64,000 bases of DNA from an uncultured SAR116 cluster alpha proteobacterium. Lineage in GTDB: Bacteria; Pseudomonadota; Alphaproteobacteria; Puniceispirillales; Marisalimonadaceae. Position 1 is the first letter of the stretch; each line of letters opens with the position of its first letter. Positions 1 through 64,000 of this stretch are shown piece by piece. The stretch is taken from assembly GCA_902517815.1 (NCBI GenBank), contig CABYED010000004.1:62001-126000 (forward strand). Direction: 5' to 3'. The notes under the pieces are model-generated. The model searched no databases. It was not told the origin of the DNA and worked only from the letters and a program-made list of their open reading frames with translations. Both the position numbers and the translations under genes were made by a program.

Positions 1-201
1 ATATTCAAGAAAATCTTCAGCATAGCTATCATTCATTACAAAAGAACTAGCATCGGAAAAACTGTAATTCAAAGTAAGAGCTGTGCCTGGTTGACCTCCC
101 CATTTATAGAAATAGATAGGTTCAGGAAGAAGAGTTTGTATCTCTATGTCATTTGGGTATGAACTTTCTGAAACTAAAGTAACCAATTTGTTCTCTAACA
201 A
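1..201 (-). CDS. N-terminal fragment of a possible M10/serralysin-type secreted protein (partial)
   Basis: An open frame runs off the left edge of the window on the minus strand and is closed upstream by a stop at 214-216. No ATG is available; TTG at 199-201 or TTG at 184-186 could start it, the latter with an AGAGA stretch upstream. About 66 residues are visible, with the pattern YFYKWGG-QPGTALTLNYSF, which resembles the start of the catalytic region of serralysin-like M10 metallopeptidases (aromatic-W-G, then a beta strand). The zinc motif would lie outside the window, so the family call is only a resemblance. The reading frame itself is more secure than the function. Confidence 0.35.
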   Translation of the reverse strand, partial: MLENKLVTLVSESSYPNDIEIQTLLPEPIYFYKWGGQPGTALTLNYSFSDASSFVMNDSYAEDFLEY

Positions 202-342
202 TATTAATTTAAGTTATTATATGATAAAAATGAATATCCTAATATGATAATAGTCACACAAACAATTTATTTTTTTAATAAATGAATCATTGATTTTAAA
301 AATGATCTTTTAGTTTTTTAATTTAATTAAAAAAATTATGTA

Positions 343-1146
343 TTAATATTGCGATATAAAATTTAATATTTTCTTAAAGATATTGAATTCATATAAATTA
401 TTATGGCTTGCGTTATCAATAAAAAGAGTTTCTTTTGGTTCGGGAGCAGAATTAAAAACTTTTTTTCCTAATTCTATATTTATTACATTATCTTTTTTGC
501 CATGTATGATTAGTAATGGTGATTTGATTTGCCTTATGATGCCAAGTATTTCAAAGCGATCTAATACCAACCACTTAGTAGGTAGATACCAATAGTGACG
601 TGCAGCAACATCAGCTATTGAAGTGTAAGGAGCCTCCAGAATAGTTGAATGATATTTATTCTCTGTAGAGAGTTTTACAGCCAATCCACATCCCAGAGAT
701 TCTCCATATAAAATAGTTTTTTGTTTAGATATATTTTGTTTAGATAAAAATTCTAAAGCCGCAACGCCATCTTTATAAAAACCATCCTCAGTTGGTTTGC
801 CTGGATTTTCACCATAACCTCTATATTCAACTAATAATAAACCGTAGCCTTCATCTAAGAAAGGTGTGAATTTTTCTACTCTATGTCCTATATGTCCAGC
901 ATTTCCGTGAAACACTACTAGGGTTTTTGTGTTTATAGAAGTTGGGTTTTTAAATAAAGCACTCAGAATTAATCCATCTGAGGTTTTAAAATTAATTTTT
1001 TTTAATCCTGTATTAGAATAAAAAAAAGGATCGAGTTTTTCTTTTGAGGGTAGGTATAATAGTGATCTTTGAAAGGTAAACATTATTAGAATGACGAATA
1101 AATAAACACCAATCACGTAAATCAAAATTGAAGTAATTTTTGTCAT
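343..1146 (-). CDS. Alpha/beta hydrolase, BEM46/ABHD13-like, membrane anchored
   Basis: A 267-residue hydrolase. Residues about 5-28 form one hydrophobic N-terminal segment, so it is probably anchored in the inner membrane with the enzyme domain outside the bilayer. The oxyanion region FHGNAGH is at residues 79-85, the nucleophile elbow GESLG places Ser150, and Asp219 (GKKDN) and His248 (ASHNN) complete a catalytic triad. The HGNAG motif and length match the BEM46/YfhR group. The natural substrate of this family is unknown. It stands alone: the gene upstream (RidA-like) is in the same orientation but nearly 100 bases away across an AT-rich gap. Confidence 0.85.
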   Translation of the reverse strand: MTKITSILIYVIGVYLFVILIMFTFQRSLLYLPSKEKLDPFFYSNTGLKKINFKTSDGLILSALFKNPTSINTKTLVVFHGNAGHIGHRVEKFTPFLDEGYGLLLVEYRGYGENPGKPTEDGFYKDGVAALEFLSKQNISKQKTILYGESLGCGLAVKLSTENKYHSTILEAPYTSIADVAARHYWYLPTKWLVLDRFEILGIIRQIKSPLLIIHGKKDNVINIELGKKVFNSAPEPKETLFIDNASHNNLYEFNIFKKILNFISQY

Positions 1147-1238
1147 TTATATTCACTACCAAAGTTAAATCTAAAAATTAATTTATAAAAATATTATGAA
1201 ATAAATAGATTTCCTATTAAAATTTTTATTATCAAAAA

Positions 1239-1640
1239 CTATAAAATTTTACCTTTACCTATATGAGCAATGCCTTCAATTTCAACATAAATATTTGGGT
1301 CAGCTAATTTAGATACCTCTACTAAAGAACAAGCTGGAAAGTTACCTTCAAAAAACTCAGCTCTTGCCTTCCAAACTCTTTTATTGTTCTGAATGCGAGT
1401 TACAAAAATTGTGAGTTTTGTAAAGTCTGCCATTTTCCCTCCTGCAGCCTCGATCAAAGCTTTATGTTTTTCGAATATTATTTTTGATTGCTCATATTCA
1501 TCTAACCCGTTGATAGTCACTCCATCGTCATCTCTGGATGTTAATCCAGCAATGTAGGCAATGCCATCACAGACAATACAGTTAGACCAAAGATTAGGTG
1601 CAGGTTCTTTTACTTTTGAACTAGTAAATCGAGTAATCAT
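1239..1640 (-). CDS. RidA/YjgF-family protein lacking the catalytic arginine
   Basis: A 133-residue Rid-superfamily protein of normal length. The C-terminal block FPACSLVEVSKL followed by YVEIEGIA is the family signature. In RidA itself the equivalent segment is PARSxVEV, where the Arg binds the carboxylate of 2-aminoacrylate-type imines. Here Cys replaces that Arg, so classical enamine/imine deaminase activity is doubtful, and the protein probably belongs to a Rid4-Rid7-like subgroup linked to catabolic operons. It lies 50 bases downstream of the carboxymuconolactone-decarboxylase-like gene in the same direction, probably one transcript. Confidence 0.85.
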   Translation of the reverse strand: MITRFTSSKVKEPAPNLWSNCIVCDGIAYIAGLTSRDDDGVTINGLDEYEQSKIIFEKHKALIEAAGGKMADFTKLTIFVTRIQNNKRVWKARAEFFEGNFPACSLVEVSKLADPNIYVEIEGIAHIGKGKIL

Positions 1641-1690
1641 TTAAAATTCCTTTCTTGGATAAGTTGATAAAATAATTGGTAAACGTGGCA

Positions 1691-2095
1691 TCAGTTATCA
1701 TAATTAAATTCTGAATCTATAGGAACTTTTATACCGTTAAGAAGATGATTAGTTTTTCCAGCTAATGATACAATTGACAAAAATTCTGCATATTGTTCAT
1801 CTGTCATCCCTTTGGATCTAGCTGCAGCAGTATGAGAGTGTACACAATACTCACAACTATTAGCTATAGACACAGCTGCATAGATGAGTTCCTTCGTCAT
1901 TGGATCCAGGTGGCTTGGCTTTGCCATTACTGATTTTACATCGTGCCAAGTTGATTCAAGTAGGGAAGGGTCAAATGAAAGATAATACCATAAGTTATTT
2001 ATAAAATCACTTCCACGTGTTGCTCTAATATCATCGAATACAGATTTCACTCGAGGATTTGACTCGGGGTTTTCAGGTGGTGATATGGTGGACAT
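1691..2095 (-). CDS. Carboxymuconolactone decarboxylase/AhpD-family protein
   Basis: A 134-residue helical protein with the AhpD-type redox motif C-E-Y-C followed by HSHTAAARSKG at about residues 72-86. The pattern (CxxC then H) is the proton-relay and thiol centre of AhpD-like alkylhydroperoxidases. Full carboxymuconolactone decarboxylases often lack the cysteines, so a peroxidase or disulfide-exchange role is more likely than ring-cleavage chemistry. It is first in a two-gene minus-strand unit with the Rid-family gene and divergent from the dehydrogenase at 2213. Confidence 0.8.
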   Translation of the reverse strand: MSTISPPENPESNPRVKSVFDDIRATRGSDFINNLWYYLSFDPSLLESTWHDVKSVMAKPSHLDPMTKELIYAAVSIANSCEYCVHSHTAAARSKGMTDEQYAEFLSIVSLAGKTNHLLNGIKVPIDSEFNYDN

Positions 2096-2139
2096 TGTAA
2101 GACCTTTCTTTTTTGATTAAGTCAATTCTAAAATCTTAA

Positions 2140-2162
2140 TAGACTAATATTTATTTAGTCTA
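2140..2162. promoter_or_regulatory. Perfect inverted repeat between divergent genes
   Basis: TAGACTAA (2140-2147) and TTAGTCTA (2155-2162) are perfect inverse complements separated by 7 bases. They sit in the 117-base gap between the minus-strand gene at 2095 and the plus-strand gene at 2213. The site could be an operator for a dimeric regulator of both units. The half-site AGTCTA also resembles the arm repeats of the island to the right, but the core of those elements is missing here. Confidence 0.4.
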
Positions 2163-2212
2163 TATTTTTATCTATTATAGTTTTATTAAAATTTTAATTA
2201 ATTAGGTTTAGC

Positions 2213-3172
2213 ATGGCATATGATGTTGCAATTATTGGCTTAGGTATTATGGGAAACCGAATGCTGAAGCATATGAGATTACATGAAGAATTTAATCCTA
2301 ATTATCTATGGGATCCAAACAAAATTGCTTGTGAAAACGCTATTAAACAAGATAGTAAATCCCAAATTATGAAAACTGCTGATGATGCTATTGAAAAAGC
2401 TGATTTAGTTTATTTAGCATGTCCTCCTACTGCAAGAAAGACATATGCTATGGGAGCAGTAGAGATGGGTAAAGCCCTTTTCTTAGAAAAACCATTTGGT
2501 ATAAATGTTAATGATAGTAAAAACCTTTTAGAAAAACTTAAAAATTATGATGTTCCTATTGCTGTAAATTTTACACAAGCTGCAGGTGTTGCTCTAGCAG
2601 ATTTATTAGAAAGTAAAAACAATGGTGAAATGGGAGAAATACTTGGTGCAGATGTAATAGTTACATATTCGTCTTGGCCGCGTCATTGGCAAAAAGAAGC
2701 AGATTGGCTTCGGTTCAAAAAAGAAGGTGGTATGACGAGAGAAGTTATATCTCATTTCATTTTTTTTATAGAACGTGTATTAGGTCCACTCAAAGTAATT
2801 TGGGCGAACACTACCTACCCAAAAGATCCATTGTTATGTGAAACTGCTGTTTTAGCAAAACTGGAAAATAAGGATGGTTTGCCAGTTAATATATTTGCAA
2901 GTGTTGGAGGCATACAACCAGATCGACAAGAATTCACCATTAAGGGATCTAAAGCTAGTAGAAAAGTAGCTGAATTTTATAAGGATTCAATATCTACAGG
3001 CAATACTTTTACTCCTCTTAGGAAAGAACCTGATGATCCTAGAGCATTTAGTTTAAAGGCACAACTTGATGATTTAGTTCTTAAATTAAATTATAAACCT
3101 AATAGTTTAGCTACAATTGATGAAGCTTTAAGAGTACAAATATTAGTAGAAGAAATATTATCAAAAACTTGA
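2213..3172 (+). CDS. Gfo/Idh/MocA-family NAD(P)-dependent oxidoreductase
   Basis: A 319-residue dehydrogenase. The N-terminal Rossmann motif GLGIMG (residues 9-14) binds NAD(P), the ACPPTARK region follows, and EKPFG near residue 93 is the family hallmark carrying the catalytic Lys. The C-terminal half is the usual alpha/beta sheet domain for the substrate. Members oxidise sugars, inositols or related polyols, and the substrate here cannot be told. It is followed after 31 bases by a small ORF in the same direction, possibly co-transcribed. Confidence 0.88.
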   Translation: MAYDVAIIGLGIMGNRMLKHMRLHEEFNPNYLWDPNKIACENAIKQDSKSQIMKTADDAIEKADLVYLACPPTARKTYAMGAVEMGKALFLEKPFGINVNDSKNLLEKLKNYDVPIAVNFTQAAGVALADLLESKNNGEMGEILGADVIVTYSSWPRHWQKEADWLRFKKEGGMTREVISHFIFFIERVLGPLKVIWANTTYPKDPLLCETAVLAKLENKDGLPVNIFASVGGIQPDRQEFTIKGSKASRKVAEFYKDSISTGNTFTPLRKEPDDPRAFSLKAQLDDLVLKLNYKPNSLATIDEALRVQILVEEILSKT

Positions 3173-3203
3173 TTAGCAAAGATGTATAAAATAAGGTTGA
3201 ATA

Positions 3204-3440
3204 ATGGAACATGAAATGAAGGAAAGTCTTCCTAAGTCATGGGATAAGACTAAACGTGTTTATGAGATTTCATACCCCAATGGCAAAAAGGAAATTTGGA
3301 AAAATATAACTGCACGTGAGTGTCTTACAAAATATGAAAATATGGATCCATTTGGAAATGGATTAAAATTAAGAGAGATAGAAGGAAAAGAACTTCAATT
3401 ACTGAAGGTAATGGAAACTGGAAAAAATACATCAGCCTAA
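3204..3440 (+). CDS. Small conserved-looking hypothetical protein
   Basis: A 78-residue soluble, charged protein with no recognised domain. The first ATG (3204) is 31 bases behind the upstream dehydrogenase; a second in-frame ATG at 3216 is also possible. The sequence has a WDKTKRVYEISYPNGKKEIW stretch that looks like a beta hairpin, then ARECL and a short amphipathic C-terminal part. Codon use matches its neighbours and it is close to the upstream gene, which supports a real gene, but no role can be assigned. Confidence 0.5.
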   Translation: MEHEMKESLPKSWDKTKRVYEISYPNGKKEIWKNITARECLTKYENMDPFGNGLKLREIEGKELQLLKVMETGKNTSA

Positions 3441-3604
3441 TAGAAATATAGTTTGGTTTATATTAATTAGCTTTGGTTTTAAATATAATCCCTAAGAATA
3501 AATAATCCCCAGCACAATAAAGCGCACCAAATTAGAATTCTTTTTTGTTTATGTGACATATGATAAAGTTTAATCAAAAAATCCTATTAAACAATGAAGT
3601 AAAT

Positions 3605-4027
3605 ATGAAAAAAATCTTTTTTGTTATTTTAATAATTTTTTCAAATCCTGTTATTGGTAAAGAAGGTGATGTGTTTTATTGCTCTTCTAGAGTAGGTTTG
3701 GGTTTGGATTTGCTTGATAATATTTACTCTTATAAAGATCAAGAAATTCAGGAAAACTTTAAGTTAAAACTAAATGCCAAAGAGATTGATTTTGTGTCAG
3801 GAAAAATCAAAAGAAACTATAAAATAATTAGTAAAAGAAACAAACCTAATGGCAGCATGATTTTGGTATCTCATTATATTAATAAAGATTATTATGGTGG
3901 ATACATGTTCACATTATCAATTAATTATGAAAGTAAAGAATACTTATATTCATCTGCTATGATGGGTGCTGGTGAAATTCTGGAGGGGCCAGTTGGTAGC
4001 CGTGGCAGTTGTAAGAAAATAAAATAA
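3605..4027 (+). CDS. Secreted hypothetical protein with signal peptide
   Basis: I start this at the ATG of [12 protein letters not shown] because that gives a textbook signal peptide (KK, hydrophobic core, cleavage after VIG or GKE). The longer frame from 3560 would bury it behind 15 charged residues. The mature part is about 120 residues with two cysteines (FYCSS near the start and GSCKK at the end) that could form a disulfide. No family is recognised. The stop codon lies only about 17 bases before the left edge of the duplicated segment at 4044, so the duplication landed immediately behind this gene. Confidence 0.6.
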
Positions 4028-4043
4028 AAATTATTCATCATTA

Positions 4044-4247
4044 TGTTTTAAAGGTAACGGCGCATTAACATTAAGATTTGGTAATCTACTTACTGGCTAT
4101 AATGTCGGCAATTACTTGCTTGGAGCAGGATATCCATCCATGGAGGCAATAGAAAAAATATATGATGAGTTATTAGCTCACAGTTTATGTAAAGAACTCA
4201 TGACTTTTGCAAAAGTTAATATGAGGAATATTATTAAAATCCTATAA
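4044..4247 (+). pseudogene. Orphan 3' end of the ABM-like gene (duplicate of 6591-7211)
   Basis: The 67 codons from TGT at 4044 to TAA at 4245 match the C-terminal third of the protein at 6591-7211 ([37 protein letters not shown]). There is no start codon or upstream domain, because the gene at 3605 ends just before. The frame has stayed open without stops, so the duplication is fairly recent. It cannot make a complete barrel and is best treated as a gene fragment carried along by the duplication. Confidence 0.8.
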
Positions 4248-4446
4248 ACATAATGTAAACAAGTTAGAGGCTTTAAATAAGTTTCTAATTTAAAGTATTA
4301 ATATAAATGATTATCATATTACATAATTTGAGTTTCTTAGGTAAACCTAATAGACATGATAATCAAAACAAATGTATTAAAGGAGTTTTAATGCCATTAA
4401 TTAGAATAGATGTTATTGAGAGAGTTTCCTTAAATATTAAAAAGGG
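4044..4446 (+). repeat. Segmental duplication, copy 1 (of 7008-7413)
   Basis: This stretch is a nearly collinear copy (about 85-90% identity by eye) of 7008-7413. It carries the last 67 codons of the ABM-like gene at 6591, the intergenic hairpin, the AT-rich leader with the ribosome-binding site, and the first 18-20 codons of the tautomerase gene. The offset changes only from 2964 to 2967 across the block. In this copy the hairpin of 7224-7256 is decayed (its right arm reads TTTCTAATTT), consistent with this being the derived copy. Confidence 0.85.
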
Positions 4447-5464
4447 TATAAGATTGAATACATTAATTCTATGTTATTTTTTAATTATTTTGTCTTTTTT
4501 TTCATTAGAAGTTCAATCAGAAACTATGGGTGAATTGATTATTAATAAGGCCGAAAAAATTCAAAAAGGTAATATAGGCCTTATAGATTCTTATAATAAA
4601 AGGATTATAGAATTAGATAATAATGGTAAAATTATTTGGGAAACAAAAATTCCTAAAGATTTTAAAAATGCAAAATGGAACGCAGGTGCTGATATAGAAT
4701 GGCTTCCTAATTCAGATACATTTTTGATAACTGCACCAAGAAAAGGCTTTTTTGAAATAAATAGGAAAGGCAAAATCTTAAATTTATGTAAAACAAAATT
4801 TATAAGTCATGATGCGGATAAGTTAAAAGATGGCTCTTTTATTTTTGTTAATGGATGGGATGAAAAAGGAAAAAAAGAACCTATTTTAACTAAAGTTTCG
4901 GATAACTGTGAAATTTTGATGTCTAAATCAGAGGATTTCTTTGAAATGAACAAGGCAGATCTTCAACCACGTTATGCAAAAGATAAAGCTAACTTGCACT
5001 CAAATGCTATAAGAATTCTTGAAGACGAAAGTATTATGGTAAGTGTAAGAAATTATGATCAAGTTGTAATAATAAAAAATAATAAAATTATCAAACGGTT
5101 TAAAAAAGCGTGGGGTGTTCATGACCCATCAAAAATTTTTCGAAAAGATGAAAAAAGTTTTTTTTATTACCTTAGTAGAAAAAGACCACAAAGTATCAAC
5201 AAACGTAATTATGACGATGTTGAAGATAGTCCAAGAACAATATGGTCTGTTCCTAATCAAAAAAGAAAATCACCATGGACTCCTCTTAGAACATTAGAAA
5301 AACTCCAAAATGGAAATTGGTTAATTACTGGCTCACAAACGATTGGACAAGTTACTAGTGATGGAGAATTGGTCTGGGAATTATACTTTCCAGAATTTAG
5401 ACATCAAAGAGATAGAAACAAAGAGAAAACATTTATTTACAAAGTTACTTTTATAAGCAAATAA
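4391..5464 (+). CDS. Secreted arylsulfotransferase-like beta-propeller with captured tautomerase start
   Basis: Start chosen at ATG 4391, behind AAAGGAGTTTTA. The first 18 or so residues (MPLIRIDV...) duplicate the N-terminus of the tautomerase at 7358. A hydrophobic segment (LNTLILCYFLIILSFF, then a possible cleavage near VQSE) follows, so the protein is exported. The rest, about 310 residues, shows repeated propeller strands (DNNGKIIWE, HDADKLKDGSF, LHSNAIRILED, VRNYDQVVII, LQNGNWLITG, GELVW) typical of ASST/PQQ-like arylsulfotransferase-family proteins. Catalytic ability is not established. The tautomerase-derived head adds about 25 residues ahead of the signal segment. A start at a later in-frame codon is possible. 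Confidence 0.7.
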   Translation: MPLIRIDVIERVSLNIKKGIRLNTLILCYFLIILSFFSLEVQSETMGELIINKAEKIQKGNIGLIDSYNKRIIELDNNGKIIWETKIPKDFKNAKWNAGADIEWLPNSDTFLITAPRKGFFEINRKGKILNLCKTKFISHDADKLKDGSFIFVNGWDEKGKKEPILTKVSDNCEILMSKSEDFFEMNKADLQPRYAKDKANLHSNAIRILEDESIMVSVRNYDQVVIIKNNKIIKRFKKAWGVHDPSKIFRKDEKSFFYYLSRKRPQSINKRNYDDVEDSPRTIWSVPNQKRKSPWTPLRTLEKLQNGNWLITGSQTIGQVTSDGELVWELYFPEFRHQRDRNKEKTFIYKVTFISK

Positions 5465-5604
5465 TTAAGAACTTTATTTTTAATGCAAAAATTAGAGGAG
5501 AAATGGGAAAATATTAGTCAATATTATCCTCGAAGAACATTATCGATATTCTTAGGTTTAAACCAGTACATGATTAGAAAAATTATTTCAAAGGAGATTT
5601 ATAA

Positions 5605-5967
5605 ATGTCAAAAGTTTTAATACACATCCATAGTGGTCCTGACCTAAAAAACAAAACCACACTTGGAATGTTAGTTGCTCTCACAGCATTTAAAAAAGGT
5701 GATGAAGTTAATATATTTTTAGCTGCAGATGGTACACATTTATTAAATGTAAAAAGTGAAGGTGAAGTGGTCGGACAAGGAACAGGTGATTTAAAAGTTC
5801 ATTTAGATGAACTTAAAGAAAATAACATTAAATTATATGTATCTGGAATGTCAGCCAAAGCTAGAGGATATAATGACAGTTTATTAATTGGTTTTAATGC
5901 TGAATTTTCAATGCCTGACAAGCTTCTAGAACTATCTAAAGAAAGTGATGCTGTACTTTGTTATTAA
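5605..5967 (+). CDS. DsrE/DsrF-like family protein
   Basis: A 120-residue protein with the DsrE-like fold pattern: an N-terminal strand VLIHIHSGP, a long helix (LGMLVALTAF), then NIFLAADGTHLL, and a C-terminal strand-helix ending in DAVLCY. Family members include sulfur-relay subunits (TusD/DsrE) and many stand-alone relatives of unknown role. The conserved active cysteine of DsrE is not at its usual place; the only Cys is the penultimate residue. AAAGGAG precedes the start. The neighbours give no sulfur-oxidation context. Confidence 0.75.
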   Translation: MSKVLIHIHSGPDLKNKTTLGMLVALTAFKKGDEVNIFLAADGTHLLNVKSEGEVVGQGTGDLKVHLDELKENNIKLYVSGMSAKARGYNDSLLIGFNAEFSMPDKLLELSKESDAVLCY

Positions 5968-5989
5968 ACTAAAATAATAACATTTTTAA

Positions 5990-6367
5990 CTAATTTATTT
6001 GTTTCATAGCTTGAGACATTTTTTGACTATCGTCGTACAAATTAAATTCAACTTCTAAACCATCTTTAATAACAAAATGATGTATTGACTTTGAATTTAA
6101 ATTTTCTGCAGTAATATTTACAAAAACACATACATCCGTTTCATTTGAAACTACTTTTTCTATATCCAGATTAAACCCTGGCCAAGCCTTGTCTAATTTG
6201 GCAAGTACGTTTTCTAAAAAGGATTGAAATCCAATATAAGTTCCTGATAAAAAATGACTGCCATTTATAGTAATTTTACATTCTGGATGATATAATTTTG
6301 AAAGCGATTCCATATCACCTTCTGCAAAATTCTTGTATCCACCTAAAACTATCTCTTCAGCTTTCAT
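5990..6367 (-). CDS. SnoaL/NTF2-like small barrel protein
   Basis: About 125 residues, with the start chosen at the ATG of MKAEEIV because GGAG lies 6 bases upstream; an ATG 12 bases earlier (6379) lacks this. The pattern of an N-terminal helix (YKNFAEGDMESLSKLYHPEC), a GSHFLSGTY turn, YIGFQSF helix and four C-terminal strands fits the SnoaL-like NTF2 fold. That fold serves as polyketide cyclase, ketosteroid isomerase or a ligand-binding scaffold. No catalytic assignment is possible. It faces the DsrE-like gene convergently and is divergent from the ABM-like gene at 6591. Confidence 0.75.
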   Translation of the reverse strand: MKAEEIVLGGYKNFAEGDMESLSKLYHPECKITINGSHFLSGTYIGFQSFLENVLAKLDKAWPGFNLDIEKVVSNETDVCVFVNITAENLNSKSIHHFVIKDGLEVEFNLYDDSQKMSQAMKQIN

Positions 6368-6590
6368 TTTACTCTCCATCTAATTTTCAAGTGTTATCCT
6401 AAACAGTATTTAATTTTTATACAATTATTACCACTCTCTAAACACACAAATTAACTATATCTAGCTAAAGTATTATTTATAAATGCTTAATATTTATTCA
6501 AATAACAAAGCAATCAAAAAATTAACTTGTTAAATGAAAAATATTACTAAATCATATTTTTGTATGAGTTAAAAAAAAGGGGAAATAAAA

Positions 6591-7211
6591 ATGAGTAATA
6601 CAAATTATGTTATATTAACAGTTGCTTCAGTGGATTTTAGTTACAGAGAAACTATGGCTAAATTAATGTCTTCTTATTCAAAAGACTTAATTGACAATGC
6701 TGGTGCAAAAGGAACACGTTTTGGTTCAATTGGTACAGGTGAGCATGCAGGAAGTCTTATTTTTATTCAATTCTATGACGACCTGACTGGCTATCAAAAA
6801 GCGCTGGAAATTCAATCAAAATCTTCTGTGTTTAAAGAAATTATGGATAGTGGAAAGGCAAATATCTATTTAAGAAATATTGCAACATCTTTACCAACAA
6901 AATTTGAACAAAGCTCTGAACACCCAAAGTATATTGTTATTACAAGAGCAGAGGCCGCAATGTCAGACAAAGATAAATTTCTAAATTGCATAAATGATAC
7001 TGCTTCTTGTTTTAAAGATAATGGCGCATTAACATTAAGATTTGGTAATCTACTTACTGGCTCTAATGTTGGTAATTACTTGCTTGGAGTAGGATATCCA
7101 TCCATGGAAGCAATAGAAAAAACATATGATGAGTTATTAGCTCACAATTCATACAAAGAACTCATGACCTTTGCAAAAGTTAATATGAGGAACATTATTA
7201 AAATCCTTTAA
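6591..7211 (+). CDS. Two-domain dimeric alpha/beta-barrel (ABM/EthD-like) protein
   Basis: A 206-residue protein built from two similar ~100-residue halves: [12 protein letters not shown]...[10 protein letters not shown] and [12 protein letters not shown]...NYLLGVGYP. Each half has the strand-helix-strand pattern of small dimeric alpha/beta barrels such as antibiotic-biosynthesis monooxygenases and EthD. A strong GGGG-rich ribosome site precedes ATG 6591. The 3' third is duplicated at 4044-4247. It heads a plus-strand group (this gene, tautomerase, ABM-like 7786) that looks like catabolism of small aromatics or unsaturated acids. The hairpin at 7224 separates it from the tautomerase. Confidence 0.7.
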
Positions 7212-7413
7212 ATACACTTTAAATAAGTTAGAGGCTTTAGATAAGTCTCTAACTTAATAACACTTAATATAAATGATTATTTTATAAAAGAATTTAAGTT
7301 TCCTAGGTTTAATCTAATAGATATGATAATCAAAACAAATGTATCAAAGGAGTTATAATGCCATTAATCAGAATAGATGTTCCTGAGGGAATTTCCTCAA
7401 ATATTAAAAAGGA
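7008..7413 (+). repeat. Segmental duplication, parental copy (of 4044-4446)
   Basis: This is the original context: the segment spans the 3' end of an intact gene, its intergenic hairpin and the 5' end of an intact tautomerase. The shifted copy at 4044 has broken genes at both junctions. Confidence 0.85.
7224..7256 (+). terminator. Hairpin with 10-bp perfect stem between ABM-like gene and tautomerase
   Basis: TAAGTTAGAG (7224-7233) pairs perfectly with CTCTAACTTA (7247-7256) around a 13-base loop, 12 bases after the stop codon at 7211. No T-tract follows, so it may stabilise the upstream mRNA or act as a weak terminator rather than a standard intrinsic one. The duplicated copy near 4259 has lost pairing in its right arm. 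Confidence 0.55.
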
Positions 7414-7720
7414 AATACATACTAGAGTAAGAGGAGTTGTTTTAAAAACATTAGCGCCTAAAGAAGTTAAGTATGACTATGTTTCAATTAGAGAAGCATT
7501 TGGTTTTATAGGTGATGGTCTTCCAGTTATAGATGTTGATTTAAGACCAGGGCGAGATGCAAGAAGAAAAAAAGCACTTGTTGATGGTATATCTGAAGTT
7601 CTTAAAGAAACGCTAAATGTTTCTAAGGAAGATATGTATTGTTTGTTTAGAGAGACACCAGCACATAATCATTATACTGGGGGAGAACCCCTGCCTGAAT
7701 GGGTGCCTTCTGATGAGTGA
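7358..7720 (+). CDS. Tautomerase-superfamily protein (4-oxalocrotonate tautomerase-like)
   Basis: A 120-residue protein beginning MPLIRIDVPEG. After Met removal Pro1 is the catalytic base of the tautomerase superfamily, and the beta-alpha-beta start fits. A second half (LPVIDVDLRPGRDARRKKALVDGI) repeats the pattern, and Arg residues in RPGRDARR could bind the substrate carboxylate, so it is nearer the two-domain MIF/CHMI/cis-CaaD size class than the 62-residue 4-OT class. AAAGGAG sits 7 bases before ATG. Its promoter, ribosome site and first codons were duplicated to 4391. Confidence 0.82.
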   Translation: MPLIRIDVPEGISSNIKKEIHTRVRGVVLKTLAPKEVKYDYVSIREAFGFIGDGLPVIDVDLRPGRDARRKKALVDGISEVLKETLNVSKEDMYCLFRETPAHNHYTGGEPLPEWVPSDE

Positions 7721-7785
7721 GAGTAATGAAAAAGAAGTTCTTAAAGAGTATTAACCATAATATAAATTAATAGTTAAGGATTTTT

Positions 7786-8094
7786 ATGATGATAATTGCA
7801 ATAGTTACTTTTAAGATAGATAAAGAATTAAACGATACGGTTTTGAAAGAAAAATTTTTAGAAACATCTCCTATATATAAGGATACTCAAGGTTTAATTA
7901 GAAAAAATTATATATGTGATACTTCAAAGAATTTAGCAGGTGGCGTTTATTGCTTTGATAATCTAGAAAATGCAAATAGTTGGTTTGATGAAGATAGAGT
8001 TAAATGGATTACAGAAAGGTACTCAGCACCTGATATAAAATTTTATGAAAACCCAGTTATAGTTGATAATAATACTGATGAAATAATTTCATAA
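7786..8094 (+). CDS. Small ABM/YdhR-like putative monooxygenase
   Basis: A 102-residue protein resembling YdhR-type monooxygenases: strand IIAIVTFKI, helix with KEKFLETSPIYKD, LIRKNYICD, then GGVYCFDNLENA and the helix WFDEDRVKWI. Such proteins form dimeric ferredoxin-like barrels that oxidise small aromatics or bind heme. It follows the tautomerase by 65 bases in the same direction, with AAGGA five bases before ATG. A second ATG (7789) is adjacent. It is the last intact gene before the island. Confidence 0.7.
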   Translation: MMIIAIVTFKIDKELNDTVLKEKFLETSPIYKDTQGLIRKNYICDTSKNLAGGVYCFDNLENANSWFDEDRVKWITERYSAPDIKFYENPVIVDNNTDEIIS

Positions 8095-8143
8095 AATATC
8101 CTTATCTTGGCAATAACCTCTTCACACCCTCTTTATGATTTGC

Positions 8144-8242
8144 TCAAATTAGGTTTTTTATGCCTGACAGATATTTTGGAACTGCTTTTTGTTCAAAATA
8201 TCTATCTACAAACTTTTCTATAATTTTTGATAGCCAATCCAC
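8144..8242 (-). CDS. Possible 32-residue ORF, unknown
   Basis: GTG at 8242 preceded by AAGGAG (9-base spacing) opens a 32-codon frame (VDWLSKIIEKFVDRYFEQKA...) ending in TGA at 8144. It is an amphipathic, partly basic helix. The good ribosome site is the only argument for it; it may equally be the tail of a decayed gene next to the integration site. Confidence 0.3.
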   Translation of the reverse strand: MDWLSKIIEKFVDRYFEQKAVPKYLSGIKNLI

Positions 8243-8354
8243 TATCTTTTTCTCCTTGAAAGTGTTTATATACAGTCATATTGAATTACAGATTTATTAC
8301 AAAGATAATAAAGTTTAATAGATTTCTGAATATAGTTGGGTGACATAATGAAGT

Positions 8355-8373
8355 TATCTTAATGGCGGAGGGA
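8355..8373 (+). repeat. attL: 19-bp duplicate of the tRNA-Ser 3' end
   Basis: TATCTTAATGGCGGAGGGA is identical to 27151-27169. It contains the last 11 bases of the tRNA (CCA plus acceptor strand, read on the minus strand) and 8 bases of flank. The match stops at 8374, where the island-specific sequence begins. Confidence 0.92.
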
Positions 8374-8459
8374 ACCTCCTCATTATTTCATCTTAATCAT
8401 CTGATTTAATTAGATTTTATATAATAATAATTTTTTAGTCTACAATTTTGTCTACATCT
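8374..8459 (+). repeat. Island left-end repeat R1 with paired arm sites
   Basis: Following attL, GGAGG-GAA-CCTCC forms an inverted core (8367-8379). GTCTACA boxes at 8438-8444 and 8450-8456 are 12 bases apart, one helical turn and a bit, like integrase arm-type sites. The same arrangement, with core and first arm exactly 63 bases apart, recurs at 11524/11587, 14011/14074 and 15519/15582. Confidence 0.8.
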
Positions 8460-8570
8460 TGTTTATTAAAATTTTATATATTTATGCTTACTTCTTTTAA
8501 TCTTTCAATAGAAATAAATCCTATATTTATTAGCATTATGAGTTAATTCAATAATAATTTGAATGTTATT

Positions 8571-8864
8571 CTAGGCTTTATAGTATAAGTCAGGATTAAT
8601 AATTCCCGTGTCTACAGTGACTTTACAAGAAAATCTATCTTCGTAATCTCTGTTGAAGTTTTTTATGTCAGATAAATGCTTTTTCAAGTTTTCTTGGTTA
8701 TCAAAAGTAAAAATGCCTAATCCTTTATCAGGAGTTAAATGAAAAGTTTTAAATTCTAAAAGGCCATTTAATGTTTTGGGGTCAAAATTATCTGCCATAT
8801 ATTGATGACCTACGTGCATTAATTTAGAATTTGAATATCTAACACTACAAACAATACAAAACAT
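8571..8864 (-). CDS. Small unknown protein, possibly ABM/EthD-like
   Basis: A 97-residue protein: strand FCIVCSVRYS, then HVGHQYMADN, LNGLLEFKTFHLTP, GLGIFTFDNQENL, helix with KKHLSDI, and a final KVTVDTG strand. The alternation suggests a ferredoxin-like small barrel, similar in style to the ABM-like genes left of the island, but no family is identified. It is downstream of the epoxide hydrolase on the same strand (74-base gap) and belongs to the first cargo segment (R1-R2). Confidence 0.55.
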   Translation of the reverse strand: MFCIVCSVRYSNSKLMHVGHQYMADNFDPKTLNGLLEFKTFHLTPDKGLGIFTFDNQENLKKHLSDIKNFNRDYEDRFSCKVTVDTGIINPDLYYKA

Positions 8865-8938
8865 CTATATCTCCAACATTATATATTTAAGCTACTATGT
8901 TATTTACGAATAAATAAAATTCAATTGATAAATTAATT

Positions 8939-10087
8939 TTATATGGCGACTTTTTTGTAAAAATCTTGAATGTCTTTTATTAGAGAAGAGGGTTGCTCAA
9001 GAGCTGCAAAATGCCCACCTTTCTTCATTTCAGTCCAATGGACTAGATTAAAAAGCCTTTCTACATACGATTTAGGAGGCCATGCTAAAAACTCTTTTGG
9101 ATAAACAGCACATCCAGTAGGAACTTCTACCATTTTTCCTTCCTTAGAGAGTATGCGTCCTCCTTCTTTGACTCTGCCATAATAAATCCAAGATGATGTA
9201 TTGAATGATTTAGTTAGGATGTAGATCATAATATTGGTCAATAAGTCGTCTTTTTGGTATGTCAAATCTAGACTTCCATCTTTTAAATCAGACCAATGGT
9301 AAAATTTTTCTACTATCCAAGCAGCCACACCTACAGGGCTCTCCATCATAGCGTAACTAAGTGTTTGAGGTTTTGTGCTTTGTATAGCAAAATATCCACT
9401 TTGAGAGACATAATCTATATTAAATTGCTTATCCCAACTTTTTTCTTCTTCTGTTTTTGGTCCATCTATATGTCTTGCAGGAAGCATATTAATATGAATA
9501 CCTTTACAATTTTTTGAGTGATCAAAACCAAGCCATGTAGAGATTGCACTACCCCAATCACCTCCTTGAGCAACATATCTTTCATAACCAAGATTTTTCG
9601 TCATAAGCTTATTAAAAATCTCAGCAATTTTTCTTGGTCCAATTGGATTAGCTGGTTTACCTGAAAATGCAAAACCAGGAATAGACGGAGCAATAATATC
9701 AAAGCAAATTTCATCTTTATTTCCATATTTTTCTGGTTCACAAAGTGGTTCAATAATATCCAGAAATTCAACTATTGAGCCGGGCCATCCATGAATTAAA
9801 ATTAACGGAATAGCCTTTGGGGAAGAAGATTTTTTAAAAATGAAATGAATATCAATATCATCTACTTTTGTTATATAATTAGGCTGTTGATTTAATCTGA
9901 GCTCTTGAGATTCCCAGTCATATTTCTTAGTCCAATAATCAGCTAAATGCTTCATATAATCTATATTTGTTCCAAAAGACCATCCGCCTTCTTTTGGCAT
10001 TTCATGCCATGGAAACATTTCAACTTTTTCTTTGATTTTCAATATTCTTTGCTTGGGATAAGATATATTAAAAGGTTCTATTTTCAT
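8939..10087 (-). CDS. Epoxide hydrolase (EHN domain plus alpha/beta hydrolase)
   Basis: A 382-residue protein with the epoxide-hydrolase N-terminal domain (FNISYPKQRI..., residues about 1-105) and an alpha/beta hydrolase core. HGWPGS forms the oxyanion-hole region, the nucleophile is the Asp in GGDWGS, and GGHFAALEQP near residue 357 supplies the His. Length and layout match microsomal-type/EHN bacterial epoxide hydrolases, which convert epoxides to diols in the cytosol. It is island cargo, divergent from the broken EamA gene. Confidence 0.9.
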   Translation of the reverse strand: MKIEPFNISYPKQRILKIKEKVEMFPWHEMPKEGGWSFGTNIDYMKHLADYWTKKYDWESQELRLNQQPNYITKVDDIDIHFIFKKSSSPKAIPLILIHGWPGSIVEFLDIIEPLCEPEKYGNKDEICFDIIAPSIPGFAFSGKPANPIGPRKIAEIFNKLMTKNLGYERYVAQGGDWGSAISTWLGFDHSKNCKGIHINMLPARHIDGPKTEEEKSWDKQFNIDYVSQSGYFAIQSTKPQTLSYAMMESPVGVAAWIVEKFYHWSDLKDGSLDLTYQKDDLLTNIMIYILTKSFNTSSWIYYGRVKEGGRILSKEGKMVEVPTGCAVYPKEFLAWPPKSYVERLFNLVHWTEMKKGGHFAALEQPSSLIKDIQDFYKKVAI

Positions 10088-10173
10088 TTTAAAATAATAA
10101 AAGTCAGATAAAAATTAATTAAAATATAAAAAAAGAATAAATCAGAAAATTAAATTGGTCTAATTAAATTTCT

Positions 10174-11082
10174 TTGGGTAACGAAGTGAGTGCAAATAAA
10201 AGTGTAAATAATAAAATTATATTTGGTATTTTTTATATGTTGGCAGCCTGTGCATTTATTGGTGGAACTGTAGTTGTAGCTAAAATATTAGGAAAAGATT
10301 ATTTTGGAGAACCATTGAAACCATTCCAAATAAGCCAATCAAGATTTTTATATGGATTTGTTTTTGTATTAATATTCACTTTCTTTAATAAAATTAAAAT
10401 TGAGGCACCAAATCCTAAACTACATCTCGCAAGGACATCATTGGGATGGATTGGTGCAACAATCTTATTTGGTTCATCTAGTCTTATTCCAGTGAATGAT
10501 GCAGTTGCTCTTAACTTTTCAAATCCAGTCTTTGCAATGATATTTTCAATAATAATATTAAAAGAAAAATATTTTTCATATAGGTGGATTGCAATGATAA
10601 TTACGTTTGCTGGTGCCTTAATTTTAATTAGGCCTGATTTTTCTAATCTTTACGTTGAACCAGTAGCATTAGTCTCAATTTTTGGAGCTATTTGTTTGGG
10701 CTTAGAGGCAATTTTTATAAAACTTTTAACTAAATACGAAAAAAATACACAAATTTTACTAATAAATAATTTCATTGGACTAATTTTATCATCATTAATA
10801 GTTATTTTTTTCTGGCAAACACCAACTTTTTTACAACTACTATTTTGCATTCTTATAGGATTTCTAATGATATGTGCACAAATCTGTTTTTTTAATAGCT
10901 CTTAGGAGTAATCAGTTGAACTTTGTTATACCTTTTTTTACAGCACTCTAATTTTTGTTTTGTTGTATGATTATTTAATCTTTAGAGAGTTACCTGATTT
11001 TTTAAGTCTTTCTGGTTCATTATTAATTATGATTGGAGGAATATATTTGTTTTTAAAAGAAACTAATAAGGATATTTCGTGA
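10174..11082 (+). pseudogene. EamA/DMT-family transporter interrupted by two frameshifts
   Basis: The frame starts with TTG 10174 (or GTG 10186) and encodes most of a 10-TM drug/metabolite exporter with two EamA repeats. It stops at 10903 just after AQICFF. Continuing in another frame gives ALRSNQLNFVIPFF, and after a second shift TLIFVLLYDYLIFRELPDF...GGIYLF to TGA at 11082: the missing TM9-10. Both shifts fall in runs of seven T (near 10885-10892 and 10933-10939); one run seems one T too long and the other one too short. Either real compensating lesions or homopolymer errors would explain this. Confidence 0.8.
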
Positions 11083-11104
11083 CATCAAATATAAAATTTT
11101 AAAA

Positions 11105-11374
11105 TTATTCATGCTCTCCACCCTTATCATTAGGGTCTAATTCTATTCTTTTTCCATCAACGTATATTGCTCGACTTCTACTAGGTGTGTAGTAACTACC
11201 AAAAAAATTGGGTTTTCTTTTTGCTGTTTCAAAAGTTATTACAGTAACTGCAACTGCACTTAATAAAATCAGATGTGCAATTGTTGTAATCCCAAAAATC
11301 CACATGCTTGTAAAATACATAGAAAACACAATACACCACATCCATGCTAAGACCTGCATTATCATATGTCTCAT
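11105..11374 (-). CDS. Small membrane protein, unknown
   Basis: An 89-residue protein with two predicted transmembrane segments in the first 50 residues (LAWMWCIVFSMYFTSMWIFG and IAHLILLSAVAVTVI). A basic, soluble tail follows, ending GKRIELDPNDKGGEHE. The hydrophobic pattern supports a real gene. No family is recognised. It is the last gene of the first cargo segment, convergent with the broken EamA gene. Confidence 0.6.
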   Translation of the reverse strand: MRHMIMQVLAWMWCIVFSMYFTSMWIFGITTIAHLILLSAVAVTVITFETAKRKPNFFGSYYTPSRSRAIYVDGKRIELDPNDKGGEHE

Positions 11375-11515
11375 ATTAGTGTCTGGAATATTCTTAAGTG
11401 GATTTTGTTATGATTCATAACAATATTCCAAGTATCGTATATAATTTTTTGCATATTTTTACCTAAAGTAATTGAAGATAAATTTTTGTTGGTTTTAGAC
11501 TAATTCTAATTAATT

Positions 11516-11606
11516 ATAGGGAACCTCCTCGATATTCCAATTTAGTCATCTAATCTAATTATATTTTATAGATTAATATGTTTTCAGTCTACAAATCAGT
11601 CTATAA
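11516..11606 (+). repeat. Island repeat R2 (internal att-like element)
   Basis: ATAGGGAA-CCTCCTC core (11516-11530) with arms GTCTACA (11587-11593) and GTCTATA (11599-11605). The 63-base core-to-arm and 12-base arm-to-arm distances are the same as in R1. The tRNA-derived half of the core has decayed relative to R1. Confidence 0.75.
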
Positions 11607-11893
11607 ACTAAAAACAACATGATGTTTTTATAATCAAGTAATTTTCAATTATTATATTATTCAACCTGGCGGATGATAAATTAGTTAAAAAGACTTTAAA
11701 TTATCAATTGCAAACAATTTCATAATAAGTATTATTTCGAAAAGTATTACAGAGATTTATCATTTTAAAATTAACTTCTAACACCTATCACAAAAATATA
11801 AATGAGTATATAGCTACTCTATACGATAAAGTTCGTAATAAAACACAAAGTTTATCAGAACCACTTAGTGAAGCAGATCAGTGCATCCAATCA

Positions 11894-13996
11894 ATGCCTG
11901 ATGCAAGTCCAACTAAATGGCATTTAGCTCATACAACTTGGTTTTTTGAAACGTTTATCCTTAAAAAATTTGTTAGAAATTATCAAGAGTTTCATCCTAA
12001 CTATAATTTCTTATTTAATTCTTATTATAATAAAATAGGGGATCGTCATGCTAGGCCTGAAAGAGGTATGATAACCCGTCCTTCATCAGCTGAGGTATAC
12101 GAATATAGAAATCATATTGATAATAAAATGAAAGAATACTTTCAAATGAAACCAAAATCTGATGTTTTACGATTGATAGAACTTGGCATTCATCACGAAC
12201 AACAACATCAAGAACTTTTAATGACAGACATAAAACATGCTTTTTCAAGAAATCCATTGTTTCCTAAATATAGAGAACCTATTGCAGTAAAAGGATTAAG
12301 TGTAAGTAAATCAAATTGGTTAGATCATCCAGGGGGACTTGTCGAAATTGGATATTCTGGAGAAAAGTTTGTTTTTGATGCTGAAGGTCCGAGACATAAA
12401 ATTTGGCTAGAGCCATTTTGTTTAGCAAAAAATCCAGTATCAAATCGTGAATATATAGAGTTTATCGAGGATGGGGGTTATAAGAAGGCAGAGTTTTGGT
12501 TATCTGACGGATGGACTTTTTGCCAAAAGGAAAATTTGGAATCTCCAATGTATTGGTATAAAAATAGTGATGGTACTTGGTCATATTATACAATGGGTGG
12601 TATAATTCCAATAAATTTGAACGCTCCGGTTTGTCATGTTAGTTATTATGAAGCTGATGCATTCGCTCGATGGTCTAATGCCAGGTTGCCTCGAGAATCT
12701 GAGTGGGAAATAATTGCTGAATCATTTGATATTGAGGGCAATTTTGCTGATGCTAATATATTTGCCCCACAACCTTCAACAAAAGATGGAGTTACACAAA
12801 TTTATGGAGATGTGTGGGAATGGACCCAAAGCTCATTTGCTGCTTATCCAGGCTATCAGATTGCGGATGGTGCAGTAGGCGAATATAATGGAAAATTTAT
12901 GTCTGGCCAGATGGTTTTACGGGGTGGTTCTTGCGCCACTTCTTCAGATCACATCAGAGCTTCATACCGCAATTTCTTTCCTCCAAGTGCGCGCTGGCAA
13001 TTTTCAGGAATACGTTTGGCTAAGGACAGATCTGCTACTATTTATAGTCTTCATGCTAATGATAATTGTAATAAAGACAAATTTTTGAATGATGTTATTT
13101 TAGGATTAAGTTCATTACCTAAACACATACCATCAAAATATCTTTATAATAATGAAGGTGCTTGTCTATTCGAAAAAATTTGTAAACTTGACGATTATTA
13201 TCCAACAAGAACAGAAGTAGGTATTCTTAAAAATAATGCGACTGAAATAGCAAAATATTTTGGTTCGAATGTAACGCTTATTGAATACGGTTCTGGTTCT
13301 CTTGAGAAGGTACGAATACTAATAGATAAATTAATTGATCCAGTTTCACTTTGTGCAATTGATATTTCGGAAGAACAATTGCAAAAAGGGGCAAATATTT
13401 TACGTGAGACCTACCCCAAGCTTGAAGTTTTAACAGTTGCTGCTGATTTCACTTCATCATTGAAAATACCAAAATCTAAAAGACAGACTAAGTCAAAAAT
13501 TGCATTTTTCCCAGGTTCTACTATTGGAAATTTTGAGCCTATTAGTGCTAAAACATTTTTACAATCAATTTGCAAAACTGTTGGCATAAACGGAAAATTG
13601 TTAATAGGTGTTGATTTAAAAAAAGATCATGAACGCCTGCTTAGAGCGTATGATGACAATAAAGGTGTTACGGATGCTTTTAATAAAAATCTTCTCTCGA
13701 GAATTAATCAAGAACTAGGTGCTGACTTTAATCAAGGTTTGTTTCGTCATATTGTTCGCTTTAACACTTTCGAAGGTAGAGTAGAAATGCATCTTGAAAG
13801 TTGTGTTGATCAAGTAGTTAATATTGGTAAAGAAAGATTTTTTTTTACAGCCGGTGAAACAATTCATACAGAAAATTCATATAAATATCACATCCATGAA
13901 TTTGTAGATTTGGCTGCCTCTTCTGGTTTTGAGAAAATTTCGACATGGACAGATAAAGAAAACTTATTTGCCGTTATGTTATTTAAAGTTAAATAA
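11894..13996 (+). CDS. egtBD: EgtB-EgtD fusion: ergothioneine sulfoxide synthase plus histidine trimethyltransferase
   Basis: 700 residues from ATG 11894. Residues 1-385 are EgtB: a DinB-type domain with His13, His101 and His105 (HEQQH) as iron ligands, then an FGE-sulfatase domain ending in GIRLAKD. Residues 390-700 are EgtD, the SAM-dependent histidine N-alpha-trimethyltransferase (YYPTRTE, EYGSGS, FFPGSTIGNF, TENSYKY). Together they could turn histidine plus a thiol into the sulfoxide precursor of ergothioneine; the final C-S lyase is not present. In-frame family-like sequence (EYIATLYDKVR...CIQS) continues upstream to about 11729 without any ATG/GTG/TTG, so the first ~38 residues expected for EgtB lack a usable start. 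Confidence 0.9.
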   Translation: MPDASPTKWHLAHTTWFFETFILKKFVRNYQEFHPNYNFLFNSYYNKIGDRHARPERGMITRPSSAEVYEYRNHIDNKMKEYFQMKPKSDVLRLIELGIHHEQQHQELLMTDIKHAFSRNPLFPKYREPIAVKGLSVSKSNWLDHPGGLVEIGYSGEKFVFDAEGPRHKIWLEPFCLAKNPVSNREYIEFIEDGGYKKAEFWLSDGWTFCQKENLESPMYWYKNSDGTWSYYTMGGIIPINLNAPVCHVSYYEADAFARWSNARLPRESEWEIIAESFDIEGNFADANIFAPQPSTKDGVTQIYGDVWEWTQSSFAAYPGYQIADGAVGEYNGKFMSGQMVLRGGSCATSSDHIRASYRNFFPPSARWQFSGIRLAKDRSATIYSLHANDNCNKDKFLNDVILGLSSLPKHIPSKYLYNNEGACLFEKICKLDDYYPTRTEVGILKNNATEIAKYFGSNVTLIEYGSGSLEKVRILIDKLIDPVSLCAIDISEEQLQKGANILRETYPKLEVLTVAADFTSSLKIPKSKRQTKSKIAFFPGSTIGNFEPISAKTFLQSICKTVGINGKLLIGVDLKKDHERLLRAYDDNKGVTDAFNKNLLSRINQELGADFNQGLFRHIVRFNTFEGRVEMHLESCVDQVVNIGKERFFFTAGETIHTENSYKYHIHEFVDLAASSGFEKISTWTDKENLFAVMLFKVK

Positions 13997-14002
13997 TTTG
14001 GA

Positions 14003-14095
14003 GGAGAGAACCTCCTCATTATTTCATTTTAATCATCTGATTTAACTAGATTTTATAGAATAATAATTATTCAGTCTAAAATTTAGTCTACAAAT
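14003..14095 (+). repeat. Island repeat R3 (internal att-like element)
   Basis: GGAGAGAA-CCTCCTC core (14003-14017), one mismatch from R1 in its left half, with arms GTCTAAA (14074-14080) and GTCTACA (14086-14092). It starts just 6 bases after the stop codon of the EgtB-EgtD gene and ends 42 bases before the next gene. Confidence 0.78.
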
Positions 14096-14137
14096 TGTAT
14101 TATTGAATTATAAAATAAACAGATTATAAATATAAAC

Positions 14138-15469
14138 ATGCGAAAATTACTTTGTTGTACATTTTTCCTTTTTGCTTCAAGTGTAATTTTAATTTCTGAA
14201 AACACAAAAGCTGGGAATTGGAATAAAGGTGGCACTGGAAGCACTTTTTTGATTCCTCAAACTAATCCTGGTGGGCCTGCAGTTAGCCATACAAGCAATG
14301 AAGAACTCCCCCAGAATGTTAGACCTAATGATAACACTATCTCACTTTATCTAGACAGAAAAACTGCGCATATCCATTACCGGCGAAGCCAAGGTCGTAC
14401 CTATATAGTTGAGCCAAGTGGAAACGCTTTAGAATTCAAATTTGTAACAAATATTAAAAGTGCGGTTCTAGAACAGCAGCTCTCTAAGGGATATATCCTA
14501 AGCTACCTGTTTTATGAGGATGGAATAGTTAAATACAACGGTCGAGCAAAAGATGGTCGTTTTCGTCAAGACGTAAATAATGAAATGCTTTTTTTTACGC
14601 ACTCAACAGGTAAAAGTATAACTTCCTATATTATTGGTCATGCAATATGTGAAGGGTATATTGACTCCATTCATGAGTTAATTGACTGGCCAATGATGAG
14701 CAAAACTCTCTATCAAGGGCAACCATTACTTGACTTGTTAAATATGAGAGCGGGAGATAAACACACTATAGACGAAAAAAGAAGTCATTATGTGATGGGA
14801 TCAAAAAAGCATCATCGCCACATGGGCTTAAATGAAATTGCACGGCTATTGGAGGGAACTAAAAAAAGAGGTCGTAAACTTTTTTACAATAACTTTCTTG
14901 CTGATGTGTTGGCCAACTATATTGTCTTTAAAAGTGGTGAAAAATATGACTATTTGATGCGCAAAGTTTTCCAAGAAAAAGTAAAAATCGCACATCCAAT
15001 TTATTATGAGAAACACGCTAGTAGTTCAGGTGGTTCTACAAAAGATAAAAACTCACCTGACTATTACGGTCAGCCACAAACTCTTGCATCTTACTCATTC
15101 ATGATGACACGCCTGGATTTTTTAAGGGTGGCAGTAGCAATGATGAAAGACTATCAAAGCGACAGTTGTGAAGGGAATTATCTTAAACAAATCCAATCTA
15201 AGGCTGAAAATTGGTATCGTGGTCGCCACAAAAGTCGTAATGCAAGTTTATGGCTTAACAATTATGCGCAAAAATATGGTGGTCAGTTTTACTTTGACTT
15301 CCTTGGCATGAAGCAACGAAATATTTTTGGAACTGAGGGTTACAATGGTCAAAATATGTTAATCGACATGGATAAATCAAGAATTGTAGTTACTAATAGC
15401 TCGGCAACTGCTTGGGACCAAAGAACATTCATGCTTGAAGTTATTCGCGACGGAAAGTTGCCAAAATAA
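14138..15469 (+). CDS. Secreted serine beta-lactamase-family hydrolase
   Basis: A 443-residue protein with a clear signal peptide (MRKLLCCTFFLFASSVILIS, cleavage near TKA-G). The Ser-x-x-Lys motif of class C/penicillin-binding-type hydrolases appears as STGK within FFTHSTGKSITSYI; the rest of the fold (LLDLLNMRAG, YNNFLADVLANYI) fits the beta-lactamase superfamily, nearest to EstB/6-aminohexanoate hydrolase-like esterases. It probably acts in the periplasm on an ester, amide or peptide. It is alone between repeats R3 and R4, a one-gene cargo segment, and a distant relative lies at 16702. Confidence 0.82.
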   Translation: MRKLLCCTFFLFASSVILISENTKAGNWNKGGTGSTFLIPQTNPGGPAVSHTSNEELPQNVRPNDNTISLYLDRKTAHIHYRRSQGRTYIVEPSGNALEFKFVTNIKSAVLEQQLSKGYILSYLFYEDGIVKYNGRAKDGRFRQDVNNEMLFFTHSTGKSITSYIIGHAICEGYIDSIHELIDWPMMSKTLYQGQPLLDLLNMRAGDKHTIDEKRSHYVMGSKKHHRHMGLNEIARLLEGTKKRGRKLFYNNFLADVLANYIVFKSGEKYDYLMRKVFQEKVKIAHPIYYEKHASSSGGSTKDKNSPDYYGQPQTLASYSFMMTRLDFLRVAVAMMKDYQSDSCEGNYLKQIQSKAENWYRGRHKSRNASLWLNNYAQKYGGQFYFDFLGMKQRNIFGTEGYNGQNMLIDMDKSRIVVTNSSATAWDQRTFMLEVIRDGKLPK

Positions 15470-15510
15470 GAAAATAAGGTAATAAAAAATTAAAATTGTT
15501 ATAAATGCGA

Positions 15511-15602
15511 GAAGACAACCTCCTCGTTATTCAATCTTAATCATCTTATTAAATTAGAATTTATAGATTAATAAGTTTTCAGTCCACAATTTAGTCTACA
15601 AA
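15511..15602 (+). repeat. Island repeat R4 (internal att-like element)
   Basis: GAAGACAA-CCTCCTC core (15511-15525) with arms GTCCACA (15582-15588) and GTCTACA (15594-15600), again 63 and 12 bases apart. Its left half is the most degenerate of the four, suggesting the oldest insertion or a site that no longer needs tRNA identity. Confidence 0.75.
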
Positions 15603-15612
15603 TAAATATTTT

Positions 15613-16666
15613 TTAATTATTAAATTTAATTGTCTTAATTATTTCTTCATCAACTTGTTTCATTACTTTCCGGTTTGTAGTTGTATTACCTTTTCTTCTT
15701 GGGCAGTTTTTACTCAAAAACATAAAAGCTTCATTATCATCAGGACTAAAAATCGAAGTATTTGTAGTAATTATTTTTTTATTTAAAAAATCAAAGTTTA
15801 AACCACAATTATATGTACTAACCATGTTTTGAGGCCATCTATGTTTGTGCCAAGCCAATCTCCAAGGCCCTTCAGGTTTGCCATACCAATCCATATTTTC
15901 AGCAGAACGCATAGAATCCCACATATGACCTATACTTTGAAACTGTGAATCTTTAAAAATCTTAATAGAAGCATTCACACCTCTATTTTTTATTGTTTTA
16001 ATAAATGATTCACACGCTTTTTCATCGTAATTTGTGTCATCTGTGCCAATAAAATGTCTATATATTACTTGTTTGTATTTTTTATTATTTGTTAGCTGAC
16101 ATGCGCCATACAAATTAATAAAACCCTTAAAATCATGACTTGAATTTTTAAGGTTATTAGTAAAATTTTTATCCAAAGATAAAGCAGCTAAAAATCCTCC
16201 TAAAGAAAATCCAATGAACCATGATTGTTTTAGATCAATTTCATTGTAATCACTTAAATAAGATAATGCACCATAAGCATCATGCATTCTTGAACCAGCT
16301 CCAGCTATTTCAAATTTCATAGGCCATTTTTGTTTATGTGGAATATCTCTAGATGCATAAGTCCTAACTCCTACACAGGCGATTCCGTTTTGCGATAACT
16401 TTTCACACATTCGATTATCTCTTCCTCTTTGACCTCCTAACCCAGGAACAAGTATAGCTAATGGGAATTTTGAACTATTTGAGGCCTTTTTTGGAAGATA
16501 CAAAATTCCATGCGAAGTAATAGGTTTAACTTTTTAACCCCATAAATCTTCTCCAAGGTATGAAGAAAATTCAATCCTTTTACCATCTTTGTCCGCGTAA
16601 AGTTTTAAATGAATAAGAACTTATAAGTATAAAAATAAGAGCTAAAATTAAAGACAATTTATGCAT
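15613..16666 (-). pseudogene. Exported alpha/beta hydrolase, degraded at its 5' end
   Basis: The intact 3' part (TTG 16503 to 15613, 296 codons) has a dienelactone-hydrolase-like core: LVPGLGGQRGRDNR, the nucleophile elbow GFSLGG, and QSIGHMWDS near the expected His. Upstream, the frame continues as DGKRIEFSSYLGEDLWG, a TAA at 16534-16536, KVKPITSHGI, then the intact part. Further upstream ATG 16666 begins a signal peptide (HKLSLILALIFILISS) in a different frame. One stop and one frameshift thus separate the export signal from the enzyme. It is probably non-functional as a secreted enzyme. Confidence 0.7.
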
Positions 16667-16701
16667 TGTTTTATAAAGAGAAAGGGAAGCCAAGGTGAAA
16701 C

Positions 16702-17814
16702 CTAGAAATTTCCAAGTTGCATTGTGGCTTCTGGAATTATTTCTTGTATAATTTTTTTTCCTTTATATTTAAAATTTGAAGTGGCTGATAGAAGAGCAAT
16801 CACACTATTATTATGATGGTTTGGGACAGCAAATTGTCCAAACTTTCCAGTCAAAACAATAACTGGCTTACCTGAAATTTGAGAAACCCAAAAATAATAA
16901 CCATATTTTTGATATTTTCTTGTACTAGTTCGTAAAGCATTTTTAACACCATCTAGGAGGTAATTGCCCATACAAGATTTTGATTTAATTTCATTGTTCA
17001 TATAGTTGGCCATGTTTGCCCAATCTCTGGTTTTGAGGAACATTCCAGCCATCCCTAATGACATTTTGTTTTTGTCTTCAAGCCAATATAAAGCACCTTC
17101 AGGTTTGGTTTTTGGAAAAACATTCTCAAAAAATACCTGTGCTACAGATTTTTGTGTTATTTCATTAATTAATATTGAAGTAGCTGTTATATCAAGAGAA
17201 TGGTATCTACTCATCTTTCCTTGTTCAGAAAATTTTGTTTTAATTTTTTGAATTACTTTTACTAAATCATTACTTCCATTATTTTGTCGATTCATCATCA
17301 TGTGATTAAATTTTTTTTCATTATCTCGGTTCTTATTAATACCACTAGACATTCTTAATAAATTTCTAATGGTTATGTCTTTGTAGATACTGTTATTTAA
17401 TGATTGTGAATATTTAGAAGAAGTATCATCTAAAGATTTTATTTCTCCACTACATAACAGATGTCCAACTGTCAGACCAACTGCTGTTTTAGTCATAGAC
17501 ATTCCATGAGAGTAGAAATCAGGATTAGCTCCTAACTTTGTGTTATATCTTTCATAAACAATTTTGCCATCCTTCATTGCTACTGCTGAGAAATTACTTG
17601 GAGCTTTGAAGAATTTATCTAAATTTATTTTTTGACCGAGCTTGGTTTGCTGAGGATTTTTATTTTCAAAAAAAGCAACTGGTGTAGGTCCCTTGCCTTC
17701 TCTAGAGTTTAAGTCTCGTCCCATCATTCTTTTCTTAACAAAACTTTTGTCCAAATCAGCAAGGGCATTAAAATTAAAAATAATTGAAATAAAAGCTATA
17801 ATAAATTTTTTCAT
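16702..17814 (-). CDS. Secreted serine beta-lactamase-family hydrolase (second copy)
   Basis: About 370 residues; start at ATG 17814 (AAGGAA upstream) rather than the TTG one codon earlier. A signal peptide (MKKFIIAFISIIFNFNALA) precedes the mature enzyme. SMTK in YSHGMSMTKTAVG is the Ser-x-x-Lys motif, and a Tyr-containing RYHSLDITATSIL segment is in the position of the class C YxN loop (here YHS). The overall plan matches 14138 but sequence similarity is low. It is paired with the broken alpha/beta hydrolase in the same orientation. The substrate is unknown. Confidence 0.8.
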   Translation of the reverse strand: MKKFIIAFISIIFNFNALADLDKSFVKKRMMGRDLNSREGKGPTPVAFFENKNPQQTKLGQKINLDKFFKAPSNFSAVAMKDGKIVYERYNTKLGANPDFYSHGMSMTKTAVGLTVGHLLCSGEIKSLDDTSSKYSQSLNNSIYKDITIRNLLRMSSGINKNRDNEKKFNHMMMNRQNNGSNDLVKVIQKIKTKFSEQGKMSRYHSLDITATSILINEITQKSVAQVFFENVFPKTKPEGALYWLEDKNKMSLGMAGMFLKTRDWANMANYMNNEIKSKSCMGNYLLDGVKNALRTSTRKYQKYGYYFWVSQISGKPVIVLTGKFGQFAVPNHHNNSVIALLSATSNFKYKGKKIIQEIIPEATMQLGNF

Positions 17815-17940
17815 CAATTAAATTCCTTTAGGTTTGTATTAACATGTTAATCAATATTTCTAATTAAAAAAGTTAAAATTTAATTTTAAGTTTTCCTAAT
17901 TCAACATGTTTAAAAAGTTTTCGGAAATTAAAATTACTTC

Positions 17941-18231
17941 TTAAAACTTTTGCTTCAGAAAATTGATTATATTTGGCGTGATAAGCTCACCATAATGTTC
18001 TAATGTTTCAAGTTCATTAATAGCTTCTAAATATATTGCAAGCTCAATACTAGACTTTCTTGCATGTAATAATTTTAAGCTAAAATCTTTATTAAACTCA
18101 GGATGAGCTTAAAGAGCCAAAACTGAATCACCAATTTAAAAAGATGATATATTGCAAAATGAATTACCAGCTATTAATTCAGCATTCTGAGGTAATTTTA
18201 CAACCTGGCCTTGATGGAAGAAGATACGGTT
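17941..18231 (-). pseudogene. Remnant of a class-I glutamine amidotransferase (PuuD/GMP-synthase-like GATase)
   Basis: The reverse strand between two genes carries a decayed frame: FFHQGQVVKLPQNAELIAGN, SSF, stop, IGDSVLAL, stop, AHPEFNKDFSLKLL, ending in TAA at 17941-17943. HQxQV and AHPEF are the C-terminal signatures (catalytic His and Glu) of class-I GATases. Both internal stops are TAA where the family has Gln (SSFQIG and LQAHPEF), each one C-to-T change from CAA. The N-terminal half with the nucleophile Cys is gone. Confidence 0.75.
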
Positions 18232-18300
18232 TAATTTATTAAAATTACCTAACAAACTGTTTTATTTGTTAGTTTTATAATTAGTTTATAAGAGTAAAAT

Positions 18301-18513
18301 TTATTTTATCGAGTCAATCATTACCAATATGCAAATATAGAAAAAAGCAAACACAAATACTGGTGCTGCATTTGATATTCGTTTATTACTTTTTGGCTCT
18401 GACTTTTCCCAGTCTGCTGGCATAACATCTCTATCCCATGCCTCACGTCTTGTATCTTTTTTACGTTGATCAACGTGAATATTTCTTGGGTCAACTTTGT
18501 AATCTGCATTCAT
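18301..18513 (-). CDS. Small single-TM protein, unknown
   Basis: 70 residues: a hydrophilic, strongly charged first half (VDQRKKDTRREAWDRDVMP) and one C-terminal membrane segment (VFVFAFFYICILVMI). It probably sits in the inner membrane with its N-terminus in the cytoplasm. It is 55 bases downstream of the PsiE-like gene and probably co-transcribed with it. No family is recognised; the alternative frame at 18321-18509 has no such features. Confidence 0.55.
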   Translation of the reverse strand: MNADYKVDPRNIHVDQRKKDTRREAWDRDVMPADWEKSEPKSNKRISNAAPVFVFAFFYICILVMIDSIK

Positions 18514-18568
18514 TTTCTAAAATCTTCTCGCATTTCAAATTCTAGGATAACATAATAAAGCTAATTAA

Positions 18569-18994
18569 TTATTTTTTTTCTAACTTATTTGACAAATCTT
18601 CATCTTCAGATTGATAGATATAAGTATTTAATGGTTTAAATCTTATGGCTAAACAAGCCAGTGCAATTACAAGTATTGCTCCTGCTTCATAAAGAAGTAT
18701 GATTGGGTCCATGCCTTTTCCTTGGAGGATTATTAATCTAGCTATTGCTGTCATAGCAATAAACAATGGCAATGTAATAGGTATTTTATTACTTATATAA
18801 AATATACCTATCATTCCTAGAACTTCAGTATATATAAATAACAATAATAAGTCAGCTAATTGTACTTTACCGTTAACATATATAGAGTAGATTTCCTGCA
18901 AAACTGCAATTACAGTTAAAACCGCTATAATACCTAGTAAAACCTTTTCTATAGTTTTTATAATAAGAGCAGGCTTAAATTTATGGTCTTTCAT
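18569..18994 (-). CDS. psiE: PsiE-family membrane protein (phosphate-starvation-inducible family)
   Basis: 141 residues with four hydrophobic segments: IIKTIEKVLLGIIAVLTVIA, LADLLLLFIYTEVLGMIGIFYI, ITLPLFIAMTAIARLII and ILLYEAGAILVIALACLAIRF. The E-V-L-G-M and AMTAIARLII blocks are characteristic of the PsiE family (PF06146). In E. coli psiE responds to phosphate starvation and cAMP-CRP, but its molecular role is not known. It has the normal family length. In this island it may travel as cargo with the small membrane protein downstream. Confidence 0.85.
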   Translation of the reverse strand: MKDHKFKPALIIKTIEKVLLGIIAVLTVIAVLQEIYSIYVNGKVQLADLLLLFIYTEVLGMIGIFYISNKIPITLPLFIAMTAIARLIILQGKGMDPIILLYEAGAILVIALACLAIRFKPLNTYIYQSEDEDLSNKLEKK

Positions 18995-19177
18995 GGCTAT
19001 AACTCTAGATTAACTATAGTGAATAACGAATAATTAAAATATTGATATTATACTACTTTTTACAGTAATTTGAAATTATAAAATTTTTCATAGTGAAACA
19101 TTACCATAGAGTTTGGAGATATATAAAAAAAAAGATAGTGCATTGAATTCATAGTAGAAAAGTATTATATATATCCA

Positions 19178-19235
19178 AGGCATTTAATTACCAACTTGTA
19201 CGCCTTGGCATCCAGCCTAAAGTACTAAAGCGGAG
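19178..19235 (+). ncRNA. Structured leader, copy A (predicted cis-regulatory RNA)
   Basis: One of three copies (also 19511, 20762). Core 19198-19225 reads GUAC, 5 bases, GGC, AUCCA, GCC, UAAA, GUAC. GUAC self-pairs, CUU before it can pair with AAG after it, and GGC/GCC makes an inner hairpin. It ends at the GGAGG ribosome site, with 16 bases between core and ATG. The inner stem covaries between copies (GGC/GCC here, GUC/GAC in copy B), which supports a real RNA fold. Confidence 0.65.
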
Positions 19236-19241
19236 GCAAAA

Positions 19242-19487
19242 ATGACTTCAAATATATTTTCACAAAAAGACCAAGACTTTGCAGATGCAATGGCTACTAA
19301 GCTTCGTTTGAATAGAGAAAAACTTAAACAAACTTTGACCACAGATGAAAAAATTAACCAATTTACTCCTAAGCAGAAAGAAGAGATTGGTGAATTTAGA
19401 TTATCAATTATTCGTGAAGGTCTAGAAGAGTTTCCAGATTTAGACCTAAAAGACGCACTTCAAAAGTTAGAAGAATTTGGAGGCTAG
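19242..19487 (+). CDS. Small protein behind leader A, unknown
   Basis: An 81-residue, soluble, all-helical-looking protein rich in K, E and L (KDQDFADAMATKLRLNREKL, TPKQKEEIGEFRL, DLKDALQKLEEFGG). ATG 19242 follows GCGGAGGCAAAA, where the SD is the 3' end of leader A. No domain is recognised. Its position at the head of a series of small genes sharing leaders with 19575 and 20828 suggests coordinated expression with them and perhaps with the nuclease-helicase at 21394. Confidence 0.65.
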   Translation: MTSNIFSQKDQDFADAMATKLRLNREKLKQTLTTDEKINQFTPKQKEEIGEFRLSIIREGLEEFPDLDLKDALQKLEEFGG

Positions 19488-19510
19488 GAAGACTTTATAG
19501 TCAAACTAAA

Positions 19511-19568
19511 GGGTATTTATAAACCAACTTGTACACCCTGTCACAAAGACAAAAGTACTAAAAAGGAG
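19511..19568 (+). ncRNA. Structured leader, copy B
   Basis: Core 19531-19558: GUAC, ACCCU, GUC, ACAAA, GAC, AAAA, GUAC, with every segment the same length as in copies A and C. The GUC/GAC stem is a compensatory change relative to GGC/GCC. AAAAAGGAG follows, then ATG at 19575, 16 bases after the core as in copy A. Confidence 0.65.
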
Positions 19569-19574
19569 AAAATA

Positions 19575-19816
19575 ATGTCTAAAGATAAATCTATAAAATA
19601 TCTAGATAAGAATGACCCAATTTATAAAGAGGGTTTTAGAGTATCATCTCATAATAAGTCCTTAGAAAACTATATTAAAGCAAGAGAAAATGCTGAAAAT
19701 AAAAGAACCTTTTTTTAGAAAAAATTGCAGATAAGGATACTACTAGAGATGAAATGATAGAGAACATTAAAAATGCCCTAATTGCAAATGGGTGGACTTA
19801 CAAGGAGGATAAATAA
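19575..19816 (+). pseudogene. Small unknown gene behind leader B, frameshifted at a T7 run
   Basis: ATG 19575 behind AAAAAGGAG starts a frame (MSKDKSIKYLDKNDPIYKEG...) that hits TAG right after NKRTFF in a run of seven T near 19710. With one extra T it continues LEKIADKDTTRDEMIENIKN...GWTYKEDK to TAA 19814-19816, a plausible 80-residue protein whose stop overlaps the next start. The conserved leader and the coupled downstream gene argue that the full frame is or was functional. Options are homopolymer error, slippage-corrected expression, or a young lesion. Confidence 0.6.
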
Positions 19817-20274
19817 TGTCATATTATGAATATGAATTTCCTCAACAAAAGATTTTTGAGGTTAAAGATTTACCTTCAATAGATAATTCTAATAAGCTTT
19901 ATATTGATAGTGAAGAACCACTTCAAAAAAACAGACCTAAAATAAAACCGCAAAAGGTAGTCTTTTTATTTTCAGTTGAATGGATGTGGTCACCTGCACA
20001 TAACAGAGTAGATAATTATTTTATTAATATAAAACCGTCCAGGTATTATCTTTGGAATAGTTTTTTTGACCGTCATAGTTTTTCAGATTATTGGGATTTT
20101 ATTGGTTACACTGATAATAAAAAAGGTGACCTAAAAGATATTTCTATAAATCTTATTAAGAAGTATTGGGAAGTTGAGGCTAAAGATTCATATCTTGATC
20201 ATTTTCATTTAATAAGCCTAGAGGGTCTATTAAAAGTAAGTGACATCAAATCACTTGGGAGATCTGTATGGTAA
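19816..20274 (+). CDS. Hypothetical protein, translationally coupled
   Basis: 152 residues, starting at the ATG that overlaps the previous stop (TAATG), with AAGGAGGA 7 bases upstream. The protein is aromatic-rich: VVFLFSVEWMWSPAHNRVDN, then RYYLWNSFFDRHSFSDYWDF and KKYWEVEAKDSYLDHFHL. The mixture of W/Y/H-rich strands and a C-terminal helix is compatible with a small enzyme or binding protein, but no family was identified. No signal or TM segment is present. Confidence 0.65.
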   Translation: MSYYEYEFPQQKIFEVKDLPSIDNSNKLYIDSEEPLQKNRPKIKPQKVVFLFSVEWMWSPAHNRVDNYFINIKPSRYYLWNSFFDRHSFSDYWDFIGYTDNKKGDLKDISINLIKKYWEVEAKDSYLDHFHLISLEGLLKVSDIKSLGRSVW

Positions 20275-20316
20275 GAGTATGCAATTACAATTAATTTTAA
20301 ATATTAAGGAGTAGAA

Positions 20317-20700
20317 ATGGAATTTTTTGATTTTATTAAGGATTTCGTAAAAGAACATGAACAAACTATAGTTATAATTATTATGATAATATTAGCTGTA
20401 TATCTTAATAATAACTATAAAAATAAATTTCAAAAAATGTTAGATGAAAAAGAGAGTTGTAGACTTAGATTTGAAGATTCCCAGAAAGAATTTTTTGAAG
20501 AATGGAAAAATGAATATGAAACTGAAACATTTAAAAAAATTTCAGATGAAAGGTTATTATCTCACAAAGAAAAGTTGAAAGAAATTCAAGACGATTTTAA
20601 TTCTAATACCCTTAACGATATAGGTATAACTCTAATATTTATTTGTTTGTGTGTAGTTATTTCTTTCGTTTATTACTCACCAATATTTTTTGGCAAATAA
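20317..20700 (+). CDS. Membrane protein with two TM segments and a coiled coil
   Basis: 127 residues. One TM at about 17-31 (TIVIIIMIILAVYLN), a long charged, probably coiled-coil middle (FQKMLDEKESCRLRFEDSQ... to KLKEIQDDF), and a second TM at about 103-122 (IGITLIFICLCVVISFVYY). The AAGGAG ribosome site is 6 bases before ATG. The middle would lie on one side of the inner membrane, in a hairpin topology. No family is recognised. It sits between leader-controlled small genes in the same direction. Confidence 0.65.
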   Translation: MEFFDFIKDFVKEHEQTIVIIIMIILAVYLNNNYKNKFQKMLDEKESCRLRFEDSQKEFFEEWKNEYETETFKKISDERLLSHKEKLKEIQDDFNSNTLNDIGITLIFICLCVVISFVYYSPIFFGK

Positions 20701-20761
20701 AATGGAAGAGGGCTCATGTTAAAAATTATCCAATTTCAAATATAATAATTAATAATTTAAC

Positions 20762-20820
20762 AGGCACTTAATCAACCAACTTGTACGCCTTGGCATCCTG
20801 TCTAAAGTACTAAAGCGGAG
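20762..20820 (+). ncRNA. Structured leader, copy C
   Basis: Nearly identical to copy A over 58 bases. Core 20783-20810: GUAC, GCCUU, GGC, AUCCU, GUC, UAAA, GUAC, where the inner stem keeps pairing through a G-U wobble. GCGGAG follows as in copy A, but no ATG comes after it; the next in-phase codon is ATA at 20828. Confidence 0.65.
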
Positions 20821-20827
20821 ATATCCA

Positions 20828-21076
20828 ATAAAAAAAGAAGAGCATTTAAAATACTGCAAAAAAGTAGCAGAGGTTCTTGGTTATGATAGATTACATAATC
20901 TTGATAAACTACAAAGACAATCCTTAAATAATCAATTAAACGACTTAATTGAAGAACATAATAATATTGTTGAAACTGTTACAGATGACGAAATAATAGG
21001 TCGTTATGAACTAGTAACTAAGCATATATATCCTAATGAATTTATTGAAATGCGTGATATGATAAACAGGAAATAA
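20828..21076 (+). CDS. Small unknown gene behind leader C, apparently with ATA start
   Basis: An open frame of 83 codons (KKEEHLKYCKKVAEVLGY..., then QRQSLNNQLNDLIEEHNN and YPNEFIEMRDMINRK) ends at TAA 21074-21076. No ATG, GTG or TTG opens it, but ATA at 20828 lies 7 bases after GGAG, where copies A and B have ATG. Either it initiates at ATA, or the start has been lost by a G-to-A change and the gene is inactive. The composition (K/E/N/L helices) resembles the protein behind leader A. Confidence 0.5.
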   Translation: MKKEEHLKYCKKVAEVLGYDRLHNLDKLQRQSLNNQLNDLIEEHNNIVETVTDDEIIGRYELVTKHIYPNEFIEMRDMINRK

Positions 21077-21094
21077 TTAATTAGAGATATTTAA

Positions 21095-21376
21095 ATGAAT
21101 GATAGCAAAGCACCTGAATGGCTTTTAAAAGCATCTGATAGAATAATTGAACATATGAATGATGACCATTCTAATTCAATTGTATCAACATTAAATGCAC
21201 AACATGACATTAAAGATAAAAATGCAAAAATGGAGAAGTTGGAAGTTAATGGGTACTTTGCTTTATCAAATCAAAAATTATATTTTTTAGAATTTGAACA
21301 AGTTTGTAACTCTGCTGAAGAATATAAAGTAGAACTTATTAAACATGCAAAGAAATATAGAGGTTATGAGTTATAG
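21095..21376 (+). CDS. DUF2470/HugZ-like domain protein
   Basis: A 93-residue single-domain protein. RIIEHMNDDHSNSIVSTLNA is the hallmark of the DUF2470/HugZ C-terminal domain (IxHMNxDH), and the rest (LEVNGYFALSNQKLYFLEF, then YKVELIKHAKKY) fits the fold. In HugZ-type heme oxygenases this region contributes to heme handling, and isolated copies are of unknown role. It follows the ATA-start ORF by 18 bases and is 17 bases before the large helicase gene, so it is probably in the same transcript. Confidence 0.78.
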   Translation: MNDSKAPEWLLKASDRIIEHMNDDHSNSIVSTLNAQHDIKDKNAKMEKLEVNGYFALSNQKLYFLEFEQVCNSAEEYKVELIKHAKKYRGYEL

Positions 21377-21393
21377 ATACTTAGAAATTGATA

Positions 21394-24300
21394 ATGAGTA
21401 ATTTTGAAACACTATTAACTGAGATAAGAAAAGATACTTCAGGAAAGTCATTTGAAGTTTTCTGCAAATGGTTTTTAGAAAATGATCCTTACTGGAAAAC
21501 TCAAGTTGAAAAAGTTTGGCTTTGGGATAATTGGCCTGAACGATGGGATATAGATAAAGGTATAGATCTAGTCTTTAAGCATAAAAACGGACAAAATTGG
21601 GCTATCCAAAGTAAATGCTATTCTGAAGACTATTATATCAAGAAAGAAGACATAGATAGTTTCCTTTCAGAATCAAATCGTAAACAAATCCAACAAAGAC
21701 TACTTATTGGGACAACTGACAGAATTGGTAAAAATGCCAGAGAAACCATGAGTGGTCAGGAAAAGCCAGTAAGACCTCTTTTATTAAGCGATCTTAAAGA
21801 TTCAGGACTTGATTATCCATCTTCTCTTAAAAAATTAGGTTCTAAAGGTAAAAAAAAGAAAATTAATAAGGACAGACCATATCAACAACAAGCTATAAAA
21901 AAGGTTGTAGAAGGCTTTAAGGAGCATGATAGAGGTAAACTTATCATGGCTTGTGGAACAGGAAAAACTCTTGTTACACTTTGGATTAAAGAAAAGCTAA
22001 AACCACAAACAACGCTTGTTCTTTTACCCTCACTTAATCTTCTATCTCAAACTCTTTTTGAATGGACTACTCATAGTAAATATCCTTTTGAAGTTCTTTG
22101 TATATGCTCTGATACAACAGTTGGAAAACAAGAAAGAAACGAAGACATGAGTGTAACAGATGCTTATTTTGATGTTACAAGTGATGTATCTACAATTTCA
22201 AAGTTTTTAAAGTTAGATAAGCCTAAAGTTATTTTCTGTACTTATCAATCATCTGACTTAGTAAGTAAGGCTCAAAAAAAAGAGGTAATAGATTTTGTTA
22301 TCTGTGATGAAGCACATAGGTGTACTGGATTAGCCAAAAGTACTTTCACGAAAGTATTAGATGATAAAAATATTAAAGCTAAAAAAAGATTATTTACCAC
22401 GGCAACGCCACGAATATTTTCAGCATCAGTTAAAACAGTTGCTGCCAAAAAAGATCAAGAAATCTATGGTATGGACGATGAAAATATCTATGGACCAGAT
22501 TTTTTTGAATATACTTTTGGTCAAGCTATTGATGATGAATGGTTAACTGATTATCAGGTTGTTATTGTTGGTGTTGATGAACCAACCGTTAAAGCTTCCA
22601 TAGATGAAAGAGAGCTTATCGCTCTAGACAACGATAAATATGAAGATGCTGAGACTTTAGCTTCAAAAATAAGTGTGGCTAAAGCAATTAAAGATTATGA
22701 CATTACAAGGATGATATCTTTTCACAATAGAGTAAAAGAAGCTCAAAATTTTTCAAAAGATTTTGCTACTATTTTAAAATTATTGAATAAAAAAGATAGA
22801 CCAAAAGGGCATATTTGGACTGATTTTATATCAGGTCAAATGACTACAAAACAGAGAAAAATTAAACTTCAACAATTAAAAAACTTATCCTGTTCTGATA
22901 GAGGCATAGTATCTAATGCAAAATGTTTGTCTGAGGGCGTTGATGTACCCACGCTTGATGGTGTTGCCTTTGTAGACCCTAAAGGAAGTCAAATAGATAT
23001 AATTCAATCAGTTGGACGTGCCCTTAGAAAAAGTGAAGAGAAGAATATTGGAACAATTATACTTCCTGTTTTTTTAAATAAAGATGCAGATGATATTAAA
23101 ACTATAGAAAATAGTAATTTTAAACCAGTATGGGATGTTTTAAAAGCTCTTCGCTCACATGATGAAAGACTTGGAGATGAACTTGATAATTTAAGAGTAA
23201 GAATTGGTAAAAGAAAAAAAATAAAAAAAAACTTACCTAAAAAACTTAATTTAGATTTTCCAAAATCCTTACATCAAAATTTTTCAAATTCATTAAAAAT
23301 AAAATTAGTTACATACACAACTGAAAATTGGATGGACTGGTATGGTCTGTTAAATGCATATGTAGAAAAGTTCAAAGTTCTTCCTAATTCTAAAACTTCA
23401 TTTGAAAATAAAAACTTAGGAAATTGGTGCGGAACTCAGAGAATACGTTATAAGAATAATAATTTAGATATAAAAAAAATTAATTTTTTAAATAAGATTC
23501 CTACATGGAAATGGTCATTAGAGCCAGAATGGATAAATTTTGCAGATGCAAGAAATTTTGCAAGAAAGTTGAATTTAAAAGATAATAAAGGTTGGAGAGA
23601 TTATTTGAAGACAGATAATCTTCCAAATGATATACCCTCTTCACCAGACCATGTGTATGCCAATTTAGGTTGGATTTCATGGGGTGATTGGCTAGGCACT
23701 AGTGCGCTTGGCAATACAGTAAGAAATTTCAAACCTTTTATAGAAGCAAGAAACTTTGTAAGAAGTTTAAATTTAAAAAGTACCACTGAATGGAGACAAT
23801 ATTGTATTTCAGAAACATTTCCTCAGGATTTACCTACAAATCCAGCAAGAGTTTACAAAAATGACGGGTATATTTCTTTTGGTGATTGGTTAGGAACTGG
23901 AAGTGTTGCAACTCAAAAGATTAATTATAGATCTTTTAATGAGGCTAGACAATTTGTAAGAAAATTAAATTTAAAAAATGTTGAAGAATGGAAAAATTAT
24001 AGTCGTACAAAAACCTTTCCAAAGGATTTGCCTGCTAAACCATACAGAACTTATAAAGATGATGGCTGGGAATCTTTTGGGGATTGGTTAGGTACAGGAA
24101 GAATTGCCAATTTTAATAAAGTATTTAGACCCTTTGGGGAAGCAAGAACGTTTGTCAGAAATCTAAAATTACAGAATGCTAAGGAATGGAGAGAATATGC
24201 TCTTTCAAAATCTTTTCCAAAAGATTTACCAAATAGTCCTGAACAAACCTACAAAAATAAAGGCTGGGTTTCTTATGGGGATTGGTTGGGAACAGGTGCA

Positions 24301-25083
24301 CGTGGCACTCAAGGAAGAAAGTTTAAATCTTTTATAGAAGCAAGAATATATGCAAGAAATTTAAATTTAAATAATATTGCAGAATGGAAATCTCTTAGTA
24401 AGCAGAATAAATTGCCAATTGATATTCCATCAAACCCTAATCGCACATATAAAAATTATGGATGGATTTCTTATTCTGATTGGCTAGGCATAAAAAATCT
24501 CGCAACATTTAAAACTTTTGAAGAAGCTCGCAAAAATATTAGAAAATTAAATTTTACAAGTAGAAAACAGTGGAATTATTTTAAGAATGATAGAAATTTT
24601 CCTAATAATATTCCAAAAACACCAGACGGCGTTTACAAGGATAAGGGTTGGATTTCATGGGGTGATTGGTTGGGCACAGGAAGTGTCGCCAGCTCTAAAA
24701 AAGTATTTAGATCCTTCAAGGAAGCAAGAATATACGTAAGAGATTTAAATTTAAATAATATCGCAGAATGGAAATCTCTTATTAAACAGGATAAATTGCC
24801 AATTGATATTCCATCAAATCCTAACCGCACATATAAAAATGATGGTTGGATTTCTTATAGTGATTGGCTTGGAACAAGAAGAATAGCTCCCATTAATAGG
24901 GTATTTAGACCTTTCAAGAAAGCAAGACAATTTGTAAGAAAATTAAATCTAAAAAGTAGAAAAGAGTGGATAGAATTTACAAAACATGAAGCTTTCCCCA
25001 ATGATCTCCCAGTTAATCCACATAAAACTTATGAAGGAAAAGGTTGGATTTCTTATAATGACTGGTTGGGAAAAGATAAATAA
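21394..25083 (+). CDS. Mrr-like nuclease-DEAH helicase with eight phage-integrase repeat units
   Basis: 1229 residues from ATG 21394 (a TTG two codons earlier is less likely). Residues 1-120: restriction-endonuclease-like Mrr domain with GIDLV and WAIQSKCY as its D-(Q)xK centre. Residues about 155-600: SF2 helicase with Walker A ACGTGKT, Walker B CDEAH, TATP and motif VI QSVGRALR. Then a helicase-associated domain (WGxLNAYVEKF-like; W-C-G-T-Q near 675). Residues about 715-1229 hold eight ~64-residue units ending GWxSxGDWLGTG, like the phage-integrase repeat unit (PF14882). It probably binds, unwinds and cuts DNA, perhaps in defence or element maintenance. No methylase gene is nearby. Confidence 0.85.
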   Translation: MSNFETLLTEIRKDTSGKSFEVFCKWFLENDPYWKTQVEKVWLWDNWPERWDIDKGIDLVFKHKNGQNWAIQSKCYSEDYYIKKEDIDSFLSESNRKQIQQRLLIGTTDRIGKNARETMSGQEKPVRPLLLSDLKDSGLDYPSSLKKLGSKGKKKKINKDRPYQQQAIKKVVEGFKEHDRGKLIMACGTGKTLVTLWIKEKLKPQTTLVLLPSLNLLSQTLFEWTTHSKYPFEVLCICSDTTVGKQERNEDMSVTDAYFDVTSDVSTISKFLKLDKPKVIFCTYQSSDLVSKAQKKEVIDFVICDEAHRCTGLAKSTFTKVLDDKNIKAKKRLFTTATPRIFSASVKTVAAKKDQEIYGMDDENIYGPDFFEYTFGQAIDDEWLTDYQVVIVGVDEPTVKASIDERELIALDNDKYEDAETLASKISVAKAIKDYDITRMISFHNRVKEAQNFSKDFATILKLLNKKDRPKGHIWTDFISGQMTTKQRKIKLQQLKNLSCSDRGIVSNAKCLSEGVDVPTLDGVAFVDPKGSQIDIIQSVGRALRKSEEKNIGTIILPVFLNKDADDIKTIENSNFKPVWDVLKALRSHDERLGDELDNLRVRIGKRKKIKKNLPKKLNLDFPKSLHQNFSNSLKIKLVTYTTENWMDWYGLLNAYVEKFKVLPNSKTSFENKNLGNWCGTQRIRYKNNNLDIKKINFLNKIPTWKWSLEPEWINFADARNFARKLNLKDNKGWRDYLKTDNLPNDIPSSPDHVYANLGWISWGDWLGTSALGNTVRNFKPFIEARNFVRSLNLKSTTEWRQYCISETFPQDLPTNPARVYKNDGYISFGDWLGTGSVATQKINYRSFNEARQFVRKLNLKNVEEWKNYSRTKTFPKDLPAKPYRTYKDDGWESFGDWLGTGRIANFNKVFRPFGEARTFVRNLKLQNAKEWREYALSKSFPKDLPNSPEQTYKNKGWVSYGDWLGTGARGTQGRKFKSFIEARIYARNLNLNNIAEWKSLSKQNKLPIDIPSNPNRTYKNYGWISYSDWLGIKNLATFKTFEEARKNIRKLNFTSRKQWNYFKNDRNFPNNIPKTPDGVYKDKGWISWGDWLGTGSVASSKKVFRSFKEARIYVRDLNLNNIAEWKSLIKQDKLPIDIPSNPNRTYKNDGWISYSDWLGTRRIAPINRVFRPFKKARQFVRKLNLKSRKEWIEFTKHEAFPNDLPVNPHKTYEGKGWISYNDWLGKDK
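23538..25080 (+). repeat. Eight tandem ~64-codon repeats inside the helicase gene
   Basis: Units start with a F-x-x-AR-x-x-x-R-x-L-x-L pattern, then EW, P-x-D-(L/I)-P-x-x-P, Y-K-x-x-GW and S-x-x-DWLG. Units 5 and 7 share almost identical stretches (NLNNIAEWKSL, LPIDIPSNPNRTYKN), pointing to recent duplication within the array; unit 6 is the shortest and most divergent at its centre. Confidence 0.88.
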
Positions 25084-25110
25084 ATTTTTTTTGTTTTACA
25101 TATAAAATTT

Positions 25111-25509
25111 TTAACAATCATTATATTTAAATTCATAATCAAAATTCTTATTATCTATAAAATTCATATAATTTCTTGAGGACTTTTGACTGATATCGTC
25201 CTTACCTTTAATCAAGCTTAAATATCTTAAAGCCACATTTGTTTTCTTAAATAAATCCAATTCTTGGTTATTTAATGTTTCAAGAATTATTTTTTGAGAA
25301 GTGATTAAAAGATTTTTGTGAGTGTCAATTATTTCTTCTAAAATAATTTCAGTTGCATCCATAACTGCAGTTTTAAATTCAGGATCTTGCCTCCAGCGAG
25401 ATAAAGTCTCAGTTCTTATATTAAGTTGTTTTGAAATAGCTGATGCTTTCACACCAGAGGCAATCAAATAAACTGCAATAAGTTGATTTTCATTGAGTTT
25501 TAATGACAT
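25111..25509 (-). CDS. HTH protein, terminase-small-subunit/phBC6A51-like
   Basis: 132 residues with an N-terminal helix-turn-helix (NENQLIAVYLIASGVKASAISKQLNI then TETLSRWRQDPEFK), the layout seen in phage terminase small subunits and in the phBC6A51-type HTH family. The C-terminal half is helical and lacks a nuclease. No terminase large subunit is present, so it is more likely a DNA-binding regulator or a satellite-like packaging relic. Its start overlaps the AlpA-like gene by 20 bases, so the two are co-transcribed. Confidence 0.7.
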   Translation of the reverse strand: MSLKLNENQLIAVYLIASGVKASAISKQLNIRTETLSRWRQDPEFKTAVMDATEIILEEIIDTHKNLLITSQKIILETLNNQELDLFKKTNVALRYLSLIKGKDDISQKSSRNYMNFIDNKNFDYEFKYNDC

Positions 25510-25729
25510 TAAGAACTCTTTGTGGTCTTTTTCCTAGAAATCCTCTAACTTCTTTTGTCTTATCATACCACTCATTAATTTCATCAACATCCCATACCGT
25601 TTTATTGGGCCCTAATTGAAAAGGTTTAGGAAAATCAGGTTTTTCTTTAACCCATCTTGAAACAGTAGATTCACTAATGTAAAGTCTTCTTGCAACTTCT
25701 TTTTTTGGAATACATTTTGGTTTAGTCAT
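25490..25729 (-). CDS. AlpA-family regulator/excisionase
   Basis: 79 residues with a winged-HTH of the AlpA/MerR-like excisionase type: IPKKEVARRLYISESTVSRWVKEK, FPKPFQLGPNKTVWDVDEINEWY. In P4-like and CP4-57-like elements such proteins activate or direct the integrase toward excision. Its position one gene from the integrase, in the same direction (117-base gap), fits that role. Confidence 0.85.
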   Translation of the reverse strand: MTKPKCIPKKEVARRLYISESTVSRWVKEKPDFPKPFQLGPNKTVWDVDEINEWYDKTKEVRGFLGKRPQRVLNVIKTQ

Positions 25730-25846
25730 AATAAACTCCGCAATAAAAATTAATCCATTGCCAAGTCGTCTGACTTTTATATGATTTCACTACCTCTGGT
25801 AAAGCATTAGAATAATATCAAAGATAAAAATAAACCTCAATAAAAT

Positions 25847-27025
25847 TTATTTTTTTATTTTTGATGTTACAAAACCTGCCCAATCATCCATTAATAATTT
25901 TCGTTTTTCAAATAAATCAGATCTAAAGTAAGCTGATTGTGATCTTGATGGTAATTGATGGGCTAATGCAAACTCAACCATGTTTTGATCATAATTGCCT
26001 GTTTCAGCTGCCCATACTCTAAACGTAGATCTAAATCCATGGACAGTAAATTTCATATGACGATAGTTATCTCTAACAAATTTCCCCATAGCATTATTAG
26101 ATAAATGTTGATCTGGGTTGTTACCTGTAAACACATACTTATAGTTATGTAGATTATGAGGTATGCCTAACAATTTTATTGCCTCATAGGATAGGGGAAC
26201 CTTATGCTCTTTTTTAGCTTTCATTCTAGCCTCTGGGATTGTCCATATATTTTGTTCAAAATCTAATTCATCACTTTGCAAGAGTGTAACTTCTGATGTT
26301 CTTGCAACAGTTAAAATAAGAAATCTTAAAGCTCTAGTTGTTGTAGTCTCAATTTTGGATAATTCAGTATAAAAATCTGGAAGCTTCTTATAATGAAGGG
26401 AAGGGAAGTGTTTTTGTGATTTATAGGGTCTTTTAAATATATAAGAGATACTTGTCTTCCAATCAGCAACATTAGAGCCAACATAATATTCTAAGGAAAT
26501 ACCATATCCCATAACACGAGAGACACGTTGTTGAACACGAGTGGCAGTTTCTGTTTTTTCATCCCAGATGGGTTTTAAAACCCGTCTTATATGTTCTGTT
26601 GTAATTTTATGAAAGGGGACTTCATCTAAAACTGGAAATGCATAGTCCTTCAATGTGTTATACCATTGCTGGGCATGTTTTGGATTTTTCCAGTTGCTTT
26701 TAACATCATCAATATAATCTTTTGCAACCGTACTAAAACGTCTTTTAGCTTTATCTTGTTCTTGTTTTTTTAAAATGTGTTTTTCTTCAATAGGATCAAT
26801 GCCATTTGTTTTAAGCGTACGTTTTTCTAATGCAAGGTTACGAGCATCTACAATTGATAGCTCAGGGTATGATCCAATAGCCATTTCTTTTGCTTTGCCA
26901 TCAAAGGTATAGCGATAGGTCCACTTGCCGTAATTTCGTGTTTTAAGGGTTAAATTAAGCCCTAAACCGTCAGAAAATTTTTTATTTAGGGGAAGTGATT
27001 TAATTTTAAAGTTATTGAGTCGCAT
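25847..27025 (-). CDS. int: P4-type tyrosine recombinase (integrase)
   Basis: 392 residues from the ATG at 27025 (GGAG 7 bases upstream; an earlier ATG at 27034 abuts the SD). The N-terminal DUF4102 arm-binding domain (FSDGLGLNLTLKTRNYGKW, IGSYPELSIVDAR) is followed by a core-binding domain and the catalytic domain: Arg in TVARTSEVTLL, His-x-x-Arg in VHGFRSTFR (about H329/R332), His in FALAHQL, and Tyr in QSAYFR (about Y366). All catalytic residues are present. The gene lies next to tRNA-Ser, and a GTCTACA box overlaps its leader at 27039, suggesting autoregulation by arm binding. Confidence 0.95.
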   Translation of the reverse strand: MRLNNFKIKSLPLNKKFSDGLGLNLTLKTRNYGKWTYRYTFDGKAKEMAIGSYPELSIVDARNLALEKRTLKTNGIDPIEEKHILKKQEQDKAKRRFSTVAKDYIDDVKSNWKNPKHAQQWYNTLKDYAFPVLDEVPFHKITTEHIRRVLKPIWDEKTETATRVQQRVSRVMGYGISLEYYVGSNVADWKTSISYIFKRPYKSQKHFPSLHYKKLPDFYTELSKIETTTTRALRFLILTVARTSEVTLLQSDELDFEQNIWTIPEARMKAKKEHKVPLSYEAIKLLGIPHNLHNYKYVFTGNNPDQHLSNNAMGKFVRDNYRHMKFTVHGFRSTFRVWAAETGNYDQNMVEFALAHQLPSRSQSAYFRSDLFEKRKLLMDDWAGFVTSKIKK

Positions 27026-27038
27026 TATATACATCTCC

Positions 27039-27048
27039 GTCTACAAAA
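27039..27048 (+). promoter_or_regulatory. Single integrase arm-like box beside int
   Basis: GTCTACAAAA has the same sequence as the arm boxes of R1-R4 and lies immediately upstream of the integrase ribosome site, 111 bases from attR. It would be the right-end arm site. Confidence 0.45.
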
Positions 27049-27150
27049 ATGGTTGAAACAAGATGCTTTTTAATAAAATGCGGTGAATGGCCTTTGTAAA
27101 CATAAATCAATGAAATCAATGACTTATGACATGTGATGACCTGCTATAGC

Positions 27151-27169
27151 TATCTTAATGGCGGAGGGA
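27151..27169 (+). repeat. attR: 19-bp direct repeat at the tRNA-Ser 3' end
   Basis: Identical to 8355-8373. Bases 27159-27169 are the last 11 bases of the tRNA on the minus strand; the repeat therefore preserves the mature tRNA end after integration. Confidence 0.92.
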
Positions 27170-27250
27170 GGGGGATTCGAACCCCCGAAAGGGATTACTC
27201 CCTTTAACGATTTAGCAAACCGGCGCCTTCAGCCACTCAGCCACCCCTCC
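27159..27250 (-). tRNA. tRNA-Ser(GCU)
   Basis: Read on the minus strand: acceptor GGAGGGG pairs with TCCCTCC (one G-U), discriminator G73, CCA encoded at 27159-27161. The anticodon loop TTGCTAA gives anticodon GCU (27214-27216). A long variable arm (AAAGGGAGTAATCCCTTT) marks tRNA-Ser, and the T-arm is GGGGG-TTCGAAT-CCCCC. It is the integration target of the island. Confidence 0.96.
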
Positions 27251-27396
27251 GCGGGCTCGTTAAATGTCTTAAGTGTCCTACTTCACGCTGTATGCTCTTT
27301 GGTAATACAAAAGGACAAAAATTATTTCAAGTTTTATTAATGTATTATAGAAAATAAAATTATTTATGATAAGTATAGATTATTTTGAGGTAATGC

Positions 27397-28341
27397 ATGG
27401 ATCTAATATCTGGAATGAGAGTTTTTATTTCTATAGCTGATAATGGTTCACTTGCAAAAGCAGGTAGAGAGTTAGATTTATCTCCCTCTGTGGTTTCAAA
27501 ACATATTTCTGCATTAGAGGACAGATTAGGTGCAAGATTACTTTATAGAACTACAAGATCTGTATCACTTACCGAGGTTGGTATAGCTTATCTTGATAGA
27601 GCTAGAAGAATTATTGGTGACGTAGATGAAGCTGAAGCAGCTGTTTCAAGTGCTACCAATGCACCAAGAGGGCATCTTCGTATCACTGCTCCAGGAACAT
27701 TTTCTTATAGGCATATAGCTCCACATCTTCCCTTATTCAGAGAACGCTTTCCTGAGGTAGAAATAGAAATGATTATTTCAGATGAGGTTGTTGATTTAGT
27801 TGATAACAATATTGATTTGGGTATCAGAATTGCGGTCATGAAGGACTCGTCACTTATTGCAAGAAAACTGGCTCCAAATCCAAGAACTTTGTTTGCTTCT
27901 CCACAATATATAAAAAAACATGGTAAACCAAATCACCCAGACGAGATATTAAACCATGATATTATTTCATTTAGGAGTGGAAGTCCTTATAATGAATGGC
28001 ATTTTCTAGTAGACGGTAAAATCAAATTGATACACGCAAAAGGAAAATTACAGTTCAACCACGGTGATGCAATTCTTAGGTCAGCAATTAATGGTGGTGG
28101 ATTAGCAATGTTATCTAGATTTGTTGTTGGAAGACACTTAGCTGCAGGCACATTAGTATCTATATTAGATGAATATGTGCAAGAGGATGTTCCAATTTAT
28201 GCTGTCTACCCAAGTGGCAAACATTTATCTCCTAAAGTAAGAGCTTTTTTAGATTTTTTAATAGAAATTTATGGACCTATACCTTACTGGGATGAAGCTG
28301 GTGATCATACTTCAGATGCAGCAAAGCGTACTGTCATTTAA
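27397..28341 (+). CDS. LysR-family transcriptional regulator
   Basis: 314 residues with an N-terminal winged HTH (FISIADNGSLAKAGRELDLSP, then VSKHISALEDRLGARLLYRTTR) and a LysR substrate-binding domain from about residue 90. No target operon is adjacent in divergent orientation: the upstream neighbour is the tRNA and the downstream flavoprotein is convergent (one base between stops). Its ligand cannot be inferred. The close match to the common LysR pattern makes the class secure. Confidence 0.92.
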   Translation: MDLISGMRVFISIADNGSLAKAGRELDLSPSVVSKHISALEDRLGARLLYRTTRSVSLTEVGIAYLDRARRIIGDVDEAEAAVSSATNAPRGHLRITAPGTFSYRHIAPHLPLFRERFPEVEIEMIISDEVVDLVDNNIDLGIRIAVMKDSSLIARKLAPNPRTLFASPQYIKKHGKPNHPDEILNHDIISFRSGSPYNEWHFLVDGKIKLIHAKGKLQFNHGDAILRSAINGGGLAMLSRFVVGRHLAAGTLVSILDEYVQEDVPIYAVYPSGKHLSPKVRAFLDFLIEIYGPIPYWDEAGDHTSDAAKRTVI

Positions 28342-28342
28342 T

Positions 28343-29527
28343 CTAAACATTCTGACCTGCAACATAGCCGCTTGACCAGGCCCATTGAAAATTATGTCCT
28401 CCTAAATGCCCAGTGACATCAACAACTTCTCCGATGAAATATAATCCTGAGTATTTTTTACATTCCATTGTTGCTGAATTAATTTCATTTGTGTCGATAC
28501 CACCTAATGTAACTTCTGCAGTCCTGTAACCTTCAGTGCCAGTTGGCAATACATTTAATTTATTTATAAAATTAGAAATTTTGTTTAGCGTGCTATTCGA
28601 TGCTTCTCCTATTTTTTGGTTTGTATTCAACAAACTAGTAATTGCCATTGCTAATTTATTTGGAAGAAAATCTGATAAAACATTTGAAATGTTTTGTTTT
28701 GGTGTTTTCACTCTTCTTTTTTTTAAAGTTTTATCCATTGAATTTAATGGTAATAGGTTTACTTCAATACTCCTATCAGGTTTCCAGTAAGAAGAAATTT
28801 GTAAAATTGATGGTCCACTAATACCCCTGTGGGTAAAGATTAAACCTTCATTAAAAATTGTTTTATTGATTTTAACTGAAGCTTCAATTGAAACACCTGC
28901 TAGTGATTTGCAAAACTCTAATATATCGTCTTTAAAAGTTAATGGGACAAGAGCAGGATAAAGGTTAGTAACTTTTAAGTTAAACTGATTAGCAATCTTA
29001 TATCCATAATCAGAAGCTCCTATTTTGGGTATTGATAATCCACCTGTTGCGATAACAAGAGATGAACATATAAATTTCCCTTTGTTTTCTGTTTCTAATA
29101 TATATAAATTTTCTTCGCGGATTACTGATTTGATTTCAGTATTTAAACTAATCTCAACTTTTTGAATTTCACATTCAGTAATTAACATTTCAATAATATC
29201 TTTTGCAGAATGATCACAAAAAAGTTGACCAAATTTTTTTTCATGAAATTTAATTTTATGTTTTTTTACTAAATCTATGAAATCATTTTGCGTATATTTT
29301 GAAAAAGCAGATTTACAAAAATGTTTGTTGTTTGATAAGAAATTTTCACTATTGCTGTATAAATTTGTGAAATTGCATCTTCCTCCTCCAGAAATTCTAA
29401 TTTTTTCTGCAATTTTGGAGGAATGTTCTATAATGAGGACCTTTTTATTTCTTTTTCCTGCTTCGATTGCACACATAAGACCAGCTGCACCTGCTCCAAT
29501 TACAATAACCTCAAAATTTCTATTCAT
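28343..29527 (-). CDS. HI0933/YhiN-family FAD-dependent oxidoreductase
   Basis: 394 residues. VIVIGAGAAGLMCAIEAGKR is the FAD-binding Rossmann motif, followed by ISGGGRCNFTN, the HI0933-family signature. A second block near the C-terminus (GLYFIGEVVDVTGHLGGHNF, then QWAWSSGYVAG) completes FAD binding. Proteins of this family are conserved flavoproteins of uncertain reaction. Length matches the family. Divergently placed from the DEAD-box gene (158-base gap). Confidence 0.9.
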   Translation of the reverse strand: MNRNFEVIVIGAGAAGLMCAIEAGKRNKKVLIIEHSSKIAEKIRISGGGRCNFTNLYSNSENFLSNNKHFCKSAFSKYTQNDFIDLVKKHKIKFHEKKFGQLFCDHSAKDIIEMLITECEIQKVEISLNTEIKSVIREENLYILETENKGKFICSSLVIATGGLSIPKIGASDYGYKIANQFNLKVTNLYPALVPLTFKDDILEFCKSLAGVSIEASVKINKTIFNEGLIFTHRGISGPSILQISSYWKPDRSIEVNLLPLNSMDKTLKKRRVKTPKQNISNVLSDFLPNKLAMAITSLLNTNQKIGEASNSTLNKISNFINKLNVLPTGTEGYRTAEVTLGGIDTNEINSATMECKKYSGLYFIGEVVDVTGHLGGHNFQWAWSSGYVAGQNV

Positions 29528-29685
29528 TCTAAATTATTTCTTTATTATTTATTTTAAGTGCTAACATAAATAAAGTTTCTAATGCTTTACTTTATTGATA
29601 TTGAAGACTAAAACAACAATCTAGCTAATTTTAAAGAAATATATAATGTATTTCTTACAATGTCTCTTGAATCTGAAAGTTTATC

Positions 29686-31542
29686 ATGTTGAAAAATTCT
29701 GGAATTCCTGATGCTATAGCCGAGGCCATGATTCAAAGAGGTTATGAAAAATTAACGCCTGTTCAAGAAGAAGTTATAAAAAAAAATTATTCAGGATTAG
29801 ATTTATTAGTTTCTGCACAAACTGGATCAGGTAAAACAATAGCCTTTGGTTTTTCAATAGTAGAAAACATACTTGGTAAAGATAATTATTTTAAAAAATC
29901 AAAACTACCTCAAGCACTTATTATTGTTCCTACTCGAGAATTAGCTCTGCAAGTTAAAAATGAATTAACTTGGTTCCTGGAAAGTTGTGATGCAAAGATT
30001 ATTTCTTGTGTTGGAGGAATGGATATACGTGCTGAAAAAAGAAACTTAGAGATGAAGCCTAACATTGTTGTAGGCACTCCTGGAAGATTAAGAGATCATA
30101 TAGAAGGTCAAAAATTAAAACTACAGGATATTAAAACTGTTGTTCTTGACGAAGCTGATGAGATGTTAGACATGGGTTTCAAAGAAGATTTAGAAGCTAT
30201 TTTGGATACCACACCTGAAGAAAAACAGACTTTAATGTTTTCAGCAACTGTTCCAAAAACCATTGCTAAACTTGCAAAAGATTATCAAAAAGATGCTGTT
30301 AGAATAACTATTGGTAAATCTAATGCACAACATGTTGATATTGAATATAAAGCATTCAAAATTGTATCAAGTGATCAAGAAAATGCTATTATTAATACCC
30401 TTCGATATTACGAAGCTACAAATTCTATAATTTTTTGTGCTACTAGAATGGCTGTAAATCACATGACTAGTCGTTTAACAAACAGAGGTATTTCTGCAGT
30501 AGCTCTTTCAGGTGAATTAAGCCAAAACGAAAGAAATATGGCTTTACAAGCAATGAGATCTTCAAAAGCAAGGGTGTGTGTTGCTACTGATGTAGCAGCT
30601 AGGGGACTGGATTTACCAAATCTTGATTTAGTCATTCATGCGGATATACCAAGAACGTCAGATACATTACTTCATAGAAGTGGAAGAACAGGAAGAGCTG
30701 GAAGAAAAGGTGTTTGTGTAATTCTTGTACCTCAAAATAGAAATAGAACTGCTGAACGTTTATTTGGTCAAGCAAATGTAAAGCCTCATTGGACTTTGCC
30801 TCCAACTAGAGAAGAAATTTTAATCGAAGATAAAAAAAGAATTCTAGAAAATAAAATTTTTGAAGATCCAATAGAAGCAGAAGAGCAAGGTTTTGTAGAC
30901 GAATTAATTTCAAAAAATACAATTAATCAGCTTGCGGTTGCCTACTACAGGCTAGTTAGCAAGGATTTATCTGTTCCAGAAGATTTAAAAAATCCTTCCG
31001 ATAAAAGAGATAAAAACTCACAAAATTCTTCTTTTACTAAAAGTGTATGGTTTGAGCTGTCGGTTGGGCGAGATGATACAGCTGAACCAAGATGGTTAGT
31101 AGCAATGCTCTGTAAAGCTGGAAATCTCTCAAAAAGAGATATTGGTTCTATTAAAATACAAACAAAAGTTACTTATGTTGAAATTTCAGAACAAACCTCT
31201 AATTCATTGCTTAAGTTTGTAAATGATAAAAAGCCAATAGAACGACATATTATGGTAAAATTATTAAAAAATCCGCCAAAACTTGATAGAGGAACATCTC
31301 AACCTTCACAAAATAAAAAAAGAAGAAGTTCAAAATTATTTTTAAAAGATAAAGACGAAGAGGGATTGAATAAACCTAAAAATATTGATTTCAAAGGTAA
31401 AAGAAAATCTGATAGGTGGAAAAAAATAGAAAAAAGAACCAAGCCTGGGAGTGATACTTCTAAACTTAGCAAGGATAAAAAAAATAATAAAAGATCCAAA
31501 AAAATTAGAGTTAAGAACAAAAGATCAAAAATGTCAGATTGA
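29686..31542 (+). CDS. DEAD-box RNA helicase (DbpA/DeaD-like)
   Basis: 618 residues: Q motif (GYEKLTPVQEEVI), Walker A AQTGSGKT, PTRELALQ, TPGR, DEAD in LDEADEMLDMGF, SAT, and HRSGRTGRAGR. After the helicase core comes a DbpA-type RNA-binding domain (VWFELSVGRDDTAEPRWLVAM...IKIQTKVTYVEI) and a strongly basic Lys/Arg/Ser tail of about 90 residues. It probably acts in ribosome assembly or cold-sensitive RNA folding in the cytoplasm. Its last 9 bases overlap the convergent EamA gene. Confidence 0.92.
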   Translation: MLKNSGIPDAIAEAMIQRGYEKLTPVQEEVIKKNYSGLDLLVSAQTGSGKTIAFGFSIVENILGKDNYFKKSKLPQALIIVPTRELALQVKNELTWFLESCDAKIISCVGGMDIRAEKRNLEMKPNIVVGTPGRLRDHIEGQKLKLQDIKTVVLDEADEMLDMGFKEDLEAILDTTPEEKQTLMFSATVPKTIAKLAKDYQKDAVRITIGKSNAQHVDIEYKAFKIVSSDQENAIINTLRYYEATNSIIFCATRMAVNHMTSRLTNRGISAVALSGELSQNERNMALQAMRSSKARVCVATDVAARGLDLPNLDLVIHADIPRTSDTLLHRSGRTGRAGRKGVCVILVPQNRNRTAERLFGQANVKPHWTLPPTREEILIEDKKRILENKIFEDPIEAEEQGFVDELISKNTINQLAVAYYRLVSKDLSVPEDLKNPSDKRDKNSQNSSFTKSVWFELSVGRDDTAEPRWLVAMLCKAGNLSKRDIGSIKIQTKVTYVEISEQTSNSLLKFVNDKKPIERHIMVKLLKNPPKLDRGTSQPSQNKKRRSSKLFLKDKDEEGLNKPKNIDFKGKRKSDRWKKIEKRTKPGSDTSKLSKDKKNNKRSKKIRVKNKRSKMSD

Positions 31543-32436
31543 TTTTGACCCCCTTTTATTTATTAGATAGATACCAAGACAAGTAAAAAATAAAGATAAA
31601 TAAATTTGTTTATTTATTGGATCATCCATAATTAACCACCCAAATAACACGCCAAATATTGGTGTTAAAAATGCAAACGAACTAGTGCTACTTGCAGAGT
31701 ATCTTGACATTATCCATAACCATCCAATAAACCCCATACACATAATTACAATTACTTGAAAAGAAAAAATTAATATTAAATCTAGATCGATATTTCTAAC
31801 GTAATCATTTAACTGCATTGATAAAGGTAATAAAATAATTCCAGAAACAACTAATTGATATAATAGTTGTGTTTCAGGTGTCGCGTTTGAAAGACGCGTG
31901 GTTTTCAGCATTATCGCTATTGTTGCCCAGCATATACTTGCTAATAATGAATATGCATCTCCATAGAATTGTGATGTATCATAACCAGTAGTTGGTTCAT
32001 AAACAGCTAGAAATAATCCTACTAATGCAATTATTAAACCTAATATTTTGTTCAAATTGAGTTTATCATTTTCTATTAAAAAATGTGCAGCTAAAGTAAG
32101 CCACACAGGCATTGTATAAAAAATTAATGATACGCGTGTGACTGTTGAGTAGTCTAAGGCTGTAAACAAAAAAATAAACTCTATTGCAAATAATATCCCT
32201 GCAATAATGCCAGGTATTAAACTACCGTTGTTAATGATAATTTTCTTTTTTAAAATGTAACAATAAATTAAAATTGGAAAGATTGCAAAAGTGGATCGTA
32301 AGGCTACCTGAAAAACTGGATGCATACCTTCGTTAACTAACTTAACCATAACTTGGTTTAAGCCCAATAAAATTGAAAATATTATTAAAAAAGATGCAGC
32401 TAGAAAGTCAACTGGTCTATTTTTTATATTATTCAT
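31534..32436 (-). CDS. EamA/DMT-family transporter
   Basis: 300 residues with ten predicted transmembrane segments in two EamA repeats (FLIIFSILLGLNQVMVKLVN opens the first, ATIAIMLKTTRLSNATPETQ the second). It is a likely exporter of small metabolites through the inner membrane. It lies 11 bases downstream of the SDR gene and is co-oriented, so a two-gene unit is likely. Unlike the island copy at 10174 it is intact. Confidence 0.88.
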   Translation of the reverse strand: MNNIKNRPVDFLAASFLIIFSILLGLNQVMVKLVNEGMHPVFQVALRSTFAIFPILIYCYILKKKIIINNGSLIPGIIAGILFAIEFIFLFTALDYSTVTRVSLIFYTMPVWLTLAAHFLIENDKLNLNKILGLIIALVGLFLAVYEPTTGYDTSQFYGDAYSLLASICWATIAIMLKTTRLSNATPETQLLYQLVVSGIILLPLSMQLNDYVRNIDLDLILIFSFQVIVIMCMGFIGWLWIMSRYSASSTSSFAFLTPIFGVLFGWLIMDDPINKQIYLSLFFTCLGIYLINKRGSKSI

Positions 32437-32447
32437 TGTTTAATATT

Positions 32448-33194
32448 TTACGGAAAATAACTTCCACCATTAACATGAATTGTTTGTCCAGTTATAAAAT
32501 CAGAATTAGGACCACATAAATTAGAAATCATAGTAGCTACTTCAACAGGATAACCTTTTCTTCCAATAGGAGGATTTGAATGAGATGGATGTACAAGGCT
32601 TCTTCCTGCAGAAGCACCTCTAACGGTATCAATCAACCCTGGCACAACTGTATTAACAGTAATACCTACCTCAGCATATTCCATTGCTAAAGCTCTTGAA
32701 AAACCAACTACTGCTGACTTTGATGTTATAACATGGGCTCTTCCTATTGCACTGATATGTGCTGACAATCCTCCAAGATTTACAATTCTTCCCCAATTAT
32801 TTTTTTTCATTTGTGGAATTACTGCCTTACAAGTATGAAATAATGTATCTAGGTTAATTGATAATACAAATCTCCATTGATCATATGACATATCATCAAA
32901 TTTATTGAACTCTCTTTGTGATGCATTATTTACCAAAATTGAAACATTCCCTAATTTTGATCCAGCATCTACAAGATGACGTGATGTATCTTCGTTTGTT
33001 AAGTCACCAATGAAAATGTCAGCATTAACTCCATTTTTTTTTATAATTTTTAGTGTTTCCATAGCACCCTCTTTGTCAGAGTTTGCGTGGACTAAAACAT
33101 TAAAGCCTAACTTCGAAAGACTATCACAAGTTGCTCTGCCAATATTTTTAGCAGCACCAGTGACTATAGCAACTTTTCCTTTATTTTCTGTCAT
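32448..33194 (-). CDS. Short-chain dehydrogenase/reductase, FabG-like
   Basis: 248 residues. VTGAAKNIGRAT is the cofactor glycine motif, LVNNAS the structural NNA(S), and Ser in LGGLSAHIS is in position for the catalytic triad. The Tyr-x-x-x-Lys is altered: the segment reads HVITSKSAVVGF, so a His replaces Tyr while Lys remains. Typical C-terminal FITGQTIHVNGGSYFP is present. It diverges from the TPP-decarboxylase genes at 33350, suggesting a shared function. Substrate unknown. Confidence 0.85.
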   Translation of the reverse strand: MTENKGKVAIVTGAAKNIGRATCDSLSKLGFNVLVHANSDKEGAMETLKIIKKNGVNADIFIGDLTNEDTSRHLVDAGSKLGNVSILVNNASQREFNKFDDMSYDQWRFVLSINLDTLFHTCKAVIPQMKKNNWGRIVNLGGLSAHISAIGRAHVITSKSAVVGFSRALAMEYAEVGITVNTVVPGLIDTVRGASAGRSLVHPSHSNPPIGRKGYPVEVATMISNLCGPNSDFITGQTIHVNGGSYFP

Positions 33195-33274
33195 TTAAAA
33201 TTATTCCCTATAAGTAAATTGTTAAAACGATTTCTAAAAATTCTACGAAAAAACAGTTACATAATTTTACATAC

Positions 33275-33286
33275 TACATTAATGTA
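33275..33286. promoter_or_regulatory. 12-bp perfect palindrome between divergent units
   Basis: TACATTAATGTA lies in the 155-base gap between the SDR gene (minus) and the TPP-decarboxylase gene (plus). It is placed to control both directions, but a palindrome of this size in AT-rich DNA may be chance. Confidence 0.35.
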
Positions 33287-33349
33287 TAAACTTGAATTTT
33301 TTTAATTACAATTTAACATTATGCTCATTACAAACAAACGGATTAAACT

Positions 33350-33877
33350 ATGGAGGGTGTGATTAAAGACTGGCGTAATGATATTTACAAAGTTTTCAAA
33401 GAATTAGATATTACGATGGTTTCTCATGTTCCTGATGCTGGACATACACCTCTTATTAATCTCTGTGAAAAAGATAATGAAATTGATGTCGTAACACTTA
33501 CAACTGAACAAGATGGAGTTGGTTTATCTTGTGGTGCATTTGCTGGAGGTAGAAAAAGTGCATTGCTAATGCAGTCAAGTGGTGTAGGAAATTGTATAAA
33601 TGCTCTTGCTTTACCAAATATATGTAGAATCCCATTTTTAACTTTAGTTTCTATGAGAGGTGAATGGGGAGAATTCGTTCCGTGGCAAGTTCCCATGGGT
33701 TTAGGAACCCCAAAAGTTTTGGAAGCAATGGACGTTAAAATTTTTAGAGCTGATTATAAAGAAGAAGTCGGGTCAACAGTAGATGCTGCGGCAAGATTTG
33801 CTTTTAATACCAATCGTTCTGCAGCAGTTTTGTTGTCTCAAAAAATGATTGGTGCAAAACAATTTAAAAATGGATAA
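33350..33877 (+). CDS. TPP-dependent decarboxylase, PYR-domain subunit (ComD/sulfopyruvate-decarboxylase-like alpha)
   Basis: 175 residues corresponding only to the pyrimidine-binding domain of ThDP enzymes: SHVPDAGHTPLI, the TTEQDGVGLSCGAFAGG segment with the conserved Glu that activates ThDP, and the MQSSGVGNCINAL stretch. Separate alpha and beta subunits of this size are typical of sulfopyruvate decarboxylase (ComD/ComE) and of some phosphonopyruvate decarboxylases. The beta subunit follows after 5 bases. Confidence 0.82.
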   Translation: MEGVIKDWRNDIYKVFKELDITMVSHVPDAGHTPLINLCEKDNEIDVVTLTTEQDGVGLSCGAFAGGRKSALLMQSSGVGNCINALALPNICRIPFLTLVSMRGEWGEFVPWQVPMGLGTPKVLEAMDVKIFRADYKEEVGSTVDAAARFAFNTNRSAAVLLSQKMIGAKQFKNG

Positions 33878-33882
33878 ATATT

Positions 33883-34452
33883 ATGATTGAAAGAAGACCT
33901 TTTGTTCAAAAAATTTTAAAAAACAGACAAACAAACCTTAGAGTTGTAAGTGGTCTTGGAACTTCAACATGGGATTTAATGTCTGGCGGGGATGATAAAG
34001 CGAATTTTGGTTTTATTGGAGCAATGGGGCAGGCAATACCTTTTGCGTTAGGTTTAGCTATGGCACAACCGGATTTAAGAATTCTTTTGTTTACTGGAGA
34101 TGGAGATACTTTAATGAGCCTTGGTTCAATTGCTACAGTCGCAAATCATCCAGTTGCGAACCTTACTATTGTGGTTATGGACAATGAATCTTATGTTGAA
34201 ACAGGAAGTCAACCTACCGCAACTGCTGGAAAAACAGATCTTGAAATTGTGGCTAAAGGATCAGGGATCTCTAACTCTTATACAATAAAAAATGAAAAAG
34301 ATTATGATAGGTTAATAAAAACTATTTATGAAGAAGAAGGTCCTTCACTTGTTGTTGCAAAATGTCAAGCAAAGGCAACACCATTGATCTTCCCACATTC
34401 ATTTGATGGATCGGTTTCAATAAATAGATTTATGAGCACTCTTAAATCATAA
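33883..34452 (+). CDS. TPP-dependent decarboxylase, PP-domain subunit (ComE-like beta)
   Basis: 189 residues forming the diphosphate-binding domain: the ThDP motif begins GDGDTLMSLGSIAT and ends with VVMDNESY (Asp-Asn with the usual spacing). GAMGQAIPFALGLA and the C-terminal VVAKCQAKA fit. Together with 33350 it should make an alpha-beta decarboxylase of a 2-oxo acid such as sulfopyruvate, phosphonopyruvate or a relative. The next gene overlaps its stop codon. Confidence 0.84.
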   Translation: MIERRPFVQKILKNRQTNLRVVSGLGTSTWDLMSGGDDKANFGFIGAMGQAIPFALGLAMAQPDLRILLFTGDGDTLMSLGSIATVANHPVANLTIVVMDNESYVETGSQPTATAGKTDLEIVAKGSGISNSYTIKNEKDYDRLIKTIYEEEGPSLVVAKCQAKATPLIFPHSFDGSVSINRFMSTLKS

Positions 34453-35495
34453 TGCAAATTAATCAAATGATTAATCTTGCCATTATGGGCATAGGAACTA
34501 TTGGTAAGCGCCATTTAATGGCTATTGATACAATAGATAATGTGAAGCTATGTGGAATAGTAGACTTAACTGAAGACGCAAGATCATTTTGTAATTATAA
34601 TAAAATATCAATATTTGATGATCTTAATGAATTAAAAAAATCTACTAAAGTAGATGGCGTAATTATTTCCACACCTACTATTATGCACCATGAAAATGCA
34701 ATATCAGCACTGAATTTAGGATTAGACGTTTTGATTGAAAAACCTATTTCAGCCACATCATCTGAAGCGGAGCAAATTGAAAAGATTGCACAAATAAATA
34801 ATTGTTCAGTTTTAGTTGGTCATCAAAGAAGATTTAATCCAACAGTGTTAAAAACAAAAGAAATTATTCATGAAAAAAGAATTGGAAAAGTTATTGGGGT
34901 ATCTGGAATTTGGGCGCTAAGAAAAGATGAAGAATATTTTTTACCTGAATGGAGAAAAGAAATTAGCGCTGGTCCTGTAATAACTAATCTTATTCATGAC
35001 ATCGATTATCTAAGATTTATATTTGGAGAAATTACAGAGGTTTCGGCATTCTCATCAAATAATATAAATAATTTTGAAAAAGAAGATATTATTTCTACAA
35101 ATTTGAAGTTTGAACAAGGGCTGATAGGTAATTTTTTAATTACTGATAGTGGTACTTCTCCTTGGTCTTGGGAGACTGGAACGGGCGAAAATATATATTT
35201 GCCTCATCTTAAAGAAAATAATCTTAGAATAGTTGGTACACAAGGCTCATTAGAATTTCCAAATCTTAAGCTCTGGAGTTACAAAAATGATGGAGACAAT
35301 TGGAAAAGTGAATTAGAGAGCTTTAATTATGATTTCGACGAAGTGGATCCTTACATTTCCCAAATCAACCATTTCATTGATGTGATTAATAAAAAAGTGG
35401 ACCCCATTACAAATGCTTCTGACGCAAAAAGAACACTTAAGGTAGCACTTTCAATTCTTGAGTCAGCTAAATTAAATAGTATAATTAAGATATAA
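34452..35495 (+). CDS. Gfo/Idh/MocA-family oxidoreductase
   Basis: About 347 residues; ATG 34452 overlaps the previous stop, although ATG 34467 (MINLAIMGIG) gives a more normal N-terminus. AIMGIGTIGKRHL is the Rossmann motif, and EKPIS carries the family lysine. VGHQRRFNP and the NLIHDIDYLRFIFG segment (conserved His/Asp in the substrate pocket) are typical. Likely substrates are polyols or hydroxy acids. It is third in the decarboxylase operon and may supply or use the same C3-C4 compound. Confidence 0.87.
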   Translation: MQINQMINLAIMGIGTIGKRHLMAIDTIDNVKLCGIVDLTEDARSFCNYNKISIFDDLNELKKSTKVDGVIISTPTIMHHENAISALNLGLDVLIEKPISATSSEAEQIEKIAQINNCSVLVGHQRRFNPTVLKTKEIIHEKRIGKVIGVSGIWALRKDEEYFLPEWRKEISAGPVITNLIHDIDYLRFIFGEITEVSAFSSNNINNFEKEDIISTNLKFEQGLIGNFLITDSGTSPWSWETGTGENIYLPHLKENNLRIVGTQGSLEFPNLKLWSYKNDGDNWKSELESFNYDFDEVDPYISQINHFIDVINKKVDPITNASDAKRTLKVALSILESAKLNSIIKI

Positions 35496-35517
35496 TCATA
35501 AAATTTGGAGAAATGAC

Positions 35518-36291
35518 ATGTACGATTTAGGCCTAAAAGATAAAGTAATATTAATCACTGGTGGAAGTGATGGTTTGGGTTACGCATCAGCTGAATTATT
35601 ATCATATGAAGAAGCACATGTTGTAATTTGTGGAAGAAGAGGTGATTATTTAAACGAAAAAGCTAAAATAATTACAGAAAAAACAGGTAATGAAGTTATC
35701 CCGATTAAAGCAGATGTAAGTATTGCAGAAGATTGTAAAAAACTAGTTGAGGAAACTATCGCTAGGTTTAAGAAAATTGACGTATTAGTAAATAATGCTG
35801 GAGCATCGGCTGCTGCACTTTTTGAGGATGTGACTGATAGAAACTGGGAAGATGATATAAATCTAAAATTAATGTCTACGATAAGAATGTGTCGTTTAGC
35901 AATACCTTATATGAAATCAAATAATGGTGGAGTTATAATAAATGCAACAATTGGAGGCGGAAAAGCCCCTAACGCTGGATCATTACCAACTACTGTTACT
36001 AGAGCTGCTGGTATAAACTTGACAAAATCTCTTGCTAATCAATATGCAAAAGATCAAATAAGAGTTAATACAATATGTATTGGACTAATTAAAAGTGCTC
36101 AATGGGAACGTAGAGCTGGATCAGGAAGTATTGAGGACTTTTATAATGAACTATCAAAAAAAGTTCCTATGGGTATGGTTGGTGAGGAAATTGACTACGC
36201 CAACCTAGTTGCATTTCTATCTTCTAAAAGAAGTTCATATATTACTGGAACTGCTATAAATTTAGATGGTGGTTTGTGTCCTGTAGTATAG
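35518..36291 (+). CDS. SDR-family protein without the YxxxK motif
   Basis: 257 residues. GGSDGLGYASAELL and VLVNNAGAS are good SDR cofactor motifs, and the C-terminal ITGTAINLDGG is typical. The expected catalytic Tyr-x-x-x-Lys is absent: the segment reads LPTTVTRAAGINLTKSLA. The same substitution (S/T-N/V-R) occurs in a BKR-like SDR subgroup whose mechanism is unclear. It is 22 bases downstream of the Gfo/Idh/MocA gene and probably in the same operon. Confidence 0.83.
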   Translation: MYDLGLKDKVILITGGSDGLGYASAELLSYEEAHVVICGRRGDYLNEKAKIITEKTGNEVIPIKADVSIAEDCKKLVEETIARFKKIDVLVNNAGASAAALFEDVTDRNWEDDINLKLMSTIRMCRLAIPYMKSNNGGVIINATIGGGKAPNAGSLPTTVTRAAGINLTKSLANQYAKDQIRVNTICIGLIKSAQWERRAGSGSIEDFYNELSKKVPMGMVGEEIDYANLVAFLSSKRSSYITGTAINLDGGLCPVV

Positions 36292-36308
36292 ATTTAAAAG
36301 ACAGATAA

Positions 36309-37217
36309 TTAACTTTTTTTAATTCTTGGTGGATCAACTTCAGCAAGTTCACAAGCATAATCAAGTAATGCGCTAAAATCTTTTTTAGCAAATTTACCGG
36401 ATCTTGCTTGACCATAAACTGCTTGGACTGATGAACCAACTGGTAAACCAACTCTAAAACTATTTGCCGTCTCAATTGCTAACCCCATGTCTTTGTGAGC
36501 AAGATCAATTGTAAACCCTGGTTCAATATCATTTTTAAGTACTTTTGATAAAAAATTAATATGGAACTGTCCATTATTAGCAGTTGTTCCAGCATTTACT
36601 TCTTTAAATGTATTTAAATCTAAACCAATTTTTTGAGCAAGTGTAAGGGCTTCAGCAGTTATTTGAGCAATACTTAGTATTTGAAAATTATTAACAACTT
36701 TTGCTCTTATTCCTGACCCAACTTTCCCACATCTTATAATAGTGGTTCCCATTGCATTAAGTAATGGTTCAATTTTTTTAAAAGCTTCCTCGTTATCACA
36801 TCCTACCATAAAAAGAGAATCACCAGAGATTGCGTGACTTACTAACCTGCCAACTGGAGCATCTATAAAATCAATATCTTTTTGTTTGCATATTTCATAT
36901 ATTTCATCTGTTCCTGTTGGTGCAATTGTACTCATATCTAATATAATCGATCCAGGCTTTATGTATGACAAAACACCATCAGGGTTGGTTATTACGGATT
37001 TAACATTTTCTGTAGATGGCAACATTGTTACAATAATTTCTGCATCCTCAACAGTATCTTTAATACTATTTCCTGGAACAGCTCCTGACTTGATGTGGGG
37101 CTGCATCTTTTCTTTTTCTATGTCATAAACAGATAAATTTGTTCCCTTTTTTATAATATTTAGAGCCATTGGTGCTCCCATTGCACCAAGACCAATAAAA
37201 GCTATCGGTTCACTCAT
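36309..37217 (-). CDS. 3-hydroxyisobutyrate-dehydrogenase-family reductase, YihU-like
   Basis: 302 residues. FIGLGAMGAPMALNI is the NAD(P) motif; DAPVGRLVSHAISGDSLFM is the substrate loop; GSGIRAKVVNNF has the catalytic Lys. The C-terminal half (NAGTTANNGQF, FTIDLAHKDMGLAIETAN, VYGQARSGK) looks closer to sulfolactaldehyde reductase YihU and tartronate-semialdehyde reductases than to 3-hydroxyisobutyrate dehydrogenase. It is convergent with the decarboxylase operon. A role in sulfolactaldehyde or tartronate semialdehyde metabolism is an inference. Confidence 0.85.
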   Translation of the reverse strand: MSEPIAFIGLGAMGAPMALNIIKKGTNLSVYDIEKEKMQPHIKSGAVPGNSIKDTVEDAEIIVTMLPSTENVKSVITNPDGVLSYIKPGSIILDMSTIAPTGTDEIYEICKQKDIDFIDAPVGRLVSHAISGDSLFMVGCDNEEAFKKIEPLLNAMGTTIIRCGKVGSGIRAKVVNNFQILSIAQITAEALTLAQKIGLDLNTFKEVNAGTTANNGQFHINFLSKVLKNDIEPGFTIDLAHKDMGLAIETANSFRVGLPVGSSVQAVYGQARSGKFAKKDFSALLDYACELAEVDPPRIKKS

Positions 37218-37343
37218 AAAATGCTTCTCCCTAATTTATTGCTAATTATTTAATCAACATTAAACTTAAATAACATTAATTTACAATTATTTATAATATT
37301 TAAGGTATTTATTAATTATTTTAAAATAAACAAAAGTGATATT

Positions 37344-38780
37344 ATGATACTAGAAAAATCTAACATCGTTCCAAGTGAATTCATAATCGTTGGTGGTACA
37401 GGAAATCTCTCTAAAAATAAAATATTACCAGCTTTATTTTGGAGATTTTTAGATAAGCAGATTGATGAAAACTCAAATATAATTTTGTGCGATAAAGAAA
37501 TAAAATCTAAAGATGATTTTTTTTCAGTATTAAAATTCAAATGTGATGAAGCTATAAAAAAAGTTATTGATAATGAAAAAATCTGGGATGATTTTTTAAA
37601 TATTATAAAATTTGTTGATCTAGACGTTATTTCTGGTAATGGTCATCTTGAATTGATTAAAATTTTAAAAGAAAAATTTGATCCAAATAGACCCATAATA
37701 TTTTACTTAGCAATAGCGTCTAGCTTATTTGGTAATAGTTGTAGATTCATAAGAGACTCTGGATTAAATGTTCCTCAAAGCAGGCTTGTAATTGAAAAAC
37801 CAATTGGCAAAAATAAAGCAACAGCTATACAAATTAACAATGAAATATCAAGCGTTTTTAAAGAGAGTCAAATTTATAGAATAGATCATTATTTAGGTAA
37901 GGAAACAGTTCAAAATTTGATGGCTTTAAGGTTTGCTAACACATTTTTTGAAAATCAATGGAACAATAAAAATGTAGACAATGTTCAAATTACAGTTTCT
38001 GAGACAGTTGGTGTTGAAGATAGAATTTCTTATTATAATGAATATGGTGCTATAAGGGACATGTTACAAAATCATCTTTTACAACTTGTATGTTTGATTG
38101 CTATGGAACCGCCTTCATTTTATGAAGCAGATCAACTTAGAGACGAAAAATTACGGGTTTTGAAAGCTCTCAAACCAATAACTGAAGAAGATATTCAGAC
38201 AGGTCAATATAGAAGTTTTTCAGATGAATTAGGAGAAAATTCAAATACAGAAACTTTTGTATCTCTAAAAGTTTTAATTAATAATTGGAGATGGGCTGGA
38301 GTTCCATTTTATATCAGAACGGGTAAAAAATTATCTACTAGAGCAAGTGAAATAATTATTACTTTTAAAAACAAACCACATGATATTTTTTCCAAATTTA
38401 CAGCAGATGCTCATGAGGAGCCCAATAGACTCATAATAAGAGTACAGCCCGAAGAAGGCCTTAAACTAAAATTAACTTCAAAAGCACCTGGCCCAGGTGG
38501 CATGCGCTTTTTCCCTTCAGAACTCAATTTGTCCTTTGGTGATACTTTTGCTGATAGACTACCCGATGCTTACGAGAGGCTTTTAATGGATGTTGTTAGA
38601 GGTAATCAAACACTTTTTATGAGATCTGATGAAGTGCTGGCTGCTTGGGATTTTATTGATCCAATTGTAGAAATAGCAAAAAATCAAGAAACTCAACTCT
38701 ATAGAACTGGTACTATGGGCCCAGAAGATAAAATTTTGGTTTTGGAAGGGCATCAATGGCTTGATCCTAAAGATGAATAA
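37344..38780 (+). CDS. zwf: Glucose-6-phosphate 1-dehydrogenase
   Basis: 478 residues. GGTGNLSKNKILPALF is the NADP-binding start and RIDHYLGKE (about residue 180) is the active-site signature with Asp-His and Lys. YIRTGKKL and WRWAGVPF in the C-terminal domain are also conserved. It oxidises glucose-6-phosphate to 6-phosphogluconolactone in the cytosol. First gene of zwf-pgl-edd, whose reading frames overlap, so this is one Entner-Doudoroff operon. Confidence 0.97.
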   Translation: MILEKSNIVPSEFIIVGGTGNLSKNKILPALFWRFLDKQIDENSNIILCDKEIKSKDDFFSVLKFKCDEAIKKVIDNEKIWDDFLNIIKFVDLDVISGNGHLELIKILKEKFDPNRPIIFYLAIASSLFGNSCRFIRDSGLNVPQSRLVIEKPIGKNKATAIQINNEISSVFKESQIYRIDHYLGKETVQNLMALRFANTFFENQWNNKNVDNVQITVSETVGVEDRISYYNEYGAIRDMLQNHLLQLVCLIAMEPPSFYEADQLRDEKLRVLKALKPITEEDIQTGQYRSFSDELGENSNTETFVSLKVLINNWRWAGVPFYIRTGKKLSTRASEIIITFKNKPHDIFSKFTADAHEEPNRLIIRVQPEEGLKLKLTSKAPGPGGMRFFPSELNLSFGDTFADRLPDAYERLLMDVVRGNQTLFMRSDEVLAAWDFIDPIVEIAKNQETQLYRTGTMGPEDKILVLEGHQWLDPKDE

Positions 38781-39400
38781 TGATGAGTATTGTTAAATTA
38801 ATTTCTAATAGATTAAATTCTTCTATAAAGAATATGGGTTCTGGCAGTTTGGTCGTATGTGGTGGTACTAGCCCAATTAGTATTTATGAAGAATTATCAA
38901 ATATTGATATATCCTGGTCGAAAGTTTTTCTAACATTAGTAGATGATAGATTAGTTGACCCTGATCATAGAGACAGTAACCAAAAATTATTACATAATCA
39001 TTTCATAAAAAATAAAGCTAAAAATATTAATTTCTTTCCTCTTACAGAAAACTTTTTATCAAATACAAAATTCAAAAAACCTTTTGATGTAACTCTACTT
39101 GGTATGGGTGAAGATGGACATTTTGCTTCTTTGTTTCCTGATATGATAAACCAAAATGAAGCTTTTGATCTAAATGCAAGTCCAAAAATTTTAATAACAC
39201 CACCTCAAGGTAATCCCTTTATACCAAGAATAACCATGAATTTATCTTTGATAATGGAAAGTTTAAATATAATTTTATTAGTTAAAGGAAAAGCTAAGCA
39301 AAATACTTTTGAGAAAGCTCAAAAAGAAAAGAAATTACCAATTCATCATTTAATTAAAAATAGAAACAGCGATTTTTTTATAGAGAAGGTAAATGACTAA
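38780..39400 (+). CDS. pgl: 6-phosphogluconolactonase
   Basis: 206 residues of the glucosamine-6-phosphate isomerase/PGL fold: VVCGGTSPISIYEEL, LVDDRLVDPDHRDSN and the signature LGMGEDGHFASLFP. It hydrolyses the lactone made by zwf. The start overlaps the zwf stop by one base (TAATGATG), giving two adjacent ATGs (38780, 38783), and the end overlaps edd by 8 bases, so translation of all three genes is probably coupled. Confidence 0.93.
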   Translation: MMSIVKLISNRLNSSIKNMGSGSLVVCGGTSPISIYEELSNIDISWSKVFLTLVDDRLVDPDHRDSNQKLLHNHFIKNKAKNINFFPLTENFLSNTKFKKPFDVTLLGMGEDGHFASLFPDMINQNEAFDLNASPKILITPPQGNPFIPRITMNLSLIMESLNIILLVKGKAKQNTFEKAQKEKKLPIHHLIKNRNSDFFIEKVND

Positions 39401-41210
39401 ATTAAATAGTAAAATCATTGAAGTGACCAACAGAATAATAGATAGAAGTAAATATTATAGAAAACGATATTTGGATAATGTCGTTGCTATGGAAAATGAT
39501 AATGATAACGATAGAGGTTCAATTGCATGTTCTAACATGGCACATGTGGTAGCTGGCTCACCATCAACAGAAAAAAACTCAATTTTACTTAATACTAAAC
39601 CAAATATCGGCATTGTATCAGCTTATAATGATATGCTTTCTGCTCATAAACCGTTAGAAAATTTTCCAAAAATAATTAAAGCTGCTGCCAATCAATTTGG
39701 AGCAACAGCCCAAATGGCAGGTGGAGTTCCTGCAATGTGTGATGGAATTACCCAGGGAAGACCTGCGATGGAACTATCTCTTATGTCAAGAGATGTAATT
39801 GCAATGTCAACAGCAGTTTCACTAAGTCACGGGGTTTATGATGCAGCATTATGTTTAGGTGTTTGTGATAAAATTGTACCTGGACTTTTTATTGGAGCTC
39901 TTTCTTTTGGACATTTGCCAATTATTTTCATTCCAGCTGGACCAATGTCATCTGGAATAACTAATGAAGAAAAAGCTAAAGTTAGAAAAGCTTTTGCTAA
40001 AGGTGAGGTATCTAGAGCAGAATTACTAAAAGCAGAAACTTCAGCATACCATGGAGAAGGGACTTGTACTTTTTATGGAACTGCAAATTCTAATCAAATG
40101 CTGATGGAAATTATGGGCCTACATTTACCTGGTGCCGCTTTTATCCATCCTCATAGTGATTTAAGACATGCATACAATATTGCCGCAACGCAACAAGCAA
40201 TTTCAATCTCAAGAAAGAGCAATGATGTAAGGCCAATAGGAAAAACGATAGATGAAAGAAGTTTTGTTAATGCTGTTATAGGCTTGCTTGCAACCGGTGG
40301 ATCAACAAATCATACATTACATCTCCCAGCTATGGCCGCAGCTGCAGGAATAAAATTATTGTGGGAAGATTTTGAGGATTTATCAGAAGTTACCCCCTTA
40401 TTGGCAAAGGTATACCCAAATGGTAGTGCAGATATAAATCAATTTCATGCAGCTGGTGGAATGAGCTTTATAATTGGAGAACTATTAGATGAAGGTTTAT
40501 TAGATGGATCTGCTAAAACAATTTGGGGCGAAAATTTATTTGATTATATTTCAGAGGCAACTTTAAAAGATGCTAAATTAATTTGGAATAAAGAAAAATC
40601 AAAATCATATGATGATAATATTTTAAGAACCGTTAAAGATCCACATCAAAAAAATGGTGGATTAAAAATATTGAAAGGTAATCTAGGTAAAGGGGTTATT
40701 AAAATATCTGCTGTAAAACCTGAGCATTATAATATTACTGCACCTGCTATGGTATTCGATAATCAAGAAGACGTTAAAATAGCCTATAATAAAGGTATTC
40801 TAAACCGGGATGTAATAGTTGTAGTAAAATTTCAAGGACCAAAAGCTAACGGAATGCCTGAATTACACGCACTTACACCTATTCTTTCTAATATACAAGA
40901 TATGGGTTATAAAGTAGCTTTGATTACTGATGGCAGAATGTCTGGTGCCTCAGGAAAAGTTCCTTCTGCAATCCACATTACACCTGAAGCAATTGACGGT
41001 GGTATAATAGCTAAAATTCAAGATGGAGACGAAATAGAAATTGATGCAAGTAATGGAAAAATTAACGTTAATGAGAATATTTCAAAAAGAAAAATAACAA
41101 CGTCAGAAAAGAATACAAACTTAAATTTTGGTAGAAATTTATTTTCTTTGTTAAGAAGTAATGCAACTGGCGCAGAAAATGGTGCAGGCTTAAATTTAAT
41201 TAATAATTAA
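39393..41210 (+). CDS. edd: 6-phosphogluconate dehydratase
   Basis: 605 residues, the usual length. Cysteines for the Fe-S cluster are in [25 protein letters not shown] and [20 protein letters not shown] and [19 protein letters not shown] are the dihydroxy-acid-dehydratase/Edd signatures. It converts 6-phosphogluconate to 2-keto-3-deoxy-6-phosphogluconate. The aldolase that finishes the pathway (eda) is at 62656, not here. Its stop is only 9 bases from the convergent carbamoylase stop, with no terminator visible. Confidence 0.97.
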
Positions 41211-41219
41211 TTTTGGATT

Positions 41220-42458
41220 TTACGAAGCAGATGCAATAGCAGAATGAAGTAAAACGTTTGTACTTGAGTATGCCCATTCAGGTTTTATCTCCTCAGCTTC
41301 ATTGTGACTTAAACCATCTATGCAGGGACACATTATCATAGCAGACGGTACAACAGTATTAATCCAACATGCATCATGTCCTGCACCCGAAACTATATCT
41401 TTGTAAGAATATCCAAATTTTTTAGAACTATCTCTTATGTTATCAAGACAAAGTTTGTCAAAAGCAACTGGGTCAAAACCACCGATTTGTTCCATTTCAA
41501 AGTTAACATTATATTTATTACAAATTTTCTCAGCAAATAACTTTATTTCTTTTTCCATTTTATCAAGTTTTTTTATTTCAGGAGATCTTATGTCTATTGT
41601 AAATGTTGTTTGACCAGCAATCACGTTTCTTGAATTAGGTGAGACTTCAATGTGCCCCACACTACCAAGTGCATTAGGTTGGTTTTTATTTGCTACTTTA
41701 TTAACGTTTAAAACAATTTCTGATAATGCTAATGCCGTATCTTTCCTTATGTTCATTGGAGTTGTGCCAGTATGTTGTTCAACTCCGGTAAGTTTTACTT
41801 CTAACCATTTTAATCCTTGACCATGAGTAACTACCCCAATATCAATATTTTCACTTTCAAGTATTGGACCTTGTTCAATATGAAGTTCATAATAACAATG
41901 AAATTTTTCTTTACCTACTGGTTCAGTTCCTTTCCATCCAATTTTTTCAAGTTCTTCACCAAAAATATTTCCTTCATAATCAGTTGCTGCTAGCAAAGTC
42001 TTAGTATCATATATACCAGCATAACCGGCTGAAGCCATCATTGCGGGAGGAAAACGTGATCCTTCTTCGTTTGTCCAATTGACAACTAAAATAGGTCTTT
42101 TTGTTTTTATATTTAAATCATTAAGAGTTCTGACAACTTCTAGACCTGCAAGAACACCAAGAACACCATCATACTTTCCACCTGTTGGTTGAGTGTCTAA
42201 GTGGCTACCTATTACTACAGGAAGAGCATTTTTATCTGTTCCGTCTCTTTTAAAAAACATTGAACCAAGTTCATCAACTTTCATTGACATTCCTGCTTCC
42301 GAAGTCCATTTCTTTAAAAGTTTTCTAGCTTCACCATCTTCGAAAGTAACAGTTTGTCTATTATTTCCACCTGCTATGCCGGGACCAATTTTTGCCATTT
42401 CCATCAAACTATCCCATAATCTATTCTCATTAATTGATATGTTTGTTTCTTTAACCAT
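41220..42458 (-). CDS. M20-family amidase: N-carbamoyl-amino-acid hydrolase/allantoate amidohydrolase-like
   Basis: 412 residues. IGSHLDTQPTGGKYDGVLG supplies His and Asp for the zinc pair, NEEGSRFPPAM the catalytic Glu, YYELHIEQGPILES the third ligand region, and SGAGHDA the C-terminal His. This plan is typical of hydantoinase/carbamoylase (HyuC/AmaB-like) enzymes that open N-carbamoyl or ureido groups. A fused hydantoinase lies at 57963, so purine or hydantoin breakdown is a reasonable context, although the genes are not adjacent. Confidence 0.9.
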   Translation of the reverse strand: MVKETNISINENRLWDSLMEMAKIGPGIAGGNNRQTVTFEDGEARKLLKKWTSEAGMSMKVDELGSMFFKRDGTDKNALPVVIGSHLDTQPTGGKYDGVLGVLAGLEVVRTLNDLNIKTKRPILVVNWTNEEGSRFPPAMMASAGYAGIYDTKTLLAATDYEGNIFGEELEKIGWKGTEPVGKEKFHCYYELHIEQGPILESENIDIGVVTHGQGLKWLEVKLTGVEQHTGTTPMNIRKDTALALSEIVLNVNKVANKNQPNALGSVGHIEVSPNSRNVIAGQTTFTIDIRSPEIKKLDKMEKEIKLFAEKICNKYNVNFEMEQIGGFDPVAFDKLCLDNIRDSSKKFGYSYKDIVSGAGHDACWINTVVPSAMIMCPCIDGLSHNEAEEIKPEWAYSSTNVLLHSAIASAS

Positions 42459-42541
42459 TGGATTTTCCCTTAATTTGAAATCTTTATTAACTTAATAAAT
42501 CGTAATAATATAAAAATTAATCAATTTATTAGGAAATAGAA

Positions 42542-42943
42542 ATGTTTAAATTAGATAATAGAATAGAACAGGATAGTTTTCTAGTTAAAGAATTTAATGA
42601 TTTTCAAATTAGGATAATGGATGTAAGAGAAGTTTTTTGGGTTATTCTAATTCCAACAAAAATCAATTTAATTGAGTTAAGTGACTTAGATGTTGAAAAA
42701 AGAAACATCTTAATTAATTTTGCGGTAGAACTAGGTGACTATCTTAAATCTAGAGGAAGATACTATAAGACAAATATTGGTATGTTGGGAAATGTAGTAT
42801 CTCAACTTCATTTACATTTGGTTTTAAGAAAAAAAAGTGACCCAGCTTGGCCTGGTCCTGTTTGGGGATACAACTTTAAAAACAAACTTGATGAAAAATC
42901 TAAATCAAATAGATCAAATTTAATACTCCAATTTTCAAAATAA
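42542..42943 (+). CDS. HIT-family protein
   Basis: 133 residues. VVSQLHLHLVLRKKSDPAW contains the His-x-His-x motif; the third His of the usual triad is replaced by Val-Leu, as in many bacterial HIT relatives. The N-terminal SFLVKEFNDFQIRIMD strand pair fits nucleotide-hydrolase HIT folds. The C-terminal PGPVWG is common in this group. It is a probable cytosolic nucleoside-phosphoramidate or dinucleotide hydrolase. A stand-alone gene with its own upstream gap (83 bases). Confidence 0.85.
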   Translation: MFKLDNRIEQDSFLVKEFNDFQIRIMDVREVFWVILIPTKINLIELSDLDVEKRNILINFAVELGDYLKSRGRYYKTNIGMLGNVVSQLHLHLVLRKKSDPAWPGPVWGYNFKNKLDEKSKSNRSNLILQFSK

Positions 42944-42969
42944 TTTTTCCAAATTTTATTTAAATCAAA

Positions 42970-43863
42970 TTATTTGGAAAAAGAAATTTTTATTTGATCT
43001 ACTAAAATATACCAAGCAAGACTAAAAATAACTATAACTCCACCAACTATCATATAGATATTTGGAGTTTCATTTGTGCCAAGCCATACCCAAAATGGAC
43101 CCAGAGAAGTTTCTAAAAGCATTAAAAGTCCAATATTTGAAGCCTGAGTGTACCTAGTTGCAAAAGTTAAGCATGCAAAAGATATTGGAAGGATTATTAA
43201 TCCAGATAAAGAAATTGCTATTATATCCCCTTTAAAAAGAAGATCTGGAGATACAATAAATAACCCAATTATGCCATAGCCAAAAGAACTCAATCCAGTA
43301 ACAGTCATAGCTGGTATATCAGGTTTGCTTCTCAAAAATACTAAACTCAAGCCTAATGTGGCTGCAGCTCCTATTCCGCATACCGTTCCAATGAAAACGC
43401 TACCCTGAGGTGCATTTAAAACATTTTCACCATTTGCCACAGAAATCCCAACTCCAATCAATGAAAAAAATGCAGTTATCCATGTCGAAGATGTTGTTTT
43501 TTCTTTAAGAATAAAAATTGAAAATATAGAGGCAAATATTGGAGAGGTAGCTAGACAAAATAAAATTAACGATACTGAAGTTTCAGCAACACCATACGTG
43601 AAAAATATAGAACTTAATATCTGAGATAAAATTATCCAGATACCAACTCTTGAAAAAACTTTTTTAAAATTTTTTCTATAAATTCCAAAACAGCTAGAAA
43701 ATAAGATAAGCATTAATCCCATTTCAAAACCTCGCCACGTCAGCATTGACCATGCGTCCATTTCAGACCATCTCATAAACAAGGTGTCTGGAGATAAAAC
43801 TAATGCACCAATAGTGGCTATTCCAATTCCCTTAAAAAGATTTCCAGATAAAGAGAAGTTCAA
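42970..43863 (-). CDS. EamA/DMT-family transporter
   Basis: 297 residues with about ten TM segments: two EamA repeats, the second starting near GTVCGIGAAATLGLSLVFLR. The W-S-M-L-T-W-R-G block near residue 37 is a conserved EamA feature. A likely inner-membrane exporter. It lies 8 bases downstream of the alpha/beta hydrolase gene, completing a three-gene unit with that gene and the enolase-superfamily enzyme, so it may move a product of that pathway. Confidence 0.88.
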   Translation of the reverse strand: MNFSLSGNLFKGIGIATIGALVLSPDTLFMRWSEMDAWSMLTWRGFEMGLMLILFSSCFGIYRKNFKKVFSRVGIWIILSQILSSIFFTYGVAETSVSLILFCLATSPIFASIFSIFILKEKTTSSTWITAFFSLIGVGISVANGENVLNAPQGSVFIGTVCGIGAAATLGLSLVFLRSKPDIPAMTVTGLSSFGYGIIGLFIVSPDLLFKGDIIAISLSGLIILPISFACLTFATRYTQASNIGLLMLLETSLGPFWVWLGTNETPNIYMIVGGVIVIFSLAWYILVDQIKISFSK

Positions 43864-43871
43864 AATAATTC

Positions 43872-44984
43872 CTAAAATAAATTATTATTTTTAAAAAAAT
43901 CTATTAAAGTTTTTGCTACATCGACATGATTTTCTTGTTGAACCCAATGTCCAGCATTCTGGATAATGTGTCTGCCCTTATAATGCAAACATAAATTATT
44001 TTCCATTATTTCTAATGCTCCAGGTTTTTGGTAAATACCCCAATCTTTTTCACCTGCAATAAAACAAGATGGAACTTCAATCTTTTTACCAGAAAAAATT
44101 CTTAAATCACTATTAAGATTATTTGAGGTCATGCACCTATACCAGTTTAATGCAGGTTGAAAACTATTTTTTAAAAAGCTGTTGGTGTAAACTTCTAATT
44201 CTTGATCATTTAACCAATTTTCATAACAATTTGACTGTGGATAGTGCGGCATTACACTTTGGACCATATCCTCGTTAAGTTGCATAATGTAATACTCTGG
44301 CATTTTAGCTAAGTTTTCCGCATTCCAAGAATTCAACTTGTAAGGAACGTTCTTTTTCCAGTCTGCACTTTTCATGTGATAGTAAGCTCTTAAAAATTTA
44401 TGTAGTTCTTTTTTTTCTAAGTGCATATCTTTGTTGGCTTCAATTGTAGAATAATACCATTGGTAGTGTTTTCTGGGAGGGTCTAATTTTTCTAATTCTT
44501 TGTGAATAGGGTCTTCATATGTCAAACTACTATTTATATTTGGAGTTCCAGCGTATGGAGCACTCATCATAACTAAAGATTTAAAGATGTCTGGTCTGAT
44601 TATAGCTGACACTGCAGCAACTGATGAACCTGCATCATGTCCAACCAATAAATCAATTTTATCAAGATTTAAAGAACTCATAAGACTTATTATATCTGTG
44701 CTTAAGTTTAATAATCGATATTCAGATATGTCGGCATGAAATTCTTTTCCCCCACCTAAGGTTTGGCCATATCCTCTCATATCAGGTGCAATAACTCTAA
44801 AACCTTCAGCAGCTAAAAAAGGTATAATTTTTCTCCAACTAAAACTTAATTCGGGAAACCCATGCAGAAGAAGAGCCGTTGGTTTTTGAGATTTGTTTGA
44901 ATCTGCTTCTAAATAATGAACATTGAGACCATTTGAGATTTCTACATTATGTGATTTGATTATTGGGTCTAAAAGTTCAATCAT
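43872..44984 (-). CDS. Alpha/beta hydrolase, epoxide hydrolase/haloacetate dehalogenase-like
   Basis: About 370 residues from ATG 44984 (the longer frame would use TTG 44996, overlapping the upstream gene). LLLHGFPELSFSWRKI supplies the oxyanion loop, RGYGQT follows, and VGHDAGS has Asp as nucleophile, as in epoxide hydrolases and dehalogenases. GHWVQQENHVDVA supplies His. It lies 9 bases behind the enolase-superfamily gene and 8 before an EamA exporter. Substrate unknown. Confidence 0.85.
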   Translation of the reverse strand: MIELLDPIIKSHNVEISNGLNVHYLEADSNKSQKPTALLLHGFPELSFSWRKIIPFLAAEGFRVIAPDMRGYGQTLGGGKEFHADISEYRLLNLSTDIISLMSSLNLDKIDLLVGHDAGSSVAAVSAIIRPDIFKSLVMMSAPYAGTPNINSSLTYEDPIHKELEKLDPPRKHYQWYYSTIEANKDMHLEKKELHKFLRAYYHMKSADWKKNVPYKLNSWNAENLAKMPEYYIMQLNEDMVQSVMPHYPQSNCYENWLNDQELEVYTNSFLKNSFQPALNWYRCMTSNNLNSDLRIFSGKKIEVPSCFIAGEKDWGIYQKPGALEIMENNLCLHYKGRHIIQNAGHWVQQENHVDVAKTLIDFFKNNNLF

Positions 44985-44992
44985 GATTTGTT

Positions 44993-46147
44993 TCAATTAG
45001 TTTTGTATTTTTTAACAGTTTCTAGATTAACCTCAATTCCTAAACCTTTATCGTCTGGAATATTTATCATGCCATTCACAAGCTCAAAGGGTTTTGAAAG
45101 TAATTCTCTTCTAAAGGGATGACTTGATTGATCATATTCTAAAATAGGCTCTCTAGCAAAAATTGAAAAATGGGTTACTGGAATGGAGGCAATAACTTGA
45201 ATAGATGCAGCTTGTGCAATTGCTGAACCCCATACATGAGGATTAACCTCTACACCAAAACTATGTGCTAAATTAATAATATGTTTTGCACCTGTTATAC
45301 CGCCACATGAACCAATATCAGGTTGTGCAATGTCAATTGCATTATTTTCGAAAAGTGATTTAAATCCAAATAGAGTATGCTCATTCTCACCTCCTGCAAT
45401 AGGAATGTCTAACTTAGATCTCAATTCTGCATAACCTTTAATATCCTCAGGAACAACTGGTTCTTCATACCAGCGTAATTTATAACTCTGTAAGTTTTTT
45501 CCTAATGTCAGTGCCTCAGATCTTCCATAAGCGTGATTAGTATCAATCATAAGAGTAACATTTTTATTTTTCAGAGCATGACCAACACTTTCCATACACT
45601 TCAGGTCGTCGTCTATTCCAAAACCAAGTTTAACCTTCATATGATCAAAACCATTTTCGAAGTGAGATAAAGCTTCTTCTGCTAATCTGCTTGCTTCACC
45701 TTTACCTTTTATTCTGTAAAAACCCGTTGCATAAGGTTTAATTTTTGTTCTAAATGCACCTCCTAATAATTGATATACAGGTTGGTCGTAATATTTACCT
45801 GCAATATCCCATAATGCTATATCCACTGCACTTATGCCAGATACTACAGATCCTTTTCTTCCATAATCTCTTGTAGAATTGTACATTTTGTGCCATAGGA
45901 CTTCTATATTTAATGGGGACTGATCTAATAAAATAGGCTTTAGAGCATTTTCAATGACAGCTGCTGAGATTTCAGGCGGTTCTAATCCTTGACAAAATGC
46001 TTCCCCCCAGCCAACTAAACCTGAGTTTGTTTTTATTTCTACAAGTGTCGCAGACCTCACATTTACCCATCCTTGAGAAAATGCAAAAGGTATTTCTAAT
46101 GATGATTTAATAACATGGACTTTAACATCAATTATCTTTATTTTCAT
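44993..46147 (-). CDS. Mandelate racemase/muconate lactonizing enzyme family (enolase superfamily)
   Basis: 384 residues. The catalytic Lys pair region is HMKVKLGFG, metal ligands are Asp (DTNHAY), Glu (WYEEPVVPED) and Glu (GGENEHTLFG), and QPDIGSCGG and NPHVWGS complete the barrel. The His in NPHVWG is in the place of the second-side catalytic base of the D-tartrate or galactarate dehydratase-type members. It probably abstracts a proton from an aldonic or other hydroxy acid. First gene of a minus-strand unit with an alpha/beta hydrolase and an exporter. Confidence 0.9.
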   Translation of the reverse strand: MKIKIIDVKVHVIKSSLEIPFAFSQGWVNVRSATLVEIKTNSGLVGWGEAFCQGLEPPEISAAVIENALKPILLDQSPLNIEVLWHKMYNSTRDYGRKGSVVSGISAVDIALWDIAGKYYDQPVYQLLGGAFRTKIKPYATGFYRIKGKGEASRLAEEALSHFENGFDHMKVKLGFGIDDDLKCMESVGHALKNKNVTLMIDTNHAYGRSEALTLGKNLQSYKLRWYEEPVVPEDIKGYAELRSKLDIPIAGGENEHTLFGFKSLFENNAIDIAQPDIGSCGGITGAKHIINLAHSFGVEVNPHVWGSAIAQAASIQVIASIPVTHFSIFAREPILEYDQSSHPFRRELLSKPFELVNGMINIPDDKGLGIEVNLETVKKYKTN

Positions 46148-46181
46148 TTAATGCCTCCATGATATTTGTTTTTAATTTTCT

Positions 46182-46721
46182 TTATTTGGTTTTAATTCTT
46201 CCTTTTAATGTAATTGGCAACTGGCACAACATAAAAATTCCAACTAAAGGCGATAATACAAAAACTTTGATAAAAACCCAATCCTCAGTTTCAAGAAACC
46301 TCCAAGATATTTCATTTATAATTGTAAGAAATAAAAAAAACAAACCCCATCTCAAACTAAGTTTATACCAGGTTTCATCATTAAGAGAAAATTGAGATCC
46401 AAAAAATTGTTTCATAATTGCTTTCTTATAAAATATGCCAAAAAGTAAAACAGCACTAAAAAAGCCATTAAAAATTGTTGGTTGAATTTTAACAAACTCA
46501 TCGTCATTAAAAGAATATGCAAAAAAAGTAAAAAGAGCAGACATGCAAATTCCAAATATTTGAAATTTGGAAATGCGTTTTTCTATGACATAGAACACCA
46601 GCATAACCATAAGACCAAGAATTAGTGATATGATAGCAGCAACAATTAGAGTGTAATATTGCGCTCCTAAAAAAAAACCTGATAAAGGTACAATTTCAAA
46701 AAAAAATGCACTTAATCGCAC
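46182..46721 (-). CDS. yciB: YciB/IspA-like intracellular septation membrane protein
   Basis: 179 residues with five hydrophobic segments. VEKRISKFQIFGI-like (here IEKRISKFQIFG), KIQPTIFNGFFSAVLLFG and WYKLSLRWGLFFLFLTIINE then FKVFVLSPLVGIFMLCQLP are the family blocks, with the expected spacing. YciB proteins sit in the inner membrane and influence cell envelope synthesis and septation. It follows two envelope-protein genes closely (4-base gaps), so a three-gene unit. Confidence 0.88.
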   Translation of the reverse strand: MRLSAFFFEIVPLSGFFLGAQYYTLIVAAIISLILGLMVMLVFYVIEKRISKFQIFGICMSALFTFFAYSFNDDEFVKIQPTIFNGFFSAVLLFGIFYKKAIMKQFFGSQFSLNDETWYKLSLRWGLFFLFLTIINEISWRFLETEDWVFIKVFVLSPLVGIFMLCQLPITLKGRIKTK

Positions 46722-46725
46722 GTAA

Positions 46726-47286
46726 CTATCCTTTAGTTTTTCCCAATAATTCTTGAGTGAATTTTGGGTTTTGACTATTTTTTCTTAACCAAATATCAAA
46801 AAAAATCTTTATAAATTCAGAGTTGTCAGTTTCTAATACCTTTTCATTTTGAAAATAAAATATTGCTTCATCGTTATTTTTGATACCTATGAATTTATTA
46901 TTTTTCTTTATTTTTCTAAATGCTTTATTTAATAAAGCATTTACTTCTTTTAATTCTTTTTCATTGAATGTTTTTTGCTTTTTCAGTTGATTGATGGTTT
47001 CATCTACAACACTTTTTTTGGAAAAATCTTTATTATATTTTAAAATTAAAGCAAATTTATTTGAAGGATAGCTGCCGCTTTCACTTATAAGTTTTGCATC
47101 ATACATATTCCAAAAAAGAAATTGAAAATTAGCTTTTCCTACCATAGTTTGTTTTGAAAAATAATTATTCAATATATTTACAGTGTTTTGATCTTCCCCA
47201 ATTGTGTTTTTGGGATTTGAGTATACAAAATTAGAATATGAAAGAAAAATTAGGGTGAAAATTAAACAAAATTTACTAAACATCAA
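46726..47286 (-). CDS. Chalcone-isomerase-like periplasmic protein
   Basis: 186 residues with a signal peptide (FCLIFTLIFLSYSNFVYSN). The mature part has GKANFQFLFWNMYDAKLIS, FALILKYNKDFSK, and EFIKIFFDIWLRKNSQNPKF, a pattern of the chalcone_3/chalcone isomerase-like domain found in bacterial exported proteins; that domain lacks known isomerase activity. It is 3 bases downstream of the DUF3833 lipoprotein gene and 4 upstream of YciB. Confidence 0.75.
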   Translation of the reverse strand: MMFSKFCLIFTLIFLSYSNFVYSNPKNTIGEDQNTVNILNNYFSKQTMVGKANFQFLFWNMYDAKLISESGSYPSNKFALILKYNKDFSKKSVVDETINQLKKQKTFNEKELKEVNALLNKAFRKIKKNNKFIGIKNNDEAIFYFQNEKVLETDNSEFIKIFFDIWLRKNSQNPKFTQELLGKTKG

Positions 47287-47289
47287 ATA

Positions 47290-47892
47290 TTACCAGCTTT
47301 TGAGATTTAAGGGTCCTATTTGAGTTGCAGTTTTTCCTCTTAAAAAAACCAAGGTAACTGATCCAATATTAATACCAAATTTACTGACGTAAGCTCTATT
47401 AATTGCTAAATCTTCACTTTGTTTATAGATCCAATCGTTAAAGTGAACTTTAATATTTGAACCTTTGATATTTAGATAAATATCATAAGACCAATTAAGT
47501 GTATTACCTGAAATAGATCCAGAGGCTTTACCTTCAATATCATCAGCTTGTCCTTGATATAGGACTTTATTTTTATCAGTGATTTTTTTTATTTTCCAAA
47601 TACGATTTGCTTGTTCACCATCATCATATAAAAAATCTTCGTCAAGAGTTAACGTATTATTCTCTACCTTTCCTGTAATGTTAACTCTAAATTGTCTTTT
47701 TAAATTCCCAAATCTATCTTCAAAAATGCCATAAGCTATTGTTTTACCTTCAAAAAAAGAAAATAAATCTAGTTTAGGAGTATTATTTTCAAATTGTTTC
47801 ATATCAATTTTACTACAAGAACTTAATAATAATATAAATATAAATATAAAAAAAACTTTTAATTTGTATACAAGTTCACCAACAGAAAACAA
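47290..47892 (-). CDS. DUF3833-family lipoprotein
   Basis: 200 residues. An N-terminal hydrophobic segment ends in a lipobox LSSC-S (Cys near residue 26), so it is probably lipidated and membrane attached. The mature domain (FFEGKTIAYGIFEDRFGNL, FLYDDGEQANRIWKI, NWSYDIYLNI, NRAYVSKFGI) matches the DUF3833 pattern. Function unknown; in other proteobacteria it also sits beside chalcone-isomerase-like genes, as it does here. Confidence 0.8.
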   Translation of the reverse strand: MFSVGELVYKLKVFFIFIFILLLSSCSKIDMKQFENNTPKLDLFSFFEGKTIAYGIFEDRFGNLKRQFRVNITGKVENNTLTLDEDFLYDDGEQANRIWKIKKITDKNKVLYQGQADDIEGKASGSISGNTLNWSYDIYLNIKGSNIKVHFNDWIYKQSEDLAINRAYVSKFGINIGSVTLVFLRGKTATQIGPLNLKSW

Positions 47893-47946
47893 TTTTTACT
47901 CCATAATTTATATGTTTGATATAAGAGTTTTTTTTTAAAATTCAAT

Positions 47947-48981
47947 TTATATGGTAGATTTTTCAGGTTCTCTTTTTTCAGACAATTCAAAAGCATTTGC
48001 AAAAATTTCGTAAGATTTAATACGATGATTTTCGTTATGACACCAGGTTAGAATAGCAATCTCATCAATATTATTTTCTTCTACTAGATTAGAAATTTTA
48101 TTCTTTGTTATATTTGCGTCTCCTACCAATGAGTTTTGATACATATTTTGATATTGTTCTGTCCAACCATTATCATTGATAATACTCAAGGCATTATCAG
48201 GATCAGTGATAGATCCAAGCTGACCATAATTTCTACCAATCTTCCATGCAGCTCTAGATGCAAATAAATATTTTGCCTCTTCATTTGTATTTGCAGTTAA
48301 GGCCCACATACATACATTAACTAGAGGTTTAGAGAATTTTTCTGACGGACGAAATTCAGATCTATAAATACTTAAAGCTTCTTGCAGTCCTTGTCCATCT
48401 GTAATGAAATGTGCAAAACAATATGGAATACCCAAATAAGCTGCTAACTGAGCACCATAATTAGATGTTCCAAGCATCCAAATTTCTGGAATAGTATCTG
48501 AAATAGGCTGAGCGATTAAATGTCTAAATGGATGACCTTCGATTAACTTTTCATTTGAAACCCATGCTATTAGATCCCTTACATGACTTGGAAAATGTTC
48601 ACTATCACTCCTGCTGTTTGGATTTAATGCTAATGCAGTTCTTCCATCAGATCCTGGTGCTCTTCCTAAACCTAAATCAATTCTGTTAGGGGCTATTGCT
48701 TCTAAAACTCTAAATTGTTCTGCAACTTTAAGTGGTGAATAATGAGGTAACATTATGCCTGCGCTTCCAATCCTTATTGAAGATGTATTACATGCTATGG
48801 CTGCCATCAATATTTCAGGTGCAGTCCCAATAATTGTAGGATGGTTATGGTGTTCTGAAACCCAAAATCTTTTGTAACCAAGTTTTTCGGCTTTTTTTGC
48901 TAAATTTATACTATCTTTTATTGTTACCGACTGAGGCTTTCCTTCAACTGAAACTGATTGTTCAAGAATTGAAACTTTCAT
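47947..48981 (-). CDS. LLM-class flavin-dependent oxidoreductase (luciferase-like)
   Basis: 344 residues, starting MKVSILEQS-V, with FWVSEHHNHPTIIGTAPEIL and RIGSAGIMLPHYSPLKVAEQF, the conserved pattern of the bacterial-luciferase-like monooxygenases (MsnO8-like). DLGLGRAPGSDGRTALAL is the phosphate-binding loop for FMN. It needs a flavin reductase partner, not seen nearby. Same orientation as the amidohydrolase upstream (22-base gap). Confidence 0.9.
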   Translation of the reverse strand: MKVSILEQSVSVEGKPQSVTIKDSINLAKKAEKLGYKRFWVSEHHNHPTIIGTAPEILMAAIACNTSSIRIGSAGIMLPHYSPLKVAEQFRVLEAIAPNRIDLGLGRAPGSDGRTALALNPNSRSDSEHFPSHVRDLIAWVSNEKLIEGHPFRHLIAQPISDTIPEIWMLGTSNYGAQLAAYLGIPYCFAHFITDGQGLQEALSIYRSEFRPSEKFSKPLVNVCMWALTANTNEEAKYLFASRAAWKIGRNYGQLGSITDPDNALSIINDNGWTEQYQNMYQNSLVGDANITKNKISNLVEENNIDEIAILTWCHNENHRIKSYEIFANAFELSEKREPEKSTI

Positions 48982-49003
48982 AAAATTTGCCTAAAGATAA
49001 TTA

Positions 49004-50047
49004 TCATAATTTTATCTTATATGTTTTTGCAGCATTTTCATAAAATAATTTATTTTTTTCATTATCTGACATGTTTTCTGAAATTATTTTGAATGCATTC
49101 CATAACGAACCATAGCTACAAGAGCCTTTATCAACTGGAAAGTTACTTTCAAACATACATCTTTCAACGCCAAACATGTCAATTGTTTCATAAATCCATG
49201 ACTTCCATATAACAGCTAATTGAGAAGAGTTTGGTGGATTGTGATTTAAATGAAATTTTGCACCATTAACTTTCATACCTAATCCACCTAATTTAACTTT
49301 AATGTTTGGTAATCTTGATAATCTCATCATAGCCTTACGCCACTCTCTATGAGTTAAGGCTTGCTTTCCTTCATATTCACCAAGATGAATGGGTCCTCCA
49401 ATATGATTAAGAATAATGCTAAGTTCTGGTAGTGTCCTGGCTATTTTTTCCATTTCACTTAATTGTGTGTGATATATCCAAAAATCTAGTGAAAGTCCTG
49501 CCTCTTGCAAGCATCTTGCACCTTCAACAAATTTTGGATGTGACATAAGGGATAAATCAGAATTTACAGCACCAGATTTAATTCTAGGGTCTGGATGTGC
49601 CGCTAAAAGCATTCTTATGCCTTTTAGTCGACCTTCACTAATTTCTAAACCTTTTTGTATAACTGGTTTCAATTTATTTCCAAAAGTTAGATCAAGAGAT
49701 CCAACTATAGATGCATTTACCTTAACTTTATTATCCGGTATTAGATCAGCTCTTTTGCCTTCATTTGTAGCAAATTCAATTTCACTGAGAGTTCTGAATT
49801 CTTCAAGTCCATCTTGTAAATATATCTTTGTGTTAGATGAGCTCATAATATAAACAGTTGCCTTTATATTATGACCTGAAGACTCAATGTCCTCCAACAA
49901 TTCTTCTACATAATATTTTCCAAATCCAACATCCCAAAGATGATGATGTGGATCAATAATATTCAGATCAGGAAGTAAAGGTTGTTCTTTTAATTTATTT
50001 AACCAATTTGGTCTCACATCAAGGTGAGGTGATTTGATTTTTTTCAT
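49004..50047 (-). CDS. Amidohydrolase-family TIM-barrel protein
   Basis: 347 residues. LNIIDPHHHLWDV is the N-terminal metal-binding HxH-like motif of the amidohydrolase-2 group, and SIILNHIGGP and MFESNFPVDK complete the barrel, with Asp in the last as the proton acceptor. Members hydrolyse lactones or decarboxylate aromatic acids. It starts a minus-strand unit with the luciferase-like gene and is divergent from the TauD-type dioxygenase. Confidence 0.88.
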   Translation of the reverse strand: MKKIKSPHLDVRPNWLNKLKEQPLLPDLNIIDPHHHLWDVGFGKYYVEELLEDIESSGHNIKATVYIMSSSNTKIYLQDGLEEFRTLSEIEFATNEGKRADLIPDNKVKVNASIVGSLDLTFGNKLKPVIQKGLEISEGRLKGIRMLLAAHPDPRIKSGAVNSDLSLMSHPKFVEGARCLQEAGLSLDFWIYHTQLSEMEKIARTLPELSIILNHIGGPIHLGEYEGKQALTHREWRKAMMRLSRLPNIKVKLGGLGMKVNGAKFHLNHNPPNSSQLAVIWKSWIYETIDMFGVERCMFESNFPVDKGSCSYGSLWNAFKIISENMSDNEKNKLFYENAAKTYKIKL

Positions 50048-50178
50048 CTAAATTTCTCTGTAGAAATTGAAAATAATTTATTTTTTATTTATGATTTAAA
50101 TTATTTAACACTAACTTAATAAGTGCAAATAAAATTTGAATGTTTTCCTAGTTCTACCCTAAGGAGCCTAAATATATT

Positions 50179-51042
50179 ATGAAAATTAATAATAATCAGA
50201 ATATTGATTTTAAGACAATTAAAGTAAATCCTATTGCAGGTGCGCTTGGAGCTCAGATAAATAATATTGATTTATCTGAAAATCTGCCTGATGAAATTAT
50301 ATCTGAAATCTATGATGCACTGTTAGCTTATCAAGTGATATTTTTTAGAGACCAAAAGTTTAGTCCAGACACTCAAAAAGCATTCGCAGAAAGAATTGGA
50401 AAGCCAATAGTTTATCCTTTTGTAAAAAGTTTAGAAAATTTTCCTGAGATAACACCAATTTTGAAAAAGGAAACTGACACAAACAATTTTGGTGGAATTT
50501 GGCATAGTGATACTACCTATCAAGAAGAACCTCCCATGGGAACAATGCTGTATGGTATCGAAACACCTGATTATGGTGGAGATACAGAGTGGTCTAATCA
50601 ATACATGGCTTATGAAAGTTTATCTGAGGGTATGAAAAAATTTTTAGATACTCTTGAAGCAGTAAATATTTCAGGTAAATCACGAGTTGCTAAAACCAGA
50701 TCGGATATTATGAAACATGCATCAGTTGGTCTAAAAGGGGACGAATTAAAAGCTATTCATCCAGTAGTAAGAACACACCCAGAAACTAAAAGAAAATCAT
50801 TATATGTTAATGAAGCTCATACGACCAATTTTGTTGGTATGACGGAGGAAGAAAGTACACCAATATTAGAGTACTTATACAAGCATCAAATCAAATCAGA
50901 ATTTACTTGTAGATTTCAATGGAAACCAGGGTCTGTAGCAATTTGGGATAATAGATGTACAATGCATAATCCTATAAATGATTACCATGGACAAAGACGA
51001 TTAATGCATAGAATTACTTTTGCAGGAGACAAACCGTCATAA
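50179..51042 (+). CDS. TauD/TfdA-family Fe(II)/2-oxoglutarate dioxygenase
   Basis: 287 residues. IWHSDTTYQEEPPMG contains His-x-Asp and NRCTMHNPINDYHGQRRLMHR contains the distal His and the Arg that binds 2-oxoglutarate. Normal family length. It probably hydroxylates a small acid, sulfonate or phenoxy compound in the cytosol. Followed closely by a cupin gene and a DsbA-fold isomerase, a unit that could open an aromatic or aliphatic substrate. Confidence 0.9.
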   Translation: MKINNNQNIDFKTIKVNPIAGALGAQINNIDLSENLPDEIISEIYDALLAYQVIFFRDQKFSPDTQKAFAERIGKPIVYPFVKSLENFPEITPILKKETDTNNFGGIWHSDTTYQEEPPMGTMLYGIETPDYGGDTEWSNQYMAYESLSEGMKKFLDTLEAVNISGKSRVAKTRSDIMKHASVGLKGDELKAIHPVVRTHPETKRKSLYVNEAHTTNFVGMTEEESTPILEYLYKHQIKSEFTCRFQWKPGSVAIWDNRCTMHNPINDYHGQRRLMHRITFAGDKPS

Positions 51043-51062
51043 GCAAAAAAGTGGAGAAAAAA

Positions 51063-51431
51063 ATGTCGCAAAAAAAATATTTTAATAACATAAATGACTT
51101 AGATTCAGGAATAAAAAGAGAACTTGCAGAAGGAGTTTCTACAAGAATTTTTTGTGGTGAACAAGCTATGCTATCTCTGGTTGACATTGAGCCAAATGCT
51201 AAAGGTAAAATTCACTCACATCCAGAAGAGCAATGGGGATTTTTAATTGAAGGTTCTGGAATTAGAATTCAAGGTGACGAAGAAATAGAAATTAAAAAGG
51301 GTGACTTTTGGCAGACGCCTGGCGGGGTTGAACATGGTATTATAGCTGGTCCAGAAGGAGCAAAAATCCTTGATGTATTTAGCCCTCCTAGAGAAAATTA
51401 CAAATCTGCTGGTTCTGGATTCGGTTCATAA
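51063..51431 (+). CDS. Cupin-domain protein
   Basis: 122 residues from ATG 51063 (GGAG 7 bases upstream; a GTG at 51051 would overlap the ribosome site). KIHSHPEEQWGFLIEGSGI has the cupin 1 HxH and Glu, and GGVEHGI has the last His. A single-domain metal-binding cupin. It lies 20 bases after the dioxygenase and its last base is shared with the start of the isomerase gene, so the three are co-translated. Confidence 0.85.
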   Translation: MSQKKYFNNINDLDSGIKRELAEGVSTRIFCGEQAMLSLVDIEPNAKGKIHSHPEEQWGFLIEGSGIRIQGDEEIEIKKGDFWQTPGGVEHGIIAGPEGAKILDVFSPPRENYKSAGSGFGS

Positions 51432-52033
51432 TGATTTCAATTGATTATTTTATGAGCCATGGAAGTCCTTGGACATTTCTTGGACATGGTCGTTTAGGGG
51501 TATTGATAAAAAAATTTAATGTTAATTTAAATATGTATCCAGTAAACTATGGGGAGATTTTCCCAATTTCCGGAGGTCTTCCTGTTTCAAAGAGACCACC
51601 TCAAAGACAAAATTTGAGATTACAAGAATTGAATAGATGGTCTAAATTTTTAAATATAAAATTAAATCCACAACCAAAATTTTTCCCATCAAAATCTGTT
51701 CTTCCATCATTAATAATCATAGCTGCAAAAATTCAAAAAATAGAAAATTATTTTGAGCTTGCCGATAATATTATGAATAGTTTGTGGGTAAGAAATCAAG
51801 ATGTAGACAATGAAGATGTGCTTATAAACATATTGAAACTCATGAACTTAAATTCAAAAAAAATTATTTCGTTTGCTAAAAGTGAAGAATGTAAAAAAAT
51901 CTTTGAAGAATATACCCAACTAGCGATTAAAAAAAATGTTTTCGGAGCTCCAACATATATTATAAATGATCAAATTTATTGGGGACAAGATAGGTTGGAT
52001 TTTGTTGAAAGGCATTTATTAAGTCTAAATTGA
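51431..52033 (+). CDS. DsbA-family (2-hydroxychromene-2-carboxylate isomerase-like) protein
   Basis: 200 residues. IDYFMSHGSPWTFLGHGRL is the N-terminal strand with Ser in place of the DsbA cysteines, as in kappa-class GST/HCCA isomerases. PVNYGEIFPISGG, RPPQRQNLR and FGAPTYIINDQIYWGQDRLDF are the other conserved blocks. These enzymes isomerise chromene carboxylates in naphthalene-type degradation using glutathione. Here the dioxygenase and glutaryl-CoA dehydrogenase neighbours point to aromatic acid catabolism in a loose way. Confidence 0.85.
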   Translation: MISIDYFMSHGSPWTFLGHGRLGVLIKKFNVNLNMYPVNYGEIFPISGGLPVSKRPPQRQNLRLQELNRWSKFLNIKLNPQPKFFPSKSVLPSLIIIAAKIQKIENYFELADNIMNSLWVRNQDVDNEDVLINILKLMNLNSKKIISFAKSEECKKIFEEYTQLAIKKNVFGAPTYIINDQIYWGQDRLDFVERHLLSLN

Positions 52034-52096
52034 ACTAATAAGTATTGTTTTTAAAAAATTATTTGAGTAATATGCAAAAAAAATTAAGGATATGTC

Positions 52097-53338
52097 ATGG
52101 ATACAAGTATTGATATAGATCAAAAAAATGTAGTCGATCTTAAATCAAAGTCTAAGGTTAAACCTAATTTCAATTGGGAAGATCCTCTCTTATTAGATTC
52201 TTTGATTTCTGAAGAAGAAGCTCTAATTAAATCAACTGCTCACGAATATGCTCAAGCCAAACTTTTACCAAGAGTAGAGGAAGCATTTTTAGAAGAAAAA
52301 ACTGATAAAAAAATCTTTAAGGAAATGGGAGAACTTGGTTTGTTGGGAATTACTATTCCAGAAAAGTATGGTTGTGCTGGTGCTTCATACGTATCCTATG
52401 GATTAGTAGCTAAAGAGGTAGAAAGAGTTGACTCAGGTTACAGATCAATGATGTCTGTTCAATCTTCTTTAGTGATGCATCCAATTTACTCTTACGGTAG
52501 CGAAGAACAAAGACAAAAGTATTTACCAGGTTTGGCTTCAGGTGATCTTATTGGTTGTTTTGGATTGACTGAACCTGATGCTGGATCAGATCCCAGCTCT
52601 ATGAAAACTACAGCAATAAAAGTTAAAGGTGGATACTCTTTATCTGGTTCAAAAATGTGGATTTCTAATTCTCCAATAGCTGACGTTTTTGTTGTTTGGG
52701 CTAAGTCTAAAGAACATGGTGACGCCATTAAAGGATTTATACTTGAAAAACAAATGAAAGGTTTAAGTGCACCAAAAATAAAAGGAAAATTATCATTAAG
52801 AGCGTCTATAACTGGTGAGATAGTTATGGACAATGTCTTTGTTCCAGATGAAAATCTATTGCCAAATATTACTGGTCTAAAAGGTCCATTTGGCTGTTTG
52901 AATAGAGCTAGATATGGCATAGCTTGGGGAGTGATGGGGGCTGCTGAAGACTGTTGGCACAGAGCTCGCCAGTATACATTAGATAGAAAACAATTTGGTA
53001 AACCATTGGCGGCCACACAGTTAATTCAAAAAAAACTAGCTGATATGCAGACTGAAATCACATTAGGTTTAAGTGCTGCACTTCAAGTTGGCAGGTTATT
53101 TGATCAAGGCAATTTAGCACCGGAAGCCATTTCACTCATTAAAAGAAACAACTGTGGAAAAGCTCTTGAAATTGCTAGACTTTCAAGAGATATGCATGGT
53201 GGGAACGGTATTCATGCTGAATATCAGGTTATGCGACATTTGATGAATTTGGAGACTGTTAATACCTATGAAGGTACTCATGATGTTCACGCATTAATCC
53301 TTGGTCGAGCGCAAACCGGAATCCAAGCTTTTTTTTAA
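52097..53338 (+). CDS. gcdH: Glutaryl-CoA dehydrogenase (acyl-CoA dehydrogenase family)
   Basis: 413 residues. [35 protein letters not shown] and [17 protein letters not shown] match glutaryl-CoA dehydrogenase, as do [17 protein letters not shown] and the catalytic Glu in [11 protein letters not shown]. Normal length. It oxidises and decarboxylates glutaryl-CoA to crotonyl-CoA, feeding lysine, tryptophan and benzoyl-type breakdown into beta-oxidation; no glutaryl-CoA transferase is adjacent. Its last bases overlap a small convergent ORF. Confidence 0.93.
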
Positions 53339-53550
53339 ACATAAATTTTATGTTTGTTAAAAAGAAAATAATCTTTAATGACAGTAACCGGAATTGTTTT
53401 TAGCACTTGAAATTTCGTATCTTCGAATTTTATTTCCATGTTTATTTTGACATAAGAAACTACCTCTTTATCAAAATAACTAATTATTTTTGCTTTTGAT
53501 CTAGTTTTTAAGCAGATTAATGGACTATTAATTTTATTATCGTTACTCAT
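53335..53550 (-). CDS. Small hypothetical protein
   Basis: 71 residues: a beta-rich pattern ([41 protein letters not shown]). The frame occupies the gap between glutaryl-CoA dehydrogenase and the cyclase without overlapping a gene (four bases at the stop). There is no clear ribosome site in front of ATG 53550. No family is recognised. Coding status is uncertain. Confidence 0.4.
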
Positions 53551-53654
53551 AAAGTTTTACTTCTATTGTTAAAAAAAATTCGTAACATAATAGATGAGTG
53601 TTATATTAATTATCATTCACGAAATGAGATTAAATTATAATTTAGTAAAGTTTT

Positions 53655-55397
53655 ATGTCTGAAGTTAAAAGAAGATTAGCAACTATCTTAGCAACTGACT
53701 GTGTTGATTTCAGTAAGCATATGGAATCCCAAGAAGAAAAAACACTAAGCAGTTTAAAAGAATGTAGAGAGATCATTGATCCAATAATAAATAAATTTTC
53801 TGGTAGAATTTTCCATACTGCTGGTGACTCAATAATAGCTGAATTTGATAGTCCAGTGGGAGCCACAAAAGCGGGTGTTGAATTTCAAAAATCTATTAAA
53901 GATAGGAATTTAACAGATGATAAAAATCCTAAGTTATCTTGGAGAGTAGGGATCCATTTAGATGATATCATAATTGAAGGTGATAACATTTATGGAAATG
54001 GTGTAAATATAGCTGCTCGTCTTGAGAGTCAATCACCAGTAGGAGAAATTTTAATTTCAGATGTAGTAAGGCAGCAAATTTATAATAAAATTGAAGAGAC
54101 TATTCATCCTCTAGGTAAAATTGAGTTGAAAAATATTTCAAATAATTTCGAAGTTTTTTCTTTACTTGGTGATGGAAAAAGTAAAATAAAAAATATCTCA
54201 AATAAAAATCTTAATAAAAAACCAAAATTTGCAATTTTACCTTTTGCGAATACCAGTAAAGATGAGGATAGTGGTTTCTTGGTAGATGGCATTGTTGAGG
54301 ATTTAATTACAGAATTTTCTATGATGCGTGAATTCGAAATCCTTTCAAGACAAACAACCGTTAATTTCAAAGATGAAAATCAAGACATAAAAGAATTTTC
54401 AAAGAAATTCGATTTAGATTTTATTGTAACAGGAGGCATCCGTGCTTCTGGTAAAAGAGTAAGAATAAGTATCGAATTAAGTGATGCGAAAGATGATAGT
54501 ATTATCTGGAGTAACAAATATGACAGGGTTCTTGAAGATATTTTTGATTTACAGGACGAAATAGTTAGAAAAATTTCAATCGCTCTACTAGGAGAGATTG
54601 AAATTAGTTCGTTGCAAAGATCAAAAAGAAAGCCTACTGAGAATATAAGTTCATATGAATATTTATTAAGAGGGAAAGAAAATCATCATAAATTTACAAA
54701 AGAAGCTTGTCAGGAGGCATTAAAAAACTTCGACAAGGCCATTGAAGCAGATGCTAATAATGCTCAGGCATATGCTTGGAAATGTTGTACTCTGGGCCAA
54801 GCAATGTTTAGGGGTTTTTCAGATCAGAAACCTGAAGAAATTTTTGCAGAAGCTAAACAAAATATAGATAAAGCTCTAGAATTAAATGAGAATGATTTTG
54901 AGTGTCATAGAATGTTATCTGCAGTTTACTTAAGTAATCATGATTATGTTTTGGCTGAAGATCATGGAAAAAAAGCATTTAATATGGTTCCAAACGATCC
55001 AAGAGTGCTATCTGGATATGGTGAAGTTTTAGTAAGAACAGGAAAGGTTGATAAAGGTTTAGAATTACTTAATAAAGCATATGAGCTTGACCCAATTCCT
55101 CAAGGTCAGTCATCATCAGATAACAGAGTAAAAGACTTAGTTCTTGGTTATTTTTTTGCAGAGGATTTTAATAAAGTAGTTGAATTAAGTTTTGATATAA
55201 GTGTGATGGACCTAAGATCTATTGCTTTAATACTATATTCAAGGTCGCAATTAAAACAAGATTTAGAAATGAGTAAAGAATATAAAGTTTTAAAAAGTGA
55301 GTTTGAAAAAACTGATTGGGACCAAGCTGTAGATAGATTTCATATTCAAGATGAGGTTATAAAGAGTGAGTTATTAAGTTTCATTAAAAAAATTTAA
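53655..55397 (+). CDS. Class III adenylate/guanylate cyclase with TPR region
   Basis: 580 residues. Residues 1-170 form the cyclase domain: ILATDCVDFSKHM (first metal Asp), FHTAGDSIIAEF (second Asp), GIHLDDIIIEGDNIYGNGVN with the conserved Asn-x-x-x-Arg later in VNIAARLES. A middle region (FAILPFANTSKDEDSGFLVD, then EFEILSRQTT) resembles the FlgO-like domain, and the C-terminal half has several TPR-like helical repeats (NAQAYAWKCCTLG, NDFECHRMLSAVYL, NDPRVLSGYGEVL). A signalling enzyme with a protein-binding tail; no TM segment is seen. It ends in a TTAA stop overlap with the next gene. Confidence 0.87.
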   Translation: MSEVKRRLATILATDCVDFSKHMESQEEKTLSSLKECREIIDPIINKFSGRIFHTAGDSIIAEFDSPVGATKAGVEFQKSIKDRNLTDDKNPKLSWRVGIHLDDIIIEGDNIYGNGVNIAARLESQSPVGEILISDVVRQQIYNKIEETIHPLGKIELKNISNNFEVFSLLGDGKSKIKNISNKNLNKKPKFAILPFANTSKDEDSGFLVDGIVEDLITEFSMMREFEILSRQTTVNFKDENQDIKEFSKKFDLDFIVTGGIRASGKRVRISIELSDAKDDSIIWSNKYDRVLEDIFDLQDEIVRKISIALLGEIEISSLQRSKRKPTENISSYEYLLRGKENHHKFTKEACQEALKNFDKAIEADANNAQAYAWKCCTLGQAMFRGFSDQKPEEIFAEAKQNIDKALELNENDFECHRMLSAVYLSNHDYVLAEDHGKKAFNMVPNDPRVLSGYGEVLVRTGKVDKGLELLNKAYELDPIPQGQSSSDNRVKDLVLGYFFAEDFNKVVELSFDISVMDLRSIALILYSRSQLKQDLEMSKEYKVLKSEFEKTDWDQAVDRFHIQDEVIKSELLSFIKKI

Positions 55398-57211
55398 TTA
55401 TCATTTGCATATTTTTGTGCTGCAATTCTAAATAGGGCGTTACTTGCACCATATCCTTTATAATCATTTATTCTCTGCACAAACTCAAAGAAAAAATTAT
55501 CATTAAATACTGGAGTATAAATTTGTAGAAATGATCCACTATCATCTTCATCATATAAAATATTAAGCCTTTCAAGCTCTTTACAAAATTCATAATCCAA
55601 ACCAAATCTTGCTTCAATATCATCATAATAATTTTTAGAAATCTTAAGAAATTCTTGTCCTTGATTATTTAATTTTTTTACAAGTTCAATTAAATTATTT
55701 GTACTTAAAGCTACGTGTTGAATTCCTGAGCCTTGTTTATTTTCTAAAAACTTTCCAGCTATTGTATTTTTATTGTCAGCTCCATTAATTGTCATTCGAA
55801 AAGTTTGTTCTTCGTTTTCAATAATTTGACTTTTAGTTATTCCTGATGGATCAATGATATCAAATATAGGTGATTTTTTTGTTCCTAATAGTGTTGTGTA
55901 AGAAAGTAAAGCTGATGACATTTCATCTTGATGGAGTGTTTGAGCAATATGATCAATTTTTAAATCAAATTCATTACTTAAATTTTTTTCTTGAAGATTG
56001 AATTCTTTTTTCCAAACATTCGAGCTATTATGATCAACTATGTAAATTGAACCATCAATATTATTTATAACATCCATAGACTGATTACTGTCTTTTCTAA
56101 CAAAATCTATGTCTAGTGACTTTGCATTGTGCAGTAAGGATTTTATATCATTCACTTTTATTCCAAACGCATACAGTGAAGGACCTTGCTTTCTTCCTTC
56201 TTTTACAAGAATTGTATTTTCATAATTTAATATTATTTTCACATCATCAAATATAAATAACTTTATTGATTTTGATTTATGTTTTCCAATCTCCTTGAAT
56301 CCCAACATTATTAAAAAATTTTCTAAGAGTTCCAAATTTTTTTCTTCTAAAGCAAATTCAATAAATTCTATATTATGAATTATTGTAGTATTTTTCTTTT
56401 TTTTATCAGTTTCATTTATAAGAGAAATCAATGATCTTTTGCCATCTTTAGCAATTAATTCTCTTGGACCTGATCTATAATTATCATTGAAAATTTCTAA
56501 AGAAAGATATCCGTCGTAACCAGTTTGATTTAAATAAGTCATAAAATCAGTTATTGGTAAATCGCCTTGTCCGGGCATATTTCGAAAATGTCGGCTCCAG
56601 TAAAGTAAGTCCATTTCGTAATAGGGTGCATCTGCTAATTGAACTATAAATATCTTCTCTGCTGGTATAGATGAGATTGATTTCAAATCTATTTTTTTTG
56701 AAAGAGTATGAAAAGAGTCCAATATTATTCCTACATTTTTATGATTAGCTCTTCTTACAATTTCCCAGGCATCTCTATGATCATTTACATATTTCCCCCA
56801 AGCTAAAGCTTCATATCCAATTTTTATGGATCTTTCTTTAGCAATTTCCCCTAATTCATAAAAATCATCTGCTGCTCTATCTATTCCACCTAAAGATATG
56901 TTTGAAGTATTTGAACAAATTAAAACAAGGTCTGTTTCAAGTTCTTGCATTATATCAAATTTTCTTTTGGCTCTATCAAACGCTCTTATTCTATGATTAT
57001 CAGGCATTCCTTCAAAGTCTCTAAATGGTTGAAATAAAGTTATTTCAAGACCACTATCTTTCACTATTTTTGTTACTTCTTTAGGAGACAAATTATTTGT
57101 TAGGAAATCATTTTCAAAAATTTCTACACCGTCAAAACCAGCATTTGCAACAGCTATTATCTTTTCTTTTAATGTTCCATTTATTGAGACTGTAGCAATT
57201 GAGGTTTTCAT
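55394..57211 (-). CDS. QuiC-like fusion: sugar-isomerase TIM barrel plus HPPD-like domain (3-dehydroshikimate dehydratase family)
   Basis: 605 residues. Residues 1-270 are an AP-endonuclease-2/xylose-isomerase-like barrel (FDGVEIFENDFL, GYEALAWGKYVNDH, GIILDSFHTLSK, QLADAPYYEMDLLYWSRHFR). Residues about 285-605 resemble 4-hydroxyphenylpyruvate dioxygenase (VNDIKSL, KIDHIAQTLHQDEM, QHVALSTNNLIE). This layout matches bacterial 3-dehydroshikimate dehydratases (QuiC1/DSD), which make protocatechuate from quinate/shikimate. The C-terminal domain usually has no separate HPPD activity. It is divergent from the GntR regulator at 57298. Confidence 0.85.
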   Translation of the reverse strand: MKTSIATVSINGTLKEKIIAVANAGFDGVEIFENDFLTNNLSPKEVTKIVKDSGLEITLFQPFRDFEGMPDNHRIRAFDRAKRKFDIMQELETDLVLICSNTSNISLGGIDRAADDFYELGEIAKERSIKIGYEALAWGKYVNDHRDAWEIVRRANHKNVGIILDSFHTLSKKIDLKSISSIPAEKIFIVQLADAPYYEMDLLYWSRHFRNMPGQGDLPITDFMTYLNQTGYDGYLSLEIFNDNYRSGPRELIAKDGKRSLISLINETDKKKKNTTIIHNIEFIEFALEEKNLELLENFLIMLGFKEIGKHKSKSIKLFIFDDVKIILNYENTILVKEGRKQGPSLYAFGIKVNDIKSLLHNAKSLDIDFVRKDSNQSMDVINNIDGSIYIVDHNSSNVWKKEFNLQEKNLSNEFDLKIDHIAQTLHQDEMSSALLSYTTLLGTKKSPIFDIIDPSGITKSQIIENEEQTFRMTINGADNKNTIAGKFLENKQGSGIQHVALSTNNLIELVKKLNNQGQEFLKISKNYYDDIEARFGLDYEFCKELERLNILYDEDDSGSFLQIYTPVFNDNFFFEFVQRINDYKGYGASNALFRIAAQKYANDN

Positions 57212-57224
57212 TTGAAATTACCAA

Positions 57225-57260
57225 AATATATGATATTTTATATAATATATGATATTTTTA
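57225..57260. promoter_or_regulatory. Tandem operator-like repeats between QuiC-like gene and GntR gene
   Basis: AATATATGATATTTTA occurs at 57225-57240 and again at 57244-57259, spaced 19 bases, near two helical turns. They lie in the 86-base gap between divergent genes, so the GntR protein at 57298 is the probable ligand-controlled user. Confidence 0.5.
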
Positions 57261-57297
57261 GAATTGACAATAATAAGTTTATATTGAGTTTTATTTT

Positions 57298-57951
57298 ATG
57301 ATTGATAGTTATAAAACTGTTGGTGAAAATACTTATGAAATAATAAAAAAAGATATCATTTTTGGTAATTTAAAACCTTTAAAAAAATTAAAACTTAATG
57401 AATTAAAAAATAATTATAAAACTAGTATTTCAACTTTAAGAGAAATTTTAAATAGATTGTCTGGTGATGGCTTTGTTATTTATGAAGAACAAAAAGGATT
57501 TTATGTTTCACCAGTTTCTAAATCTGATTTAAAAGAAATAGCAAATCTAAGAATTTTAATTGAAAGTCACGCATTAAAATATTCTCTAGAAAACTCAAAT
57601 CCCGATTGGGAAGGATCTTTACTTGCAGCACACCACAAATTAAATCTTTATGAAAATAAATTACTAAAAAACAAAACTGAAGAAAGAAGTAATTGGAAAA
57701 GATATGATAGTGAATTTCATCAAACATTAGTAAGAAATTGTAATTCAAAGAACTTAATTGAACTTCACAAATTAATTTTTGATAAATATCTAAGATATCA
57801 ATTATTAGTATTAACTTTTAGGGGGAGTGGTTCGATTGAGGAACATAAAAAACTATTGGATTACAGTCTTGAAAGAAATTTTAAAAAGGCACAAATAGTA
57901 TTAGAGGAGCATATTCAAAATGGTATTACTCACGCGAATAAAAGTTTTTAA
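57298..57951 (+). CDS. GntR-family regulator, FCD type
   Basis: 217 residues. The N-terminal winged HTH (YEIIKKDIIFGNLKPLKKLKL, SISTLREILNRLSGDGFVIY, EEQKGFYVSPVS) is followed by an FCD ligand-binding domain (DLKEIANLRILIESHALKYS, with helices carrying Asp/His in RYDSEFHQTLV and SLEEHIQNGITHA-like stretches). It probably represses the divergent QuiC-like gene in response to an organic acid. The terminator side runs into the convergent hydantoinase gene, 11 bases away. Confidence 0.9.
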   Translation: MIDSYKTVGENTYEIIKKDIIFGNLKPLKKLKLNELKNNYKTSISTLREILNRLSGDGFVIYEEQKGFYVSPVSKSDLKEIANLRILIESHALKYSLENSNPDWEGSLLAAHHKLNLYENKLLKNKTEERSNWKRYDSEFHQTLVRNCNSKNLIELHKLIFDKYLRYQLLVLTFRGSGSIEEHKKLLDYSLERNFKKAQIVLEEHIQNGITHANKSF

Positions 57952-57962
57952 GTATCTATAAA

Positions 57963-60900
57963 TTATTTTTCACCAAAACCACCACCACCAGGTGTTTGCA
58001 TTACAAATAAGTCGTTCGGTTCAACTTCACAACTATCGTTACCATTCAAGTTTAAAATTTTACCGTCAGTTCTTTCAAGCCATTCTTTACCGCAATCTCC
58101 TGGACTACCTCCATTCAAACCAAATGGTTTCACTCTCCTATGTGAACATAATGTTGTTACTGTCATTGGCTCTAAAAATCTAAGTTTTCTGGTTACACCA
58201 TCCCCTCCATTAAATTTACCTTTTCCACCAGAATTTTTTCTTATTGAAAATTCTTCAAGTCTTACTGGAAAACGAGTTTCTAACACCTCAGGATCCGTGC
58301 TTCTAGTATTAGTCATATGAGTTTGAATAGCTGACGTTCCATGAAAGTCAGGACCAGCACCAGTTCCACCACAAATAGTTTCATAATTTTGTATTGTGTC
58401 ATTTCCCCAGATAAAATTATTCATAGTTGCTTGACTACCAGCAATCACACCTAATGCTCCAAATAATGCGTTGCATGTCAATTGACTTACTTCTGTATTA
58501 CCGGCAATCACTGCAGAAGGATACTTTGCATTTATCATTGAATTATTTGGTATAATAATTTTAATTGGTTTAAAACATCCCTCATTAAGTGGAATATTAT
58601 TTCCAACTAATGTTCTAAATACATATAATATTACAGCATAACATACTGCCATTGGGGCATTATAATTGAAAGGATTTTTTGGAGCTGTGCCTGTAAAATC
58701 AATAATAGCCTCACGATTTTTCTTATCAATTTTTACATTAACTCTAATAAACTCACCATTATCAAGTTCATACTCATATTCACCTTGTTTTAAATTAACT
58801 ATGGCATTTCGTATACTTTCTTCTGCATTATCTTGTACATGATTCATGTAGGCGTGCACAGTTTCAATACCAAATTGGTCAATCATTGAATTAATTTCAT
58901 TAATACCTGTTTTGTTTGCTGCAACTTGAGCTGCAAGATCTGCCATATTATGTTCAACATTTCGACATGGATACTTACCTGATGATAAGATTTTTCTCAT
59001 TTCTTGCTCACGAAATATACCTTTATCAAACAATTTAAAATTATCAATCAAGACACCTTCTTCTTCAATATGTTTTGAGTCTGGTGGACCAGAACCTGGT
59101 GTTTTACCTCCTATGTCGGCATGATGGCCACGAGAGGCAACAAAAAATATAATTTCTTTTCCATTTTTATCAAAAACTGGAGTTATCACCGTTACATCAG
59201 GAAGATGTGTTCCACCATTAAACGGGGCGTTGAGCACAAAAACATCATCTGGATAAATATTATCTTTGTTTAACCTAACTACTGTTTTTATTGCCTCTGA
59301 CATAGATCCTAAATGAACTGGAACATGAGGGGCATTGGCAACTAAAGATCCTTCATTATTAAAAAGAGCACATGAAAAATCTAATCTTTCTTTTATATTC
59401 ACTGAATAAGCAGTGTTTGCTAACGTTGCACCCATTTGTTCTGCAATATTCATAAAAAGATTGTTAAATACTTCAAGCATTACAACATCTACAGATGTTC
59501 CTATTCCTTTTTGAAGTTTCTTTTCTTCTACTCTAGATAAGATTAAATTATAATGCTTGTCTAAAGTTCCAGACCAACCATCATCAATTATGTTAGTACC
59601 TGTTGCTTCTACAATAATAGCTGGACCTGAAATATTCTGTCCAATTATTAATTCACACCTTTTATAGATTGGTGTATTAATTTCTGAGCCATTTACATAC
59701 ATTTTTTTGAATGCAATAGGATTTGCCTTTGTAGTTGATGTGTTAGGATTTAAAAAATCATAGTTTTCTGTTTTTTTACCTACTGCCTCAACAGTTAGCA
59801 TTTCAATAATTATTTCTCTATCTTGAACAAAAAAACCAAAGCGTTTTTTATGTTCTTGTTCAAAAGATTTTCTCATATTTTCAGGTGTATCAAATTTGAT
59901 TTCTAAATTTTGATGTGAACCTTTATAATGCAAAAAAGCATTTTTTAAGAGAATAATTGAAGCATCAGAAATATCTTGATCATTTAGATCTTTTTTTGCT
60001 TGTGAAGATAAGATTTCAATTAAGTTTTCAGCGTCTAGAATATTTGTGATATTTTTTTCAAAATGACCTTCCCTAATACTTCTAATTTCAGCAAGACCCA
60101 TTCCGTAAGCAGATAAAACCCCAGCATATGGATGAATCATAACATTTGAAATGCCAAGAGAATCAGCTACATTACATGCATGTTGTCCTCCTGCGCCTCC
60201 AAAGCAATTCAATATATAATTTGTAACATCATATCCTTTTTGAATTGATATTTTTTTTATTGCATTAGCCATATTCTCGACAGCTATTTTTAAAAAACCT
60301 TCAGCCATTTTAAAGATATCCATCATCGGTTCATTTTTTTCTTTAGAAATTATATCTGACAAATCCAAAAACTTTTTCTTTACAATTTCAAAATTTAAAG
60401 GTTTATCGCCAGTTTTACCAAAAACTTTTGGGAAAAAATCTGGATTTAATTTACCTAATAAGACATTGCAATCAGTTACTGTTAAAGGTCCACCTCTTCC
60501 ATATGATGCTGGGCCAGGAATTGCTCCAGCGCTCTCCGGGCCAACTTGAAATCTACCATCTTTATAGAAAAGAATTGAGCCACCACCTGCTGCCACAGTA
60601 TTAATCTGCATCATAGGAGCTCTAATTCTTACACCTGCTAATTCTGTTTCAAACGATCTTTCAAACTCACCAGCAAAATGGCATACATCTGTAGAGGTTC
60701 CACCCATATCAAATCCAATTAATTTATTAAATCCCGCTTGCTTTCCGGTTTGTGTCATACTCACAACTCCTCCAGCTGGGCCAGATAATAAAGCATCTTT
60801 ACCTTGGAAAAGATTGGCGTCTGTTAGACCTCCATTGGATTGCATAAACATTAATTGAGTAGATTTAGTGTCTTTAAGTTCTTCTGAAACTTGATTTACG

Positions 60901-61562
60901 TAACGTCTAAGGATTGGAGATAAATACGCATCAACTACGGTGGTATCGCCTCTACCAACTAATTTAATTAGTGGAGATACTTTATGACTTACTGAAATTT
61001 GATTAAAATTTTCTTCTTTTGCAATTTTTTCAATTTTATTTTCATGATCGGGATTTATATATGAATGCATAAAAGCAATAGCTACACTATTTATACCATC
61101 TGATTTTGCTTTGATTAGTGAATTACGTACTTCTTCCTCATTTAATTTAGTAACTACTTCACCTTTCTCGTTTAATCTTTCTGATACTTCTACTACTCTT
61201 TCGTATAACAACTCTGGTAATTTGATATTTAGATCAAACAAAAGAGGTCTATTTTGATAACCAATTCTTAATAAGTCTCCAAAGCCTTTTGTAATAAGTA
61301 GAAGAGTTCTGTCACCTTTTCTTTCAAGTAGGGCATTAGTTGCAACGGTTGTACCCATTTTTACTGAAGAAATAATATCTGTAGGAATTTTGTCATCTTT
61401 TTTGAGCTCAAGAATTCTCCTTATACCTTCAACTGCAGCATCTTTGTAAGCGTCAGAGTTCTCAGATAAAAGCTTATCAATTATTATTTTGCCATCAGGT
61501 TTTTTTGCTACTATATCGGTGAATGTACCACCTCTATCTATCAAAAATTGCCACATATTCAT
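57963..61562 (-). CDS. Hydantoinase/5-oxoprolinase, HyuA-HyuB fusion
   Basis: 1199 residues. The N-terminal HyuA half begins [20 protein letters not shown], with [15 protein letters not shown] and [13 protein letters not shown] (nucleotide-binding motif); the C-terminal HyuB half starts about residue 690 with [19 protein letters not shown] and contains [20 protein letters not shown] and [10 protein letters not shown]. The size equals full-length 5-oxoprolinases, in which both halves are fused. It hydrolyses 5-oxoproline or hydantoin with ATP. It precedes the DenD-like gene on the same strand (27-base gap between them). Confidence 0.93.
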
Positions 61563-61589
61563 TTGCCAGTATTATGTATATAAATAAGA

Positions 61590-62561
61590 TTATTTTTTTA
61601 AATCGTCTTCAATATAAGTTTTTATTATTTCATCAAAATTTGTTTCTGCTTTGAAACCCAGTTCAATGGATCTTTTTGTATCAAAATTTCTTGCCCATCC
61701 ACTTACTATTTTTTGTATTGTTGGGTCAGGTTGATGTTTAATAAGTTTTACAACATCACTACCAGCAACTCTCTCTAATGCGTCTATTTGTTCTTGAACG
61801 GTTACAGATAAACCAGGCATGTTTAATGTTATTCTATCATTTAATTTTGATGTATCAATTTCTGCAGCATGAACTAGAAAACCTGCGGCAGCTCTTGGTG
61901 TTGCATGCCAATGTCTTACATCAGGATTAACGGGGAGAATTGCTTCTTGACCATTTAAAGGCTCACGTATAATTCCAGAAAAGAAACCTGAAGCTGCAAG
62001 ATTAGGTTTGCCAGGTCTTACACAAATAGTTGGTAATCTTATTGATACACCATCAATCATTTTCTTTCTTGAGTAATCTGCTAACAATAACTCAGATATA
62101 GCTTTTTGGGCTCCATAAGATGTAAGAGGAGTTGTAAAAAAATCATCGGGTATCTTATCTGGGAATGGGGCGCCAAAAACTGCTATTGAGCTTGTAAAAA
62201 CTAATCTTGGGCAATAATTTTCTCCTTGATGTCTTATTGCTTCAAATAAACCCCAGCTTCCTTTTGCATTTATATCCCAACCTAAATCAAATTCCTGTTC
62301 AGCTTGTCCTGAGACTATAGCAGCCAAATGAAAAATTATATCTGGCTTAGATAAAATAAGATTTTTACTGACATCTATATCTGAAATATCACCTGATTTT
62401 GATTGTATTGGAATATTAGTATTATTAGGATAGGGGGCTTCTATGATATCAAACAATGTGATTTTACTGATTTTTTGATTATTTAATTTCTCTTTTTTTA
62501 ATAAGAGATTAAGCAGTTTTTGCCCAATCATCCCAGCTCCACCCATTATTAATATTTTCAT
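61590..62561 (-). CDS. denD: DenD-like NAD-dependent epimerase/dehydrogenase (D-erythronate dehydrogenase family)
   Basis: 323 residues. ILIMGGAGMIGQKLLNLLL is the NAD-binding motif, TSSIAVFGAPFP carries the Ser, and Tyr-x-x-x-Lys is YGAQK in TPLTSYGAQKAISE. HWHATPRAAAGFLVHAAE and LNMPGLSVTVQEQIDALE fit the DenD (NAD-dependent epimerase) group. DenD oxidises D-erythronate in the four-carbon acid sugar pathway; OtnI/DtnK partners are not in the window, so the substrate is an inference. Divergent from eda. Confidence 0.78.
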   Translation of the reverse strand: MKILIMGGAGMIGQKLLNLLLKKEKLNNQKISKITLFDIIEAPYPNNTNIPIQSKSGDISDIDVSKNLILSKPDIIFHLAAIVSGQAEQEFDLGWDINAKGSWGLFEAIRHQGENYCPRLVFTSSIAVFGAPFPDKIPDDFFTTPLTSYGAQKAISELLLADYSRKKMIDGVSIRLPTICVRPGKPNLAASGFFSGIIREPLNGQEAILPVNPDVRHWHATPRAAAGFLVHAAEIDTSKLNDRITLNMPGLSVTVQEQIDALERVAGSDVVKLIKHQPDPTIQKIVSGWARNFDTKRSIELGFKAETNFDEIIKTYIEDDLKK

Positions 62562-62655
62562 AAAACCCTCTTTATTAATTTATTGATTGAAGAATTTTGA
62601 ATAACAACATATTAAAATAGAAAGTAAAAATAAAAAATAAATTTTTGATAAATTG

Positions 62656-63276
62656 ATGCATAATTATATTAAATCTACTCTTTCAATGTCTCCTGTTATG
62701 CCTGTATTGACAATCAATAATATTGATAATGTTGAATATTTATTTGAGGCTCTAATCAACGGAAATCTTAAGGTAGTTGAAATCACTTTAAGAACGGATT
62801 GTGCCATAAAAGCAATAGAGATTGCGTCTAAAAAATTTCCTTCTTTGAAAATTGGAGCAGGTACAGTTTTAAACAATGAAGATTTAAATTCCGTAAAAGA
62901 TGCTGGAGCAAAATTTGCTGTTAGTCCTGGCTCTACAATTTCCCTTGCAACATATGCACTAGAAAAAGAATTTCCATTCCTGCCGGGAGTTTCAAACTCC
63001 AGTGATATTATGAATTTAATGAATTTAGATTATAAATTTTTTAAATTTTTTCCAGCACAAGCTGCAGGTGGTCTTGAATATCTTAAATCTTTAAGTGGGC
63101 CATTTCCTGAGATTTTGTTTTGCCCAACAGGTGGTATTAACCAAAATAACGCTCATGAATGGCTTAGTCAAAAGAATGTAATATGTGTAGGCGGTAGTTG
63201 GATAATTCCAGCTGAAAGCAGAAATTACAAAGAAATTACAAAAAGGGCTTTATTAGCAAGTAGTTTATCAAAATAA
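62656..63276 (+). CDS. eda: KDPG/KHG aldolase
   Basis: About 206 residues from ATG 62656 (a TTG one codon earlier is unlikely). VVEITLRTDCA holds the catalytic Glu, GAGTVLNNEDL is typical, FKFFPAQAAGG has the Schiff-base Lys, and FCPTGGINQNNAHEWL the phosphate site. It cleaves 2-keto-3-deoxy-6-phosphogluconate to pyruvate and glyceraldehyde-3-phosphate, the step after edd at 39393. It is 94 bases from the divergent DenD-like gene; the shared region may regulate both. Confidence 0.94.
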   Translation: MHNYIKSTLSMSPVMPVLTINNIDNVEYLFEALINGNLKVVEITLRTDCAIKAIEIASKKFPSLKIGAGTVLNNEDLNSVKDAGAKFAVSPGSTISLATYALEKEFPFLPGVSNSSDIMNLMNLDYKFFKFFPAQAAGGLEYLKSLSGPFPEILFCPTGGINQNNAHEWLSQKNVICVGGSWIIPAESRNYKEITKRALLASSLSK

Positions 63277-63389
63277 TTTCCTGCTTGTTCTAATAAATAA
63301 TAAATAAATTTTTTTGTAAAATATTTCGATTTGTCTATCATTATATTTAGGAATTAGTTTTAAGTGTTTTTAAAAACTTGGGGGAAGCA

Positions 63390-63950
63390 ATGACTAAATA
63401 TTCAATTGAGGATTATGTAACTGATATTCGTTCAGTTGTAAAAGAAGAGACTGACGAGGGAAAGATAATCGAAAGAATAAAACCATTATCAAAAAAAATA
63501 GCAGCAAACAAAAGTTGGGTTAAGCCAGAATATTTTAATGTAGATAAAGAACAGGGATTTGGATTGCATTTACTCCACGAAGAAAAAGATCATAGTTTAG
63601 CTGTTTTTGCAATTGCGTGGGCTCCTGGAGAGGGACTTGCGCCACATAATCACAAAACATGGGCGGTTGTTGCTGGTATTCAAGGACAAGAACATGAAAC
63701 TAGTTACAAAAGAATAGATGATGGAACTACAGAAGGTTTTGCAGATTTAGTAAAAACAAATGAAGCGACTATATACGAAGGAGATGCTACTTGTTGTTTG
63801 CCTGAAGACATACATAGTGTTTGGAATAATGGTCGTGAAATAGCTCTTTCGATACATACATATGGAAAACACCTCAATCATACAGGAAGATCAATTTTTG
63901 ATATTAATCAAAAAACTGAAACGCCCTGCATAGTTAAGGTTCAAAATTAA
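63390..63950 (+). CDS. Cysteine-dioxygenase-like cupin (COG5553-type)
   Basis: About 186 residues from ATG 63390 (GGGGGAA SD upstream; the TTG at 63378 lies inside the SD). LAPHNHKTWAVVAGIQGQEHETSY has the His-x-His and Glu of the metal site, and CCLPEDIHSVWNNG supplies the third His. This fits the predicted metal-dependent double-stranded beta-helix enzymes related to cysteine dioxygenase. The expected Cys-Tyr crosslink is not assessable here. The function could be oxidation of a thiol acid. Nothing beyond it is recognisable in the last 50 bases. Confidence 0.82.
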   Translation: MTKYSIEDYVTDIRSVVKEETDEGKIIERIKPLSKKIAANKSWVKPEYFNVDKEQGFGLHLLHEEKDHSLAVFAIAWAPGEGLAPHNHKTWAVVAGIQGQEHETSYKRIDDGTTEGFADLVKTNEATIYEGDATCCLPEDIHSVWNNGREIALSIHTYGKHLNHTGRSIFDINQKTETPCIVKVQN

Positions 63951-64000
63951 TTAAGTTTCATAAGAAAAGTTCTAAGTTAAAATCTAATTAACCTTGGAAA

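What the first reader, a model, noticed from the sequence alone, without database searches (positions are those of the whole stretch)
19178..20820. Three-copy structured leader with a covarying hairpin
Leaders at 19178, 19511 and 20762 share a 28-base core with identical segment lengths (GUAC-5-stem3-loop5-stem3-4-GUAC). The inner stem is GGC/GCC in one copy, GUC/GAC in another and GGC/GUC (wobble) in the third, so pairing is kept while sequence changes. The core ends 16-17 bases before the start codon and its outer strand borders the SD. This suggests a new cis-regulatory RNA that controls several small island genes together.
Basis: partly seen in the sequence, partly recalled or inferred. 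Interest (0 to 1): 0.85.

Follow-up and report, generated by a model that had tools for sequence, protein, structure and literature searches.

The report
SAM-V-type riboswitches on small island genes
Three look-alike RNA leaders in a mobile island of a marine SAR116 bacterium are diverged copies of a known sensor of the metabolite S-adenosylmethionine, and across marine bacteria and some phages this sensor mostly sits in front of tiny genes of unknown function rather than the methionine genes it is known for.

Summary
All three 28-base cores are present with the stated segment lengths, and the stems covary in 63 relatives. The RNA is not a new class: all three copies are best matched by Rfam SAM_V (40.0, 31.4 and 28.4 bits; cut-off 41). 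The bases that contact SAM are kept, except U8, which is C in copy 3. What is unusual is the regulon. About 80 of 95 elements found in the SAR116 order lead small proteins with no Pfam, NCBIfam or PHROG match; 13-14 lead metY or homocysteine methyltransferase genes. In this genome only these three copies exist. Two of the small-gene families occur almost only behind the element. Elements usually carry their own sigma-70-like promoter ending at P1. The window's copies lie in an 18.8-kb island at tRNA-Ser, shown by flanking repeats, an integrase and two congeners with an empty site. Six phage lineages carry the same module. Most likely the genes are translated when SAM is low. SAM binding and protein functions are untested.

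The parts
19175..19238 (+). Copy 1 of the SAM-V-type element: P1 19177-19181/19202-19206, P2 19196-19201/19222-19228, P3 19207-19209/19215-19217, SD 19230-19236
   Evidence: Rfam SAM_V 31.4 bits; model R1 83 bits, though R1 was built with this copy; pair counts
19143..19171 (+). Likely sigma-70-type promoter of copy 1: TTGAAT, 17 bases, TATATA
   Evidence: 8 of 12 matches at the position conserved in relatives
19242..19487 (+). Gene C, 81 aa, function unknown
   Evidence: family in 12 of 136 genomes of the order, 13 of 14 loci behind the element; purifying selection
19508..19571 (+). Copy 2 of the element (P2 19529-19534/19555-19561); P1 GGGT/ACCC, P3 GTC/GAC
   Evidence: Rfam SAM_V 40.0 bits
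19575..19718 (+). Gene D, truncated to 47 aa here by one missing A against intact homologues of about 80 aa
19816..20274 (+). orf152, second gene behind copy 2; in other genomes it has its own element
   Evidence: 12 of 12 testable loci lie in element-led units; AF2 pLDDT 78, no clear fold relative
20759..20823 (+). Copy 3 of the element; P3 GGC/GUC, third-strand U8 replaced by C
   Evidence: Rfam SAM_V 28.4 bits
20828..21076 (+). Gene E, frame open but ATA where homologues have ATG
8355..27169 (.). Integrative island bounded by the 19-bp direct repeat TATCTTAATGGCGGAGGGA at 8355-8373 and 27151-27169
   Evidence: Repeat; empty site in two congeners, L327 and L336
25847..27034 (-). Tyrosine integrase of the island
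   Evidence: Pfam Phage_integrase 5.6e-13, Phage_int_M 8e-26
27159..27250 (-). tRNA-Ser(GCT), the attachment gene

Best explanation
The three leaders are diverged SAM-V-type riboswitches that shut off translation. Each RNA starts at or just before P1 and folds as an H-type pseudoknot (P1, P2 with a U-rich third strand, P3). When SAM is plentiful it binds in the P2 triplex and stabilises a short helix in which CC of the loop pairs with GG of the Shine-Dalgarno, so the small gene is off. When SAM falls, the SD is freed and the gene is translated. In SAR116 and other marine bacteria this promoter-sensor-SD module has come to control families of small orphan proteins, many on integrative islands and some on phages, forming a low-SAM regulon. 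Shown here: the structure by covariation, the similarity to SAM_V, the conserved promoter-like sequence, the gene partners and the island. Inferred: SAM as ligand, direction of control, SD masking in the cell, and any benefit to cell or island.
For: SAM_V is the best Rfam family for all three leaders. Covariation in P1, P2, P3 and the SD helix. U47, A48, A49, A50, U9, U10, U19 and U20, the pocket of the SAM-V crystal structure (PMC6061858), are kept in the copies found without a fixed pattern. The same element leads metY and homocysteine methyltransferase genes in sister genera, and one genome has both a metY element and small-gene elements. Promoter peaks ending at P1. Families C and orf152 are almost always behind the element. 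In 'Ca. Pelagibacter ubique' SAM-V targets rise under sulfur limitation (PMC5069961).
Against: All three copies score below the Rfam cut-off. Position 18 is C instead of A, and U8 is C in copy 3. In the window's genus no element leads a methionine gene, so SAM as ligand rests on sister genera. Copy 2 has a poor -35 box. Two of the three lead genes look damaged in this genome. No expression or binding data.
Confidence: 0.78

Rival explanations
1. Same fold, but the ligand has shifted: a SAM-V-derived sensor of a related compound (for instance SAH, methylthioadenosine or another adenosyl compound) that runs a different regulon.
For: C18 can pair with G51 beside the amino-acid end of the pocket; gene D/F relatives have G and copy 3 has C at U8; most targets are not methionine genes.
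Against: The C18 form also leads metY and homocysteine methyltransferase genes; the adenine- and sulfonium-contacting bases are kept.
Confidence: 0.12
2. A protein-binding or otherwise new leader that only resembles SAM-V.
For: Rfam scores are below the cut-off and the targets are not sulfur genes in this genus.
Against: Full-length alignment to SAM_V with all helices and nearly all pocket bases; intermediate copies above the cut-off; methionine genes behind the same element.
Confidence: 0.05
3. The leaders are decayed copies without a function now, left by island traffic.
For: Gene E has lost its ATG and gene D has a one-base deletion in this genome; presence is patchy among congeners.
Against: All stems and nearly all pocket bases are intact in all three copies; the downstream families are under purifying selection across genomes; single-base lesions in a draft genome may be sequencing errors.
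Confidence: 0.05

Closest known systems
SAM-V riboswitch (RF01826; metY, mmuM and bhmT of 'Ca. Pelagibacter ubique')
   Same: H-type pseudoknot P1/P2/P3, U-rich third strand, UAAA pocket strand, SD at the 3' edge, a position just before the start codon
   Different: C at position 18, longer loop before P2, GC-rich SD region, scores below the cut-off, own promoter, several copies per genome, small orphan targets on islands and phages
SAM-II riboswitch (RF00521) and SAM-II long loops (RF01726)
   Same: Same pseudoknot core and SAM site as SAM-V by published structures (PMC6061858)
   Different: Neither was reported at the leaders; own-genome searches gave only chance-level matches elsewhere; P3 is absent in SAM-II
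Phage morons (autonomous promoter-gene cassettes; from my own knowledge)
   Same: A small gene with a promoter-like sequence beside phage structural genes (L279, L281, L282)
   Different: Here the cassette also carries a metabolite sensor; no terminator was found in the window array

Membership tests
SAM-V riboswitch (RF01826) | H-type pseudoknot with P1, P2 and P3 | tested here: met
   92.7% of cells paired and covarying in 63 relatives; full-length alignment of all three leaders
SAM-V riboswitch (RF01826) | Pocket bases U47, A48, A49, A50 with U9, U10, U19 and U20 | tested here: met
   Present in all three leaders and in copies found by Rfam without a fixed pattern. U8 is C in copy 3 and position 18 is C; C18 is shared by copies that lead methionine genes, so it is not treated as defining
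SAM-V riboswitch (RF01826) | Rfam gathering score of 41 bits (database criterion, not a structural one) | tested here: not met
   40.0, 31.4 and 28.4 bits; eight related copies in congeners and order relatives reach 42-50 bits. Hence filed as a SAM-V-type variant, not as a certified member
SAM-V riboswitch (RF01826) | Loop strand complementary to the Shine-Dalgarno (P2a) | tested here: met
   CC:GG kept; outer pair CG 44, UG 11, UA 5 of 63
SAM-V riboswitch (RF01826) | Binds SAM and rejects SAH | not testable with these tools
   Needs in-line probing or calorimetry
SAM-V riboswitch (RF01826) | Controls methionine genes | tested here: inconclusive
   Not in this genome; 13-14 of 95 elements in the order lead metY or homocysteine methyltransferase genes
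SAM-II (RF00521) and SAM-II long loops (RF01726) | Match to the covariance model at the leaders | tested here: not met
   Not reported at the leaders at E up to 10; genome hits elsewhere at chance level

The most novel reading that the evidence does not exclude
A portable promoter-riboswitch module lets mobile islands and phages sense SAM. Islands use it to switch on small effector proteins when SAM collapses, as when phage SAM lyases or starvation leave DNA methylation short, for instance to restrain restriction or block a phage. In this form it would be a metabolite-gated class of mobile-element genes.
Probability: 0.15. Interest if true: 0.88.

Novelty: new variant of a known kind. Interest (0 to 1): 0.6.

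Why it matters
SAM-V is described as a switch for methionine genes. Here about 85% of the elements recovered in a marine bacterial order lead small proteins with no family match, on islands and also on phages. If right, SAM level would govern a mobile, uncharacterised small-protein regulon in ocean bacteria. It also gives a ready handle (growth at low sulfur or methionine) to find out when those proteins act.

Tried and rejected
The default Rfam scan found only the tRNA; the laxer scan gave SAM_V. SAM-II families in the genome: chance level. Defence-island link: integrases 6 of 140 neighbours against 0 of 140 in control regions, C5 methylases 2 against 0, but MotB-type ZorB models also hit the control, so a general defence link is not shown. 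Fold of orf152: no Foldseek hit with E <= 0.001 and VIA-align Z at most 5.3, rows led by class D beta-lactamases and WGR domains, taken as uninformative. The model of gene C is poor (pLDDT 69, pTM 0.35) and was not searched. No DNA match in the phage or plasmid record collections; no PDB sequence relatives. A phylum-wide sample gave no hit besides this genome, a useful specificity control. The local consensus promoter scan was at chance level, so the promoter claim rests on position-specific conservation. The original SAM-V binding paper (Poiata 2009) was not held.

Full report
Observation. The three cores are in the sequence with identical segment lengths, 16 bases before ATG in copies 1 and 2; copy 3 has ATA where a close homologue has ATG. 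ACCAACTTGTAC occurs exactly only at these three places in the window.

What the RNA is. At the default cut-off Rfam sees nothing here. With a permissive threshold all three leaders are the top hits of the region, all to SAM_V (RF01826), at 40.0, 31.4 and 28.4 bits against a cut-off of 41. The alignment shows that GUAC/GUAC is the core of P2 and the hairpin is P3. The U-rich third strand follows P1. CC of the loop faces GG of the Shine-Dalgarno.

Structure test. A pattern scan of 84,980 species genomes gave 115 stretches, in marine Proteobacteria apart from a few likely chance matches. Sixty-three non-redundant elements were aligned and the pseudoknot counted: 92.7% of cells paired, 84.4% in shuffles, 30-52% when slid; 95 double-change cells against 30. 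Most P2 positions were fixed by the scan pattern and carry little weight. The R/Y pair inside P2 was free to mismatch and is GC 38, AU 22, GU 3, never mismatched. P3 was free and is 94.6% paired. The SD helix is kept, with CG, UG or UA at its outer pair.

Ligand. In the SAM-V crystal structure U47 and A50 hold SAM, and U20:A48.U9 surrounds the sulfonium (PMC6061858). These bases are present in all three copies and in the copies found by Rfam without a fixed pattern. Differences are C at position 18 (A in metY), which can pair with G51 in most copies, and C at U8 in copy 3. The mapping of our columns to the published numbering is mine. The C18 form also leads metY and homocysteine methyltransferase genes in sister genera. 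One complete 2.75-Mb genome, G042, has a metY element plus two small-gene elements. So SAM remains the likeliest ligand; this is inference from gene context and sequence.

Targets. Among 95 distinct elements recovered in the order, 13-14 lead metY or homocysteine methyltransferase genes and about 80 lead small ORFs in six main families. Family representatives have no match above the curated cut-offs in Pfam or NCBIfam and none in PHROGs. The ORFs show a third-position excess of changes and mostly synonymous single changes, so they behave as real genes. Family C occurs at 14 loci in 136 genomes; 13 have the element just before the start codon. orf152 occurs at 13 loci, and all 12 that can be judged lie in element-led units. 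In this genome only the three window copies match SAM_V beyond chance, and no SAM-II family exceeds chance; the assembly is 89% complete. The window's genus has elements in about half of its genomes, one to five copies each. Elsewhere the element is rare: 18 of 385 genomes in the class sample, only this genome among 398 in the phylum sample.

Promoter. Aligned on P1, 132 elements show two upstream peaks, TTGa at -36 and TAtnnT at -14/-13. In 53 non-redundant upstream sequences from 19 gene clusters the mean is 8.0 of 12 consensus matches against 6.9 +/- 0.14 in shuffles. Transcription should therefore begin at or just before P1. Copies 1 and 3 fit moderately (8 of 12), copy 2 poorly (6 of 12); copy 2 may be read from copy 1, 333 bases upstream. 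No terminator was found in the array.

Island. A 19-bp direct repeat lies at 8355-8373 and 27151-27169, the latter at the 3' end of tRNA-Ser; the integrase is at 25847-27034. Two congeners carry the empty site, window 8373 joined to 27148, and most others lose similarity at this same junction, so it is an integration hotspot. In other genomes the elements also lie near integrases, C5 DNA methylases with nucleases, or Zorya- and Dnd-like genes (those gene names are my reading of the sequences except where searches support them). In a controlled tally only the integrase excess is notable (6 of 140 against 0 of 140).

Phages. Nine IMG/VR contigs, six distinct lineages by my reading, carry the element before a small ORF, at least one beside a capsid gene. 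The small ORFs differ between lineages.

Mechanism. By analogy with SAM-V (PMC6061858; targets rise under sulfur limitation in PMC5069961), high SAM folds the pseudoknot and covers the SD, and low SAM frees it. What the small proteins then do is unknown. The defence idea is kept only as the novel case.

Known or new. Searches of the open-access library found no report of SAM-V before small island or phage genes. The library lacks most subscription papers, including the founding SAM-V paper, so this is weak evidence of novelty.

Noticed in passing
window 19696-19718 and 20828-20830: Two of the three lead genes carry single-base lesions here: gene D lacks one A in an A run and stops at 47 aa, gene E has ATA for ATG. 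A D homologue in G024 (L048) is cut at nearly the same place.
   Followed up: partly
window 21388-25083: 1231-aa protein with Mrr nuclease, ResIII helicase, HA domain and C-terminal repeats (Pfam INT_rpt), just downstream of the array.
   Followed up: partly
window 11894-13996: One 700-aa ORF joins a sulfatase-modifying-factor-like domain and a histidine-specific SAM-dependent methyltransferase, the EgtB and EgtD type of ergothioneine synthesis, as island cargo.
   Followed up: partly
tRNA-Ser(GCT) at window 27159-27250 and the same site in congeners (L318-L337): Hotspot: similarity ends at this junction in most congeners; several other genomes (G001, G009, G017, G019, G067) have a SAM-V-type element on the same contig as this site.
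   Followed up: partly
downstream ORFs of cluster 0 (for example L014, L031, L011): Mosaic small proteins: the same N-terminal stretch is joined to different C-terminal stretches (and the reverse), as if the leader and first codons recombine as a unit.
   Followed up: no
L005, L006, L008, L009: A subgroup of elements before 52-54-aa proteins has G at third-strand position U8 and A at position 18; a candidate for ligand testing.
   Followed up: no
L279, L280, L281, L282, L165, L166: Phage contigs with the element before unrelated small ORFs; L166 has two copies, and L279 has an SU10-type major capsid gene nearby.
   Followed up: partly
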